The notes beneath the pieces were generated by a model. That model was not told where the DNA came from, ran no database searches, and saw nothing but the letters and a program-made list of their open reading frames with translations. 43,324 nucleotides of DNA, taken from an uncultured Flavobacteriales bacterium (GTDB lineage: Bacteria; Bacteroidota; Bacteroidia; Flavobacteriales_E; Vicingaceae). The position numbers were made by a program, and so were the translations under genes. Numbering within the stretch: the first letter of the stretch is position 1; each line of letters opens with the position of its first letter. The DNA is taken from NCBI GenBank assembly GCA_913056345.1, contig CAJXMH010000025.1, forward strand, positions 1 to 43,324, written 5' to 3'. Shown in pieces: positions 1 through 43,324 of the stretch.

Positions 1-1
1 G

Positions 2-1636
2 TTTAAAGAAGCGCAAAATGGTGTGCCTGATACCTTGTACGATACGGTTTCGGCTTTCCTGAACCGCGAAGGAGGAGTTATTCTCTTAGGCGTAGATGAC
101 GATGGAAATGTATTGGGCTTAAACGGCCAAAACCTCATGCAGCTGAAACAAAATATAGTTACTGCATTGAACAATCCTGATGTGATTAACCCTCCCTTTG
201 CTTTGGCGGTGAATGAAGTAGTTCATGGCAATGACACCTTGCTTTATATCCGCGTGCCTGTTAGCTCCTTTATTCACAAGCATGGCCAGGTAATTTACGA
301 CCGTGAAAACGACAGTGATTTCAGGATTACAGATGAAGCTCGAACAGCCGAAATGTATGCCCGAAAACGGAATGTGTTTTCGGAAAACCAAATCTTCCCT
401 AATCTGCGCATCGCAGATTTAGATGCAACACTTTTTGACAAGGTAAAGTCGAGAATTGCCTTGGTAAACACCAACCATCCTTGGCTTACAGAGGGTTATT
501 CCAATGAACGTATTTTAAGAGATGCGCGCTTCTTGCGCAGAGATTTTACCACAGGCGAAGAAGGCTTAACCTTAGCGGCAGCTTTGGTATTTGGCACCGA
601 TGAAGTAATTGGCAATCTGTTGCCAGCCTATCGCATTGATATTTTGGTGCGCAGAGAAAACAAAGACCGATGGGATGACAGGCTGTTGCTGAAAACCAAT
701 TTAATCGATTCGTACTTGCAAGCTTTGCAGTTCATAAAAAGCAAATGGCCAGAGAAGTTTTGGCAAGATGCGGATGGTAACCGCAAAGATTTGCGCGAGC
801 TGATTTTCCGTGAGTTAGTGGCTAATATCATCATTCACCGCGAATACAATAGCGCCACACCAACTCAAGTTATCATTTATGAAGATCGAGTTGAGGCTAC
901 TAATCCAAACCGTAGAAGATTTACGGGTCCTTTAGACCTAGAAACTTTTGAGGCAGAACCAAAGAATCCAAACATTCGGGCATTCTTTAATATCCTCACT
1001 TGGGCAGATGAAATAGGCTCGGGTGTCCGAAATATGAACAAGTTTGTAGCGAGCTACACAGGTGGTGCACATCCGATATTTATTGAAGATGAACCTTTCA
1101 AAAGCACAGTGCCAATGTTGCTTTACAGGGTTGGAGAAAAATCAGCATTATTCATTCACCTTGCCCAGCTAACAGAACAACAAATAGGTGCTGACAAAAC
1201 GATGGTACTTCAAGAACTCCCCTTAGAATTAAGTCTCAAAAACATTGATGATTTAGATGAGCTTGCCATACTGTTGGTAGGTAGTTGGGCTGAAAAAAGT
1301 GGGGAGTTAGCAGGCGTAAGATTCTTGACCAACAAGGAGTTAACTACTGCTGAGCTTAAAAAAGTGGGGAGTTGGCCAGAAAAAAGTGGGGAGCTACTAA
1401 AGAAGCGGGCAAGAGTCTTGCTGAGCACCCTGATGCTTACACTTACTCCTATTTCACTTGATGAATTAGCTAATGTATTAGGCTACCGAAGCAAAGAGCG
1501 TTATCGTGACGACTATGTAAAGCCATTAAAAGACAATCGTTTGATTGAATATACCTTGGAGCAGGCAAATGACCCTAACCAACAATATGTAATCACAAAC
1601 CGTGGGAAACTATTTTTAGGGGGGAGCTCCATATGA
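2..1636 (+). CDS. AlbA_2 (Schlafen-like) / HATPase_c_4 ATP-binding transcriptional regulator, 5' truncated by window
   Basis: The reading frame is open from base 2 with no start, and the codons before the GTG at 23 fit the family (FKEAQNGVPDTLYDTVSAF), so the gene begins outside the window. The N-terminal ~100 residues are an AlbA_2 domain (AFLNREGG, LLGVDDDGNVLGL). The middle has a HATPase_c_4-like region (RELVANIIIHREY, then a degenerate NP motif and EIGSGVRNM). The C-terminal ~80 residues look like a winged helix (LDELANVLGYRSKERYRDDY). Family members are usually annotated as putative transcriptional regulators or ATP-binding proteins; the physiological role is mostly unknown. The linker between ATPase-like and winged-helix parts holds a repeated segment (GSWAEKSGEL, GSWPEKSGEL), described separately. 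The stop TGA overlaps an ATG, but only a 23-codon frame follows. The SLOG gene starts 83 nt downstream on the same strand. Domain calls are fairly sure; function is inference. Confidence 0.8.
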   Translation, partial: FKEAQNGVPDTLYDTVSAFLNREGGVILLGVDDDGNVLGLNGQNLMQLKQNIVTALNNPDVINPPFALAVNEVVHGNDTLLYIRVPVSSFIHKHGQVIYDRENDSDFRITDEARTAEMYARKRNVFSENQIFPNLRIADLDATLFDKVKSRIALVNTNHPWLTEGYSNERILRDARFLRRDFTTGEEGLTLAAALVFGTDEVIGNLLPAYRIDILVRRENKDRWDDRLLLKTNLIDSYLQALQFIKSKWPEKFWQDADGNRKDLRELIFRELVANIIIHREYNSATPTQVIIYEDRVEATNPNRRRFTGPLDLETFEAEPKNPNIRAFFNILTWADEIGSGVRNMNKFVASYTGGAHPIFIEDEPFKSTVPMLLYRVGEKSALFIHLAQLTEQQIGADKTMVLQELPLELSLKNIDDLDELAILLVGSWAEKSGELAGVRFLTNKELTTAELKKVGSWPEKSGELLKKRARVLLSTLMLTLTPISLDELANVLGYRSKERYRDDYVKPLKDNRLIEYTLEQANDPNQQYVITNRGKLFLGGSSI

Positions 1637-1650
1637 AAAAGTGGGGAGTT
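1293..1650 (+). repeat. Dispersed 15-16 nt repeat AAAAAAGTGGGGAGTT, four copies in several reading frames
   Basis: Near-identical copies lie at 1293-1308, 1358-1373, 1380-1395 (ends in CT) and 1636-1650. The first and third are read as EKSGEL, the second is read in another frame as KKVGSW, and the fourth begins at the last base of the AlbA_2 gene's stop codon. A further partial copy (GGGGAGCT) lies at 1621-1628. Conservation at DNA level across frames is seen directly; its origin is unknown. Confidence 0.7.
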
Positions 1651-1719
1651 TTTCAGTATATGGCTATGAAAAGCACCGAGAAGTGGGTACTTCAAAAAAA
1701 ATAGGTTGGTAGTTCGTTT

Positions 1720-2166
1720 ATGGAATACTTCGGAAACAAGGACATATTAAACCATCACAAGACAGGCTTTTTAAGCTCAAGAAAGTGCCCTGCTGATGTT
1801 GTTCTTAAAAGCTACGAGTGGGCTAAAAAGCAGAGATCAGAAGGAAATTGTATTGTTTGTGGAAATCACTCACAAATAGAAAAAGACGTTTTTGAGATAC
1901 TCTTAAAAGGCAACCAACCACTTGTTTTGGTATTGCCTAGAGGATTAAAATCACGTTGGCCAAAAGAATGGCTTGAAGCAATAGACAAGAATCGACTGTT
2001 AATTATTTCACCATTTTCAAAAGACGTAAAGCGAGTTACGCGCGAAACAGCAATTAAAAAGAATAAAACGATCATTGAACTGTCAACAGAAATTATAGTG
2101 GGCTATTCATCTGAGGGGGGACAATTAGCTGACCTGTTGAAAAACAAGACATACAGACATGTTTAA
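1720..2166 (+). CDS. DprA-like SLOG-domain protein (short, stand-alone)
   Basis: This 148-aa protein reads as a single Rossmann-like SLOG/DprA-type domain. It has GFLSSRKCPADVV near the N-terminus, the GNHSQIEKDVFEILLKG segment typical of short DprA-like proteins, LVLVLPRGL, then LLIISPF and, near the C-terminus, VGYSSEGGQ. Full DprA (about 300-370 aa) loads RecA on incoming DNA; this one lacks the extra SAM and winged-helix parts. SLOG domains bind nucleotides or nucleotide-derived ligands, so a sensor or DNA-binding role is possible but not shown. It lies 83 nt after the AlbA_2 gene on the same strand, and the pair may be co-expressed. An attC-like repeat follows 127 nt after the stop. I am fairly confident of the fold and not of the function. 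Confidence 0.72.
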   Translation: MEYFGNKDILNHHKTGFLSSRKCPADVVLKSYEWAKKQRSEGNCIVCGNHSQIEKDVFEILLKGNQPLVLVLPRGLKSRWPKEWLEAIDKNRLLIISPFSKDVKRVTRETAIKKNKTIIELSTEIIVGYSSEGGQLADLLKNKTYRHV

Positions 2167-2292
2167 TCCTTCGCACATAGCCACACACATTGCCAAAGCC
2201 GCGCAAATCAACGCTCAATCCAAAGCTTTGTCAAAGAGTGTGTCTATCCCAACGCAAGGCCAGAAAAACGAAAAGAAAAATAAAAAAACAGG

Positions 2293-2352
2293 GTACAACA
2301 AAACCTATACGCAATGCCCTACGGGACACTGCGCATAGCCAAACCGTTGTGC
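2293..2352 (+). repeat. attC-like imperfect inverted repeat (site a)
   Basis: A 60-nt dyad. Outer 7-mers GTACAAC (2293-2299) and GTTGTGC (2346-2352) are complementary at 6 of 7 positions and resemble the attC cores RYYYAAC and GTTRRRY with one mismatch each. Inner arms CTATACGCA (2305-2313) and TGCGCATAG (2330-2338) pair at 8 of 9 positions, and a CCC/GGG tip (2317-2319, 2323-2325) caps the structure. Size and layout match short attC sites, and the next gene starts only 18 nt beyond. No integrase is visible, so this could be another kind of intergenic palindrome. Confidence 0.5.
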
Positions 2353-2370
2353 ACAAGCGTCCGAACAACC

Positions 2371-2784
2371 ATGAATTTAACTGATAAACAAATTTCAGAG
2401 ATTGCGGAACTGCTAGACTGTGGTATGACATGCTTTTATCATATCTCAACGGGAGAGATTGAATCACACCCTGATCCTAACGATGGTTACTTTGACCCCG
2501 AACCATGGCAAGACTTAATTGACAAAATTGAAAACGATTGGGGTAATTACGAGAAATTTGAGAAAATGGACTCCAATGAGTCTTACAGGGTGATGGAAAG
2601 ATTTGCCAACACGTTAACAGATACAAAATTTAAATACAAAGTAATGGAGAGTATTTCAAGACGAAAACCTTTCCAGAATTTTAAAAGATTAATTGATTCC
2701 TCTGACTATCGTCAAAAGTGGTTTGACTTTAAGAATCAATCTTACATTGAATACGTGAAAGAACAAATTGAATTAAAAAAATAA
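2371..2784 (+). CDS. UPF0158 family protein
   Basis: This 137-aa acidic protein matches the UPF0158 family along its whole length: LTDKQISEIAELLDCGM, then a short strand region ending in HISTGEIESHPD, EPWQDLIDKIE, FEKMDSNESYRVMERF, the basic segment RRKPFQNFK, and DYRQKWFDFKNQ near the C-terminus. The family is widespread and uncharacterised, and no enzyme motif is apparent. The frame is open from 2314, but that start would lie inside the attC-like dyad. The ATG at 2371 gives the family N-terminus and sits 18 nt after that dyad, a layout usual for cassette-borne genes. No promoter of its own was found. The gene is flanked on both sides by attC-like repeats, so it looks like a single-gene cassette. 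Family assignment is confident; function is unknown. Confidence 0.82.
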   Translation: MNLTDKQISEIAELLDCGMTCFYHISTGEIESHPDPNDGYFDPEPWQDLIDKIENDWGNYEKFEKMDSNESYRVMERFANTLTDTKFKYKVMESISRRKPFQNFKRLIDSSDYRQKWFDFKNQSYIEYVKEQIELKK

Positions 2785-2793
2785 AAAGCCTGT

Positions 2794-2932
2794 GCACAAC
2801 AAAAACTATAAAATACCTGCCCGACCGGCAGGCGGGTAGCCGCAGTCAACGTTTGGCTAAGGTTTGATTACCTTTAATGCTAAATTTAACCGACACTGCT
2901 TGCGGCTACATTTCATAGTCGGAGCGTTAACC
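2794..2932 (+). repeat. Large attC-like inverted repeat with nested palindromes (site b)
   Basis: The dyad spans 139 nt, near the upper end of attC lengths. The outer cores are GCACAAC (2794-2800) and GTTAACC (2926-2932). Arms ACTATAAAATA (from 2805) and its imperfect partner ending ATAGT at 2919 match at 9 of 11 positions. GTAGCCGCAG (2836-2845) pairs with TTGCGGCTAC (2900-2909). Two small hairpins are nested inside: CCTGCC/GGCAGG (2816-2821, 2827-2832) and AAGGT/ACCTT (2859-2863, 2870-2874). The cores fit the attC consensus only partly. Confidence 0.42.
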
Positions 2933-2979
2933 CTCACAACAAAAGTCATCGCTAAGTCGAATCGTACGGATTGTTTTTA

Positions 2980-2987
2980 TATATTTG
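2980..2987 (+). promoter_or_regulatory. Bacteroidota -7 box TATATTTG before the antitoxin gene
   Basis: TATATTTG fits the Bacteroidota -7 consensus TAnnTTTG exactly and lies 16-19 nt before the candidate starts at 3004 and 3007. No clear TTTG -33 element is seen at the usual distance. It suggests the toxin-antitoxin pair carries its own promoter, as is common for such pairs inside cassettes. Confidence 0.5.
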
Positions 2988-3003
2988 TACGTATAAATAA
3001 TTA

Positions 3004-3255
3004 ATGATGGATACAAAACTCACTTTAAAGCTTAATCAAAGGATTATTGAAAAAGCTAAAGAATACGCATCCAACAAAAAAATGAGCTTGTCTCGAATTG
3101 TGGAGGCTTATTTGCAATCTTTGACTTCCGAAAATCACATCTCTGAATTTGAGATTTCACCTTTCGTGAAAAGCATTTCAACAGGAACTGAGATCCCAGC
3201 TGATTTGGATTACAAAAAAGAGTATTCTGATTATTTAATTGAGAAATATAAATGA
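3004..3255 (+). CDS. DUF6364-type antitoxin (ribbon-helix-helix-like) of a type II toxin-antitoxin pair
   Basis: This is an 82-83 aa protein. The N-terminal half (MDTKLTLKLNQRIIEKAKEY followed by MSLSRIVEAYL) has the strand-helix-helix pattern of ribbon-helix-helix antitoxins in the DUF6364 family. The C-terminal half (ISPFVKSISTGTEIPADLDY) would wrap the toxin. Two ATGs stand in tandem at 3004 and 3007; the second gives the family N-terminus MDTKLTLKL. The TGA stop overlaps the ATG of the PIN toxin by four bases, so the two are translationally coupled. Antitoxins of this kind neutralise the partner RNase and repress the shared promoter; here a TATATTTG box lies just upstream. The pair sits between attC-like repeats, where toxin-antitoxin genes commonly stabilise cassette arrays. 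Family call is confident by pattern and context. Confidence 0.82.
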   Translation: MMDTKLTLKLNQRIIEKAKEYASNKKMSLSRIVEAYLQSLTSENHISEFEISPFVKSISTGTEIPADLDYKKEYSDYLIEKYK

Positions 3256-3671
3256 GCAAAAGGATTTTTATCGATACAAATGTATTGTTAGACCTTTTAG
3301 GAGAACGAAAACCATTTTATGAACCGATTGCGAAGATTGCAACCTTAGCGGAAAAAGAAAAGCTGATTATGGTTGTTTCACCCATTTCGTTTGCGACAGT
3401 AAACTATTTTATATCAAAATTTGAGAATGGAAAAATTGCAAGGGAAAAACTAAGAAAATTTAAGATAATCTGTGAAATATGTTCGCTAGATGAACAAACG
3501 ATTGAAAAAGGACTCAATTCTTCGATAAAGGACTTTGAGGACGCCTTACAATATTTTAGTGCGACAGAATCGGAATGTGAAATGATAATAACAAGAAATG
3601 GAAAGGACTTTAAAAAATCATTATTACCTGTTATGACAGCAGATGAGTTTTTAAAATCTCTGAATAAATAA
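3252..3671 (+). CDS. PIN-domain (PIN_3) ribonuclease toxin, VapC-like
   Basis: This 139-aa protein is a single PIN domain. It has the N-terminal IFIDTNVLLDLL motif with Asp8 and Asn10, a second acidic cluster DFEDAL (Asp94, Glu96, Asp97), and the C-terminal ITRNGKDF with Asp119. These acidic residues are the usual metal-binding set of PIN RNases, and no key position appears lost. VapC-type toxins cleave tRNA or rRNA and are held in check by the cognate antitoxin. The start ATG overlaps the antitoxin stop (ATGA). The length fits the family. A weak dyad and then about 400 nt without a convincing gene follow. The target RNA cannot be predicted from sequence. Confidence 0.88.
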   Translation: MSKRIFIDTNVLLDLLGERKPFYEPIAKIATLAEKEKLIMVVSPISFATVNYFISKFENGKIAREKLRKFKIICEICSLDEQTIEKGLNSSIKDFEDALQYFSATESECEMIITRNGKDFKKSLLPVMTADEFLKSLNK

Positions 3672-4092
3672 TAACTACACCCAACAATGGCAGCTGATGC
3701 ATGCTTGCGCTGAAGCTTTAGCATAGGCGCCACAACCCTCCTCTTCATAAAAAAGCAACTTAATTAAGCGCTTTTAAGAGGACCTATTTTTTTCTTACCA
3801 GCTATGTTCTAGCTCATTTTCAGTTGCCCATTTCCAAGTATAATCAGTCTCAGTTGCAAAATTTGTTGAAGCAAGCATTTTACTGCTTCTTGGGCTACTA
3901 TTTCCCGATGCTTTTTAGTGAATTTTAGGTATTTCTTGTGGCCTATACTGAGCTTACCGAAGTGCGGTTTGACCAAGATGCCTGTATATCTCTGTCGAGA
4001 GACCTTCTCTCATCTCAATTACAGTTATGCTGTTCATTTCAAAGAACTTATTCTTATTTTGTATCCTTGAACAGCGCGGGACACACTGCAGC
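3672..4092. other. Intergenic stretch with no intact gene; weak dyad, possible gene remnant
   Basis: About 420 nt between the PIN toxin and attC-like site d. A weak dyad lies at 3689-3731 (GGC/GCC, TGCT/AGCA, GCT/AGC with mismatched spacers), but its outer bases do not form inverted attC-like cores. The + frame starting at 3938 runs through the attC-like site and has low-complexity composition. On the minus strand, short open segments in different frames (around 4010-3950 and 3950-3800) suggest an eroded coding region, but no family was recognised. Confidence 0.4.
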
Positions 4093-4151
4093 TTGTAACA
4101 ATCGCTGTAAAACATACCCTTTGGTAGGCGTTTCAGAGCGGAACGTTAGCA
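4093..4151 (+). repeat. attC-like imperfect inverted repeat (site d)
   Basis: A 59-nt dyad and the best-formed of the series. Outer cores are TTGTAAC (4093-4099) and GTTAGCA (4145-4151). Long arms CGCTGTAAAAC (4103-4113) and GTTTCAGAGCG (4130-4140) pair at 9 of 11 positions. The tip is TACC (4115-4118) / GGTA (4123-4126) around CTTT. The flank AACAATCGCT and the end AACGTTAGCA resemble the ends of classical integron attC sites. The next gene starts 19 nt downstream. Confidence 0.52.
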
Positions 4152-4170
4152 ACGATCATAAACCAACAAT

Positions 4171-5283
4171 ATGACAGACATGAATTGCAAGACAATATTT
4201 GAAGCAAATAAATTGCTTTTAGTACTTCTGTTATTTCAAGTCTCCGCTTGTACAGGACAAGTCAAAGAAAAGTCAATTAGTGATAATACAAAAAATGAAG
4301 CAAGCAAGGAACTTCTTGCTAAAAAGCAAAACACGATATTCCCTCAAATTCACACCAACTTAAATGGAATGGTAAGACAATTTGTAAGGACATTCCATCA
4401 AGACAGTAAAGGGAACTATTGGTTTGGAACAAATGGAGATGGGATTATATGCTATGATGGGCAAACACTTGAAAAAATCACCATTGCAGATGTAAGTCCA
4501 CGTATAAGGGTTTTAGAGATTAAAGAAGATCAAGCAGGTAATGTATGGTTTGGAACTTCTGACGGACTCATAAAATACGATGGTACAGAATTTAGAACAT
4601 TTTCAAAAAAAGAAGGATTACCTGGTGAGAATGAAGAAATTTGGGGCTTAACAATTGACAAAAACGGACTTATTTGGGTGGGGTCGATTGGAGGAGTTAG
4701 TCATTTTGACGGAGAGAAGTTTATACCTTTTTCCTTGCCAGACTCTATGGTCGAAAATCCAGAGCACAAGCTATCTGATAAATTGGTTAAAAAAATTATA
4801 GAAGATAAAAGGGGAACCATTTGGCTTGTTACCGATGGAAATGGAATTTTCAAATACAATAAGGGTGAATTTGCTCATTTAACAACTAAAAATGGGCTTA
4901 CCGACAACAACACTGCTGACATCTTGGAGGATAGTCAAGGAAATATTTGGATTGGAACTTATTATGGTGGTGCCAGTAAATTTGATGGAAAAACCTTTAC
5001 CAACTTTACTAAAGATGGCATCATCGAAGGTAAAGAGACCTATAATTTTTATGAGGATAGTAAAGGGAATATATGGTTTACAGCAGAAGGTTATGGTGTT
5101 TACCGCTACGATGGAGTTAATTTCACCCACTACACAACTAAAAACGGATTAACTACAAATGTTGTCCAGAGTATTTTTGAAGATAATAAAGGACAACTTT
5201 GGTTTGGGACATGGCAGGGCTTATGCATTTTTGATGGTGAAAAATTTGTGAATGCAAACGAAATAGAGACTTGGACCAACTAA
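4171..5283 (+). CDS. Lipoprotein with two-component-regulator-type propeller repeats (Reg_prop)
   Basis: The N-terminus has a hydrophobic segment (LLLVLLLFQVSAC) ending in a lipobox-like Ser-Ala-Cys, so the protein is probably an exported lipoprotein. The rest consists of about seven to eight repeats of roughly 40 residues with the signature D-x-x-G-x-(I/V)-W-(F/I)-G-T followed by Y/F-DG (for example DQAGNVWFGTSDGLIKYDG). These are Reg_prop blades, normally found in the periplasmic sensor of hybrid two-component systems such as BT-type polysaccharide regulators. Here there is no histidine kinase, Y_Y_Y domain or HTH, only the propeller. The start at 4171 lies 19 nt after attC-like site d; a second ATG at 4180 is possible. 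A stand-alone propeller might bind a ligand or partner at the membrane, but this is inference. Confidence 0.8.
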   Translation: MTDMNCKTIFEANKLLLVLLLFQVSACTGQVKEKSISDNTKNEASKELLAKKQNTIFPQIHTNLNGMVRQFVRTFHQDSKGNYWFGTNGDGIICYDGQTLEKITIADVSPRIRVLEIKEDQAGNVWFGTSDGLIKYDGTEFRTFSKKEGLPGENEEIWGLTIDKNGLIWVGSIGGVSHFDGEKFIPFSLPDSMVENPEHKLSDKLVKKIIEDKRGTIWLVTDGNGIFKYNKGEFAHLTTKNGLTDNNTADILEDSQGNIWIGTYYGGASKFDGKTFTNFTKDGIIEGKETYNFYEDSKGNIWFTAEGYGVYRYDGVNFTHYTTKNGLTTNVVQSIFEDNKGQLWFGTWQGLCIFDGEKFVNANEIETWTN

Positions 5284-5430
5284 AAACAACTGTTGCCTAC
5301 AAAGAACTGTGCTAAAATCCAAGTAGAATATCCTTTATTTTAAATTGAAACATTTTAACCCTCAGCTATAAAATCTGCACCACGCTTCTGAGGATAGAAA
5401 ATGGGCCTGCTACTTAATTCCTTCCAATTC

Positions 5431-6102
5431 CTATTTCAAGAAAAAAGCAAGACTTACCCACAATTGGTGATCAGGAATGGGGCTATTCAAGCCATCTAAT
5501 CGGTAATCTAAGCCAATTTCGCCCTTGTTACCTTGGTTAAACAGAAAGCCATAAGCAGCTGTGGCTCTAGCTTCTAGCTGTTCCTTTTGATTGCGCGTCT
5601 TGGCTAGTGCTTCTACTCCTGTAATCAAATAGCTTTCTTCCGCATCTAAACGTAATCCACTAAGTGGGAATTGAGCGCCTAAGCGGTAACGCAGGCGATA
5701 CTCCCAATCCTTATTCCCTCTTAAACTTTGATCGAGTCGTAAACGCTGTGCATACTTGAATTGAAAGCTTTCATTTACCCATGCCACCTGCTGCATGAAA
5801 CGCCACATATTACTTAAGGTAGAACTACGGTGCATCAAACCGGCGGCTACTACTCTTTTGGGCGATAACCTTCTTTGCAGCATGCTTTGCAAGTCAAGTC
5901 GGCGCATTTCTGCTTTTCCTTGCGAAACTTCAAAGTTCTCTGATTGGATCAAAGAGATCCTCGATTGCACCTTCGCTTTCAAGCTCCACTTCTCCCCTAG
6001 TTTTTGAGAAGCGTTAAAATCTAAAATTGTCCCAGACTGAGATGGATCTTGAGCCACGGAAAATAAAGGAAGTAAAAAGAGAATCAGCAGTACTTGCCTC
6101 AT
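5431..6102 (-). CDS. DUF2490 family outer-membrane protein
   Basis: This 223-aa protein begins with a signal peptide (MRQVLLILFLLPLFSVAQ). The mature part has the alternating, aromatic-capped strands of a small beta-barrel and ends in a Phe-rich strand (LWVSLAFFLK), typical of outer-membrane barrels. Landmarks fit the DUF2490 family of Bacteroidota: an early SLKAKVQSRIS strand, a central region with RLRLDQSL and EYRLRYRLG, and the later EESYLI strand. The function of the family is unknown. The ATG overlaps the TAA of the upstream gene by one base (TAATG), so the two are co-translated. The family call is moderately confident. Confidence 0.72.
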   Translation of the reverse strand: MRQVLLILFLLPLFSVAQDPSQSGTILDFNASQKLGEKWSLKAKVQSRISLIQSENFEVSQGKAEMRRLDLQSMLQRRLSPKRVVAAGLMHRSSTLSNMWRFMQQVAWVNESFQFKYAQRLRLDQSLRGNKDWEYRLRYRLGAQFPLSGLRLDAEESYLITGVEALAKTRNQKEQLEARATAAYGFLFNQGNKGEIGLDYRLDGLNSPIPDHQLWVSLAFFLK

Positions 6103-6671
6103 TAATAGAAAAAGTTATCGTGGTTAGACTCTTGGATCTCTTGTCTGCGAATAAAATTTCCGACTCCGTCAAAAAGGTATTCATAGTCGGCATAATCACC
6201 CTTACTTTTTCCGTGTACTTCCACTTCATAGCGTCGCTTCAAGGCTGCTGCTTTCTTTTGCTGCTGCATAGAGCTCTTCAAATGCGCTTGGTCACCACTC
6301 CACTGCTCCTGTATCTTTTTGATCTTGAAACGCTGAAACGCATCCTCTAACTCTTGCTCAATGTTTTGCAGCACCGCCTCAGCTAGATGCCTAGACTTCA
6401 CCACAAATTCAAGGTCTTCGAATTTGCCATTTTCATCAAACTCCAAGCTGTATTTAACCCCACTTAACCTTGCTTTTGCTTCGTAAGAATGTCCCGCTTG
6501 GTTTTGTTCTTTGATCCAATGTATCTTTTCTTTTGCAAAGAGATTTTCTGCAAAACGTCTAGCTTGAGGGGGAAAGTCAGTTGCCTCAATGCGCTCTTCC
6601 ACTTCTGCTTTGGATTGACCTAAAGCTGCCAAAACAGTTAAAAAGCTGAGTAGTAACAGAAGATTTCTCAT
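6102..6671 (-). CDS. Exported hypothetical protein (PepSY-like periplasmic protein)
   Basis: This 189-aa protein starts with a signal peptide (MRNLLLLLSFLTVLAALGQS). The mature part contains a segment of the form KEKIHWIKEQNQAGHSYEAK, LSGVKYSLEFDENGKFED and a later YEVEVHGKSKGDYADYEYLFDGVG. These read as two beta-rich, PepSY/DUF2874-like units joined by a charged helix with a Gln/Lys-rich stretch. Such proteins are periplasmic and of unknown function. It is the first gene of a two-gene minus-strand operon and overlaps the DUF2490 gene by one base. It is divergent from kdsA, with about 75 nt between the starts. No catalytic motif was found. Confidence 0.62.
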   Translation of the reverse strand: MRNLLLLLSFLTVLAALGQSKAEVEERIEATDFPPQARRFAENLFAKEKIHWIKEQNQAGHSYEAKARLSGVKYSLEFDENGKFEDLEFVVKSRHLAEAVLQNIEQELEDAFQRFKIKKIQEQWSGDQAHLKSSMQQQKKAAALKRRYEVEVHGKSKGDYADYEYLFDGVGNFIRRQEIQESNHDNFFY

Positions 6672-6721
6672 TCTACAAAATTCCTGCTTTCAGAGCACAC
6701 TAGCAAGCTTTTGCTTTTGGC

Positions 6722-6729
6722 TATCTTTG
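6722..6729 (+). promoter_or_regulatory. Bacteroidota -7 box TATCTTTG before kdsA
   Basis: TATCTTTG matches TAnnTTTG and ends 17 nt before the ATG at 6747. It argues against the earlier TTG start at 6711, which would lie upstream of the promoter. The -33 element is not clear. Confidence 0.5.
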
Positions 6730-6746
6730 AGCTCAAATCTCACTTT

Positions 6747-7559
6747 ATGTTAGCGCAACTGCCCAAGATCAAATTTGCTGAATCTCAAAATTTCTTTTTA
6801 TTAGCCGGCCCTTGTGCCATTGAAGGCGAAGAAATGGCTTTTGAAATAGCCGAACGGATCTATCAAATTACCTCCCGTTTAGAAATTCCTTGGATCTTTA
6901 AAGGCTCTTACCGCAAGGCAAACCGCTCACGCTTAGATTCCTTCACTGGTATTGGAGATGAAAAAGCCCTCAAGATCTTACAAGCGGTTGGCGAGAAATA
7001 CCAGGTTCCTGTGGTGACTGACATTCACGCTGCTGAAGAAGCTATGGTAGCCGCCAATTATGTTGATGTACTGCAGATTCCTGCATTTCTAAGTCGGCAA
7101 ACCGACCTTTTGGTGGCTGCTGCTAATACCGGCAAATTTGTAAACATCAAAAAAGGGCAATTCCTCGCACCTGAAGCCATGCAGTTTGCACTGAATAAAG
7201 TAAAGGAGTCAGGCAACGATAACGTTTGGCTTACCGATCGAGGAACCATGTATGGCTATCACGACATGGTGGTTGACTTTCGAGGTATCCCGACCATGAA
7301 GGCTTTTGGTGCTCCTGTGATCATGGACATTACCCATTCTCTGCAGCAACCAAACCAAAGCTCAGGTGTCACCGGTGGTCAGCCTGAAATGATCGAAACC
7401 ATTGGCAAGGCAGCTATTGCCGCAGGAGCAGATGGTATTTTCATTGAAACACATCACGCACCGGAAACAGCCAAATCAGATGGGGCCAATATGCTACAGC
7501 TTGATCGTTTAGAAGCTTTGTTAGAAAAATTGGTCCGAGTGCGTCGCGCAGTAACTTAA
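6747..7559 (+). CDS. kdsA: 3-deoxy-8-phosphooctulonate synthase (KDO-8-phosphate synthase)
   Basis: This cytosolic enzyme condenses phosphoenolpyruvate with arabinose-5-phosphate to KDO-8-phosphate, the first step toward the KDO of lipopolysaccharide. The family signatures are all present: LAGPCAIEG near the N-terminus, IFKGSYRKANRSR, VVTDIHA, the LQIPAFLSRQTDLL segment, NIKKGQFLAPEAM, LTDRGTMYGY, VIMDITHS, and the C-terminal GADGIFIETH. With the ATG at 6747 the protein has 270 aa, the usual length; the frame is open to a TTG at 6711, but that would add a non-homologous leader and lies upstream of the -7 box. The stop overlaps the stop of the convergent OmpA gene (TTAA). Very confident. Confidence 0.97.
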   Translation: MLAQLPKIKFAESQNFFLLAGPCAIEGEEMAFEIAERIYQITSRLEIPWIFKGSYRKANRSRLDSFTGIGDEKALKILQAVGEKYQVPVVTDIHAAEEAMVAANYVDVLQIPAFLSRQTDLLVAAANTGKFVNIKKGQFLAPEAMQFALNKVKESGNDNVWLTDRGTMYGYHDMVVDFRGIPTMKAFGAPVIMDITHSLQQPNQSSGVTGGQPEMIETIGKAAIAAGADGIFIETHHAPETAKSDGANMLQLDRLEALLEKLVRVRRAVT

Positions 7560-9556
7560 TCATCATCTTCGATCAAGTTGATCTTTCCGATCACCTTAAA
7601 TTCTGTTCTTCGATTTTTGGCCCTTCCTTCAGGATTATCTGTACCATCAGGATTGGTGTTGGGCGCAACCGGCTGGCTTTCACCGTAGCCTTTCGCTTTT
7701 AGTCGGTCACGGTCTACCCCTTTCTTTTTCAAATAATTCACCACACTTTGAGCTCGTTTTTGAGATAAATTCTGATTAAAAGCGGCTGAGCCTACGCTAT
7801 CTGTGTGGGAACCAATTTCCACGATAATCTCCGGATTTTCCTGCATGATGATCAACAAAGTGGTATCTAAAGCTTCATAAGCTTCTTCCATCATTTTACT
7901 GTCAGCAAAATCGTAGTAAATGTTCTCTACTTCGTAAACTCGATCTGTTATAGGTTTGAGTGAAAGCTTTAGCTCCATCCCCTCTCGATCACGCATGGCT
8001 GTTTTCTCTAGCAGACGGGATTGATTAAGGTATTCATCAGCCCTTGTCTTGATCACATAATCTTTGTCTTTTTCAAGGAGCAAGTCAAAGTTTCCTGAAG
8101 CATCAGGTTTAATGCTACGGTTAAAGTACAATTCCCCATCCGCATCCTTGGTGTAAAGATTAAGCTTTGCTTCCCGCACTTGCTGATCAGGCGCCTCTTC
8201 ATTTTTTAGGCTAACAGAAAGCTTTAGCAGGTCTACCGCAGCTTGATTGAAATAGAAAAGATCATCGCAGCAAGCCTGCAAGGCCACCTTTTTAGGGTGT
8301 GGACGGTTGGAGGCAAAAAGTCCTTCTTGTCCATTGGGGTGCACCACATAATAAACTTCATCTTGCGGCCCATTGATGCTTGCACCAATATTTAGCGGTT
8401 CGGTCCACCTGCTTCTTTGTCCGCTACTTTTAAACACATCAAACAAACCAAAGCCTGGATGACCGTCAGAGCTAAAAAACAATTCTCCACTCAATGGATG
8501 AATAAAAGGTGTGAGCTCATCTCCAACACTGTTGATCTTAGAACCACAATTTCTAGGAGTTTTGAATCGTTGCTTGTCAGGATCATAGCGGGTATACCAA
8601 ATGTCTTTGCCGCCCTTCCCTTCTTTGCGATCACTCACAAAATAAATGGTTTCCCTGCCCTTTTCATCAACTCCAATAGCGGGCTGTGTTTCCAAGGCCG
8701 AAGTATTGATCAATTCAGGTAGTTTCGTTGGCTTTTCCCAAACCTTTTGCTTTTCGCTGAAGTAGAGGTCACAGTCCTTTTCCCCTTTATAATCAAGAGC
8801 ACAAGCAGTAAAGTAAAAGCGATTCTTTTCAGGATTAAAAGCACCGTTTACCACTTCCATGCCGGACTCAAACGGAATATCATCCCAAGGCTTAACTATT
8901 GATGCGGAATCTGACTTGTAATCCACTTGATAAAATTTTCTGATGGGTAGGCCTTCTTCTGTACCCACTTCAACAGTTTGAGGTGCTCCAATTTCCAAGC
9001 GGTTGTAGGCAATTTTTCCATCACCAATAAAGATTGGTGCACCTTCCACCCGATTTGAGTTAGCGACTGACAAAGGCTTAACGCCCATAAAGTTGCTTGA
9101 GTCACTTAGTTCTTGGCAGCCTTCTGCTTGGTATTTAGCTAGTCGTCGGTATTTTCGATCATCCTTCTCACCCCTGTAGGCTTTCCGAAAGGCTTCATAA
9201 ACAGGAATGGCTTGTTTGCAACTGTCGATGGCTTTCAAACTTTCAGCATAATAAAAGGCAGCAAGCGGAAAACGTTTGGACTCGCGTTCTGACAAGTTTC
9301 GATATAAAGGTAAAGCAGCTTGATAAGCTCCTGTATTGCGGTAACATTCAGCTAAAGCATAGCTTATTCTAACATCTTGGGGTTTTCTTTCTAAATAGGC
9401 TTCATAATAAATGCTTGCAGTAGCATAATCCTGCATTTCTTCTGCAGATCTCGCTAACTCTTTTAATTGACCATTGCTGTAATCCATTTCTTGAGCTAAA
9501 AGCACAGGAGCTAAAGAAAGGAGTGCGACCAAAAAACTTGTCTTAATAGCGTTCAC
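7556..9556 (-). CDS. TPR-PD40-OmpA family envelope protein, partner of PorP/SprF
   Basis: This 666-aa protein has a signal peptide (MNAIKTSFLVALLSLAPVLLAQ). TPR-like helices follow (YYEAYLERKPQDVRISYALAECY), then a central block of PD40/WD40-like repeats (IYFVSDRKEGKGGKDIWYTR, LFFSSDGHPGFGLFDVF) up to about residue 410. A carboxypeptidase-regulatory-like segment comes next. The C-terminus is an OmpA peptidoglycan-binding domain (IIVEIGSHTDSVG, NQNLSQKRAQSVV, KGYGESQP, NRRTEFKV). Such proteins anchor outer-membrane assemblies to peptidoglycan and in Bacteroidota are usually encoded with PorP/SprF proteins and T9SS type-B cargo, as here. The start overlaps the upstream PorP gene by 14 nt, and the stop overlaps the kdsA stop. 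Compared with the paralogue at 32001-33581, it keeps the OmpA domain. Confidence 0.9.
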   Translation of the reverse strand: MNAIKTSFLVALLSLAPVLLAQEMDYSNGQLKELARSAEEMQDYATASIYYEAYLERKPQDVRISYALAECYRNTGAYQAALPLYRNLSERESKRFPLAAFYYAESLKAIDSCKQAIPVYEAFRKAYRGEKDDRKYRRLAKYQAEGCQELSDSSNFMGVKPLSVANSNRVEGAPIFIGDGKIAYNRLEIGAPQTVEVGTEEGLPIRKFYQVDYKSDSASIVKPWDDIPFESGMEVVNGAFNPEKNRFYFTACALDYKGEKDCDLYFSEKQKVWEKPTKLPELINTSALETQPAIGVDEKGRETIYFVSDRKEGKGGKDIWYTRYDPDKQRFKTPRNCGSKINSVGDELTPFIHPLSGELFFSSDGHPGFGLFDVFKSSGQRSRWTEPLNIGASINGPQDEVYYVVHPNGQEGLFASNRPHPKKVALQACCDDLFYFNQAAVDLLKLSVSLKNEEAPDQQVREAKLNLYTKDADGELYFNRSIKPDASGNFDLLLEKDKDYVIKTRADEYLNQSRLLEKTAMRDREGMELKLSLKPITDRVYEVENIYYDFADSKMMEEAYEALDTTLLIIMQENPEIIVEIGSHTDSVGSAAFNQNLSQKRAQSVVNYLKKKGVDRDRLKAKGYGESQPVAPNTNPDGTDNPEGRAKNRRTEFKVIGKINLIEDDD

Positions 9557-10565
9557 AGGGCAACCTCCGTATTTTGGGTTTCAAGTAATCGAGGGTGTAA
9601 ACCAAGCTGACTTCAAAACTGCCACGGTTTTGCGTGGCGAGTTCAAGCTCTGAAACATTCACATCATAAGAAAGACCAAGGTCAAAGTTCAGCAATTCGA
9701 TCCGTGAACCGATGATCAAGGCATCTGTTACCCGGTCAACCCCGCTTCTTACATAAAGAAAGGGTTTGATCGCCTGCACAAGGTCGCTCTTAAGCGCATA
9801 AAAACGTAAAGCAGAACCCAATACAAGCTCTGAGGCTCCTTTGGCTCTATAATAAGCTAAGTAAGGCTCAAGTGTTTTCCCTTTGAATCCAGAGTAAGTC
9901 CCTAAAAACTGCAAACCATAGCCACGATTCTTACGGTTATCTTCATCAAAGAGACTTTCCTCAGGTTCCAATAAGTTTGAAAGGGAAAAGCCACCCCTCA
10001 AACCCCATAGTGGGTTGAGTTGCTTCTCCCAAGATAAACCAAAGTTAAAATTGAAGAAGCTAAGTGAATTAGCCGGTAGATTCTCACCACTTGCCAACTG
10101 CTCGTTAAATCTCCCAATGGAGCGGTCATATTGTTCGGGGAAAGTAACACCGTTTAAATTGATACTCTTGCCTACCCATTGGTTGTTTAAAGCTGCTTCA
10201 AAAGTTCCATATTGGGTTTTCATTTCTGCACCAAAAACCAAAGCTACTTGGTTCATATCGAGTTTAACATCCCCACTTTGGTCATTGGTAAAACCTGCTG
10301 CTGCAAAAAAGTTTAGCCCTTTTCGTCCACTCTTGATCTTACGCACTAAATTGGCTGTAGAACTCACAAAAGGTTCCCCTATTGCAGCCCACTGCTGCCG
10401 ATAAGCAGAGTAAACTTGCCATTTACCATCAAAGTGATTAAAAAAAGTTGGATTTCTTTCTCGGTCTAGAACCAACCTTTGCGAATAATGCACGTCTTGT
10501 GAGTATCCAAAAGTTGAGGAAATCAAAGCTATGAAAAGCGTGCAGAAGAAGGTAAGAATCCTCAT
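9543..10565 (-). CDS. PorP/SprF family type IX secretion outer-membrane protein (first copy)
   Basis: With the ATG at 10565 the protein has 340 aa and a clean signal peptide (MRILTFFCTLFIALISSTFG). Then comes the family start QDVHYSQ, an early YRQQWAAIG strand (YR-Q-W is typical of PorP/SprF) and many predicted beta strands to the C-terminal VSLVYTLDYL. SprF and PorP proteins attach or present T9SS type-B cargo at the outer membrane, and individual paralogues usually serve the giant protein encoded beside them. That fits here: the 1446-aa PKD protein starts divergently 33 nt away. The frame is open to 10622, but that start would overlap the divergent gene and delay the signal peptide. It overlaps the downstream OmpA gene by 14 nt. 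Confidence 0.88.
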   Translation of the reverse strand: MRILTFFCTLFIALISSTFGYSQDVHYSQRLVLDRERNPTFFNHFDGKWQVYSAYRQQWAAIGEPFVSSTANLVRKIKSGRKGLNFFAAAGFTNDQSGDVKLDMNQVALVFGAEMKTQYGTFEAALNNQWVGKSINLNGVTFPEQYDRSIGRFNEQLASGENLPANSLSFFNFNFGLSWEKQLNPLWGLRGGFSLSNLLEPEESLFDEDNRKNRGYGLQFLGTYSGFKGKTLEPYLAYYRAKGASELVLGSALRFYALKSDLVQAIKPFLYVRSGVDRVTDALIIGSRIELLNFDLGLSYDVNVSELELATQNRGSFEVSLVYTLDYLKPKIRRLPCERY

Positions 10566-10574
10566 AAGTTGGAA

Positions 10575-10582
10575 CAAATATA
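10575..10582 (-). promoter_or_regulatory. Bacteroidota -7 box TATATTTG before the PorP/SprF gene
   Basis: On the minus strand TATATTTG matches TAnnTTTG and ends 9 nt before the ATG at 10565, implying a leader of only a few bases. It lies in the 33-nt gap between the two divergent genes, so their promoters must overlap or lie within each other's start regions. Confidence 0.4.
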
Positions 10583-10598
10583 TTAGTTTTACAGAGAA

Positions 10599-13500
10599 TT
10601 GACTTTTAAGATTCCATACCACAAATCTATCGGGCTTACCTTAAGTCTTTTAGGCTTACTCCTTTTTGTAAATAAGGGTTTCGCCCAACTGAGTGCAGAC
10701 TTTACAGTCAACCAAAATAGTGGATGCGTGGCTTTGCCCAATGTGCAATTTACTGATCAATCAAGTGGTAACATAACTTCTTGGAGTTGGCAATTTGGCA
10801 ACGGCAATACCTCTAGCTTGCAAAACCCGACAAGTTCATATCCAACAGTTGGCAGTTACACTGTTACGCTAACGGTGAGCAACGGCACCACGAGTTCAAC
10901 TGTTACCAAAACAAATTTTATTAATGTTTATGCCAATCCTGTAGCTGATTTTAACTTCAATCCTGTAGGAGGTTGTTCTCCCTTAGCGGTTAGATTTAAC
11001 AATACCTCAAATGCACCTGCAGGTGTTGCTTCCTACAGTTGGGATTTTGGTGATGGCAGTCCGGCAGGAAGCGGAGCCAATCCTCAGCATACCTATGCGG
11101 TTGCCGGCAACTTTTCGCCTTCATTAGAAATAGTAGATGTAAATGGCTGCCGTGACACAGAAGTTAAAAGTTCTGGAATTAGCGTGACCAATTCACCGCA
11201 GGCAGACTTTTCTGCAGCTAACCCTGTAGCCTGCGCAGCGCCGCATACGGTTAACTTTAGCAACAATTCTCAGGGCAGTAATTTGAGTTATTTATGGCGT
11301 TTCGGTGACGGGAACACTTCCACTCAGATCAATCCTTCTCATACCTATTCCAATTTTGGGACTTACACCGTTACCCTAGAAGTTTCTGATCCAAATTGCA
11401 GGGATACCTTGATTCAACAAAACTATGTAAGAATTGAAGCCACCAATGCTGATTTTGATTTTGCCAAAGCGGTTTATTGTTTAGAAGACACCATCTTTTT
11501 TAATAACCAAAGTACAGGAGCGAATTTATTTAACTGGGATTTTGGTGATGGAACAAGCTCAACACAATTTGAACCTAGCAAACAATACAGCAGTCCGGGC
11601 ACCTACCCTGTGCGTTTACAAATCTTCGCCGGTGGTAATTGCACTGACGAACTTGTGGATACGGTAGAGGTCTTCGAATTGGTAGCGGACTTTATAACCG
11701 ATAGTACTTTTAATTGCCGCAACGATCTTGCTCGCTTTTATGCGAGTGCGAATTCACCAGCAGAGTTTATTTGGAGTCTAGGCACTAATACTGAACCTGA
11801 CAGTTTAAATGGAGATACCGTGCAGCAAATTCAAGGTGATTTTGGCATTTTTTCAGACACCTTGATCGCAGTCAATGACAGTGGATGCGTCGATACAGTG
11901 GTTAAAGTTGATAACCGTGAGGTAGATTTCTTATTGGCTAGGATTGCTGCCAATAGCGTGATTGTAGATGACGATACTATGAAAGGATGCCTTCCCCTGA
12001 ATTATGATTTTGCAGACAGCAGTCTTGGTACTTATCCGATTATCAAACGGGATTGGGATTTCGACCTAAATCGAACAAGTAATCAACTTAGTGCGAGTAA
12101 CATTGACTTTCCCAACCGACAAGCATACCGAACTACCCTCTTAATTGAAAACTCCAAAGGTTGCACCGCTTTTGATGAAGTTTATGTGGTTGGTGGAGAA
12201 AAACAGATTCCTGCTTTTACCTTTTTCCCTGATTCCATTTGTCCAGGTGATTCACTAACTATTCTAGATCAATCAACTGTTCAATCGTTTATAGATACTT
12301 TCAAATACATTTTCCTTTCATCTAATAATCGCTTGCAAACAATAGTGGATACGCCTGGGATTAAAACATCCTTTCCGCCAGAAACAGGCTTGTACAACAT
12401 AAATCTTCAAATTACGGATAATGGCTGTGACACCCTACTAGAAACCACTGATAGTGTTTACCTGAAAGGTCCTGTGGCTGTTCCTACATTTTTCTCCAGT
12501 TGTAGCACAAGAACCATGATCAACTTTCGAGCAAATGCTTCAGGTTTTACACGCTTTTATTGGGATTTTGGAGATGGGAGCCCGCTAGATTCGGTAAACC
12601 TGAATCCCTCACATCAATATGGCTCGGGCAGTACTTTTCGGGTAGAATTGATCTTATTGAACGATACCAACGGTTGCGATACTGCTAAATTTGAATTGTT
12701 TGTACCCGTGGGTACGCTACCGCCATTGCAAATATCACCTGACACCCTAAACTTTTGCTTGGGTTCTACCGTGAGAATTTACAATGCTGATTCAAGCACT
12801 TACGTTCGAAACGATTGGACCTTTGATGGTCAGTCGATTGGCAACCTCAGAAGTTTTGTGCGGACGTTTAATGCACGCGGTACTTACCCAATTCTGTTGC
12901 AAACGGAAGATGTGTTGGGCTGCACTTATCAGGTCAGGGATACCATCTACATCAGTCAACCCGAGGCTAAAATTGGTAGCGAAATTCTGCAAAGCTGTGC
13001 CCCTATGGTGGTTGACTTTATTGATTCAAGCACAACGGATACTACCATTCAGTCTTGGCTTTGGACTTTTGGAAATGGTGACAGCTCATTTGTGGCAAGA
13101 GACACAGTGCAGTACCCTTTGAATGCCAATCCTGATGTATTCTTGAAGATCGAGAATGTTTTTGGCTGTAAAGACTCCGTATTGATTCCTAAATTTTTAG
13201 AATCACGGCAATTGCAGGTTGACTTTCGGTTTGGGAACGTCAACATTTGTGCGGGAGATAGCATCACTTTTAGGAACACCTCTTCTGGTTTAAATCCTAC
13301 TTACCGTTGGTTTTTTAATGACGATACCCTAAGCTCTCAAGCCAATTTCCTAAACCGCACTTTTAGTGAAGCAGGAATTTACACCGTGCAATTAGAGGCA
13401 ACAGATGAAAATGGCTGTATCTTAAAAGATAGCCTAGCTAATTTGGTCAGGGTTGATTCAGTTCCTGTGGCCGACTTTATAGCAGACTCTGTATTTGCGC

Positions 13501-14939
13501 CCTGCCCTCCTCTACCTGCAAATTTTCAGGACTTAAGCAGTGGTTCACCAACTCAATGGCGTTGGAACCTAGACCAAACTGACAATTCGATCTCCATCGT
13601 TCAAAACCCCTTTAAAAACTATACCCTTCCGGGAAGCTTCAATATTTCTTTATGGGTAAGCACACCTAATGGCTGTCAAGACTCAATAACTAAAAATGCA
13701 TACATCAATTTGAATGGACCGCTAGCTGAAATAGCTTCTAGCTCCTCTAGCATTTGTATTGGTGATACGATCCAATTCAGTGCGGTTAACACCACAGGAG
13801 CTCAAAATTATTTTTGGGACTTTGGAGATGGTAAAAATGCTACAGGCACCTCAGTTAGTCACGTCTATGATACCGTAGGAACGATCTTCCCTTCCCTGAT
13901 TATTGATGACGGAAATAATTGTAGAGTTGGCATTGTGGATACCATACAAGTCAATGGGGTTCAAGCCGACTTTGAATTAGCAGAAGATACCCTTTGTGTT
14001 CCTGCATCCTTAGCCATTACCAATCGTTCCTTAGGAGCTAACAGTCAAGTTTGGAATTGGGGAGATGGCACCTTATCAAGTGATCCTAATCCTAGTAAAA
14101 GCTATGCTAGCCCGGGTCAATACACCATTACTTTTAGTGTTTCTTCCACAGAAGGTTGTCGCGATACAATAATTAAAACCTTCACCGCAGCACCTAATGC
14201 AAGACTGGATGTGATTCAAGATACTTCATTGTGTGAAGGAGATACTGTGCAAATTGAGGCAAGTGGAGCTGAATTATACAACTGGAGTCTACCAAGCTTT
14301 GCTAGCCAAATCAATGACAGTACGGTACTTGCTTTTCCTTCAGTTGATACCACCATTCAATTGATCGGTAATAACCTATTCAACTGCTCAGATACGGCAA
14401 ACATCGGACTTCAAATCGTTCAAGAACCACTAGTTCCCTTTTTTACTGACACCACCATTATTATTGGCGAAGAACTTAGTCTAGCAGCTTTTGGCAGTAG
14501 TCAATATAATTACCTGTGGACACCACCTGATGGCCTGAGTTGCAATACTTGCCCCAATCCGATATTTGGTCCACTTTCAACAACACGCTACACCTTGAAA
14601 GTTACCGACCCCTTTAACTGCTATGAGATTGATCGTGACTACTTGATCGAGGTACTGGAGCAGTTTTCGCTTGATGTTCCGCAAGTTTTTAGCCCAAATG
14701 GTGATGGCGTAAATGACGTGATCTTTGCAAAAGGTTGGGGCCTCAAAGAGTTGCTAAGCTTTAAGATCTTTAATCGTTTTGGAGAAGTGGTATTTGAAAG
14801 TCAAGATTTTGACCAAGGTTGGGATGGCACTTACAGAGGTGAAGACCAAAATATAGAAACCTACGTTTACACCGTAGAGGCTTTAACCTTTGGAGGCGAA
14901 GTTATTCGTAAAAAAGGAAACATTAGTTTAATTCGATAA
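10599..14939 (+). CDS. Giant PKD-repeat surface protein with T9SS type-B (gliding motility) C-terminal domain
   Basis: The product has 1446 aa. The signal peptide (SIGLTLSLLGLLLFVNKGFAQ) requires a start near 10599; no ATG is available, so the TTG at 10599 is chosen. About fourteen to sixteen immunoglobulin-like PKD units follow, many with the W-x-F-G-D/N-G-x-x-S core (YSWDFGDGSPAG, YLWRFGDGNTS, FYWDFGDGSPLD) and a pair of cysteines (GC near the first strand, GC-x-D-T near the last). The end, from VPQVFSPNGDGVNDV to GNISLIR with the WDGTYRG motif, is the gliding-motility/CHU_C domain that marks cargo of the type IX secretion system. The protein is probably exposed at the cell surface or released, as adhesin or matrix. 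The ligand is unknown. The stop overlaps the convergent helicase gene by 17 nt. Confidence 0.9.
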   Translation: MTFKIPYHKSIGLTLSLLGLLLFVNKGFAQLSADFTVNQNSGCVALPNVQFTDQSSGNITSWSWQFGNGNTSSLQNPTSSYPTVGSYTVTLTVSNGTTSSTVTKTNFINVYANPVADFNFNPVGGCSPLAVRFNNTSNAPAGVASYSWDFGDGSPAGSGANPQHTYAVAGNFSPSLEIVDVNGCRDTEVKSSGISVTNSPQADFSAANPVACAAPHTVNFSNNSQGSNLSYLWRFGDGNTSTQINPSHTYSNFGTYTVTLEVSDPNCRDTLIQQNYVRIEATNADFDFAKAVYCLEDTIFFNNQSTGANLFNWDFGDGTSSTQFEPSKQYSSPGTYPVRLQIFAGGNCTDELVDTVEVFELVADFITDSTFNCRNDLARFYASANSPAEFIWSLGTNTEPDSLNGDTVQQIQGDFGIFSDTLIAVNDSGCVDTVVKVDNREVDFLLARIAANSVIVDDDTMKGCLPLNYDFADSSLGTYPIIKRDWDFDLNRTSNQLSASNIDFPNRQAYRTTLLIENSKGCTAFDEVYVVGGEKQIPAFTFFPDSICPGDSLTILDQSTVQSFIDTFKYIFLSSNNRLQTIVDTPGIKTSFPPETGLYNINLQITDNGCDTLLETTDSVYLKGPVAVPTFFSSCSTRTMINFRANASGFTRFYWDFGDGSPLDSVNLNPSHQYGSGSTFRVELILLNDTNGCDTAKFELFVPVGTLPPLQISPDTLNFCLGSTVRIYNADSSTYVRNDWTFDGQSIGNLRSFVRTFNARGTYPILLQTEDVLGCTYQVRDTIYISQPEAKIGSEILQSCAPMVVDFIDSSTTDTTIQSWLWTFGNGDSSFVARDTVQYPLNANPDVFLKIENVFGCKDSVLIPKFLESRQLQVDFRFGNVNICAGDSITFRNTSSGLNPTYRWFFNDDTLSSQANFLNRTFSEAGIYTVQLEATDENGCILKDSLANLVRVDSVPVADFIADSVFAPCPPLPANFQDLSSGSPTQWRWNLDQTDNSISIVQNPFKNYTLPGSFNISLWVSTPNGCQDSITKNAYINLNGPLAEIASSSSSICIGDTIQFSAVNTTGAQNYFWDFGDGKNATGTSVSHVYDTVGTIFPSLIIDDGNNCRVGIVDTIQVNGVQADFELAEDTLCVPASLAITNRSLGANSQVWNWGDGTLSSDPNPSKSYASPGQYTITFSVSSTEGCRDTIIKTFTAAPNARLDVIQDTSLCEGDTVQIEASGAELYNWSLPSFASQINDSTVLAFPSVDTTIQLIGNNLFNCSDTANIGLQIVQEPLVPFFTDTTIIIGEELSLAAFGSSQYNYLWTPPDGLSCNTCPNPIFGPLSTTRYTLKVTDPFNCYEIDRDYLIEVLEQFSLDVPQVFSPNGDGVNDVIFAKGWGLKELLSFKIFNRFGEVVFESQDFDQGWDGTYRGEDQNIETYVYTVEALTFGGEVIRKKGNISLIR

Positions 14940-17900
14940 GCTTCTCTTCTTCTACATATAAAACTGCACCCTCTACTTTCTTTCCTCTAGCTGCCTGCAT
15001 AACATTTCGATATTCTTCGAGTTGTTGAAAATGCGCCTCATTGTAAGCTCCAGTTTTGTATTCCAAGATCAAGATTAAGTCATCGTCTTCCACCATCCGA
15101 TCAGGGCGTAAGCGTTTCCCCTCTTTCGTTATAATCACTGCCTCTTGGTAGATTTTTTTAGTTGGATCAAAGTAGGGCTTCAGGTTTTCTTTTTGCAGCA
15201 ACTTAGTCAGCTTATTTTGATAGGACTCCTTTTGTGTTTTACTAATCTTGCCCTTCAGTAAAAAACGCTCCAATACCAGCTCAAGCTGCTCTGGAAGACT
15301 TAGCTCAGCTAAGATTTCGTGAATCAAATTCCCATAAGCAATTGCTTCTGCCTTCTCCTCTTCATCGTAAAAGGCGGTTAATTCAGAACTCAATCTAACC
15401 TTATCTTGCCAAGGGTTTGAAGTGTAAGGCACAGCAACTACTTTAGTCGAAGTTGAAGCCTTCTTTTCTTTTCTAACCTTTTTAGTGAGGCTACCAAATT
15501 CAAGCTTAGTTTCGTTAGCCTCGACAGCTGCAAAATCATATAATAGTTGATTAATGCTCAAGTAATCTGATCGCTTCTTAGGCAAGGAATCTACTAATAA
15601 ATGTAAGCGATCAACAGCGCGGGTAAAAGCAACATAATTGTCATTTAGCAGATCTTCTTGTTTTTTACAAATTTCTGCTTTGAATTGAGTTGAAAAGACA
15701 GTCTGCTCTAAATGCTTTGACTCTTTTACCAAGGTGTATGGAAGATTAAGACCAAGTTCCTTAGGAATACTTACCCACATTTGATTATGTGCTCGCACTG
15801 AAGCTTTTTGATTCAAGAATGGAATGATGGTTACCGGAAATTCCAAGCCCTTCGATTTATGGACTGTCAATACCTTGATGGCTTCTATGTCTGCCGTTAT
15901 TTCTAAAGAAAGTTTTTCTTTCTGCTGCTCCCACCAATTCAAGAACGATGAGTAGTGGTTGCCATAATCCTGCATGTAAGCCAATACATTATCTTGAAAA
16001 AACTGCAGATAAACATCATTTTGCGCTGCTAAGTTAAAGTCTCTGATCTGCTGTTCGAAGAAGGCAAACAAATTTTGTTTATTTAGGGTCGAACGGTCTA
16101 GCTTTAAAGAAAGTAAGTGTTCGAACAACTTTTCTAGTGGATTAGTAGGTTTTGTATATGTAAAAAGCAATGCTTCTTGCTCTTGCTGATCAAGTTCCTG
16201 ACTCAAGAAACGTACGATGTTTAAGCGCGCTGCTGAATCCTCAGGATTTACCACCCATTGCATTAAAGAAACTAAGAACAATACCTTCGGAGAATTCTTG
16301 ATCAAAAGCGCTTCTGATGATAAAACTGCCAATCCATGTGTTTTCAAATATTCAGCAACCAAAATTGCATCCTTGTTCCATCGGCATAAAACCGCTATAT
16401 CGTCCAGACTATAATCATCATCCATTGCCCTTTCAACATGCTCAAGTAGGCAGGCCAACTGATCTTCTTTCTCAGATTTCTCAGCCATTAAATCCATTGA
16501 AACATATCCCCCTTCTTCTTTTTCTTCGGGCAGTTCTTGGCGCACGGTTTCAAAGGCCTGCTTAGCTTCATATAAAACACTAGGCTCTTGGTAAACAAAC
16601 TCAAAAAAGCGGTTATTGAAGGCAACAACTTCTTTACTTGAACGACGATTAATTGCCAATTGATTCTCATCGTATTGTGCTTTTAAAGAAAGTAGACGCT
16701 CTTGCACTAAAGGGTCCTGATCTTGATAAAGGTGTTGAATATTAGGCATGCTAGCAAACTGTTCAGACACTCCGCCTCTAAAGCGATAAATAGCCTGTTT
16801 TGCATCACCTACGATCAAATTGAAATTACCTGCCGCTAAACTTTCGTCAATCAAAGGGAGAAGATTGAGGAATTGTAAGATGGAGGTATCTTGAAATTCA
16901 TCGATCATCATATTTTGATAGCGGCTGCCAATTCTCTCATAGATAAAAGGTGCAGGTTCTTTAAGCACTACCTGAGCGATCTTTTTATTCAAATCACTAA
17001 TGTGTAGAGCTTGTTCCGTCTTTTTTAGTTCTTGAAACTCTTGGTCGAGATGCTGTAAAATTTCGAGGTTGAACAAATTCAAGTAAATTGCCTTGGCCGC
17101 AAGGTAATGGGGAAGTTCTTTTTCTTGAAATTCAAAATACTCATTTAATAATGGAGACAATTGAGTTGAAGCTGCCATAACATTTTCAGCCTCTGGACCT
17201 TTTAATTTTTTTGCATGCCAGTAATCCTGCTCAACTCCTTTCAAGACATTAGCCCCGGGCTCTAACTTATCTTCTTTAAACTCCTTCAGTGATACAAAAT
17301 AATTGTAAACGCCTGCTAGTAGATGCTTAGGATCTAGCTGAAAGTGTTGGGCAACAGTTAAGAGTCCTTCACCGGTTTTTACTGTTTTAGCCTTGAAAGC
17401 AAGCAGCCTTTTTTTGAGTAAAGCCCGATCTTCAGCATAGGCCTTTGGTTTTAGTTGCTGCAACTCTTGTAAATAGAAAAAACTCTGTTCGTTCAGCAGA
17501 TTGCTAGCAAAGTCAAAGAGCTCCTCCTCTATATTCCAATTCTTTTCTGCTTCAATTTGCTGTAGCACAAAATTTTGAAGCAATTTAGTTACTTCTTTCT
17601 CTTCACCAACCTTTTCGATTACCTGTGCCACTGCTCGCCTCATGAGCTCTTCATGGTTAAGCAACAACTTGAAGTTCATAGACACACCAAGATCTCTGGC
17701 AAAAGTCCTAACTAAACGATGGGTAAAATGATCGATAGTAGAAATGCTGAGATCCCCATATTGGTGAAGCATAGCTGTTAAGACAGCCTGAGCTCTTTTT
17801 TGAAGCACTTTACTATCCACTTTCAAGTCGCCCGCAATTATTTCAGCCATGGTATCCTGCTCCCCTGCTGCAAGCAATTTTAATTGCTTGAGGAGCCTTT

Positions 17901-18057
17901 CCTTCATTTCAGCGGTTGCTTTATTGGTAAAAGTTATAGCAAGTATTCCAGTGAAATAATAAGTTGCATCGCTTGCCAAACACAGCTTTAAAAATTCTTT
18001 CACTAAGGTGAAGGTTTTACCCGAACCCGCAGATGATTTATAAACATTAAAGGCCAT
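14923..18057 (-). CDS. UvrD/RecB-type helicase-nuclease (AddA/RecB-like), double-strand break repair
   Basis: This 1044-aa protein has the full set of superfamily-1 helicase motifs: the P-loop SSAGSGKTFTLV (residues 8-19), ITFTNKATAEMKERL, Walker B DEFQD, LIVGDAKQAIYRFRGG, INRRSSKEVV, VLTVHKSKGLEFPV and NYVAFTRAVDRLHLL. The last ~150 residues contain a RecB-type PD-(D/E)xK nuclease: GNLIHEILAEL, then PDRMV and LILEYKTG with a following Q-x-x-x-Y. This is the layout of AddA or RecB, which unwind and trim broken DNA ends for RecA loading. AddA normally works with AddB; no AddB gene is in the window. Its start overlaps the miaA stop by 11 nt and its stop overlaps the convergent PKD gene, so it is probably co-transcribed with miaA. 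Confidence 0.92.
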   Translation of the reverse strand: MAFNVYKSSAGSGKTFTLVKEFLKLCLASDATYYFTGILAITFTNKATAEMKERLLKQLKLLAAGEQDTMAEIIAGDLKVDSKVLQKRAQAVLTAMLHQYGDLSISTIDHFTHRLVRTFARDLGVSMNFKLLLNHEELMRRAVAQVIEKVGEEKEVTKLLQNFVLQQIEAEKNWNIEEELFDFASNLLNEQSFFYLQELQQLKPKAYAEDRALLKKRLLAFKAKTVKTGEGLLTVAQHFQLDPKHLLAGVYNYFVSLKEFKEDKLEPGANVLKGVEQDYWHAKKLKGPEAENVMAASTQLSPLLNEYFEFQEKELPHYLAAKAIYLNLFNLEILQHLDQEFQELKKTEQALHISDLNKKIAQVVLKEPAPFIYERIGSRYQNMMIDEFQDTSILQFLNLLPLIDESLAAGNFNLIVGDAKQAIYRFRGGVSEQFASMPNIQHLYQDQDPLVQERLLSLKAQYDENQLAINRRSSKEVVAFNNRFFEFVYQEPSVLYEAKQAFETVRQELPEEKEEGGYVSMDLMAEKSEKEDQLACLLEHVERAMDDDYSLDDIAVLCRWNKDAILVAEYLKTHGLAVLSSEALLIKNSPKVLFLVSLMQWVVNPEDSAARLNIVRFLSQELDQQEQEALLFTYTKPTNPLEKLFEHLLSLKLDRSTLNKQNLFAFFEQQIRDFNLAAQNDVYLQFFQDNVLAYMQDYGNHYSSFLNWWEQQKEKLSLEITADIEAIKVLTVHKSKGLEFPVTIIPFLNQKASVRAHNQMWVSIPKELGLNLPYTLVKESKHLEQTVFSTQFKAEICKKQEDLLNDNYVAFTRAVDRLHLLVDSLPKKRSDYLSINQLLYDFAAVEANETKLEFGSLTKKVRKEKKASTSTKVVAVPYTSNPWQDKVRLSSELTAFYDEEEKAEAIAYGNLIHEILAELSLPEQLELVLERFLLKGKISKTQKESYQNKLTKLLQKENLKPYFDPTKKIYQEAVIITKEGKRLRPDRMVEDDDLILILEYKTGAYNEAHFQQLEEYRNVMQAARGKKVEGAVLYVEEEKLIELN

Positions 18058-18982
18058 GCTGTTCTATTTTTTCTAAAATCAATTTCAGTTTTTCCGCTTG
18101 TGTTTTATCCGCATCGATCCAGTGTATTTGTGCACCTTTCCTTTCCATTCTTCTAAACCACGTTTCTTGCTTTTTTGCAAATTTTCGAATCGCTTGAAGC
18201 AGTTGCTCAAACATTTCAGTGTAGTTCAGTTCGCCAATCAAATGGGCTGCAATATAGCGGTACTCTAAACCAAAATAATGCAATTTCTCAGCTGATAAAC
18301 CTCCTTTCATTAAACCCTCCACCTCTTCGATCATTCCTTGTTCAAAACGTGCTTTAAGCCGCTCTTCTATCCTTTCTCGTAATTTACTTCTTTCAATTTT
18401 TAAACCAAACAAAAGGTAGTTACTGATTGGAGATCTCACGGGCTTTGGGCTTTCTTTTTGTGCCAAAGCTATCTCGATGGCACGTAAACTCCTTTCGCGG
18501 TCTTGCAAGTCGGTGGTGTTATGCTGGTCTGCTTTAAGTTTCAATAGGTAGCTAGCTAATTCTGCCTGGGAAAGTGAGGCAAGGCTTGTCCTTAATTTTT
18601 CGTTTTTAGGCACTTCTAACATTTTTTCTGAAGCCAAGGCAGCCTGAAGATACAAGCCACTCCCCCCGCAGAGAATCACCCATTTTCCTTCTTTTTCAAG
18701 CTTGCGGTATAAGTCAAAAAAATCATCTTGAAAACGATATACATCATAGTTTTCTTCTGCTTTTACCACATCAATCAGGTGATAAGGAATCTGCTGTCCA
18801 TTAAGTCTATACTCATCCAAATCTTTTCCACTTCCTAAATCTAAACCTTGGTAAACTTGCCGACTATCAGCACTCACTATTTCCCCATTCAATTTTGATG
18901 CAAGTGCAACTGCAAATGCTGTTTTTCCGCTTGCTGTAGGACCTAGAATTGTAATAAGAGGTTTATTTTGCTCTTGATGCAT
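18047..18982 (-). CDS. miaA: tRNA dimethylallyltransferase
   Basis: The enzyme transfers a dimethylallyl group to N6 of A37 in tRNAs reading UNN codons, the first step to (ms2)i6A. The 311-aa length is usual. Motifs are the P-loop ILGPTASGKT at the N-terminus, EIVSADSRQVYQGLDLGSGK, PYHLIDVV, LCGGSGLYLQA, DRERSLRAIE, FGLEYRYI, and the C-terminal KFAKKQETWFRRM. The gene overlaps the AddA/RecB-like gene by 11 nt and starts divergently from a small membrane protein gene, 60 nt away. Very confident. Confidence 0.96.
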   Translation of the reverse strand: MHQEQNKPLITILGPTASGKTAFAVALASKLNGEIVSADSRQVYQGLDLGSGKDLDEYRLNGQQIPYHLIDVVKAEENYDVYRFQDDFFDLYRKLEKEGKWVILCGGSGLYLQAALASEKMLEVPKNEKLRTSLASLSQAELASYLLKLKADQHNTTDLQDRERSLRAIEIALAQKESPKPVRSPISNYLLFGLKIERSKLRERIEERLKARFEQGMIEEVEGLMKGGLSAEKLHYFGLEYRYIAAHLIGELNYTEMFEQLLQAIRKFAKKQETWFRRMERKGAQIHWIDADKTQAEKLKLILEKIEQHGL

Positions 18983-19009
18983 TTGTTATCGAAATTAACA
19001 ATCATTGGC

Positions 19010-19038
19010 TTGATTTTATGCTTTTGGGTGTACCTTTG
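19010..19038 (+). promoter_or_regulatory. Promoter of the MbnP/MauG-like module: TTG-N18-TACCTTTG
   Basis: A -33-like TTG at 19010-19012 and a perfect -7 box TACCTTTG at 19031-19038 are separated by 18 nt, close to the Bacteroidota spacing. The predicted transcript start (about 19042-19045) falls on the ATG at 19043, which suggests a leaderless or nearly leaderless first gene. Confidence 0.55.
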
Positions 19039-19042
19039 TTAT

Positions 19043-19432
19043 ATGAGGTTACTACTTAAATATCTAGGTGTTTTTATCCTTATTTCCTCATTGTTTTTTT
19101 CTACAGCTTACAAATCGATTATTCGCCTCAGCTACGAGATCAACAAACTAGAAATTATTGAGAAATTTTGCATAAATAAAGAAGAAACCACCTTTAAGTG
19201 CGAAGGTAAGTGTCACCTCAAAACGCAACTTCAAGAAGTGGAGAAAGTTCCATCGCAAAACCAAGATCAAGAAGAAGTTCGCACAGATTATCAAGTACAA
19301 CTCTTCTGCCCTGTTAAAGAAAAATTAGATAAAAAAAAGGTGCAAACTAATCCACAGTATTTCGCCGCCTATTCAAATCTATATCATTTTCTATTTGTAG
19401 ACAAAGTAGTTCCTCCACCAAAGTTTGTTTAG
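19043..19432 (+). CDS. Small exported or membrane-anchored Cys-rich protein with CxxxC-GKCH motif
   Basis: From the ATG at 19043 the protein has 129 aa: an N-terminal hydrophobic segment (residues 2-22) and then a charged region containing Cys43, Cys53, Cys57 and His58 in the form FCIN...KCEGKCHLKTQ. The tail is Gln/Glu/Lys-rich and ends in VVPPPKFV. Similar short Bacteroidota proteins with a C-x-GKCH-x-K motif occur near metal-related genes; to my knowledge they are uncharacterised. The Cys/His cluster could bind copper or another thiophilic metal, which would fit the MbnP and MauG-like genes that follow. The frame is open to 18968, but that start would overlap miaA and lie upstream of the promoter. 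Metal binding is inference. Confidence 0.65.
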   Translation: MRLLLKYLGVFILISSLFFSTAYKSIIRLSYEINKLEIIEKFCINKEETTFKCEGKCHLKTQLQEVEKVPSQNQDQEEVRTDYQVQLFCPVKEKLDKKKVQTNPQYFAAYSNLYHFLFVDKVVPPPKFV

Positions 19433-19471
19433 CTGAAATTTTTCTATTTACGCTAAATAAATTAACCCATA

Positions 19472-20458
19472 ATGAAAAAATACCTTTCGCTCTTTTTTGG
19501 AGCGTGGTTATGCAGTGCGCCTGCTTTTGCTTGTGATCTCTGCAGCATTTACCTAAACCTTGAGCCTAATGACCTCAAGAACTCTATTGGCATGAACTAC
19601 CGTTACCGTGCATTTAAGTATCAGTCTATCAACAGCTTTAGCAGCTCAACTAATTTAAAGCATGCTACAGGCGAGAATATTCTGAGCCAGTCTAGTACCC
19701 AAGAGGAACTCTTTAACAGTTACGATCTTTGGGCTAACTACTTTTTACATGAAAAATGGCAATTAAATGCTACACTGACTTTTGCTGATAACTACTATTT
19801 AGAAGATGACAGTAGCCTTTATAACATTGCTGGTCCGGGAGATTTGACAGTTTTAAGTAAATACATGTTCTACAATACCAAAGTCACGGATAGTTCAGAT
19901 TGGGCTATTCGTATTCTTGGCGGAGCGGGGGTTCAAATACCCATTGGTCAATTTAATAAAACCTATGTTGTTGCTCCTAGTTCTTCTTCAAAAGGAAATG
20001 TGGTATTTGGAACACCTTATGAGGAGTTGGATCCACACATGCAAGCAGGAACGGGCAGTTGGGACTTGATCTTCCTTATGGAAGCTCAAGTAAGGTATAA
20101 GAAAGTTGGCTTAGCCTCTAATGTCAGCTATCAAGTAAATTCAGAAAATTCAAACCAATTTCGCTTTGCCAATCGCTTTAATGTAAATAGCAATGCTTTT
20201 GTTTTGTTAAAGCTAAAGCAATTTACCTTTGCCCCTAATATCGGCTTAAGCTATGAATTTAGTGAGAGAGATCGCTTTCAAGGTGATCGCTTTTACAATT
20301 CAGGAGGAGAAGCCTTGTTTCTCAATGGTGGTGGAAAAACTTACTACCGAAACTTTGCTTTAGGGGCAACCTATTTTAATCCTATTCGTCAATCATTAAA
20401 CGATCGTCAATTACCAAACGACTACCGTTATACGATTGATTTAACTTATTATTTTTAA
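19472..20458 (+). CDS. Outer-membrane beta-barrel protein with N-terminal CxxC, in MbnP-type metal module
   Basis: This 328-aa protein has a signal peptide (residues 1-20, ending APAFA) directly followed by CDLC (Cys21-Cys24), so the mature N-terminus would start with a CxxC pair. The remainder alternates short turns and amphipathic strands (GMNYRYRAFKY, YDLWANYFL, LTVLSKYMFY, GVQIPIGQF, VSYQVNSENSNQFR) and ends in YTIDLTYYF, a classical outer-membrane barrel terminus. Barrels of this kind are found beside MbnP and MauG-like genes in Bacteroidota and are often annotated as transporters. The exposed CxxC suggests metal contact. It lies 39 nt after the Cys-rich small protein and 9 nt before the MbnP gene, so a single operon is likely. 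Substrate identity is inferred only. Confidence 0.72.
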   Translation: MKKYLSLFFGAWLCSAPAFACDLCSIYLNLEPNDLKNSIGMNYRYRAFKYQSINSFSSSTNLKHATGENILSQSSTQEELFNSYDLWANYFLHEKWQLNATLTFADNYYLEDDSSLYNIAGPGDLTVLSKYMFYNTKVTDSSDWAIRILGGAGVQIPIGQFNKTYVVAPSSSSKGNVVFGTPYEELDPHMQAGTGSWDLIFLMEAQVRYKKVGLASNVSYQVNSENSNQFRFANRFNVNSNAFVLLKLKQFTFAPNIGLSYEFSERDRFQGDRFYNSGGEALFLNGGGKTYYRNFALGATYFNPIRQSLNDRQLPNDYRYTIDLTYYF

Positions 20459-20467
20459 TCAATTATC

Positions 20468-21274
20468 ATGAAAAATTTATTCAACCCAAAATATTACATT
20501 TTACCATTAATTGCTTTTTCTAGCTTATTCTTCACCGCTTGCGAAGAAGAGGATGATGAACCATTAATTGAAACGCGCATTGTTGAAGAGTCGGTTCCAC
20601 GTTACCAAGCAAGCATTAACTTCAAGGAAAAAGTAAACGGTAACGACCTGCAAATGAATACAAACAACAAACCATACACCAATGCCGCAGGTCAGAGTTT
20701 TAATGTAACACGTTTACGCTATTTGATCTCTGATATAAAATTTCAAAAGGCTGACGGAAGCAGTTTTACCATCCAAGGCTACCACTTTGTAGATGCAACA
20801 GACCCGGCTGATGACACATACATGCCTGATGCAAAGGTTCCTGCAGGAGATTATGAAAAAATTAGTTTCACTTTCGGCTTTGACCGTGAAGATAATGTGA
20901 GCAATGCCTACCCGGCTTTAAATATTGCTAACTGGGCATGGCCTGGAATGTTAGGTGGTGGTTACCATTTTATGCAATTAGAAGGCGACTACGATAGCCT
21001 AGGAACTTCAAAATTCTTTGCAACCCACATGGGTACTGCCCGTAATAATACTGTGAGCCCAACAACTTATGAAGCGAATCACTTTGAGGCAGTTTTAGAC
21101 ACAGCTATTAGCATTGACGGCGATTTCAGCTTTAGCATTGTGATGAATGTGGAACAATGGTATGAAGATCCTTATCAATGGGACTTTAATGTCTATAATG
21201 CACCCATTATGCCTGTTTATGATGCCCAGCGCAAATTGTTCATAAATGGACCGTCTGTATTTACTTTTGAATAA
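20468..21274 (+). CDS. MbnP family lipoprotein (copper-binding, partner of a MauG/MbnH-like enzyme)
   Basis: This 268-aa protein is a lipoprotein by its signal peptide (IAFSSLFFTACEE). The mature part fits the MbnP family: an early YQASINFKEKVNG, RLRYLISDIKFQ, GYHFVDATD, VPAGDYEKISFTFGFD, then NWAWPGMLGGGYHFMQLEG, FFATHMGTA, and a C-terminal FSIVMNVEQWYEDPYQWDF. In characterised members a partner di-haem enzyme (MbnH) oxidises a Trp of MbnP to kynurenine, which enables copper binding; several Trp are available here in the NWAWPG and EQWYEDPYQW segments. The MauG-like gene begins one base after this stop, which strongly supports the same partnership. Family and partnership are confident; copper as the metal is inferred from the family. 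Confidence 0.88.
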   Translation: MKNLFNPKYYILPLIAFSSLFFTACEEEDDEPLIETRIVEESVPRYQASINFKEKVNGNDLQMNTNNKPYTNAAGQSFNVTRLRYLISDIKFQKADGSSFTIQGYHFVDATDPADDTYMPDAKVPAGDYEKISFTFGFDREDNVSNAYPALNIANWAWPGMLGGGYHFMQLEGDYDSLGTSKFFATHMGTARNNTVSPTTYEANHFEAVLDTAISIDGDFSFSIVMNVEQWYEDPYQWDFNVYNAPIMPVYDAQRKLFINGPSVFTFE

Positions 21275-21275
21275 A

Positions 21276-22382
21276 ATGAAGTATTACTTTAAAATCATAT
21301 TTATCACTGTTATCGCGCTTCTCGGTGCTTGCCGAGAAGACGATAATAGTGATCTAATTATTGAAAGGGAAGAGCCCCATAATAATGATCCGGGAGAACC
21401 TACACCTTACACTTTTCAAGTTCCTGCCCACTTCTCTCGTATTGGAGCTCCTTTTGTGCCCCAAGATAATCCAACTACGGTTGAAGGAGTAGCTTTGGGT
21501 AAAAAGCTGTTTTTCGAGCGTAAACTTTCGCGGAACAATCAGATTTCTTGTGCTTCTTGTCATAAACCAGAAGCATCCTTTAACGATCCAGGTAAAGCAG
21601 TGAGTATTGGTGCAGATGGCACAACCCAAGGTATTCGAAATGCGATGCCTTTGTTTAACCTCGCATGGACAAAAATTACCAACTCAGATTTCAATTGGCA
21701 TGGTAATGCAGAAAGTCTTGAAGAACAAGCTTTAGAACCGGTAGTAAATCCTCTGGAAATGCAAGAGAGTTGGCCTAATGTGGTCAATAAATTGAAAGCT
21801 GACCCTGACTATCCACGCTTATTTAATGAAGCTTTTGGAACAGTTGACATTGATTCTCATTTAGTGGTAAAAGCCATAGCACAGTTTGAACGAACCCTGA
21901 TTAGTGGTGAGAGTCGTTATGATAACTACATCAACAATCAGAGCAACGGGCCTACCTTAACAGCCCAAGAAATACGTGGTTTGCAATTGTTTATTAATGA
22001 AGATAAAGGCGATTGTGCCCATTGCCATGGTGATCAATCGAATCCCCTTATGACGGATTTTCAATTTCGTAATAATGGATTAGATGCCAATCCTGACTCA
22101 GGTCTGGCAGCAGTAACAAAAAATCCGAACGATATAGGAAAATTCAAAACGCCTTCAGTAAGGAATCTTGTTTTTACGGCTCCTTATATGCACGATGGAA
22201 GATTTACAACCCTGGAGGAAGTTGTAGACTTTTATATCGATGATATTCAAGAATCACCCACCTTGGATGGCTTTATGAGAAAGAAAAGAGAATTAACTTC
22301 GCAAGAAAGAGCAGATTTGGTTGCTTTCTTAAAAAGTATGACAGATAGTTCCTTTACCCGGAATCCTGCTTTTAGGCCTTAG
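21276..22382 (+). CDS. Di-haem cytochrome c peroxidase / MauG-MbnH family lipoprotein
   Basis: From the ATG at 21276 the protein has 368 aa with a lipobox (IALLGACRE, Cys19). It carries two c-type haem motifs, CASCH (residues 92-96) and CAHCH (247-251). The usual surrounding family sequence is present: ALGKKLFFERKLS before haem 1, RNAMPLFNLAW, LEEQALEPVVNPLEM, AIAQFERTLISGESRYD, FKTPSVRNL and PYMHDGRF. Such enzymes reduce peroxide or, like MauG and MbnH, use a high-valent di-haem state to oxidise residues of a partner protein. The gene starts one base after the MbnP stop, so the partner is almost certainly the neighbouring MbnP. The frame is open to 21246, but that start would fall inside the MbnP gene and delay the signal peptide. 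Its stop overlaps that of the convergent flavoprotein gene (TTAG). Confidence 0.92.
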   Translation: MKYYFKIIFITVIALLGACREDDNSDLIIEREEPHNNDPGEPTPYTFQVPAHFSRIGAPFVPQDNPTTVEGVALGKKLFFERKLSRNNQISCASCHKPEASFNDPGKAVSIGADGTTQGIRNAMPLFNLAWTKITNSDFNWHGNAESLEEQALEPVVNPLEMQESWPNVVNKLKADPDYPRLFNEAFGTVDIDSHLVVKAIAQFERTLISGESRYDNYINNQSNGPTLTAQEIRGLQLFINEDKGDCAHCHGDQSNPLMTDFQFRNNGLDANPDSGLAAVTKNPNDIGKFKTPSVRNLVFTAPYMHDGRFTTLEEVVDFYIDDIQESPTLDGFMRKKRELTSQERADLVAFLKSMTDSSFTRNPAFRP

Positions 22383-23938
22383 CTTCGATGAAAGTCCGTT
22401 TTACTGAGTTCGCGCATTTTTTCGCGATTCATGTTTTCCTCTGGGTTTTCTGTAATGGTATGTAAAGGTAGAATCTCACCTTCGGGTGTTCTTTTAAAGC
22501 ACTTCAATTTGTCTTTAAAAATTGAGGACTTGTAAACAGATTTGCCAATCAACATGCGCACACATTCCTGCACCCCTTCTACTATTGAAGGATGAGGGTG
22601 GATCATGTGAGCGAGTTCATCAATACCCTTATTCATGTACATTAACAGTGATACAGATTGAATTGCACTTGAAGCATGTTCACCAATTGCACGCATACCA
22701 AGCACCTTCATATCTTCATCGTCTGAAACAATGATTTTGAAGAACCCATTGGTCTTGCGCATGGCAATCGCTCTAGCAATAGTAGAGTAATCAACTTTAG
22801 AGACGCGAATTGGAATCTTCAATTCCTGTGCTTTCAATTCATTTATTCCTACAGAAGCAACTTCAGGGGTGAGGAACATAATGGTTGAGATGTTTTCATA
22901 ATGGATAGGCTTAACCGGAAAGTCGGCAAACATCTTAACCACAGCATGCCGTGCTTCTCTTTCACCAACATTAACTAAAGCTAAGTGACCTGATACATCT
23001 CCAACAGCATAAATATTAGGTACATTGGTTCTAGTGTCTTCATCGCCAATGTGAACGCCTCGCTTACTCATTTGAACGTTTGCATTTTCTAGGTCTAGCG
23101 ATTCAATATTAGGCACCCGTCCAATAGACAATAATGCCTTTTCAACTCGGATCACATCTCGACTACCATCTTTGTTCTCGATCTCATACTCTACCTCATC
23201 GCCTAAGTGATCCATGCGAATCAACTTGGAACCTCGGTGAATTACCACGCCATTTTCTTCTAAATTAGAGGCCACGAGTTCAGCTACGTCTTCGTCTTCA
23301 AAAGGCAAGATACGCTCTGCCTTGTCAATCAAATAGACTTTAGTTTGACCAAAATTTGAGAACATAGTTGCAAACTCACAACCAATTACACCTGCACCAA
23401 GAATCACCATGCTTTTTGGAAACTTATCCAAGTGAAGGATCCCATCAGAGGTCATGATCACTTTTTCATCCACCTTAATATTAGGAATAACTCTTGGCCT
23501 GCTGCCGGTAGCGATGATCGTATTATCGGCATAAATGCTAAAGGAACTACCGTCTTCTTTGCGTATGAGAATCTCATTTGATGATATAAAACTGGCTTCT
23601 CCTTTTTCGTAGTTGATCAGTCCAGTTTCAGAATGGATAATTCGCAGGTGACAAGAAAGTTGGAACTTTCTTTCAAAGAGGGCTTCATCAATAATCTCCT
23701 TTACCTTATCAAAGCCGATGTCGATGCGTTTGTCTTCGCCAATTTCATCCTTTACAGTTTTGACTTTATTGGAAAGCTCCCACATCGTTTTTGAAGCCAA
23801 AGCGCCATCATAAATACCATAGCCTCCAAGTTTGTCTTTTTCAACTAAAACTACTTTTTTGCCAAAATCTATGGCTCTCATGGCCGCTGCATAACCTGCA
23901 GGCCCACCACCAATTACACATAAATCGTACTTATCCAT
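22379..23938 (-). CDS. FAD/NAD(P)-dependent oxidoreductase of the lipoamide-dehydrogenase fold lacking the redox-active cysteines
   Basis: The 519-aa protein shows the complete fold: an N-terminal FAD motif (CVIGGGPAGYAAAMRA), a second GxGxxG site for NAD(P) (ILGAGVIGCEFATMFSNFG), TNVPNIYAVGDVSG for FAD, and the dimerisation domain with MIHPHPSIVEGVQE. In lipoamide dehydrogenase the segment after LGG contains Cys-x4-Cys; here it reads LGGYGIYDGALASK, so the two positions are Gly41 and Ala46. It therefore cannot be a standard disulfide reductase and is more likely a soluble transhydrogenase or diaphorase-type enzyme, or uses another acceptor. A C-terminal extension of about 50 residues (SSIFKDKLKCFKRTPEGE onward) is unusual. 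Convergent with the peroxidase gene, whose stop it overlaps. Fold certain, substrate unknown. Confidence 0.85.
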   Translation of the reverse strand: MDKYDLCVIGGGPAGYAAAMRAIDFGKKVVLVEKDKLGGYGIYDGALASKTMWELSNKVKTVKDEIGEDKRIDIGFDKVKEIIDEALFERKFQLSCHLRIIHSETGLINYEKGEASFISSNEILIRKEDGSSFSIYADNTIIATGSRPRVIPNIKVDEKVIMTSDGILHLDKFPKSMVILGAGVIGCEFATMFSNFGQTKVYLIDKAERILPFEDEDVAELVASNLEENGVVIHRGSKLIRMDHLGDEVEYEIENKDGSRDVIRVEKALLSIGRVPNIESLDLENANVQMSKRGVHIGDEDTRTNVPNIYAVGDVSGHLALVNVGEREARHAVVKMFADFPVKPIHYENISTIMFLTPEVASVGINELKAQELKIPIRVSKVDYSTIARAIAMRKTNGFFKIIVSDDEDMKVLGMRAIGEHASSAIQSVSLLMYMNKGIDELAHMIHPHPSIVEGVQECVRMLIGKSVYKSSIFKDKLKCFKRTPEGEILPLHTITENPEENMNREKMRELSKTDFHRS

Positions 23939-23982
23939 CTCTACAATTTGGAATGTAACATTCTCAATTACGTAAACTTAAA

Positions 23983-23990
23983 CAAAGTTA
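23983..23990 (-). promoter_or_regulatory. Bacteroidota -7 box TAACTTTG before the flavoprotein gene
   Basis: On the minus strand TAACTTTG fits TAnnTTTG and lies 44 nt before the ATG at 23938. A TTG about 23 nt further upstream is slightly outside normal -33 spacing. Confidence 0.45.
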
Positions 23991-24050
23991 TAGAAGTATT
24001 GTGTAAAAAAGAGCAACTTAAGGTTAAGCATCAACCGGCGTATGTTAACA

Positions 24051-24078
24051 AAAAAGCCACTCTTTCAAGTGGCTTTTT
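24051..24078 (-). terminator. Rho-independent terminator after the FKBP operon
   Basis: AAAAAGCCACT (24051-24061) and AGTGGCTTTTT (24068-24078) form a perfect 11-bp stem around a 6-nt loop. Read on the minus strand the stem is followed by T-rich sequence, 3 nt after the stop of the last FKBP gene. The symmetry would also allow use from the other strand. Confidence 0.85.
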
Positions 24079-24081
24079 GTT

Positions 24082-25023
24082 TTATTCTGCTGCGGCAGCT
24101 TCGGTAACATCGACGAGTTCAACATCGAAGATTAACGTATTGTAGGGTTTAATGATCCCTCCTGCCCCGCTCGGGCCATAAGCAATACTTGAAGGAATGA
24201 TCAAACGGGCTTCTCCACCTACTTTCATCATGCCAATACCTTCGTCCCAACCTGGAATAACTCTTCCCTGACCTAATGGGAATTCCAAAGGACCGTAAGG
24301 CTCTCTTCGCTCATCGTACAATCCTTGCTCTTCAGCAATTTCTTTGATAGAGGTGTCAAAGTAAGTGCCATCCAATAGCTGACCTGCATAGTTTACTTTC
24401 ACAGTCATACCAGCTTCGGCTTTCTTACCAGTTCCTTCTTTCTTAGAAATGAAGATCAAACCACTCTCAGTAGGTGTCTCCTCAATTCCATTTTCTTCTA
24501 GATAGCTTTGCAATGTAGCCATTTCTGCTTGCATTTGCTCAGCTTGCATTTGCTGTTGAGCAGCTTGGATCTCTTCCATGCTTTGAACATCAATGATGCT
24601 TACATCAAAATACAAAACGCTTGCACTATCTACAAAATCAGGCAACTCTCTCATTCTTGCTGTTTTCAGATAGAAACTATCAGCACTTACAATGATTGAA
24701 GCACTATCGCCTGCATTCATGCCAACGAAAGCATTTAAAATATCACCAGTATATGAGGCAGTATCTGCTTTTAGCTGAGTTGGTTGTCCAGCCTGACGGG
24801 TATCCATCAAAACAGAATCAGATTCTGTCTGGTAACTCATATGCAAGGTTACAATATCACCTGCTTCAATAACTCTACCAGTATCATTATCTTGGTAATA
24901 CTTAATATACAAGCCGTTTTTTTCTGCATATCCTGGATAAGGAGATTTTTGCTGGCTTGAACATGAACTCATCAGAACTCCAATTCCAAAAACGAAAGTG
25001 GTTAAAAGTGATAAATTTTTCAT
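24082..25023 (-). CDS. FKBP-type peptidyl-prolyl isomerase lipoprotein with two FKBP-like domains
   Basis: This 313-aa protein is a lipoprotein (VLMSSCSSQ). A first, degenerate FKBP-like domain covers about residues 35-155 (EAGDIVTLHMSYQT, AFVGMNAGDSASIIV). A Gln/Met/Glu-rich coiled-coil linker follows (IQAAQQQMQAEQMQAEMATL, residues ~160-180). The C-terminal FKBP domain is canonical: MTVKVNYAGQLLDGTYFDTS, FPLGQGRVIPGWDEGIGMMKVGGEARLIIP, AYGPSGAGG, LIFDVELVDV. The second domain keeps the aromatic pocket residues and should be an active prolyl isomerase acting on periplasmic or surface proteins. The ATG overlaps the stop of the preceding FKBP gene (ATGA), and a strong terminator follows. It probably assists folding of exported, T9SS- or motility-related proteins, by association with gldI. 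Confidence 0.88.
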   Translation of the reverse strand: MKNLSLLTTFVFGIGVLMSSCSSQQKSPYPGYAEKNGLYIKYYQDNDTGRVIEAGDIVTLHMSYQTESDSVLMDTRQAGQPTQLKADTASYTGDILNAFVGMNAGDSASIIVSADSFYLKTARMRELPDFVDSASVLYFDVSIIDVQSMEEIQAAQQQMQAEQMQAEMATLQSYLEENGIEETPTESGLIFISKKEGTGKKAEAGMTVKVNYAGQLLDGTYFDTSIKEIAEEQGLYDERREPYGPLEFPLGQGRVIPGWDEGIGMMKVGGEARLIIPSSIAYGPSGAGGIIKPYNTLIFDVELVDVTEAAAAE

Positions 25024-25868
25024 TGGTGTTTTTCTACTTTTAAAATGTTTACATCAAATATAACTGCGGTATATGGTGGGACTATTCCGGCTAAGGAACC
25101 TTCCTTCCCAAAAGCGCGCCGCGAAGGTAGTATTATTTTAACGCTTTCCCCTGATTTCAGTCCACTTATTCCCATATGAATACCTTCTAACAATTGGTAT
25201 TCCTTTCCATACACAAAGGTTGGAATAACAGCTTTGTCGCGGCTGTCCTCAAATACATAGCCGTTCAAAAAACTTCCCTGATAAGCTATGCTGATCTCAT
25301 CACCATTTTCAATTAAATCGCCTTCATGGTTAATTTGCTTAACCTGTCGAATTACATCTCCTACCGTATCTATATAGCCTTCTAAACGAGCCAAGTACTT
25401 TTTTAGGGCAAGTTGTTCTTCTAATTCTCTCTTTGAGAGCAACGTTTGGCGAAACTTTTCTGCCTTAGCTTTATCAAGTACTTTATTAAGACGAAAATAG
25501 AGCTTGATCTTACCTGTGTCCGTTTTACCCAATCGGTAGAAGTCAAACTTTTGATTGAATTCCTTCCGTGGCATAATGAAAATCCCACTATCTCCTTCTT
25601 TGCAAAATGTCCATGCGCTATCAAAAGCGGTTTCATTTAATGGAAATACGTAGGGATAATTTGGAACGTGATGCAAAGTATCGCCTTCAAAATCCAAGAC
25701 TAAGAATGAGGTAGCAAGGTAATCACCGATTTCCGCCCGCCTGCCTTCTCCAAATTGAAGGTATTGAAAAGCGATATCATCGCTCAGTTGTTTGTATGCA
25801 GTTTCCTTATTATCACAAGCCCATAAGAAAATAAGTAGTAAAATCGGCAAGCTCTTCTTTACGCTCAT
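25020..25868 (-). CDS. FKBP-type peptidyl-prolyl isomerase lipoprotein, double domain
   Basis: This 282-aa protein has a lipoprotein signal (LPILLLIFLWACDNK). The N-terminal part has a diverged FKBP-like domain (RRAEIGDYLATSFLVLDFEG ... CKEGDSGIFIMPRKEF), with the pocket residues mostly lost. A helical linker (LDKAKAEKFRQTLLSKRELE) follows. The C-terminal FKBP domain is closer to the consensus (NGDEISIAYQGSFLNGYVFEDS, LLEGIHMGISGLKSGESVKIILPS, AFGKEGSLAGIVPPYTAVIFDV). It starts with an ATGA overlap on the gldI stop and ends in the same overlap with the next FKBP gene. Domain layout matches its downstream neighbour, so the two are probably old duplicates. A chaperone role in the envelope is inferred from family and context. 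Confidence 0.82.
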   Translation of the reverse strand: MSVKKSLPILLLIFLWACDNKETAYKQLSDDIAFQYLQFGEGRRAEIGDYLATSFLVLDFEGDTLHHVPNYPYVFPLNETAFDSAWTFCKEGDSGIFIMPRKEFNQKFDFYRLGKTDTGKIKLYFRLNKVLDKAKAEKFRQTLLSKRELEEQLALKKYLARLEGYIDTVGDVIRQVKQINHEGDLIENGDEISIAYQGSFLNGYVFEDSRDKAVIPTFVYGKEYQLLEGIHMGISGLKSGESVKIILPSRRAFGKEGSLAGIVPPYTAVIFDVNILKVEKHQ

Positions 25869-26404
25869 CTTTTGGCCAAGAGTTTAACATCATACACCAA
25901 AGTCGCTTGTGAGGGAATTTTCATTTGATCACCTGTAATTCCATGAGCTAGGTGGGCAGGTAAAATAAAACGAGCACGGTCTCCAACTGCCATAAGTTTA
26001 ATACCCTCATGTAAACCGCTTTCAACCTGATCAAAGTCTACTGTAAATTCAAAATACTTTCCCTCTTTTGTTTGCGAAATCGTATCGCCATTCATGATAC
26101 TAAGGGTGTAGGCAATTAGCGCATTTTCTCCACCCTCTAGAGTATCGTTGCCTCCTTTTTCATAAATAGCATAATAAAGACCAGATCCACTTTGTGTAAA
26201 TTGATAATTACTTGAATCTATATAAGTTTTGATCTTCTCTTTTTCCTTTTGCAAAAAAAGCTTGTGCGATTCGATCATGGTTTGCTCATACTCCTTCTTA
26301 GTCTTAAAAGGCAATTGCTGTTGCTTGCCCCCTCCTTTGCAAGATGGCAGTAAAGCAGCTAAAAAGAGCATTATAAAAGACTTAATAGTCCAATTCAGCA
26401 GCAT
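25865..26404 (-). CDS. gldI: GldI-like gliding-motility-associated FKBP lipoprotein
   Basis: This 179-aa protein is a lipoprotein with lipobox LLPSCKG, one coiled segment (KEYEQTMIESHKLFLQKEKEK) and one FKBP domain: SGSGLYYAIYEKGGNDTLEGGENALIAYTL, VESGLHEGIKLMAVGDRARFILPAHLAHG, then KIPSQATLVYDVKLL. The order and wording match GldI, the peptidyl-prolyl isomerase needed for gliding motility and T9SS function in Flavobacterium, and the neighbour upstream (a DHH phosphoesterase) is also the neighbour of gldI in flavobacteria. The ATG at 26404 overlaps the nrnA stop by 23 nt and keeps a lysine ahead of the hydrophobic core; an alternative ATG at 26371 would shorten the signal peptide. Symbol given on family and synteny; function in this organism is inferred. 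Confidence 0.75.
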   Translation of the reverse strand: MLLNWTIKSFIMLFLAALLPSCKGGGKQQQLPFKTKKEYEQTMIESHKLFLQKEKEKIKTYIDSSNYQFTQSGSGLYYAIYEKGGNDTLEGGENALIAYTLSIMNGDTISQTKEGKYFEFTVDFDQVESGLHEGIKLMAVGDRARFILPAHLAHGITGDQMKIPSQATLVYDVKLLAKR

Positions 26405-27395
26405 AATCCTCTAAGATTTCTCGAAGTAATTGAACGGTATTGGGTACATCTTGCTGACTGATACCTCCTGCAGCATTTAAATGGCCACCACCGCTAAAAT
26501 GAGCTGCGGCAAGCTGATTAACTGCAAAATCGCCTTTAGAGCGGAAAGACATCTTGACCTTACCGTCTTTTTGGGTAATCAAAATAGCAAGGTTTATTTC
26601 TTTAATGGAAAGCGGATAATTCACCAACCCCTCTGTATCTCCTTTTCGAAAATTATATTGTTGCAATTCTTTTTCAGTTAGCGCAATAATAGCAGTGTGG
26701 AGTGAGTCAATGACAATTAACTTTTCATGCAAAGCATAGCCTAGTAAATTTAAGCGATCGACTGAGTAACTATCATAAACCTTACTGTGAATAAAAGTTT
26801 GGTCTACTCCCATCTCCAAAAGTTTTGCTGCTATTTGATGGGTTTTGGCAGAAGTCGAAGAAAATCTGAAAGAGCCTGTATCAGTTAAGATTCCGGTGTA
26901 AATGCAAGCTGCAAAGTCTTTGTTTTCAAAAACCTCTCCCTTCACCTCTTCTGCGAACTGAAAAACGATCTCAGCGGTTGAACTGGCTGTTGTATCTGAC
27001 CATTGATAGTGAGCAAAGTCTTCAGGGTCTTGATGGTGGTCTAAATTGATCAAAGTGGCCGATTTATTAGCTCGAATAGGTTGCTCCAGACTGGCAGCGC
27101 GCATTAAGGTGTTGAAGTCTAAACAGAAAATGATCTCAGCAGCAGCAATTGCTTTTTCACAGTGGGCTCTACCTTTCTCAAAATTGCTCATATCATCAAA
27201 ACCAGACATCCAACTTAAAAAATCTGGAGCCGGGTCAGGAGTCAATACCTGTACTTCATGTCCTAAACTGTTTAAAAAATGGCCAAGACCAAGGGAGGAA
27301 CCAATTGAATCACCATCGGGAGAGCGGTGAGAAACAATTACAACTTTTTTCATACTACTATTTAGCAATTCAGTTACTTCCTCCAAATTTTTCAT
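26382..27395 (-). CDS. nrnA: DHH-family bifunctional oligoribonuclease / pAp phosphatase
   Basis: This 337-aa protein has the DHH phosphoesterase motifs: VIVSHRSPDGDSIGSSLGL, IFCLDFNT, INLDHHQDPEDFAHYQW, ASSTAEIVFQF and CIYTGILTDTGSFRF. The C-terminal DHHA1 domain ends in FSGGGHLNAAGG, the substrate-binding GGGH motif. NrnA-type enzymes degrade nanoRNAs and dephosphorylate 3'-phosphoadenosine 5'-phosphate. It is the first gene of a four-gene overlapping operon with gldI and two FKBP lipoproteins and is divergent from dps (150-nt gap). The family call is confident; the exact substrate range is inferred. Confidence 0.9.
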   Translation of the reverse strand: MKNLEEVTELLNSSMKKVVIVSHRSPDGDSIGSSLGLGHFLNSLGHEVQVLTPDPAPDFLSWMSGFDDMSNFEKGRAHCEKAIAAAEIIFCLDFNTLMRAASLEQPIRANKSATLINLDHHQDPEDFAHYQWSDTTASSTAEIVFQFAEEVKGEVFENKDFAACIYTGILTDTGSFRFSSTSAKTHQIAAKLLEMGVDQTFIHSKVYDSYSVDRLNLLGYALHEKLIVIDSLHTAIIALTEKELQQYNFRKGDTEGLVNYPLSIKEINLAILITQKDGKVKMSFRSKGDFAVNQLAAAHFSGGGHLNAAGGISQQDVPNTVQLLREILEDYAAELDY

Positions 27396-27456
27396 GGGCT
27401 AAAATTATGCATACAAATTGAGTCAGTAAGACAAGTTTCCGATTTGGCTTAAGGAG

Positions 27457-27480
27457 GCATGTTTACAAGTTTTAACATGC
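27457..27480. promoter_or_regulatory. Dyad GCATGTT-N10-AACATGC upstream of dps
   Basis: A perfect 7-bp inverted repeat lies 66 nt before the dps start, in the dps-nrnA divergent region. On + it is followed by TTTTTCTCTTT. No + strand gene precedes it, so a classical terminator is unlikely; an operator for a stress regulator or a leader hairpin is more plausible. No clear TAnnTTTG box was found for dps (nearest is TATCTTCT at about 27507-27514). Confidence 0.45.
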
Positions 27481-27545
27481 TTTTTCTCTTTAAGGCGCTA
27501 ATTATTACTATCTTCTAAGAGAACCAAAAAAACGAAATAGTTTAT

Positions 27546-28064
27546 ATGAAGAGTTTAGAAGAATTAGAATTAAATCACAATGAAAGTTTAACCCTGCAAA
27601 TGAATGTTGGATTAGATGAAGGAAGCAGGAAAGAAATTGCTAGTGGATTATCAAGAATTTTAGCCGACTCTTATTCTTTGATGATTATGTTACACAATTA
27701 TCACTGGAATATAAAAGGAAAAAACTTTAGACAGATTCACCTACTAACTCAAGAGCAGTATGAAGAATTATTTGAGGCAATTGATGAAGTAGCTGAGCGT
27801 ATCCGTTCATTAGGATTTACTGCACCGGGAAGTATGAGAGAATTTTCAGAATTATCTCAACTTAAAGAACCTGATGCACATGCTTCTGAAGATCGAATGA
27901 TTGCAGATCTACTTTCAGCACACGAGCACCTAGCAAGCAATATTAGAGGAGTAATTGGTTTGGCAGATGATAAAAAAGATGAAGCAACAGCTGATTTACT
28001 TACTGAGAGAATTGAAGTGCATGAGAAGTATGCATGGATGTTAAGAAGCATGTTAGAGGTGTAA
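27546..28064 (+). CDS. dps: Dps family DNA-binding ferritin-like protein
   Basis: This 172-aa protein is a four-helix ferritin-like fold of the Dps family. The inter-subunit ferroxidase ligands are present: His53 in HNYHWNIKG, His65, and Asp80 and Glu84 in EAIDEVAERI. Dps dodecamers oxidise Fe(II) with hydrogen peroxide and protect DNA in starvation or oxidative stress. The N-terminal tail (about 20 residues, acidic) is not obviously DNA-binding. It is the first gene of a tightly packed seven-gene + operon; the next gene starts one base after the stop. The region upstream carries a perfect dyad that may be regulatory. Very confident. Confidence 0.95.
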   Translation: MKSLEELELNHNESLTLQMNVGLDEGSRKEIASGLSRILADSYSLMIMLHNYHWNIKGKNFRQIHLLTQEQYEELFEAIDEVAERIRSLGFTAPGSMREFSELSQLKEPDAHASEDRMIADLLSAHEHLASNIRGVIGLADDKKDEATADLLTERIEVHEKYAWMLRSMLEV

Positions 28065-28065
28065 G

Positions 28066-28383
28066 ATGATACAAGCATTAAAAGAAGCCAAATCATTATC
28101 AGAAGCAACTAGTTTTTTGCGCGAAGAAGGTTACACCGATACGGTTCAGTTCGAAAATGACCAATTAGTCTTAAATGAACAGAATGTTTCTCCTCAAAAT
28201 CTCGTTCTAGAACATACGAAAAGGTTTGAGGGTATGACAAATCCAGCCGACAATACCATTCTTTACGCAGTAAAAAGCAAAGATGGCAGACGTAAGGGTC
28301 TTTTAATAGATTCTTATGGTGCCAAATCCTCTGAGTTAATTGCAGAAATAATTAAAGAGATAGAAAATCATGACAAAAATTAA
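28066..28383 (+). CDS. Small Bacteroidota stress-associated protein, often mislabelled phosphoribosylpyrophosphate synthetase
   Basis: This 105-aa protein starts one base after the dps stop. Its pattern (AKSLSEATSFLREEGYTD, then YRFEGM-like KRFEGMTNPADNTILYAV and GRRKGLLIDSYGAKS) matches a short family common in Bacteroidota that automated annotation names phosphoribosylpyrophosphate synthetase. Real PRPP synthetase is about 310 aa with different motifs, so that name is misleading. No catalytic site is apparent; the conserved FEGM-x-NPxDN-x-I-x-YA core suggests a small alpha/beta fold. Position inside a dps-led operon suggests a stress role. Its last 14 bases overlap the next gene. Confidence 0.75.
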   Translation: MIQALKEAKSLSEATSFLREEGYTDTVQFENDQLVLNEQNVSPQNLVLEHTKRFEGMTNPADNTILYAVKSKDGRRKGLLIDSYGAKSSELIAEIIKEIENHDKN

Positions 28384-28759
28384 ACACCAACCAACAGTTA
28401 CTATTTTACACAATGGCGAAGATAGAAAAGTTAAACAAGCTGAAGCCTTAGCTAAAGGCAACAAGCTAGGTGTAAAATCGATTGATCTTAGTAAAGAAAA
28501 AGTTTCTGAAACGCAATTGGATCTTTTGGCGCGGAATTATGGAGGAGAACTCGACAGTTTGGTGAAAAAGGAATATCAACATGAGGTTGCTGATAAAAGT
28601 GATAGAGAAATACTAACTTTAATAGGTAATAATTCAACTATGCTAAAAACTCCTCTAGCCACAAGTGATGGACAAGTCATCAATTTAACTTCGCCACGAT
28701 CAGTATTGACTTTCAGTAAATCTGAAAACCCAATTGACCCTTATAATCATAAGATTTAA
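28370..28759 (+). CDS. ArsC/Spx-like thioredoxin-fold protein without cysteines
   Basis: This 129-aa protein resembles the arsenate reductase/Spx family. It opens with TVTILHNGEDRKVKQAEALA, where arsenate reductases have a YxNPxCSKSR segment. It continues with KSIDLSKEKVSETQLDLLARNYGG, and near the end has MLKTPLATSDGQVINLTSPRSVL, equivalent to the family's Leu-x-RP-(I/L) segment. The catalytic Cys position is Asp18 and the whole protein has no cysteine, so it cannot be a redox reductase. It may, like Spx relatives, act by binding another protein. It overlaps the preceding gene by 14 nt in the dps operon. The family call is moderately confident, and the function is unknown. Confidence 0.65.
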   Translation: MTKIKHQPTVTILHNGEDRKVKQAEALAKGNKLGVKSIDLSKEKVSETQLDLLARNYGGELDSLVKKEYQHEVADKSDREILTLIGNNSTMLKTPLATSDGQVINLTSPRSVLTFSKSENPIDPYNHKI

Positions 28760-28780
28760 TAATTTTAAAAACTTAATAAT

Positions 28781-29008
28781 ATGGATAATACAAGTAAAAT
28801 ATTACTATCAATAGCTGCAGGTGCAGCAGCAGGTCTTGTTGCCGGTGTACTAATAGCGCCAGCATCAGGAGAAGAAACCAGAGCTAATCTGCAAAAACAA
28901 GGTAAGAAGTTAAAAAAAGACCTTAGTCGTAAAATAGAAGATTTAGGCGACGATGCAGAAGAAAAGTTAAGTGACTTAAAAAAGTCTGCAACCAACGCTA
29001 TGAATTAA
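28781..29008 (+). CDS. YtxH domain small membrane protein
   Basis: This 75-aa protein has one N-terminal transmembrane segment rich in Ala and Gly (LLSIAAGAAAGLVAGVLIAPASG), then a charged amphipathic helix (ETRANLQKQGKKLKKDLSRKIEDLGDDAEEKLSD). This is the YtxH/gas-vesicle-type layout common in general stress operons. It lies between the ArsC-like gene and a holin_3_6-type gene. The A-rich leader (TTAATAATATGG) has no Shine-Dalgarno. Role unknown, probably envelope stress. Confidence 0.85.
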   Translation: MDNTSKILLSIAAGAAAGLVAGVLIAPASGEETRANLQKQGKKLKKDLSRKIEDLGDDAEEKLSDLKKSATNAMN

Positions 29009-29040
29009 AATTAAACCAAATTTAACCAAGCCAAATCATA

Positions 29041-29400
29041 ATGGTAAATCGAGAAGAACTAAATGAGCTTATTGAGGAATTCAAACACTTTCTTGAGGCT
29101 CGTTTAGATCTGTTTAAGCTAAAAATGGCTGAAGAAAGCACAGCCACTTTTGCCAAGATTATGGCCGCCTTTGTATTAGGCGGCTTTTTCTTGCTTTTTT
29201 TAATTTCACTTAGTTTTTTTCTAGGTATGGCTTTAAGTATAATGCTAGACAATTATATTATGGGCTTTGGCCTTGTCTCCTTAGTATATTTCCTTTTGTT
29301 TGCCGTACTCTTTATATTTAGAAAAGCACTAATAATCAATCCGCTACAAAACTCAGCCATCAAAAGCATTTTTAAAGATGAAGAGAAGAACGATTATTAA
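29041..29400 (+). CDS. Holin_3_6 / YqjE-like membrane protein
   Basis: This 119-aa protein has an N-terminal amphipathic helix (NELIEEFKHFLEARLDLFKLKMAEE) and two transmembrane segments (about residues 39-63 and 74-95). It matches the Phage_holin_3_6 / YqjE family, which despite its name is mostly a chromosomal family in stress operons beside YtxH- and YqjD-like proteins. No lysis genes are nearby, so a phage holin role is unlikely. Its end overlaps the next gene by 23 nt. Confidence 0.8.
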   Translation: MVNREELNELIEEFKHFLEARLDLFKLKMAEESTATFAKIMAAFVLGGFFLLFLISLSFFLGMALSIMLDNYIMGFGLVSLVYFLLFAVLFIFRKALIINPLQNSAIKSIFKDEEKNDY

Positions 29401-29755
29401 AGACCTTCATAGTTTAAAGGTTGCGCAATTAGAGCGCGAAGCTGAAACTGCTGAAAGAGAAATTTCCATGAAGCTAAAGGCCTACGAAATATGGGATAAT
29501 CTCTTTGATTTCTCTTTTTCAGCAAAAGATGGTCAAAAAGGACTTAAAGGGTTTTTAGTAGATAACATTTCCCCAATCACTAAGTCGATCAGCGACTTTT
29601 TGATCAACAAAATCATCAAACCAAAATCAGTGTGGGTTAGAAAAGCCAGCTTAGTATTAAGTTCGTTGATAATTGAAAAATACAGCGGTACTTTCAAGTT
29701 TCTAATCAATACTTTATTTAAAGAAGAGCCCGTTGAAACCAAACCAAAACGCTAA
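29378..29755 (+). CDS. Hypothetical protein of the YtxH/YqjE stress operon
   Basis: This 125-aa basic protein was not assigned to a named family. Residues 1-40 form a charged helix (KVAQLEREAETAEREISMKLKA). The rest has moderately hydrophobic stretches (GFLVDNISPITKSISDFLINKIIKP, KASLVLSSLIIEKYSGTFKFLINTLF), which suggests peripheral or weak membrane association, much like YqjK-type partners in proteobacterial YqjCDEK operons. It overlaps genes on both sides by 23 nt, so it is certainly part of the operon. Function not predicted. Confidence 0.7.
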   Translation: MKRRTIIKDLHSLKVAQLEREAETAEREISMKLKAYEIWDNLFDFSFSAKDGQKGLKGFLVDNISPITKSISDFLINKIIKPKSVWVRKASLVLSSLIIEKYSGTFKFLINTLFKEEPVETKPKR

Positions 29756-30860
29756 TTTCTCGATCGACTTCATTTGGAAGTCGTTGCTCAGTTTAAGCTT
29801 ATTAATTTATGGATTAAGTGTTGCAAGCAACATATTAATCCCTATTGTCTTTAGCTTATTTCTAGCCTTAATGCTCAGTCCAATTGTTGGTTGGCTGGAA
29901 AGAAAGAAAGTTAACAGCATTATTTCGATTATCATCACGCTCATCTTAGTAACCGCTGTGGTAACAACGGCTTTTTATTACATTTCTGTGCAAGCAAAGA
30001 ACTTAATTGTTGACTTGCCAAATCTGGTTAAAAAGTTCAATTTATTTATTGATAACAATCTAGCTAAACTGAATGATTTATATGGTTTTAGCTCAGCAGA
30101 TCAATTAAAGCTTGTTAAGGAGAATGCAGATAAGTTAATTTCTTCTGGAGGGTTATTCTTTTCTGAAGCAGTTAGTGCTACTTCAAACATTATTACCTTC
30201 TTGACCTTGATTCCGATCTATATCTTCTTTTTCTTGCTTTACCGTCAAAATTTCAAGCAGTTTTTAGCTCAATTAGACGAGCGAAACAGCAATTCCAATT
30301 ATAGAGAAATGGCTAGTGAAATTAAATCCATGAGTCATTCTTACATCAGTGGTTTGTTGATCGTGATAAGTATTGTGACTGTTCTCAATGTAACCGGGCT
30401 TTTGATCTTAGGAATCAAATATGCCGTTTTCATGGGAATTCTTTCCGCTATTTTAACTGTCATTCCCTACATCGGGGTTTTTATTGGTGCCTCTCTCCCC
30501 ATTATAGTAGCGCTGATTACTAAAGATTCTCTTTTCTACCCGCTAGGCGTAGCAGCGCTCTATGCCTTTGTGCAATTTGTTGAAGGTAATTTTATCACAC
30601 CCAACATTATTGGCTCTAAAGTGGATGTGAACCCGCTAGCAGCAATTGTTGCACTTATCATTGGTGGTCAAATATGGGGAATTATCGGCATGATTTTAGC
30701 TATTCCGATGTGTGGTATTATGAAAATATTTTTTAGCCATTATAAACCACTTCAGCCCTACGCCCTATTGCTACAAAGTAGTAGCAAAGCCCATACGGGT
30801 CTAACTGAAAAGAAACCGCTGAAGATCAGGAAATTGTTTAAGAAGAAAAGGAAGAAATAA
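29733..30860 (+). CDS. AI-2E family transporter-like membrane protein
   Basis: This 375-aa protein has about eight hydrophobic segments and the AI-2E transporter family (PF01594) pattern: an N-terminal pair of helices (LLSLSLLIYGLSVASNILIPIVFSLFLALMLSP region, seen at residues ~15-50), a soluble middle (VQAKNLIVDLPNLVKKFN), then ITFLTLIPIYIFFFLLY, ISGLLIVISIVTVLN, and the conserved LTVIPYIGVFIGASLPIIV, QFVEGNFITPNIIGSKV and VNPLAAIVALIIGGQIWGI. Members export diverse small molecules or act as Na+/H+ antiporters; autoinducer-2 export is not general. No ATG precedes the first helix, so the TTG at 29733 is chosen, overlapping the previous gene by 23 nt. It ends the dps operon. No strong terminator lies in the 127-nt convergent gap that follows. 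Confidence 0.88.
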   Translation: MKPNQNANFSIDFIWKSLLSLSLLIYGLSVASNILIPIVFSLFLALMLSPIVGWLERKKVNSIISIIITLILVTAVVTTAFYYISVQAKNLIVDLPNLVKKFNLFIDNNLAKLNDLYGFSSADQLKLVKENADKLISSGGLFFSEAVSATSNIITFLTLIPIYIFFFLLYRQNFKQFLAQLDERNSNSNYREMASEIKSMSHSYISGLLIVISIVTVLNVTGLLILGIKYAVFMGILSAILTVIPYIGVFIGASLPIIVALITKDSLFYPLGVAALYAFVQFVEGNFITPNIIGSKVDVNPLAAIVALIIGGQIWGIIGMILAIPMCGIMKIFFSHYKPLQPYALLLQSSSKAHTGLTEKKPLKIRKLFKKKRKK

Positions 30861-30987
30861 ACTTAAAGTTTTGCTTCTTTATCGCTAATAAAAGGAAATA
30901 CCTAAGTCAACTAAACAAAAGTTACTTACATACTTTTTTATTTACTTTTTCTATTGCTAGATAAGTAATAGAAGACCAAGACCTGCT

Positions 30988-32001
30988 TTAAAATTTAGCA
31001 CATGGAACGGTAAAGCGCCGGTTTCTGCGCTTCTGCTTTTTACTAGCCACTTCATAAACGATTGAAAGCTCATGCGCTCCGCCAGTGTTGGCTGCTAGTC
31101 GAGAAATAGTTGCATCATAGCTGTACCCTACCCTAAAATTTCGATCAGGAATGGTGTATCCAACCAGAAAGCTCAATGCATCATTGTTTTGAAAACCTGT
31201 TTCATAGGCCTTAAATCCGGGAATTCCCCTGTACCACAAACCAAATACAAAAGGTGCGTGATTGTAATAGGCCCCAATATCAAATTGATCAAAAAGCCCC
31301 TGCGACTTATAATGTATGGCAGTCATGATCTCTTTGGCTGAAAGGCGTTTCTTAATCGGACCAGATAATTGAAATTTATATCCGGCATGCACCGAGTACT
31401 TCATGGGCAATTCGCTCAAGTTACCGTCACCTAGTAAAGTCTGGTTGGGCCGGTTAAGGTGATTGATCGAAAAACCTGCCCAAAAGAATTCTCCGTAGAC
31501 CAAGGCACCAGTGCTAATGTCAGGGTAGCTAACTGTTTCATTTCGGAAGGCATCTTCATCAGCGGTGAGATTGCTACCACTTTCCAATTGATCATTAAAA
31601 GTGAGTCTGCTGTAATCTATTCCGCGAAAAGCATAACCCATTTTAAGGCCTGGTTGGATAAACAACTTTCTTTTAACCCTAAAACGGTAAGCATAAGAAA
31701 GGGCTACTAAATTGGTAGTCAATCCAAAGGAGCCCGCTTCCTCTCGATTAAAAATCAGGCCAAAACCGCTGTTGATCTCTGAGGCATTATAGTCGTAAGC
31801 AAAGTGATAAGCCTCAAAAGCGCCGGGAACATTAGGCCATTGGTGACGGTAGTTCATGGCCACACGATGCTCTATGGTAGAGCCAGTAAAGCCAGGATTA
31901 ATATACATGGGAGCTGCATAGAACTGCGTAAACTGCATGTCTTGTGCGATTGCTGCAGAAGCAAAAAGGAATATAAATGCTATGAGGCTTAACTTTTTCA
32001 C
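30988..32001 (-). CDS. PorP/SprF family type IX secretion outer-membrane protein (second copy)
   Basis: This 337-aa protein has a signal peptide (MKKLSLIAFIFLFASAAIA). It then has the family start QDMQFTQFYAAPMYINPGFTGS and YRHQWPNVPG (the YR-x-Q-W-P hallmark of PorP/SprF), then barrel strands and VGYSYDATISRLAANTGGAHELSI near the end. The start is a GTG that shares one base with the TAG stop of the upstream PD40 gene (TAGTG), so the two are coupled. Closer to classical PorP/SprF than the copy at 9543-10565. It is the third gene of a PKD, PD40, PorP operon and probably helps secrete or attach the 1850-aa protein. Confidence 0.95.
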   Translation of the reverse strand: MKKLSLIAFIFLFASAAIAQDMQFTQFYAAPMYINPGFTGSTIEHRVAMNYRHQWPNVPGAFEAYHFAYDYNASEINSGFGLIFNREEAGSFGLTTNLVALSYAYRFRVKRKLFIQPGLKMGYAFRGIDYSRLTFNDQLESGSNLTADEDAFRNETVSYPDISTGALVYGEFFWAGFSINHLNRPNQTLLGDGNLSELPMKYSVHAGYKFQLSGPIKKRLSAKEIMTAIHYKSQGLFDQFDIGAYYNHAPFVFGLWYRGIPGFKAYETGFQNNDALSFLVGYTIPDRNFRVGYSYDATISRLAANTGGAHELSIVYEVASKKQKRRNRRFTVPCAKF

Positions 32002-33581
32002 TATTTGCTCAAGGGATTAAGTTTAAAAGTTAGGCTTTGCTCTTTCATAAGGGCTTCCTTTTCATAAAGTATTATTTCCATTTGTTCTTCATAACCTTCT
32101 AACTCAATCATCAGGTCATATTCTACGCCCGGATTTACCAAAAAGATAAAACCTCCATCTTCACTTCTTGAACGGTAAACGCCAGTTAATTCGCCGCTTT
32201 CTAGTTCTACAAGGCTAATATCAGCCGATAAGGGCTCGTTACTAGTAGCATCAAGCACTTTTGCTCTGATGACTGATTGCCTGAGGTCACGCTCCAAGTA
32301 ATCGATCATATAGATATCATGACCTCCAAATCCGCCTGCTTTATTAGCTGCGTAATAGGCTTTTTGCTCATTGGCCGAAATCACAAAGAAGATATCATCC
32401 TTGGTGGTATTCGTTGGGAAACCCAAATTCTGAGGACTTGTCCATTGCTCTTGGTCGATCAAACTTGCTTTGAAGAGATCAAAGCCGCCCATGTTTTCAT
32501 GTCCTTTAGAACTAAAGTAAAGCGTAATCCCGTCAGGATGAATAAAAGGTGCGTCCTCATCAAAAGCCGTATTGATATCAGGCCCTAAGTTCTTGGCTTC
32601 ACTCCACTGCCCATTGGGAAGCATTTTAACTCGGTACAGATCAAATCCTCCGAAACCACCTTCCCGATTAGAAGAAAAATAAAAGGTCTTTCCATCTAAA
32701 GCGAGTGAAGCACTTCGCTCTATGCTTTCATACTTATTGATAGCTGATTCTAAGCGAATTGGTTTGGTCCATTTCCCTTCTTTCTTAATGGATTCATAGA
32801 GGTCTCCACCAATTAAGTTATTATTCGGCTTAAAGGTGTAAAGCCTTTGTCCATCAGGAGAAAGACCAACTGCGGCATCATGTGTTTCGGTATTGATCTC
32901 ATCCACCAGCTGTGCTTCTGTCCACTCTCCTTCTGCCTTCTCAGTTCGGTAAATATCTTCAAAGGGCTCTCCCCTTGGATCGAGGGTATTGTTTTCGTGT
33001 AGCCTTCTAGAAGTAAAATAGAGTATGCTTTCATCTGATGTAATCAGTGGCACGTATTCATCTTGATCTGAATTGACCTTAGGGCCTAAATTAATGATAT
33101 TCAACACTTCAGGATTGGCCATCATTTTTTTGGCAACGCTTGCTTGTTCTTTTAATCGTTTAATAAACTCTGCATTAAAAGAAGACTGCTTGGGATCGTA
33201 ATGCTGTTCGAATAGCCCTAAAGCTGCTTGCATTTGATCAAACTTTGCTTCATGCAAATAGATTTTGGCTCGTAAATAGTGGGCGTCTGTATTGTAAGCC
33301 GCACCCTTTTTCAAGTAAGGTAAAGCCTCTTTGTATTGGTCTAGTTGGTAGTAGGCATCACCCATTATAAAGTTGATCTCAGCGTCTGAAGAATCTACTG
33401 GGTAAAGTTGCTCAAAGTAAGTGGTGGCAGTTAAAAAGTCTCCGTAAACGTAATAGGAGTCTCCCTCTAGAAACAGCTTCTTTTCTTGTTTATCATATTT
33501 TTTAGATTGCGCAGAGGCTGTGATGCATAACAAGCTAAGCAAGAGCAGTGTAAAACAATATTTGAATCTCAGCAGCATCAT
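32001..33581 (-). CDS. TPR-PD40 repeat protein of the T9SS-linked triad, without OmpA domain
   Basis: This 526-aa protein has a signal peptide (FTLLLLSLLCITASAQ) and an N-terminal TPR region (GDFLTATTYFEQLYPVDSSD, LDQYKEALPYLKKGA). At least five PD40-like blades follow (ILYFTSRRLHENN, TFYFSSNREGGFGGFDLYRV, TLYFSSKGHENMGGFDLF, AYYAANKAGGFGGHDIYMI). The C-terminus is a carboxypeptidase-regulatory-like beta domain (VLDATSNEPLSADISLVELESG, onward to LNPLSK). It ends there, whereas its paralogue at 7556-9556 goes on with an OmpA peptidoglycan-binding domain. It overlaps the PKD gene by four bases (ATGA) and the PorP gene by one. Probably a periplasmic or outer-membrane partner of the PorP protein; exact role unknown. 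Confidence 0.88.
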   Translation of the reverse strand: MMLLRFKYCFTLLLLSLLCITASAQSKKYDKQEKKLFLEGDSYYVYGDFLTATTYFEQLYPVDSSDAEINFIMGDAYYQLDQYKEALPYLKKGAAYNTDAHYLRAKIYLHEAKFDQMQAALGLFEQHYDPKQSSFNAEFIKRLKEQASVAKKMMANPEVLNIINLGPKVNSDQDEYVPLITSDESILYFTSRRLHENNTLDPRGEPFEDIYRTEKAEGEWTEAQLVDEINTETHDAAVGLSPDGQRLYTFKPNNNLIGGDLYESIKKEGKWTKPIRLESAINKYESIERSASLALDGKTFYFSSNREGGFGGFDLYRVKMLPNGQWSEAKNLGPDINTAFDEDAPFIHPDGITLYFSSKGHENMGGFDLFKASLIDQEQWTSPQNLGFPTNTTKDDIFFVISANEQKAYYAANKAGGFGGHDIYMIDYLERDLRQSVIRAKVLDATSNEPLSADISLVELESGELTGVYRSRSEDGGFIFLVNPGVEYDLMIELEGYEEQMEIILYEKEALMKEQSLTFKLNPLSK

Positions 33582-36500
33582 CTCAGTAACATCAAGTCCC
33601 CCACTTTAACAATGGATTCTCCATCTGCGAATTCAGCCTTTATTTTCCAAACGTATACATCTTGCTGGCAGAGTTCGTCTTTGTAATAGCCATCCCAACC
33701 GATGTTAATGTCACGACTTACAAAAAGCAATTCGCCCCATTTATTGAAAATATTTAGTTCGTATTCTATTGCTCCCTGAATTTTTGCGTAAAAAACATCA
33801 TTCAGATTAGCCCCTGAAGCAAGGGGATTCACTCTTCCGCCATTTCCTCCATTGGGATTAGGGGTAAAAGCATTTGGCACATCCAATCGACCTTCTAATT
33901 CGGCTTGTATAGTGGTTGGTAACATAAAGGTATCTGCACAACCAAAATCAGTTTGAGCAATTAATTGAATATCAAAGAAACCTTCCTCTTGGTAAAAATG
34001 AGTGGGGCTCCTTTCAGTCGAGGTATTGCCATCACCAAAGCTCCAATTGAACTGATCTGCATCAATGGAGGTATTACTCAAGACCAAGGGGTCATTTGGA
34101 ATATAAACCACATTTTTATTGGCAAAGAATTGAGCTCTTGGCGAATTAAACACTTGAATGTAATTCTGTTTGATCTCCGTGTCTTCTTTATTAGGAGCAA
34201 AACCTAAAACCCGAAGCGTCACAGTGTAATTTCCTTCTTGTAAATAGGTGTAACGGGGGTTTTCTGCCGTCGAAGTTCCGCCATCGCCAAAATCCCATTG
34301 AAAGCTCCTACCATAAAGTGATTGATTGTCGAATTGCACCTCAAGGGGCTCGCAGCCTGAGGCAGAGTCTCCAAAATCAGCCACTGGAACAGGTACATCT
34401 ATTTCAATCAGTTTTTCAAGACTATCCGAACAAAAGGCAGTTGATGCCCGCAGCTTGATCAAGTATTGACCCCATGTGCCGTAGGTGTGAGAACCAGGTT
34501 CTTCTAAAGTAGAAGTGGTACTGTCTTTAAAGTCCCAAAAGTAATTCCAATTACCAGGGTTCGTTTGATTATTAATGGTTACAGTAGCATTGGGAAAAAC
34601 TTGAAAAGCAGGTGTTACATCAAAGTCAGGAATTGGGGTTGGTCTCACCACCACATCCTTAAATACTGTATCGTTGCATTGGTAAAGCGATTGAGCGATC
34701 ATCCTAACCCGATAGGTCGAGTCAATTGAGCCTGTATTGGTGTACCGATTGTTGGTAATCTGTCCCATGCCGATTCTGCCATTACCAAAGTCCCAGAGGT
34801 AACTGATCGCCCCAAAGGACTGACTTCTGAAAGTGGCGTCGAGTGGCGAACAACCAATGGTATCTGCCGTAAAATCTGCTGTTACTTCAGGCCTTACTTG
34901 TATGCTGCGGCTTAGTGTATCAGCGCAACCTCTATTGGTGTAGACTTCTAAACGAGAATTGAACGTAATCGGAACGATGGACAATGTATTGGTGTAAGTA
35001 TGACCAACTACAGGACCGCAATCACTTAAACTGGCTCCATCTCCAAAAACCCAAAAACAAGAATCCGCAATAATTGAAGCGTTGGTGAAGTCAACCGGTA
35101 AGGGTTGGCAACCGTCGTTGGTATTGACACTATAATCTGCAGTAGGCTTAGGGTAAACAGTAATGTCTTGTCTAGCCGTATCGGTGCAACCAAAATTGTT
35201 TCTTACGATCAATTCCGCTTGAAAGCTTGTATCCCTTTGTGTAAAATTCAAATAGGTGTGTCGTGGGTTGGTCTGGGGACTAGCAGCGCCGTCACCGAAG
35301 CGCCATTCGTAGAGTGCTGCTCCGGTAGAACGGTCATTAAATTGAATTGGTAAGGGTTGACAACCTGCTGTATCGGCATTAAAGTCTGCAATGATCTGTG
35401 GATTAACGGTAAAAGTTTTCGTGGCTGTATCGCGGCAATTATTGTCTGTAATCACGATCAAACGTGCTTGGTAATTCACAGGAAAAAAGGAGGTGGTATT
35501 GTTATAAGTATGGCTAAAGCTAGGAGCACAATCATTTCGGCCATTGCCATCTCCGTAGCGCCAAATGCATGAATCTGCTAGCTGTGATTGGTTCGTAAAA
35601 TTCACGGGTAAGGGATGACAGCCAACAGAGTCATCTACACTAAAAAGGGCCTGTGGTTTAGGATAAACTAAAATATTTCGACTTGCTGTATCCTGACAGC
35701 CTTGCGGTGAAGTTACAATTAATTGACTTTGATAGGTTTGGTTGCTTAATGTGCCATTGATGTAGGTATGGCGCGGATTGGAAGCAGGAGAAGTAGCACC
35801 ATCGCCAAAACTCCAATTGAAATTACTCGCACCAATGGATTGGTTATTAAATGGCAAAGAATAAGGCGAGCAGCCCACTGTATCAGAAGTAAAAGCAGCT
35901 TGCACAAATGGATGTACTTCTATTTGCCTGCTCAAAGTATCCGCGCAACCGCTGTCTGTTCTAACGATCAAGCGCAAGGTGTTGAATGAAGAAGTCTGAG
36001 CCGTATTGGTGTAAGTTTTGGTAAAAACAGCAGAGGCTGTATTGGCTGTGGTTCCATCGCCGAAAGTCCACAACAAGCTGTCTGCAATTACTGAGTTGTT
36101 GGTAATCTGAATGGCTAAAGGCTGACAACCTCGGTTGGTATCTAAGACAAAGTCTGCTTGCGGTTTGGGATAGACCAAAATGTTTTGCGTAGCGGTATCA
36201 GCGCAACCTTCTGCAGAGGAACCGATCAACTGAGCTTGGTAGTTTTGATTGTTCGTGCTGTTGTTTTGGTAAATATTTTGAGGATTGGTGTTTGTGGAAA
36301 CATTGCCGTCTCCAAAGTTCCAATTGTAGGTAGCTGCACCCACCGACTGATTGTTAAAAGTTACTGGATAAGGAGAACACCCTACGGTATCAGAAACAAA
36401 ATCGACCGCGATAAAAGGGTGTACTTCTATTTGCTGCGTTGCAGTATCACGACAGCCATCTGCCGTTATAGAAACCAAACGGATGGTATTGAATTGAGCT

Positions 36501-39130
36501 GCTGCAGAATTATTGGTGTAGGTCTTGGTAAAATTAGATACCGTGGTGTCGGAATTACTTCCATCTCCAAAGTCCCAAGCAAATTGCGTAGCTCCGGTTG
36601 AGTTATTGGTAATGGCAATGGGCAATGGCTGACAACCCACAATTGTATCTACACTAAAGTTAGAAGTCGGATTGGGATAAACCAAGACAGAACCAAAGGT
36701 AGTATCCACGCAACCAAAACTGTTACGGGCGATTAAGCGAACGGTGTAGGTTTGGTTGTTGGTGGTATTGTTCACAAACAAATGAGAAGGGGTTGGCCCC
36801 GAAGCGGTGTTACCATCACCAAAGTCCCATTGGTAATCAACCGCACCCACTACCGAGGGGAAAGTCACCCGCAGAGGGCTACAGCCTGAATCGGGTACTG
36901 CATTAAAAGTAAAAATAGGTTCAGGGTAAACCGTTACTTGTTGGGTTGTGGTATCACGACAACCGTTGTTTGAAACTACGATCAAAGAAACATCATAGTT
37001 GTTAATAAATAGGGTCTGGTTCTGAAAGACATGTGACGGATTGGTGTCGTTGACAATTCCACTCCCATCACCAAAATTCCAGAAGAAATCCAAGCTATCA
37101 CCTTGAGTGGTATTGGTAAAATTAACCGTTACAGGTCCACAATCTAAGGTAGCATCTGAGGTAAAAGATGGAACCGGCACCGGAAATACGGTTACAGTAT
37201 CATAAGTTGTATCAGCGCAACCAAAGGCTGTCTGCGCGATCATTTCAACTACAAAAGAAGTATCCTTGCCAAAGTTATTGGTGTAAGTGTGAAAAGTATC
37301 TCGTGCCACAACCGGACTTGATCCATCTCCAAAATTCCACGTAAAAGTAGTGGCATTGGGCGAAGATTGATTGGTGAAATTAATCCTTAAACGGCTACAC
37401 CCTTGGTTGGTATCCACTGCAAATGCTGCAGTTGGGTTATCTTCTACAGTTACATTTAAGGTGGCTGTGTCCTGACAAAAACCATTGTCCACGATCTGGA
37501 TCACGGTATAATTCCCAAAGGCAGTATAAAGGTGATTAGGGTTTTGGGCAGAACTGCTGTCTCCATCGCCAAAATACCACTTGTAATCAGTAATTGGATC
37601 AAGGCCTGAGGTAGATTGATCGGTAAAGGCAGCAAGGGTATTTAAGCAAACGTTGTTTACCGTAAAGCCAGCGGTTGGCGTTTCTCTTACTCGCAGGCTT
37701 TGGGTCAATGAATCTGCGCAAGACTGAGGGTTTTCTGTGACTAATTTAACGTCATAAGTTCCGGGAGCACCATAAAATTGATCTGGTGGGTTTTGACCAT
37801 TAAATGTATTACCATTGTCAAAAGTCCAATCCCAAGAAACGATATTGCCGGTTGAAGTTTCATTGAAGCTGACCAACATGCTATCGCACTGATCATCGGG
37901 TGTGAAATTGAAATTGGTAGCAGGCGACGGATTGACGTACAAGTCAACTGAAGCTGTATCATTACAGCCTTGTGCACCGTCAATTCTCACTGCAAGCCTG
38001 ATGGTATAATCACCAGCATTATCAAAACGACGGTTTTTGGTGTTACCATTGAGGTTCTGCCAGCCCTGTCCGCGGTCAAAGTTCCATGAAAAACGATTTG
38101 CTCCACCAACCGAATTATTAAAAAAGCGAACCCGCTCTCCTTCACAAATCGTGTCTTCATCGGAAGTGAGCACTGCAGTGGGCGGTGGTGTTATGGTGAT
38201 GTTGATCAAAGCGGTATCCAAACCACAGAAAGAACTGTCAATCAGCTGGGCTGTGTAAGTTCCAATACCCGGGTAACCAATGGGTGGTGGATTAATAATG
38301 GGCGGATTCCAAGGTCGCCAATCAATAATAGAATCGTAACCTAAGCCCCAATAATCACCGAAATTCCATTTTTCAAAACGTTGGGATTGATTTCCTTCGG
38401 GAAAGCAATTTCGAATGGTGTTGTTGGTAAACTGAACCACTGTATCAGGAAAGCATAACAAGGTTGCAGAAGCATCAATTTGCGCTTCATCAAGATCCCA
38501 AACCCGCAAAGGGAAAAAGGAAGCGTTTGAAGTTCCGCAGTAATTGGTCGCTGTTAAGGTTACTTCCAGATTACAAGACTGCACCCCTACTCCCGGTTGG
38601 TAAACATGAATAATGGTGTCGCCTGCATTGGTGTAATCATAGACTTCAATGGGTGAGCCATCGCCAAAATCCCAAGTAAAGGTGGTAGTTTGAGAAACCT
38701 GGGTAGTTGAATTGATAAAACGAAATTGTACTGGTGTACAGCCGAAGTTATCATCACCTGCGGGCAATTGAATAGAAGCCAAGGGATTTCGCTCTAGCAC
38801 CACAACTCCATTTACCACACAGCCTGTGCCCTGATCGGTAATGCTGATGTTAAAAGTGTCGGTTGTAGCGGCGTAGGTATGTGATTGATTGCCGGTGGTT
38901 AATAAGCTTGCACCTGTGCTATTGGGGGAGCCGTCTCCCCAATCAATGATAAAAGGACCAATGTTTTGGTCTACCTGAATAAATACGGTGTAATTCCCCG
39001 GCGTACAACTGACGAAATAAGGATTGTCGGAAGCCACTCCATTACCATCGATCACCTCAAAGCATTGACCCCATGCTGTAGAAAGCATTAAAAAGGGCAA
39101 CAAAAAACTGAGCAGGATGGCTTTTTTCAT
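33578..39130 (-). CDS. Giant PKD-repeat surface protein (1850 aa) with T9SS type-B C-terminal domain
   Basis: The signal peptide is MKKAILLSFLLPFLMLSTAWG. About twenty PKD-type units follow, most with (W/F)-x-FGDG. Between roughly residues 800 and 1500 they become highly regular: units joined by VYPKP and units joined by HPF or NP/RP alternate, each about 85 aa with two cysteines (GC-x-P near the start and GC-x-DT near the end). The C-terminus (VPNAFTPNPNGGNGG ... WDGYYKDELCQQDVYVWKIKAEF ... GDLMLLR) is a gliding-motility/CHU_C domain, the signal for T9SS export. Probably a long surface fibre or adhesin, possibly disulfide-stiffened. It is the first gene of the triad with the PD40 and PorP genes. 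Ligand unknown. Confidence 0.92.
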   Translation of the reverse strand: MKKAILLSFLLPFLMLSTAWGQCFEVIDGNGVASDNPYFVSCTPGNYTVFIQVDQNIGPFIIDWGDGSPNSTGASLLTTGNQSHTYAATTDTFNISITDQGTGCVVNGVVVLERNPLASIQLPAGDDNFGCTPVQFRFINSTTQVSQTTTFTWDFGDGSPIEVYDYTNAGDTIIHVYQPGVGVQSCNLEVTLTATNYCGTSNASFFPLRVWDLDEAQIDASATLLCFPDTVVQFTNNTIRNCFPEGNQSQRFEKWNFGDYWGLGYDSIIDWRPWNPPIINPPPIGYPGIGTYTAQLIDSSFCGLDTALINITITPPPTAVLTSDEDTICEGERVRFFNNSVGGANRFSWNFDRGQGWQNLNGNTKNRRFDNAGDYTIRLAVRIDGAQGCNDTASVDLYVNPSPATNFNFTPDDQCDSMLVSFNETSTGNIVSWDWTFDNGNTFNGQNPPDQFYGAPGTYDVKLVTENPQSCADSLTQSLRVRETPTAGFTVNNVCLNTLAAFTDQSTSGLDPITDYKWYFGDGDSSSAQNPNHLYTAFGNYTVIQIVDNGFCQDTATLNVTVEDNPTAAFAVDTNQGCSRLRINFTNQSSPNATTFTWNFGDGSSPVVARDTFHTYTNNFGKDTSFVVEMIAQTAFGCADTTYDTVTVFPVPVPSFTSDATLDCGPVTVNFTNTTQGDSLDFFWNFGDGSGIVNDTNPSHVFQNQTLFINNYDVSLIVVSNNGCRDTTTQQVTVYPEPIFTFNAVPDSGCSPLRVTFPSVVGAVDYQWDFGDGNTASGPTPSHLFVNNTTNNQTYTVRLIARNSFGCVDTTFGSVLVYPNPTSNFSVDTIVGCQPLPIAITNNSTGATQFAWDFGDGSNSDTTVSNFTKTYTNNSAAAQFNTIRLVSITADGCRDTATQQIEVHPFIAVDFVSDTVGCSPYPVTFNNQSVGAATYNWNFGDGNVSTNTNPQNIYQNNSTNNQNYQAQLIGSSAEGCADTATQNILVYPKPQADFVLDTNRGCQPLAIQITNNSVIADSLLWTFGDGTTANTASAVFTKTYTNTAQTSSFNTLRLIVRTDSGCADTLSRQIEVHPFVQAAFTSDTVGCSPYSLPFNNQSIGASNFNWSFGDGATSPASNPRHTYINGTLSNQTYQSQLIVTSPQGCQDTASRNILVYPKPQALFSVDDSVGCHPLPVNFTNQSQLADSCIWRYGDGNGRNDCAPSFSHTYNNTTSFFPVNYQARLIVITDNNCRDTATKTFTVNPQIIADFNADTAGCQPLPIQFNDRSTGAALYEWRFGDGAASPQTNPRHTYLNFTQRDTSFQAELIVRNNFGCTDTARQDITVYPKPTADYSVNTNDGCQPLPVDFTNASIIADSCFWVFGDGASLSDCGPVVGHTYTNTLSIVPITFNSRLEVYTNRGCADTLSRSIQVRPEVTADFTADTIGCSPLDATFRSQSFGAISYLWDFGNGRIGMGQITNNRYTNTGSIDSTYRVRMIAQSLYQCNDTVFKDVVVRPTPIPDFDVTPAFQVFPNATVTINNQTNPGNWNYFWDFKDSTTSTLEEPGSHTYGTWGQYLIKLRASTAFCSDSLEKLIEIDVPVPVADFGDSASGCEPLEVQFDNQSLYGRSFQWDFGDGGTSTAENPRYTYLQEGNYTVTLRVLGFAPNKEDTEIKQNYIQVFNSPRAQFFANKNVVYIPNDPLVLSNTSIDADQFNWSFGDGNTSTERSPTHFYQEEGFFDIQLIAQTDFGCADTFMLPTTIQAELEGRLDVPNAFTPNPNGGNGGRVNPLASGANLNDVFYAKIQGAIEYELNIFNKWGELLFVSRDINIGWDGYYKDELCQQDVYVWKIKAEFADGESIVKVGDLMLLR
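34622..36681 (-). repeat. Tandem super-repeat of about 510 nt (two alternating PKD unit types) inside the giant gene
   Basis: The linker coding for VYPxP recurs near 36,670, 36,165, 35,655 and 35,140 and as VRPTP near 34,635, at about 510-nt spacing. Between them lie the other linker type (HPF near 36,415 and 35,905; NPQ near 35,395; RPE near 34,880). About four A-B pairs are visible, and DNA similarity between copies is evident by eye, suggesting amplification by recombination. Confidence 0.7.
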
Positions 39131-39162
39131 TTCAATTATCTACGAACATAAACGGAGAAAGG

Positions 39163-39179
39163 TTGCCGAAATTCGGCAA
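39163..39179. promoter_or_regulatory. Palindrome TTGCCGAA-A-TTCGGCAA upstream of the 1850-aa PKD gene
   Basis: An 8-bp perfect dyad with a single central base lies 33 nt before the PKD start, in the 79-nt gap after the DUF885 gene. The spacer is too short for a good terminator loop and no T-run follows. It may be an operator or an mRNA leader element; a TATGTTCG at about 39143-39150 (minus) is a possible weak -7 box. Confidence 0.35.
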
Positions 39180-39209
39180 ACTAATGGACTTTAGTGCTCA
39201 AAGATGAAA

Positions 39210-41018
39210 TTAGCTAGCTGAACTGCTAAGAGGCTTCTGATGCTCAGCTTGCTTCTCTTTAAGCTCAGTCAGCATTAATTGTCTGATGTATTTTACCGGA
39301 GCACTTCCGTAGCTCAGAAATTTTTCATGAAATGACTTTAAGTCGAAAGCTTCACCTTGTAGTGCCTTGACTTCCTCTCGCAGCTGCATGATCTCATAAA
39401 AACCAGTAAAATAGCTGCACAATTGCACCTGACTTAAGCGTGCTCGTCGCCACTTGCCTTCTGCTTCTGACTTTTCTTGAAAGGCTTCTTTCATTAACAA
39501 TTGCATAGCATCTGCTTTTGTGAAATTATTCACATGTACCCCATAATCAAGTATGGTGTTGCAAACCGTTCGCAAATTCCATTTGTAATACATCAAGCCC
39601 ATTTCCATGCCATCGCCATAACCTGCCTCTAGCATCATGCGCTCGGCATACACAGCCCAACCTTCGATCATGGCGCCATTGCCCAAAATGCTTTTGATCA
39701 ATGAAGGAGATTGATTGCTGTAAACCAATTGGGTGTAATGCCCGGGAATGGCTTCATGAATGTTGAGTACCTGCAAGGTGTAGTGATTGTATTCTCGCAA
39801 GTAACTCTCAGCTTCCTCAGCAGTGTAAGCATCAAGCGGTGTGACATTGTAATAAGTTTCTGCATCTTGATCGTAAGGACCAGGAGCGGAAATGGAAGCG
39901 CCAGCGAATCCTCGCATGTACTCAGGGGTTTCCCTCACCACCAAAGGCTTTTCAGGGTCAAGGGTCAACAAGTCATTTTCACGCACAAAAGCTTCCAATT
40001 GGGGAATTTGCTGCCGAATCGCGGTGATAAAAGAATCGCGCGAAACATGCTTGAGCGAAACCTGATCGATCACCATTTTGATTTGTGCTAAGCGGCTGCC
40101 AGGCTTTTCCGCCTCTCCAAAATACTTGGGCCACAACTCCTCAGATAAGGCATACATTTTATCGTGCAAATCGCTTTTGGCTTCTACCGCAGCTTGAAAG
40201 ATCTCTTGTGAAGTGTAAGCAGACTGGATTTCATAACTGAACTTCTTTTCAAACTGCTCAGGACCAATTCTAAAACTTTTGGCGGTATTCGAATCTAAGT
40301 TCGAACGTAAGTCTTCCAAAAAAACCACATAATCATCAATGGCAGCTATGGCTTGGTTTACCTTCTGAGCAAAAGCCTCTTTGAATACGGTATTGTGCGA
40401 GGACGCTTCTAGAGAATCTATCAGGTTTTCTTGAAAAATAGACTTTGAGCCCTTCATCTGTTGAATTGCCAAACCAGTGTGCACCTTAGTTGGTCGGTTC
40501 AAATTCTGCTTGGCTTGTGCATAATAAGCAGGTACCTTTTCTAGTTTCTTAGCAAGATCATCTAGGCGTTTCTCTAGCTCTTTTTCACGGTAATTCAGCA
40601 CCTGAAAAAAGGCGCCTCCTAAATTGTATGCTGCAGGATCCCATGTTTCTCGCTCGAATTCATTCCAATAAAAATTTTGAGACTTCAAGTAATTACGGAT
40701 CAAGTGATAATCTATTTGATTGGTTTCGGCTAAGGCCTCTAACTCAAAATCCTCTAAACGCTTAAGATACTCATCAGCAAAAGCCAAATAAGCTTCCTTT
40801 TGCTCTTGGTTAGGCATGGGAAGCGCATAATCGTAAAGGTGGTAGCCTTCGTAAGAAGCTCGAATGGGATCCAATTTCCAAAGATCTTCTACAAAATCAG
40901 CTTTGTAGGTTTCAAAATTCGAAGCGGAAAGTGCCTGTTCTTTTTCAGCTTTGGGCTGGCTTTTTTCTTGACAGGCAACTAGCGCAATTACAAAGAAGGA
41001 AAGAAGGTAATGTTTCAT
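39210..41018 (-). CDS. DUF885 family metallopeptidase-like lipoprotein
   Basis: With the ATG at 41018 the protein has 602 aa and a lipobox (FFVIALVACQEK). The body is mostly helical and matches DUF885: an early QIDYHLIRNYLKSQ, AYNLGGAFFQVLNYRE, then FRIGPEQFEKKFSYEI. The zinc-site motif HEAIPGH lies around residue 421 (HExxPGH), and a downstream Glu in GWAVYAERMMLEAGY is a candidate third ligand. DUF885 proteins resemble M32-like carboxypeptidases but few have been characterised. The frame is open to 41057, but that start delays the signal peptide. It is divergent from the prolyl oligopeptidase lipoprotein, 72 nt apart, so the pair may form a periplasmic peptide-degrading set. Family confident, substrate unknown. 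Confidence 0.9.
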   Translation of the reverse strand: MKHYLLSFFVIALVACQEKSQPKAEKEQALSASNFETYKADFVEDLWKLDPIRASYEGYHLYDYALPMPNQEQKEAYLAFADEYLKRLEDFELEALAETNQIDYHLIRNYLKSQNFYWNEFERETWDPAAYNLGGAFFQVLNYREKELEKRLDDLAKKLEKVPAYYAQAKQNLNRPTKVHTGLAIQQMKGSKSIFQENLIDSLEASSHNTVFKEAFAQKVNQAIAAIDDYVVFLEDLRSNLDSNTAKSFRIGPEQFEKKFSYEIQSAYTSQEIFQAAVEAKSDLHDKMYALSEELWPKYFGEAEKPGSRLAQIKMVIDQVSLKHVSRDSFITAIRQQIPQLEAFVRENDLLTLDPEKPLVVRETPEYMRGFAGASISAPGPYDQDAETYYNVTPLDAYTAEEAESYLREYNHYTLQVLNIHEAIPGHYTQLVYSNQSPSLIKSILGNGAMIEGWAVYAERMMLEAGYGDGMEMGLMYYKWNLRTVCNTILDYGVHVNNFTKADAMQLLMKEAFQEKSEAEGKWRRARLSQVQLCSYFTGFYEIMQLREEVKALQGEAFDLKSFHEKFLSYGSAPVKYIRQLMLTELKEKQAEHQKPLSSSAS

Positions 41019-41063
41019 GATTTTTGATAAAAAGTAAAGATAGGCCATAGCAGGCAAATTGAT

Positions 41064-41071
41064 TAAGTTTG
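41064..41071 (+). promoter_or_regulatory. Bacteroidota -7 box TAAGTTTG before the prolyl oligopeptidase gene
   Basis: TAAGTTTG matches TAnnTTTG and ends 19 nt before the ATG at 41091, giving a leader of about 15 nt. No convincing -33 TTTG is seen. Confidence 0.5.
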
Positions 41072-41090
41072 GTGGACTAAAATCAACTTC

Positions 41091-43271
41091 ATGAAAAAAC
41101 TCAGTATACTTTCGGCTGCAGCCCTATTAGCTGCTTGTGGGCAAGCGCCTGAAAAGCAAGCCGAAGCAAAGCAAAACGAACGTAAAACCATTAGTGTGAA
41201 AGACTATCCGGAAGTGAGGAAAGATTCAGTGGTGGATGACTACTACGGAACCCAAATTGCCGACCCTTACCGTTGGTTAGAAAATGACACCTCGGCCGAA
41301 ACTGCGGCTTGGGTAAAAGCACAAAATGAAGTCACCTTTGATTATTTAGCCCAAATTCCCTACCGTGAGCAGATCAAAGAACGCTTAACCGCGCTATGGG
41401 ACTATGAGAAAGCCGGCACACCTTTTAAACGCGGTGATTATTACTTTCAGTACCAAAACGATGGGGTGCAAAATCAAAGTGTTTTGTATTACCAAAAAGG
41501 CTTAGGTGACAATTGGGAAGTACTGATCGACCCCAATACACTTTCTGAAGACGGAACTGCTTCTATGAATGGGATGGGCTTCAGCAAGGACGGCAAATAC
41601 ATGGCTTACGGCATTTCAAGAGCTGGTTCAGATTGGGTAACCATCAATGTGATGAAGCTGGAAAATAAAGAAGCCCTAGCTGATAAAATTGAATACGTAA
41701 AATTCTCAGGCATTAGTTGGCGAAAAGACGGCTTTTATTATTCGGCCTACGAGCCACCAAAAGAAGGTTCAGACTACAGCGGCAAAAATGAATACCATAC
41801 GGTTTACTACCATAAGCTAGGTACGCCACAAAGCGAAGATGAATTGATCTACCGCGACAAGGAGCATGCGCAACGCAATGCAGGAGCCGGAGTAAGCAAA
41901 GACGAGCAGTACGTTTACATCAGTACTTCAGAGTCTACTCACGGCAATGCCATGCGCATTAAGAAAATGGGTGAAGACTTTAAAATAGCAGTGGATGATT
42001 TTGAAACCGAGAACAGCATGATCCACCATTTGGGAGAAGGCAAGTTCTTGATGGTGACCAATTATAAGGCTCCCAACAGCATGATCGCGCTTATGGATTA
42101 TACTGATCCGGCGCAAGAAAACTGGAAGCCTTTTATTGCTGAAAAAGACTACGTGCTGAGAGGCGCCCAAGTGGCTGGCGGTAAGCTCTTTGTTTCTTAT
42201 ATGAAAGATGTACAAAGCAAAATTGAAGTGTATGACTTGGAAGGCAATTATTTGTACGACCTTGAATTGCCAGGCATTGGTGTTGCAGGCTTTAGCGGAG
42301 ACGAAGATGAGAATACCGCTTTCTACTCTTTCTCTTCTTACACCTACCCCACCACTATTTTCAAGTACGACATTGAGCAGAATACCTCAGAAGTCTATTT
42401 TGCTCCAGAATTGGACTTCAATCCAGCAGATTTTACCACCGAGCAGGTCTTCTACAAAAGTAAAGATGGCACCGAGGTGCCCATGTTCATCACCCATAAA
42501 AAAGGAATCAAGCTAGACGGTAAAAATCCCGCTTTTCTATATGGTTACGGCGGCTTTAACATTAGCATTACCCCAGGCTTTTCGGTGCGCAATTTGGCCT
42601 TTCTAGAGCAAGGTGGCATTTATGCAGTAGCCAATTTAAGAGGCGGCAGCGAATATGGTGAAGATTGGCACAAAGCAGGCTGGAGAACCAACAAGCAAAA
42701 TGTATTTGACGATTTTATTGCTGCAGCTGAATACTTGATCAATCAACAATACACTAGCTCTGAACATTTGGCGATTCATGGACGCTCAAATGGTGGTTTA
42801 TTGGCGGGAGCTGTAATGACTCAACGACCAGACCTGATGGCGGTATCCATCCCCGGTGTAGGCGTATTAGACATGCTGCGTTACCATAAGTTTACCATTG
42901 GTTGGGCTTGGGCCGGCGAATACATGAGCAGCGAAGATAGCTTGAAGGCTTTCGAATACCTCTATGGTTATTCACCTTTGCACAATGTAGAAAAAGGCAC
43001 CGCATACCCTGCCACTATGGTGGTTACCGCCGACCATGACGACCGCGTAGTGCCGGCGCATAGCTTTAAGTTTATTTCTGAATTGCAAGCCAAGCATGGC
43101 GGAGAGGCTCCTGTTTTAATCCGGGTGGATGTGGATGCCGGACATGGAGCAGGTAAACCCACCGAAAAGGTAATTGAAGAATGGGCCGATGTGTGGAGCT
43201 TTGTGCTGTGGAATACCAAGGCAGAGGTTGATTTTGGGACTACAGAGTCAGGAGCTGAGGCGGAAATGTAA
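41091..43271 (+). CDS. Prolyl oligopeptidase (S9A) family lipoprotein
   Basis: This 726-aa protein is a lipoprotein (SAAALLAACGQ), so it acts in the periplasm or at the outer membrane. The N-terminus has the S9A signature DPYRWLEND; the seven-bladed propeller region spans about residues 80-440. The C-terminal alpha/beta hydrolase has the nucleophile motif HGRSNGG (Ser566), the acid in DHDDRVVPAHS (Asp650 or 651) and His685 in DAGHGAGKP, all intact. PLYGYGGF-like FLYGYGGFNISI and ANLRGGSEYGEDWHKAG are also family marks. It cleaves short peptides after proline. It is divergent from the DUF885 gene and followed by a terminator. Very confident on family and active site; physiological peptides unknown. 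Confidence 0.96.
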   Translation: MKKLSILSAAALLAACGQAPEKQAEAKQNERKTISVKDYPEVRKDSVVDDYYGTQIADPYRWLENDTSAETAAWVKAQNEVTFDYLAQIPYREQIKERLTALWDYEKAGTPFKRGDYYFQYQNDGVQNQSVLYYQKGLGDNWEVLIDPNTLSEDGTASMNGMGFSKDGKYMAYGISRAGSDWVTINVMKLENKEALADKIEYVKFSGISWRKDGFYYSAYEPPKEGSDYSGKNEYHTVYYHKLGTPQSEDELIYRDKEHAQRNAGAGVSKDEQYVYISTSESTHGNAMRIKKMGEDFKIAVDDFETENSMIHHLGEGKFLMVTNYKAPNSMIALMDYTDPAQENWKPFIAEKDYVLRGAQVAGGKLFVSYMKDVQSKIEVYDLEGNYLYDLELPGIGVAGFSGDEDENTAFYSFSSYTYPTTIFKYDIEQNTSEVYFAPELDFNPADFTTEQVFYKSKDGTEVPMFITHKKGIKLDGKNPAFLYGYGGFNISITPGFSVRNLAFLEQGGIYAVANLRGGSEYGEDWHKAGWRTNKQNVFDDFIAAAEYLINQQYTSSEHLAIHGRSNGGLLAGAVMTQRPDLMAVSIPGVGVLDMLRYHKFTIGWAWAGEYMSSEDSLKAFEYLYGYSPLHNVEKGTAYPATMVVTADHDDRVVPAHSFKFISELQAKHGGEAPVLIRVDVDAGHGAGKPTEKVIEEWADVWSFVLWNTKAEVDFGTTESGAEAEM

Positions 43272-43296
43272 AAAGGTAGTTAAAATAGAACTATTG

Positions 43297-43324
43297 AAAA
43301 GCCCTGTGTCATGCAGGGTTTTTT
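43297..43324 (+). terminator. Rho-independent terminator after the prolyl oligopeptidase gene
   Basis: AAAAGCCCTG and CAGGGTTTTTT form a stem (5 GC-rich pairs CCCTG/CAGGG extended by G-T and A-T pairs) around TGTCATG, ending in a T-run at the window edge. It lies 25 nt after the stop. Confidence 0.8.

What the first reader, a model, noticed from the sequence alone, without database searches (positions are those of the whole stretch)
2167..5283. Integron-like cassette array without a visible integrase in a Bacteroidota chromosome
Seen: + strand genes (SLOG, UPF0158, antitoxin/PIN toxin, propeller lipoprotein) are separated by imperfect inverted repeats with attC-like geometry: short outer cores ending AAC / starting GTT, paired arms, small tip (2293-2352, 2794-2932, 4093-4151). 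The UPF0158 and propeller genes start 18 and 19 nt after a dyad. Known: attC sites are 57-141 nt with RYYYAAC/GTTRRRY cores; arrays lacking an integrase (CALIN) exist; toxin-antitoxin pairs stabilise them. Inference: this is a CALIN or a related lineage-specific cassette system whose cores deviate from the consensus.
Basis: partly seen in the sequence, partly recalled or inferred. Interest (0 to 1): 0.72.

Follow-up and report, generated by a model that had tools for sequence, protein, structure and literature searches.

The report
IntI-free integron-like gene cassette array
The window holds a short, partly worn piece of a gene-cassette array that looks like an integron but belongs to a Bacteroidota system whose likely recombinase is not the integron integrase, which would explain how many of these bacteria swap single genes by a route that integron finders may miss.

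Summary
Confirmed and extended. A covariance model built without the family genomes finds 2293-2352 at 38 bits (E 2e-8), and 4093-4151 (16.8) and 2794-2932 (11.9) weakly; the other 37 kb gives no hit at E<=1. The UPF0158 gene is a cassette: its start (2346-2355, GTTGTGCACA) is the reverse complement of its end (2791-2800). The same rule holds exactly in 44 of 55 consecutive site pairs in relatives (1000 permutations: mean 2.1, maximum 8).

These are not IntI integrons. Such arrays lie downstream of, and co-oriented with, a tyrosine recombinase (387 aa in Christiangramia lutea) that lacks the IntI insertion and falls outside the IntI clade. It matches in 159 of 315 sampled genomes of the class. 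In 23 such loci, 63 sites lie downstream on the same strand, 2 downstream on the other, 3 upstream, 3 in shuffles. In G434, a family member, a site 2.6 kb downstream of this recombinase matches the window's best dyad at 55 of 60 bases. The window's own assembly lacks the recombinase.

Verdict: an integrase-less array of a Bacteroidia-wide integron-like system. The mechanism is inferred; ten literature searches found no description.

The parts
2293..2352 (+). attC-like site 1 (short form, 60 nt)
   Evidence: R1 39.2 bits E 7e-9; R2, trained without the known family genomes, 38.0 bits E 2e-8; 55 of 60 bases as in L183:10511-10570 of G434, 2.6 kb downstream of its recombinase; its three non-Watson-Crick stem pairs are all A.C on top, that is G.T on the bottom strand
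2346..2800 (+). UPF0158 gene cassette, from the G of GTT in site 1 to the AAC of site 2
   Evidence: 10-nt terminal inverted repeat GTTGTGCACA/TGTGCACAAC, then the same A/G mismatch at position 11 and match at 12-13 seen in relatives; only such place in the window
2371..2784 (+). UPF0158-family cassette gene
   Evidence: PF03682; homologues lie in the L039 array and next to sites or model hits in L114, L022, L040, L029
2794..2932 (+). attC-like site 2 (long form, weak)
   Evidence: R1 15.6 bits, R2 11.9 bits; left core matches the start of its own cassette over 10 nt
2926..3690 (+). toxin-antitoxin cassette, approximate; right end not recognised
   Evidence: starts at GTT of site 2; TA body 86% identical in DNA to G434 C44 over 2965-3684, where the flanks differ
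3004..3255 (+). DUF6364 antitoxin-like gene
   Evidence: PF19891, 96 bits
3252..3671 (+). PIN-domain toxin-like gene
   Evidence: PF13470; 94% identical protein in G434
4093..4151 (+). attC-like site 3 (short form, probably decayed)
   Evidence: R1 18.0 bits, R2 16.8 bits with filters off; not reported with default filters; does not obey the end rule with site 2
4171..5283 (+). two-component-regulator-propeller lipoprotein gene, possible cassette after site 3
   Evidence: PF07494; a degenerate possible end GTTGCCTAC at 5292-5300 by inspection only
1720..2166 (+). SLOG/DprA-like gene before site 1, possible cassette; its start not located
   Evidence: PF02481; no GTTGTAC upstream that would match site 1's left core

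Best explanation
The locus is a short array of single-gene (or TA-pair) cassettes bounded by attC-like sites, left without its recombinase. It belongs to an integron-like system spread through the window's class of Bacteroidota. Proposed working: a tyrosine recombinase (here called BRec), encoded at the head of complete arrays and pointing the same way as them, recombines a double-stranded attI-like site just after its own gene with the folded bottom strand of a cassette's attC-like hairpin, cutting between G and TT of the right-hand core. Each cassette carries its own core halves at both ends, so R' at its start is complementary to R'' at its end. Shown here by sequence: sites, covariation, end rule, strand asymmetry, linkage to BRec, predicted first-cassette positions, the same genes in other orders. 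Inferred: that BRec is the enzyme, that the substrate is the folded bottom strand, and the exact cut point.
For: Sites: 41 aligned sites, 17-pair stem, 83.6% of cells paired against 53.2% shuffled, covariation 0.622 against 0.156. End rule: 44 of 55 exact over four variable bases, permutations mean 2.1, maximum 8; same-site cores only 4 of 76. In those 44 the next two positions match at 98% and position 11 is A in 44 of 44 and mostly mismatched. Bottom-strand bias with Watson-Crick-only detection: top A.C 105 against top G.T 25 in 70 sites. Linkage: 63 downstream same strand, 2 downstream opposite, 3 upstream, 3 in shuffles; 20 of 23 loci have at least one. attI: the first cassette start, predicted from the first R'', lies 30-181 bp after the end of the BRec match in 16 of 20 loci. 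Window: site 1 copy in G434 next to BRec, diverging just after GTTG; own genome 9 model hits at E<=1, 6 of the 8 outside the window with a 9-11-nt end match; 45 of 46 family genomes have hits at E<=0.01; 9 of 11 sampled family genomes have BRec.
Against: No BRec in the window's own assembly (0 at E<=1e-60) and no recognised attI in the window. Site 3 and the segment between sites 2 and 3 break the end rule, and the start of the cassette before site 1 was not found. The UPF0158 segments between model hits in L022 and L040 do not obey the rule either (1 and 0 leading matches), though that in L039 does (9 nt); of five further own-genome neighbour pairs, one matches 10 nt, one 6 and three 0-3. 3 of 23 BRec loci show no site, a fourth (L177) only one weak one, and L132, a row of the profile, has none in its 10-kb contig. 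Two of the five covariation measures (pairs with a double change, further pair types) do not exceed the shuffles. The scanner that collected the sites scores bottom-strand pairs, so its strand preference is built in; only one search is free of that. No recombination was observed.
Confidence: 0.88

Rival explanations
1. A classical CALIN: cassettes deposited by an ordinary IntI integron that was later lost.
For: Geometry, G^TT cores and bottom-strand bias are those of attC; IntI is present elsewhere in the phylum (105 of 395 over cut-off); model R1 gives weak hits to sites on the IntI-bearing loci L078 and L082 (20-26 bits).
Against: No IntI over cut-off in any of 46 family genomes or the 8 further genomes searched; the window's best site has its near twin beside BRec; the cores are GTTR with free further bases, not GTTRRRY.
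Confidence: 0.06
2. Host Xer recombinases move the modules, like pdif modules of Acinetobacter plasmids (recalled).
For: The own genome keeps a XerC-like gene (L003, TIGR02224 307 bits, under its cut-off of 335) and a second related recombinase (L001); modules carry TA pairs.
Against: The sites are long co-oriented hairpins with covariation, not 28-bp alternating dif sites (recalled); arrays are tied to BRec in position and strand.
Confidence: 0.03
3. Terminators or dispersed palindromes between unrelated genes, without recombination.
For: Dyads follow genes; generic fold scans do not separate them from background.
Against: Terminators do not predict that a cassette's start is complementary to its end (44 of 55) or a fixed place after BRec.
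Confidence: 0.02
4. Hotspot islands exchanged by homologous recombination, with dyads as bystanders.
For: Genes are patchy: of 46 family genomes only the own one has the SLOG gene at E<=1e-10.
Against: G434's copy of site 1 is the same at 55 of 60 bases and then diverges at the core edges; the flanks of the shared TA pair differ.
Confidence: 0.02

Closest known systems
Integron (IntI + attI + attC cassettes)
   Same: Small cassettes mostly in one orientation, hairpin sites with AAC...GTT cores, G^TT border inferred, bottom-strand bias, attI-like site by the recombinase gene.
   Different: Recombinase lacks the IntI insertion (58-59 aa between KDR and HxLRH in the 13 BRec where my motifs matched, 100 in 4 IntI), lies outside the IntI clade, has an N-terminal extension of about 90 aa in many members, and points with the array; in L078 the best sites lie before IntI on the other strand.
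CALIN (clusters of attC lacking an integrase)
   Same: The window shows sites and a cassette with no integrase gene in the assembly.
   Different: Sites belong to the BRec-linked family, so it is the counterpart of a CALIN in another system.
NF040815 (recomb_XerA_Arch, 'site-specific tyrosine recombinase/integron integrase')
   Same: L125 and L126 BRec score 226 and 222 bits, over the cut-off of 220.
   Different: L129 and L132 score 217 and 207, under it. The name alone says nothing of attC arrays.
Homology-free acquisition of aph(3')-IVb in Riemerella anatipestifer (PMC13148043)
   Same: A 140-bp 3' flank with attC-like fold is co-integrated at one locus without flanking homology; mechanism stated as not yet elucidated (section 11 read).
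   Different: The words recombinase and integrase do not occur in its main text; that it is this system is my inference, untested.

Membership tests
Integron (IntI-defined) | Integrase with IntI profile over cut-off | tested here: not met
   TIGR02249: own genome best stretch 79.5 bits; 0 of 46 family genomes; four array-type BRec 191-212 bits against cut-off 265
Integron (IntI-defined) | IntI-specific additional domain within the catalytic domain | tested here: not met
   TIGR02249 aligns in two pieces, leaving out about positions 180-237; 58-59 aa against 100 aa between motifs
Integron (IntI-defined) | attI site at which first cassettes enter | tested here: inconclusive
   For complete arrays in relatives the predicted junction lies 30-181 bp after the BRec match in 16 of 20 loci; entry itself not shown, and none recognised in the window
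Integron (IntI-defined) | Hairpin attC with cores complementary between cassette start and end | tested here: met
   in the window for one cassette
Integron (IntI-defined) | Core consensus RYYYAAC/GTTRRRY | tested here: not met
   Position 4 is R in 43 of 44, but position 5 is T or C in 29 of 44; window cores GTTGTGC, GTTAACC, GTTAGCA
Integron (IntI-defined) | Recombination of cassettes by the integrase | not testable with these tools
   Needs an excision or integration assay
CALIN | At least two attC found by the public attC model, no integrase nearby | not tested
   The public attC model was not available; my own models find 3 sites, 1 strongly
pdif/Xer modules | About 28-bp dif-like sites in alternating orientation | tested here: not met
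   Sites are 60-195 nt and co-oriented in BRec loci; the dif definition is recalled and no dif search was run

The most novel reading that the evidence does not exclude
Bacteroidia carry a second, IntI-independent lineage of integrons in about half of sampled genomes. Its recombinase works on folded single-stranded cassette sites without the I2 insertion thought essential in IntI, so hairpin-cassette recombination either arose before that insertion or arose twice.
Probability: 0.62. Interest if true: 0.92.

Novelty: new variant of a known kind. Interest (0 to 1): 0.86.

Why it matters
In the IntegronFinder 2.0 survey Bacteroidetes had only In0 elements earlier and then one complete integron in Salinibacter (PMC9024848, passages); I find IntI over cut-off in 105 of 395 phylum genomes, but with one exception outside this class. 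If my reading holds, a large class of gut, soil and marine bacteria runs a cassette economy that finders keyed to IntI would be expected to pass over. It would put the requirement for the IntI additional domain to a direct test, give a candidate enzyme for the homology-free gene capture seen in Riemerella, and explain why many draft contigs end beside this recombinase.

Tried and rejected
Generic hairpin energy and AAC...GTT dyad scans: too noisy to decide. Exact pattern ACAACANNNNCTATA...CGTTGTG in 295 class genomes: 2 genomes, one of them the window's own, so too rigid. Rfam: no match in the window. TIGR02249 for a hidden IntI: nothing over cut-off. Recombinases in L127, L131 and L134 were left out of the BRec profile as shorter or other-type enzymes (L134 looks IS91-linked, recalled); L130 is broken; L128, L132, L133 and L135 were not in the association count. 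At score 32, L127, L128, L131, L134 and L135 have 1 or 2 sites on their loci, L130, L132 and L133 none. MAFFT alignments A1 and A2, mixing short and long sites, misplaced parts and were not used for models. A scan of viral contigs with the BRec profile returned 80 distant integrases (32-43%), not pursued. A plasmid search with the window TA DNA found nothing.
Full report
WHAT IS IN THE WINDOW. The window is the whole of contig C25 (43,324 bp) of a 2.92-Mb, 66-contig genome, 99.7% complete. Near its left end lie, all on +, an AlbA_2/ATPase protein (23-1636), an SLOG/DprA-like protein (1720-2166), UPF0158 (2371-2784), a DUF6364 + PIN pair (3004-3671) and a propeller lipoprotein (4171-5283). Then come DUF2490 and a DAHP_synth_1 protein. 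Rfam has nothing.

ARE THE DYADS REAL? Generic tests do not settle it. Relatives do. I aligned 41 sites from 17 recombinase-linked loci and one further family locus, L114 (A4). They share a 17-pair stem with 83.6% of cells paired against 53.2% when shuffled, and a covariation score of 0.622 against 0.156; two other measures (pairs with a double change 16 against 14.9, further pair types 37 against 38.8) do not stand out. Because A4 holds the G434 copy of site 1, I rebuilt the model from 33 sites, leaving out the family genomes G434, G435 and G399 (A6): 38.0 (E 2e-8), 16.8 and 11.9 bits, with one partial minus-strand hit of 13.2 in between, and nothing at E<=1 in the other 37 kb. Site 1 stands on its own. 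Sites 2 and 3 are weak and look worn.

THE CASSETTE RULE. In an integron each cassette brings its own half-cores, so the sequence at its start must be complementary to that at its end, while the two cores of one site in the array need not match. I tested this on consecutive sites in 23 recombinase loci and the Christiangramia lutea array L039. 44 of 55 pairs match at all four variable bases, 6 at three, 3 at two and 2 at one. Shuffling partners gave a mean of 2.1 and a maximum of 8 in 1000. Cores of one and the same site match fully in 4 of 76. In the 44 exact cases positions 8-9 also match (98%), position 10 in 43%, position 11 is A in all 44 at the start and matches in only 5%, and positions 12-14 match again at 75-82%. 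The window's UPF0158 cassette shows this very pattern: GTTGTGCACAAGC at 2346 against GTTGTGCACAGGC read back from 2800. The stretch from site 2 to site 3 does not follow the rule (four leading bases only), and no start was found for the cassette before site 1. The UPF0158 segments of L022 and L040 fail it too (1 and 0 leading bases), that of L039 passes (9).

NOT IntI. TIGR02249 is over cut-off in 0 of 46 family genomes and 105 of 395 phylum genomes; of the 107 listed carriers only G037 is in the window's class. C. lutea, with 13 sites in 12.4 kb, has no IntI over cut-off either, nor have seven other carriers of the UPF0158 gene (a ninth, L043, was not held). Another contig of C. lutea holds a 387-aa tyrosine recombinase followed on its strand by five such sites. 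Gillisia hiemivivida (four sites) and Lunatibacter salilacus (one) show the same. An alignment of four such proteins (A3) found matches at E<=1e-60 in 159 of 315 class genomes, usually one per genome.

LINKAGE. I fetched 20 of these loci, chosen for flank length, rank or kinship, and added L125, L126 and L129. Sites scoring 31 or more: 63 downstream on the recombinase's strand, 2 downstream opposite, 2 + 1 upstream, over 187 kb downstream and 160 kb upstream; 3 in one dinucleotide shuffle of each. 20 of 23 loci have at least one; the one in L177 is weak. L132, a row of A3, has none in its contig. From the first R'' one can predict where the first cassette begins: an exact 7-mer lies 30-181 bp after the end of the recombinase match in 16 of 20 loci, with one mismatch at 33 bp in L126, and only farther off in L171, L175 and L180. 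In about nine of 17 printed junctions a TATAAAC(A/G)A-like stretch stands just before GTT (by eye), a candidate attI. By eye from the capped listing, 40 minus-strand recombinase rows but only 6 plus-strand rows begin within 3 kb of a contig start, as expected if assemblies break in the repetitive array downstream.

THE RECOMBINASE. Pfam: Phage_integrase plus SAM-like domains. NCBIfam: NF040815, 'site-specific tyrosine recombinase/integron integrase', cut-off 220: L125 226, L126 222, L129 217, L132 207; TIGR02249 191-212 (cut-off 265), in two pieces. Where my motif pair matched, 58-59 residues separate KDR from HxLRH in 13 BRec, 100 in 4 IntI. In a 73-protein tree the 21 IntI form one clade (100/99). 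The BRec rows lie outside it in several branches; one, with the family's own G434 and G398, groups with IntI at 93/81. The own genome's two recombinases fall together with a third, L122, apart from BRec; several rows have long branches and the root is a midpoint. The authors of PMC4792948 suggest that an I2-like domain permitted recognition of single-stranded sites (passages seen), and the title of Messier and Roy 2001, seen in reference lists, calls the additional domain necessary for activity. BRec would be a natural test case.

STRAND. IntI uses the folded bottom strand of attC (recalled; also in the abstract listed for PMC6393395). With detection that counts only Watson-Crick pairs, 70 sites show 105 top-strand A.C mismatches (G.T on the bottom strand) against 25 top-strand G.T. 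The three non-Watson-Crick pairs in the stem of window site 1 are all A.C on top.

LINK TO THE WINDOW. In G434 (same family, other genus) BRec stands on C38, and 2.6 kb downstream is a site with 55 of 60 bases as in window site 1; the two part just after GTTG on the right and in R'' on the left. G434 C44 carries the window's TA pair (PIN 94% identical; 86% in DNA over 2965-3684) with a long-form homologue of site 1 nearby, whose right core is not GTT. G434 C43 carries another PIN pair followed by UPF0158 (74% DNA identity), with a strong site just before the pair and two more 2-3 kb beyond; my scan found no strong site between the PIN and UPF0158 genes or right after the latter. The same genes thus occur in other orders. 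The own genome has 9 model hits at E<=1, all within 4 kb of a contig end; 6 of the 8 outside the window have a 9-11-nt end match. Further weaker hits lie on the fetched stretches; of five more neighbour pairs there, one matches 10 nt, one 6, three 0-3. 45 of 46 family genomes have hits at E<=0.01, up to 54, and 9 of 11 sampled family genomes have BRec. The BRec profile finds nothing in the own genome at E<=1e-60, and no window frame of 150 aa or more matches it at E<=1e-8. Either it was lost or it sits in unassembled array.

MECHANISM, LIKELIHOOD. That this is a cassette array of a site-specific recombination system: about 0.95. That BRec is its enzyme: about 0.88. That it uses the folded bottom strand and cuts at G^TT: about 0.75. 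The window's array is probably no longer fed in place, since two of its three sites are weak and no BRec was found.

LITERATURE. Ten searches in the open PMC library listed no paper on attC arrays with a non-IntI recombinase in Bacteroidota, judging by titles and abstract starts; subscription papers and preprints were not searched. IntegronFinder 2.0 (PMC9024848, passages) reports only In0 in Bacteroidetes earlier and then a complete integron in Salinibacter. [quoted passage not shown] PMC13148043 (section 11 read) shows homology-free capture of aph(3')-IVb in R. anatipestifer with an attC-like 140-bp flank, mechanism not yet elucidated. That fits this system, but I did not test it.

Noticed in passing
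L292 (NZ_CP041297.1 18379-27068): On an Acinetobacter indicus plasmid, a recombinase of about 220 aa (46% identical to L125 BRec over 59% of it) stands 190 bp before tet(X3); what follows tet(X3) looks by eye like half of a site but scores only 14.2 bits, E 0.49. A lead that tet(X) once was a cassette; described only.
   Followed up: partly
L293 (Chryseobacterium sp. SNU WT5 plasmid, 7974-17011): Complete plasmid with a BRec-like gene annotated 'site-specific tyrosine recombinase/integron integrase' and four model sites (55-93 bits) downstream on the same strand, plus a group II intron maturase gene.
   Followed up: partly
L070 (G263 C126) around 2940-3094: A UPF0158 homologue lies near a GTTAGGC core, by eye, in a genome that has a true IntI on another contig, so this gene family may be a cassette in both systems.
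   Followed up: no
L105 about 11470-11520 (minus strand): By eye, a second copy of the attI-like sequence that follows BRec in G434 (L183) stands before an array gene on another contig of the same genome.
   Followed up: no
L114 9440-9750: Between the PIN and UPF0158 genes of G434 lies about 300 bp that resembles a group II intron end (recalled resemblance, not tested).
   Followed up: no
L109 5963-6030, 7046-7244 and 8187-8254: Two nearly identical 68-nt sites on + lie 2.2 kb apart around minus-strand genes, among them a PIN pair, and the model also calls a site on the minus strand between them: orientation is not uniform there.
   Followed up: no
L121/L134, L184, L123/L127: Shorter recombinases (IS91-linked type for L134, recalled) branch next to IntI in the tree (98/91 among themselves; 97/94 with IntI), which may bear on where IntI came from.
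   Followed up: no
window 23-1636: An AlbA_2/ATPase-type protein at the contig's left end, next to the array; its frame starts 22 bases from the contig break.
   Followed up: no

Follow-up and report, generated by a model that had tools for sequence, protein, structure and literature searches.

A candidate metal-sensing leader peptide and stop-codon hairpin at the head of a barrel-MbnP-MbnH gene block in Bacteroidota

The question raised by this locus is whether a small cysteine-containing protein, encoded directly ahead of an outer-membrane barrel, the lipoprotein MbnP and the di-haem protein MbnH, is a working part of a metal route or a device that controls the genes behind it. The locus lies in a stretch of 43,324 nucleotides from an uncultured Flavobacteriales bacterium (hereafter the window), where minus-strand genes stand on either side of four plus-strand open reading frames. 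The initial annotation had listed four plus-strand genes in this order and proposed that they form a route for metal uptake or delivery. All four ORFs are present, as follows:

19043-19432, plus strand: leader peptide ORF of 129 aa, with an N-terminal hydrophobic segment (judged by eye), a Cys motif and a C-terminal PPPKFV; 109 homologues
19472-20458, plus strand: outer-membrane beta-barrel, FapF/COG4313-like by its AF2 model (pLDDT 84.5) and Foldseek
20468-21274, plus strand: MbnP lipoprotein, matching PF20243, and 7l6g by profile and by fold
21276-22382, plus strand: MbnH-like di-haem lipoprotein, with matches to CCP_MauG, TIGR04039 and 6e1c

These are real genes and constitute a recurrent Bacteroidota unit. 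A survey of co-occurrence, which the initial annotation had proposed, demonstrated a conserved neighbourhood: among 109 small-ORF loci (a set of homologues derived from 100 loci and the window, sampled via the leader profile and with mechanical gene calls) the gene immediately following the leader was the barrel in 48 and MbnP in 19. As this starting set had been chosen by the leader, the reverse check was made from the 30 best PF20243 loci, picked without reference to the small ORF, and here a leader was found at most 1.5 kb upstream in 18, all 18 of which carried a C-terminal PP. The two counts taken with the reverse check indicate that the linkage of the leader to the barrel and MbnP is not due to chance. 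The source genome possesses one PF20243 protein and one leader, and the leader is present in 161 of 295 genomes of the class and extends past it, being found in 78 of 198 genomes in a phylum-wide sample, while a search for relatives by closer alignment returned 16 named genomes, mostly Flavobacteriales MAGs. No methanobactin genes occur at the locus. No report of the leader-barrel-MbnP-MbnH unit, of the leader's Cys motif or of its hairpin was found in the literature searched.

Within the three downstream genes, the following sites bear on a metal function:

19532-19543, plus strand: CDLC (C21 and C24), with which the mature barrel is predicted to start
20933-20941, plus strand: W156-A-W158 of MbnP, candidate kynurenine site, invariant in 30 MbnH-linked MbnP and aligned to the WNW of 7l6g
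21026-21028, plus strand: H187 of MbnP, candidate metal ligand, invariant in 30 and aligned to the His of HVG in 7l6g
21549-21563, plus strand: haem motif CASCH, its C, C and H invariant in 33 relatives
22014-22028, plus strand: haem motif CAHCH, its C, C and H invariant in 33 relatives
22233-22235, plus strand: Tyr320 of MbnH, at the MauG/MbnH-type axial position, which is Met in the cytochrome c peroxidase 9qdt and Tyr in 6e1c

Foldseek comparison of the barrel model matched 5o67 (E 1.2e-11) and 4rl8 (E 7.4e-9). CDLC had been described as the mature end of the barrel and is here placed at its mature start; both Cys are invariant in the 38 barrels compared (38/38), at identities down to 18%. 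The assignment of MbnP likewise stood, with a PF20243 match of 116.7 bits (E 1.5e-33) against a gathering score of 27 bits. A profile built from 30 MbnP sequences, nearly all MbnH-adjacent, finds 7l6g, the MbnP of M. trichosporium, and the top six Foldseek matches to the predicted model (pLDDT 88) are chains of 7l6g, with nothing else significant. MbnP ends at 21274 and the MbnH start ATG is at 21276, as expected of the di-haem lipoprotein that had been placed one base after MbnP. MbnH matched CCP_MauG with an E of 2.8e-56 and its best PDB match was 6e1c ('Di-heme enzyme', E 3.5e-53). The two CxxCH motifs and axial Tyr in place of Met that define MbnH/MauG di-haem proteins were both found, with Tyr at the place of Tyr320 in 29 of 33 MbnH relatives and Met in none (0/33), and MbnP in turn carries the W-x-W and His beside an adjacent di-haem gene that characterise the MbnP/MbnH kynurenine system. 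Judged by these sequence features, MbnP and MbnH in the window are a bona fide pair. In methanotrophs, MbnH reportedly makes kynurenine in MbnP.

The pair may be interpreted differently, with MbnH as a peroxidase-type enzyme and MbnP binding metal without kynurenine, so that the two genes form a detoxification or redox module. This reading draws on the equivalog scores, as MbnH reaches 255.8 bits against TIGR04039, below the curated cut-off of 362.85, and MbnP 30.8 bits against the four-Cys equivalog TIGR04052, below its cut-off of 140; MbnP also lacks the four-Cys motif, its lipobox Cys being its only one. We consider it unlikely, since the axial Tyr of MbnH replaces the Met of peroxidases and since W-x-W and His are invariant in MbnP beside MbnH, W-x-W being absent from 17 of the 22 MbnP with no MbnH in the locus, where F-x-(S/N/A) mostly takes its place. 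The correlation of W-x-W with MbnH was also considered as many independent events and this was rejected, for the tree shows essentially one clade and the loss therefore counts as one supporting event. At loci without MbnH, MbnP is often followed by a ~130-aa protein that carries a cytochrome-like CxxCH. At least two acidic residues directly after the lipobox Cys were observed in 41 of 62 MbnP and 29 of 35 MbnH sequences, which would fit the Bacteroidetes surface-export signal, reportedly the subject of one published study.

The first gene of the block and the junction behind it contain these features:

19031-19038, plus strand: TACCTTTG, a -7 promoter box of the Bacteroidota type, separated from the leader ATG by 4 bases
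19169-19216, plus strand: CINKEETTFKCEGKCH (C43-H58), candidate metal site, its three Cys invariant in alignment A1
19412-19420, plus strand: putative stall site made up of three Pro codons, with three further sense codons ahead of the stop
19422-19433, plus strand: 5' arm of a hairpin (-12 kcal/mol, z -5.1), containing the leader stop codon
19452-19463, plus strand: 3' arm of the hairpin, 8-19 bases ahead of the barrel ATG

A small gene had initially been placed here from position 19010. The ORF is real and its stop codon lies at 19430-19432, but its start is most likely ATG 19043 and not the in-frame TTG at 19010, because of the position of TACCTTTG. The sequence TAnnTTTG occurs upstream of the leader in 76 of 107 relatives in comparison to 63 of 1010 control windows. 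The leader would therefore open the transcript, which is almost leaderless in the window. The C-GKCH motif first noticed in the small protein was recovered across the family as C-x9-C-x-G-K-C-H, and a conserved segment precedes the invariant Cys residues. Pro-Pro falls within the last 10 residues in 107 of 109 leader relatives, versus 3 of 719 other genes from the same loci, and both leaders that lack it, L174 and L183, are truncated. Between the final Cys of the motif and PP the distance ranges from 63 to 75 with a mode of 66, and the linker between the Cys motif and PP is held at 64.1 +/- 2.2 aa with only 23% identity, compared with 57% identity in the Cys motif. Pfam and NCBIfam searches with the small protein gave nothing significant, and DUF2946 (PF11162) had no match in the source genome at E <= 10 and none among 24 leaders. 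Leaders of this family also head operons without MbnP, which encode TonB receptors with a YtkA lipoprotein or large TonB receptors; at locus L165 the leader is followed by a TonB receptor and then by PepSY_TM.

The stem formed by 19422-19433 and 19452-19463 begins two bases past the last Pro codon, in a leader-barrel gap of 39 bases in the window (family median 78). Throughout the family, the final codons of the leader and its stop codon form base pairs with the stretch immediately ahead of the following start, and the Pro codons are mostly unpaired while the segment following them is paired. Between the stop zone and the next start zone 10.8 pairs are expected, against 4.1 at control operon junctions drawn from the same loci as the leaders (gaps of 25-60 bases, p 4e-10); with gaps up to 110 the same test gave p 5e-14. 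This position-specific test is more informative than the general folding z-score, which differed only modestly from that of control intergenic regions (p 0.0015). Covariation among six close leaders aligned with MAFFT was dropped, as the sequences diverge too fast to align usefully, and an arm-swap test was used instead. Own arms paired far better than arms exchanged between loci (p 1e-15), the window's own arm ranking best of all, and this much poorer pairing of swapped arms indicates that the arms co-vary despite their differing sequences. Specificity in the top 5% was reached at 29 of 87 leader junctions and at 7 of 161 control junctions. With a ribosome modelled on PPP, the mean unpaired probability of 19450-19474 rises from 0.48 to 0.70-0.73. 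A modelled terminating ribosome brings it to 0.66, and the signal must therefore be carried by dwell time. By computation, then, the window has a hairpin over the next gene's start region, as in the CutF mechanism.

Such a leader could alternatively act through Rho termination as CruR does, in which case the hairpin would contribute to mRNA stability or to termination and would not shield the start site. CruR uses Rho (PMC9426467), the downstream genes at some loci (L165) resemble CruR operons, and hairpins between operon genes occur at control junctions too. We regard this as a doubtful alternative nonetheless, as the gap is short in comparison to the 162 bases of cruR-bfrG (PMC9426467), the hairpin keeps its place between the leader stop and the start that follows, the sequence behind it lacks a U-run, and arm-swap specificity is seen at leader junctions and not at control junctions.

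Our interpretation is that the window probably holds a metal-controlled operon, in which a CutF/CruR-like leader senses metal and gates barrel, MbnP and MbnH by means of a stall and the hairpin. The PP end, the fixed spacer, the first position, the promoter box and the hairpin together make the leader look like a Bacteroidota counterpart of the proteobacterial CutF/CruR switch, and by this analogy the small first gene is most likely a regulatory leader rather than a structural component of uptake machinery. A metal role for the unit, with copper as the metal, is the best reading of these sequences. By itself, a Pro-Pro may stall ribosomes only weakly. In the mechanism that we infer, the leader would enter or cross the inner membrane during its own synthesis. 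By the time a ribosome arrives at the Pro-Pro(-Pro) near the C-terminus, the Cys motif ~65 residues back would already be outside the translocon and free to bind copper. While paused at these prolines, the ribosome would cover the 5' arm, melt the hairpin and free the barrel start region; once it finishes and leaves, the hairpin would re-form and the three downstream genes would be translated less. The presumed products are a thiol-capped outer-membrane pore, MbnP as a copper-binding lipoprotein, and MbnH as the enzyme that would turn a W-x-W Trp into kynurenine by oxidation and thereby build the copper site of MbnP. By analogy, a pause in copper starvation that switches the operon ON (as in CruR) is slightly favoured over a pause with copper that does so (as in CutF), because the genes are of the acquisition type found in CruR operons and because CorA/CorB are copper-repressed. 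Instead of copper, the leader might sense a different thiophilic metal or a redox signal.

A role for the small Cys protein as a stable metallochaperone anchored in the membrane, working in an outer-membrane/periplasmic copper route with barrel, MbnP and MbnH, would account for its invariant Cys, the conserved segment before them and its close genomic association with MbnP and the barrel, but is improbable for a protein that is elsewhere poorly conserved yet length-fixed, that ends in PP in nearly all copies, whose end is coupled to the next gene by a hairpin and which also heads unrelated operons. The metal uptake or delivery route proposed at the outset thus keeps its conserved neighbourhood, its MbnP/MbnH pair and its barrel CxxC, but a functional part in it for the small Cys protein is not supported.

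Beyond the window, we lean towards the view that Bacteroidota-wide metal-sensing arrest peptides exist without detectable similarity to DUF2946, with their own Cys motif, a sensor kept ~65 residues away from the stall site and thereby outside the translocon, and a stop-codon hairpin, and that they switch both barrel-MbnP-MbnH and TonB-receptor operons. If true, this would provide a major phylum with a translation-level sensor of copper (or metal) outside any described Pfam family, explain the control of MbnP/MbnH operons without methanobactin, and offer a ready-made test of how a ribosome inside feels metal binding outside the membrane. As the leader is widespread in the class, many metal operons yet to be characterised could be recognised by its Cys/PP/hairpin signature. 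The barrel with its invariant CxxC is also identified as a usual partner of MbnP in Bacteroidota.

Comparison with CutF of Rhodobacter capsulatus (cutFOG) draws on part of its published account (Ozturk et al., PMC9973294). In that account 5,334 CutF-like proteins were counted with a large Bacteroidota share, and Bacteroidota leaders as a class are therefore not new; the C-x9-C-x-G-K-C-H motif is not described there, and MbnP is absent from the main text. Shared with CutF are a short, putatively exported first-gene protein, a Cys metal motif, a proline-rich C-terminus, a short intergenic region and a hairpin that shields the start region of the next gene. The window leader differs in its Cys motif (C-x9-C-x-G-K-C-H versus CxxxC), in the distance from Cys motif to prolines (~64 residues in the family versus 45), in the stop codon included in the 5' arm of its hairpin, and in its targets, which are barrel, MbnP and MbnH instead of a multicopper oxidase. 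By tunnel and membrane arithmetic, the longer spacer would place the Cys motif ~20 residues further out than that of CutF. The CutF proline tail alone gave no stalling (PMC9973294). CutF and CruR both need Cys and Pro motifs for copper control, with opposite signs, as copper raises the CutF target (PMC9973294) and lowers that of CruR (PMC9426467). CruR of Bordetella pertussis (DUF2946, PMC9426467) shares with the window the first position in an acquisition-type operon and the Cys and Pro motifs; some CruR operons were reported with MbnPH-like genes, and the gene order at L165 is that of a CruR operon. The leader family ends in PPPK/HPPK as opposed to RAPP, its gap is short and structured where that of cruR-bfrG has Rho termination, and the window leader is distinguished from both CruR and CutF by having no DUF2946 match. 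The likeness of the barrel to FapF (5O67) and the COG4313 channel (4RL8) consists of the predicted barrel fold and weak profile similarity, and it departs from them in its invariant mature N-terminal Cys pair and an operon shared with MbnP. Compared with MbnP/MbnH of Methylosinus trichosporium (7L6G, 6E1C; TIGR04052/TIGR04039 pair, PMC3621798), the lipobox Cys is the only one in the Bacteroidota MbnP, the pair scores under the equivalog cut-offs and methanobactin genes are absent, whereas the MbnP fold, the W-x-W and His, the di-haem enzyme with axial Tyr and the adjacency of the two genes are shared. A copper protein beside a di-haem enzyme is also common to the methanotroph systems CorA/CorB, whose genes are copper-repressed, and MopE/SACCP, in which MopE contains kynurenine (PMC3621798).

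The W-x-W motif (W156/W158 in the window), the candidate kynurenine site of MbnP, has been lost in one MbnP clade, the MWFG type, found at loci L095, L098, L108, L117, L118, L124, L127, L154 and others. MbnH is absent from these loci and the next gene often encodes, in its place, a protein of ~130 aa that carries a CxxCH-like cytochrome motif. This protein may serve MWFG-type MbnP as an alternative partner for maturation or electron transfer. Truncated leaders occurred in two close relatives (L174:1066-1287 and L183:2244-2417), where the barrel that follows is likewise fragmented and MbnP and MbnH are seemingly intact.

Elsewhere in the window, inspection by eye suggested the following:
7556-14939 and 30988-39130, two clusters whose products resemble PorP/SprF-type proteins, OmpA or WD40-type proteins and giant surface proteins with PKD repeats, of the type IX secretion/gliding kind
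24082-26404 (- strand), three successive genes resembling FKBP-type peptidyl-prolyl isomerase lipoproteins

At L181 and L182 the leader heads an operon in which a DUF5777 barrel is accompanied by small cytochrome-like lipoproteins, and MbnP was not found among the labelled genes there. At L165:2908-6948 (- strand) the leader is followed by a TonB receptor and then a PepSY_TM protein, the gene order of the cruR operon of Bordetella pertussis.
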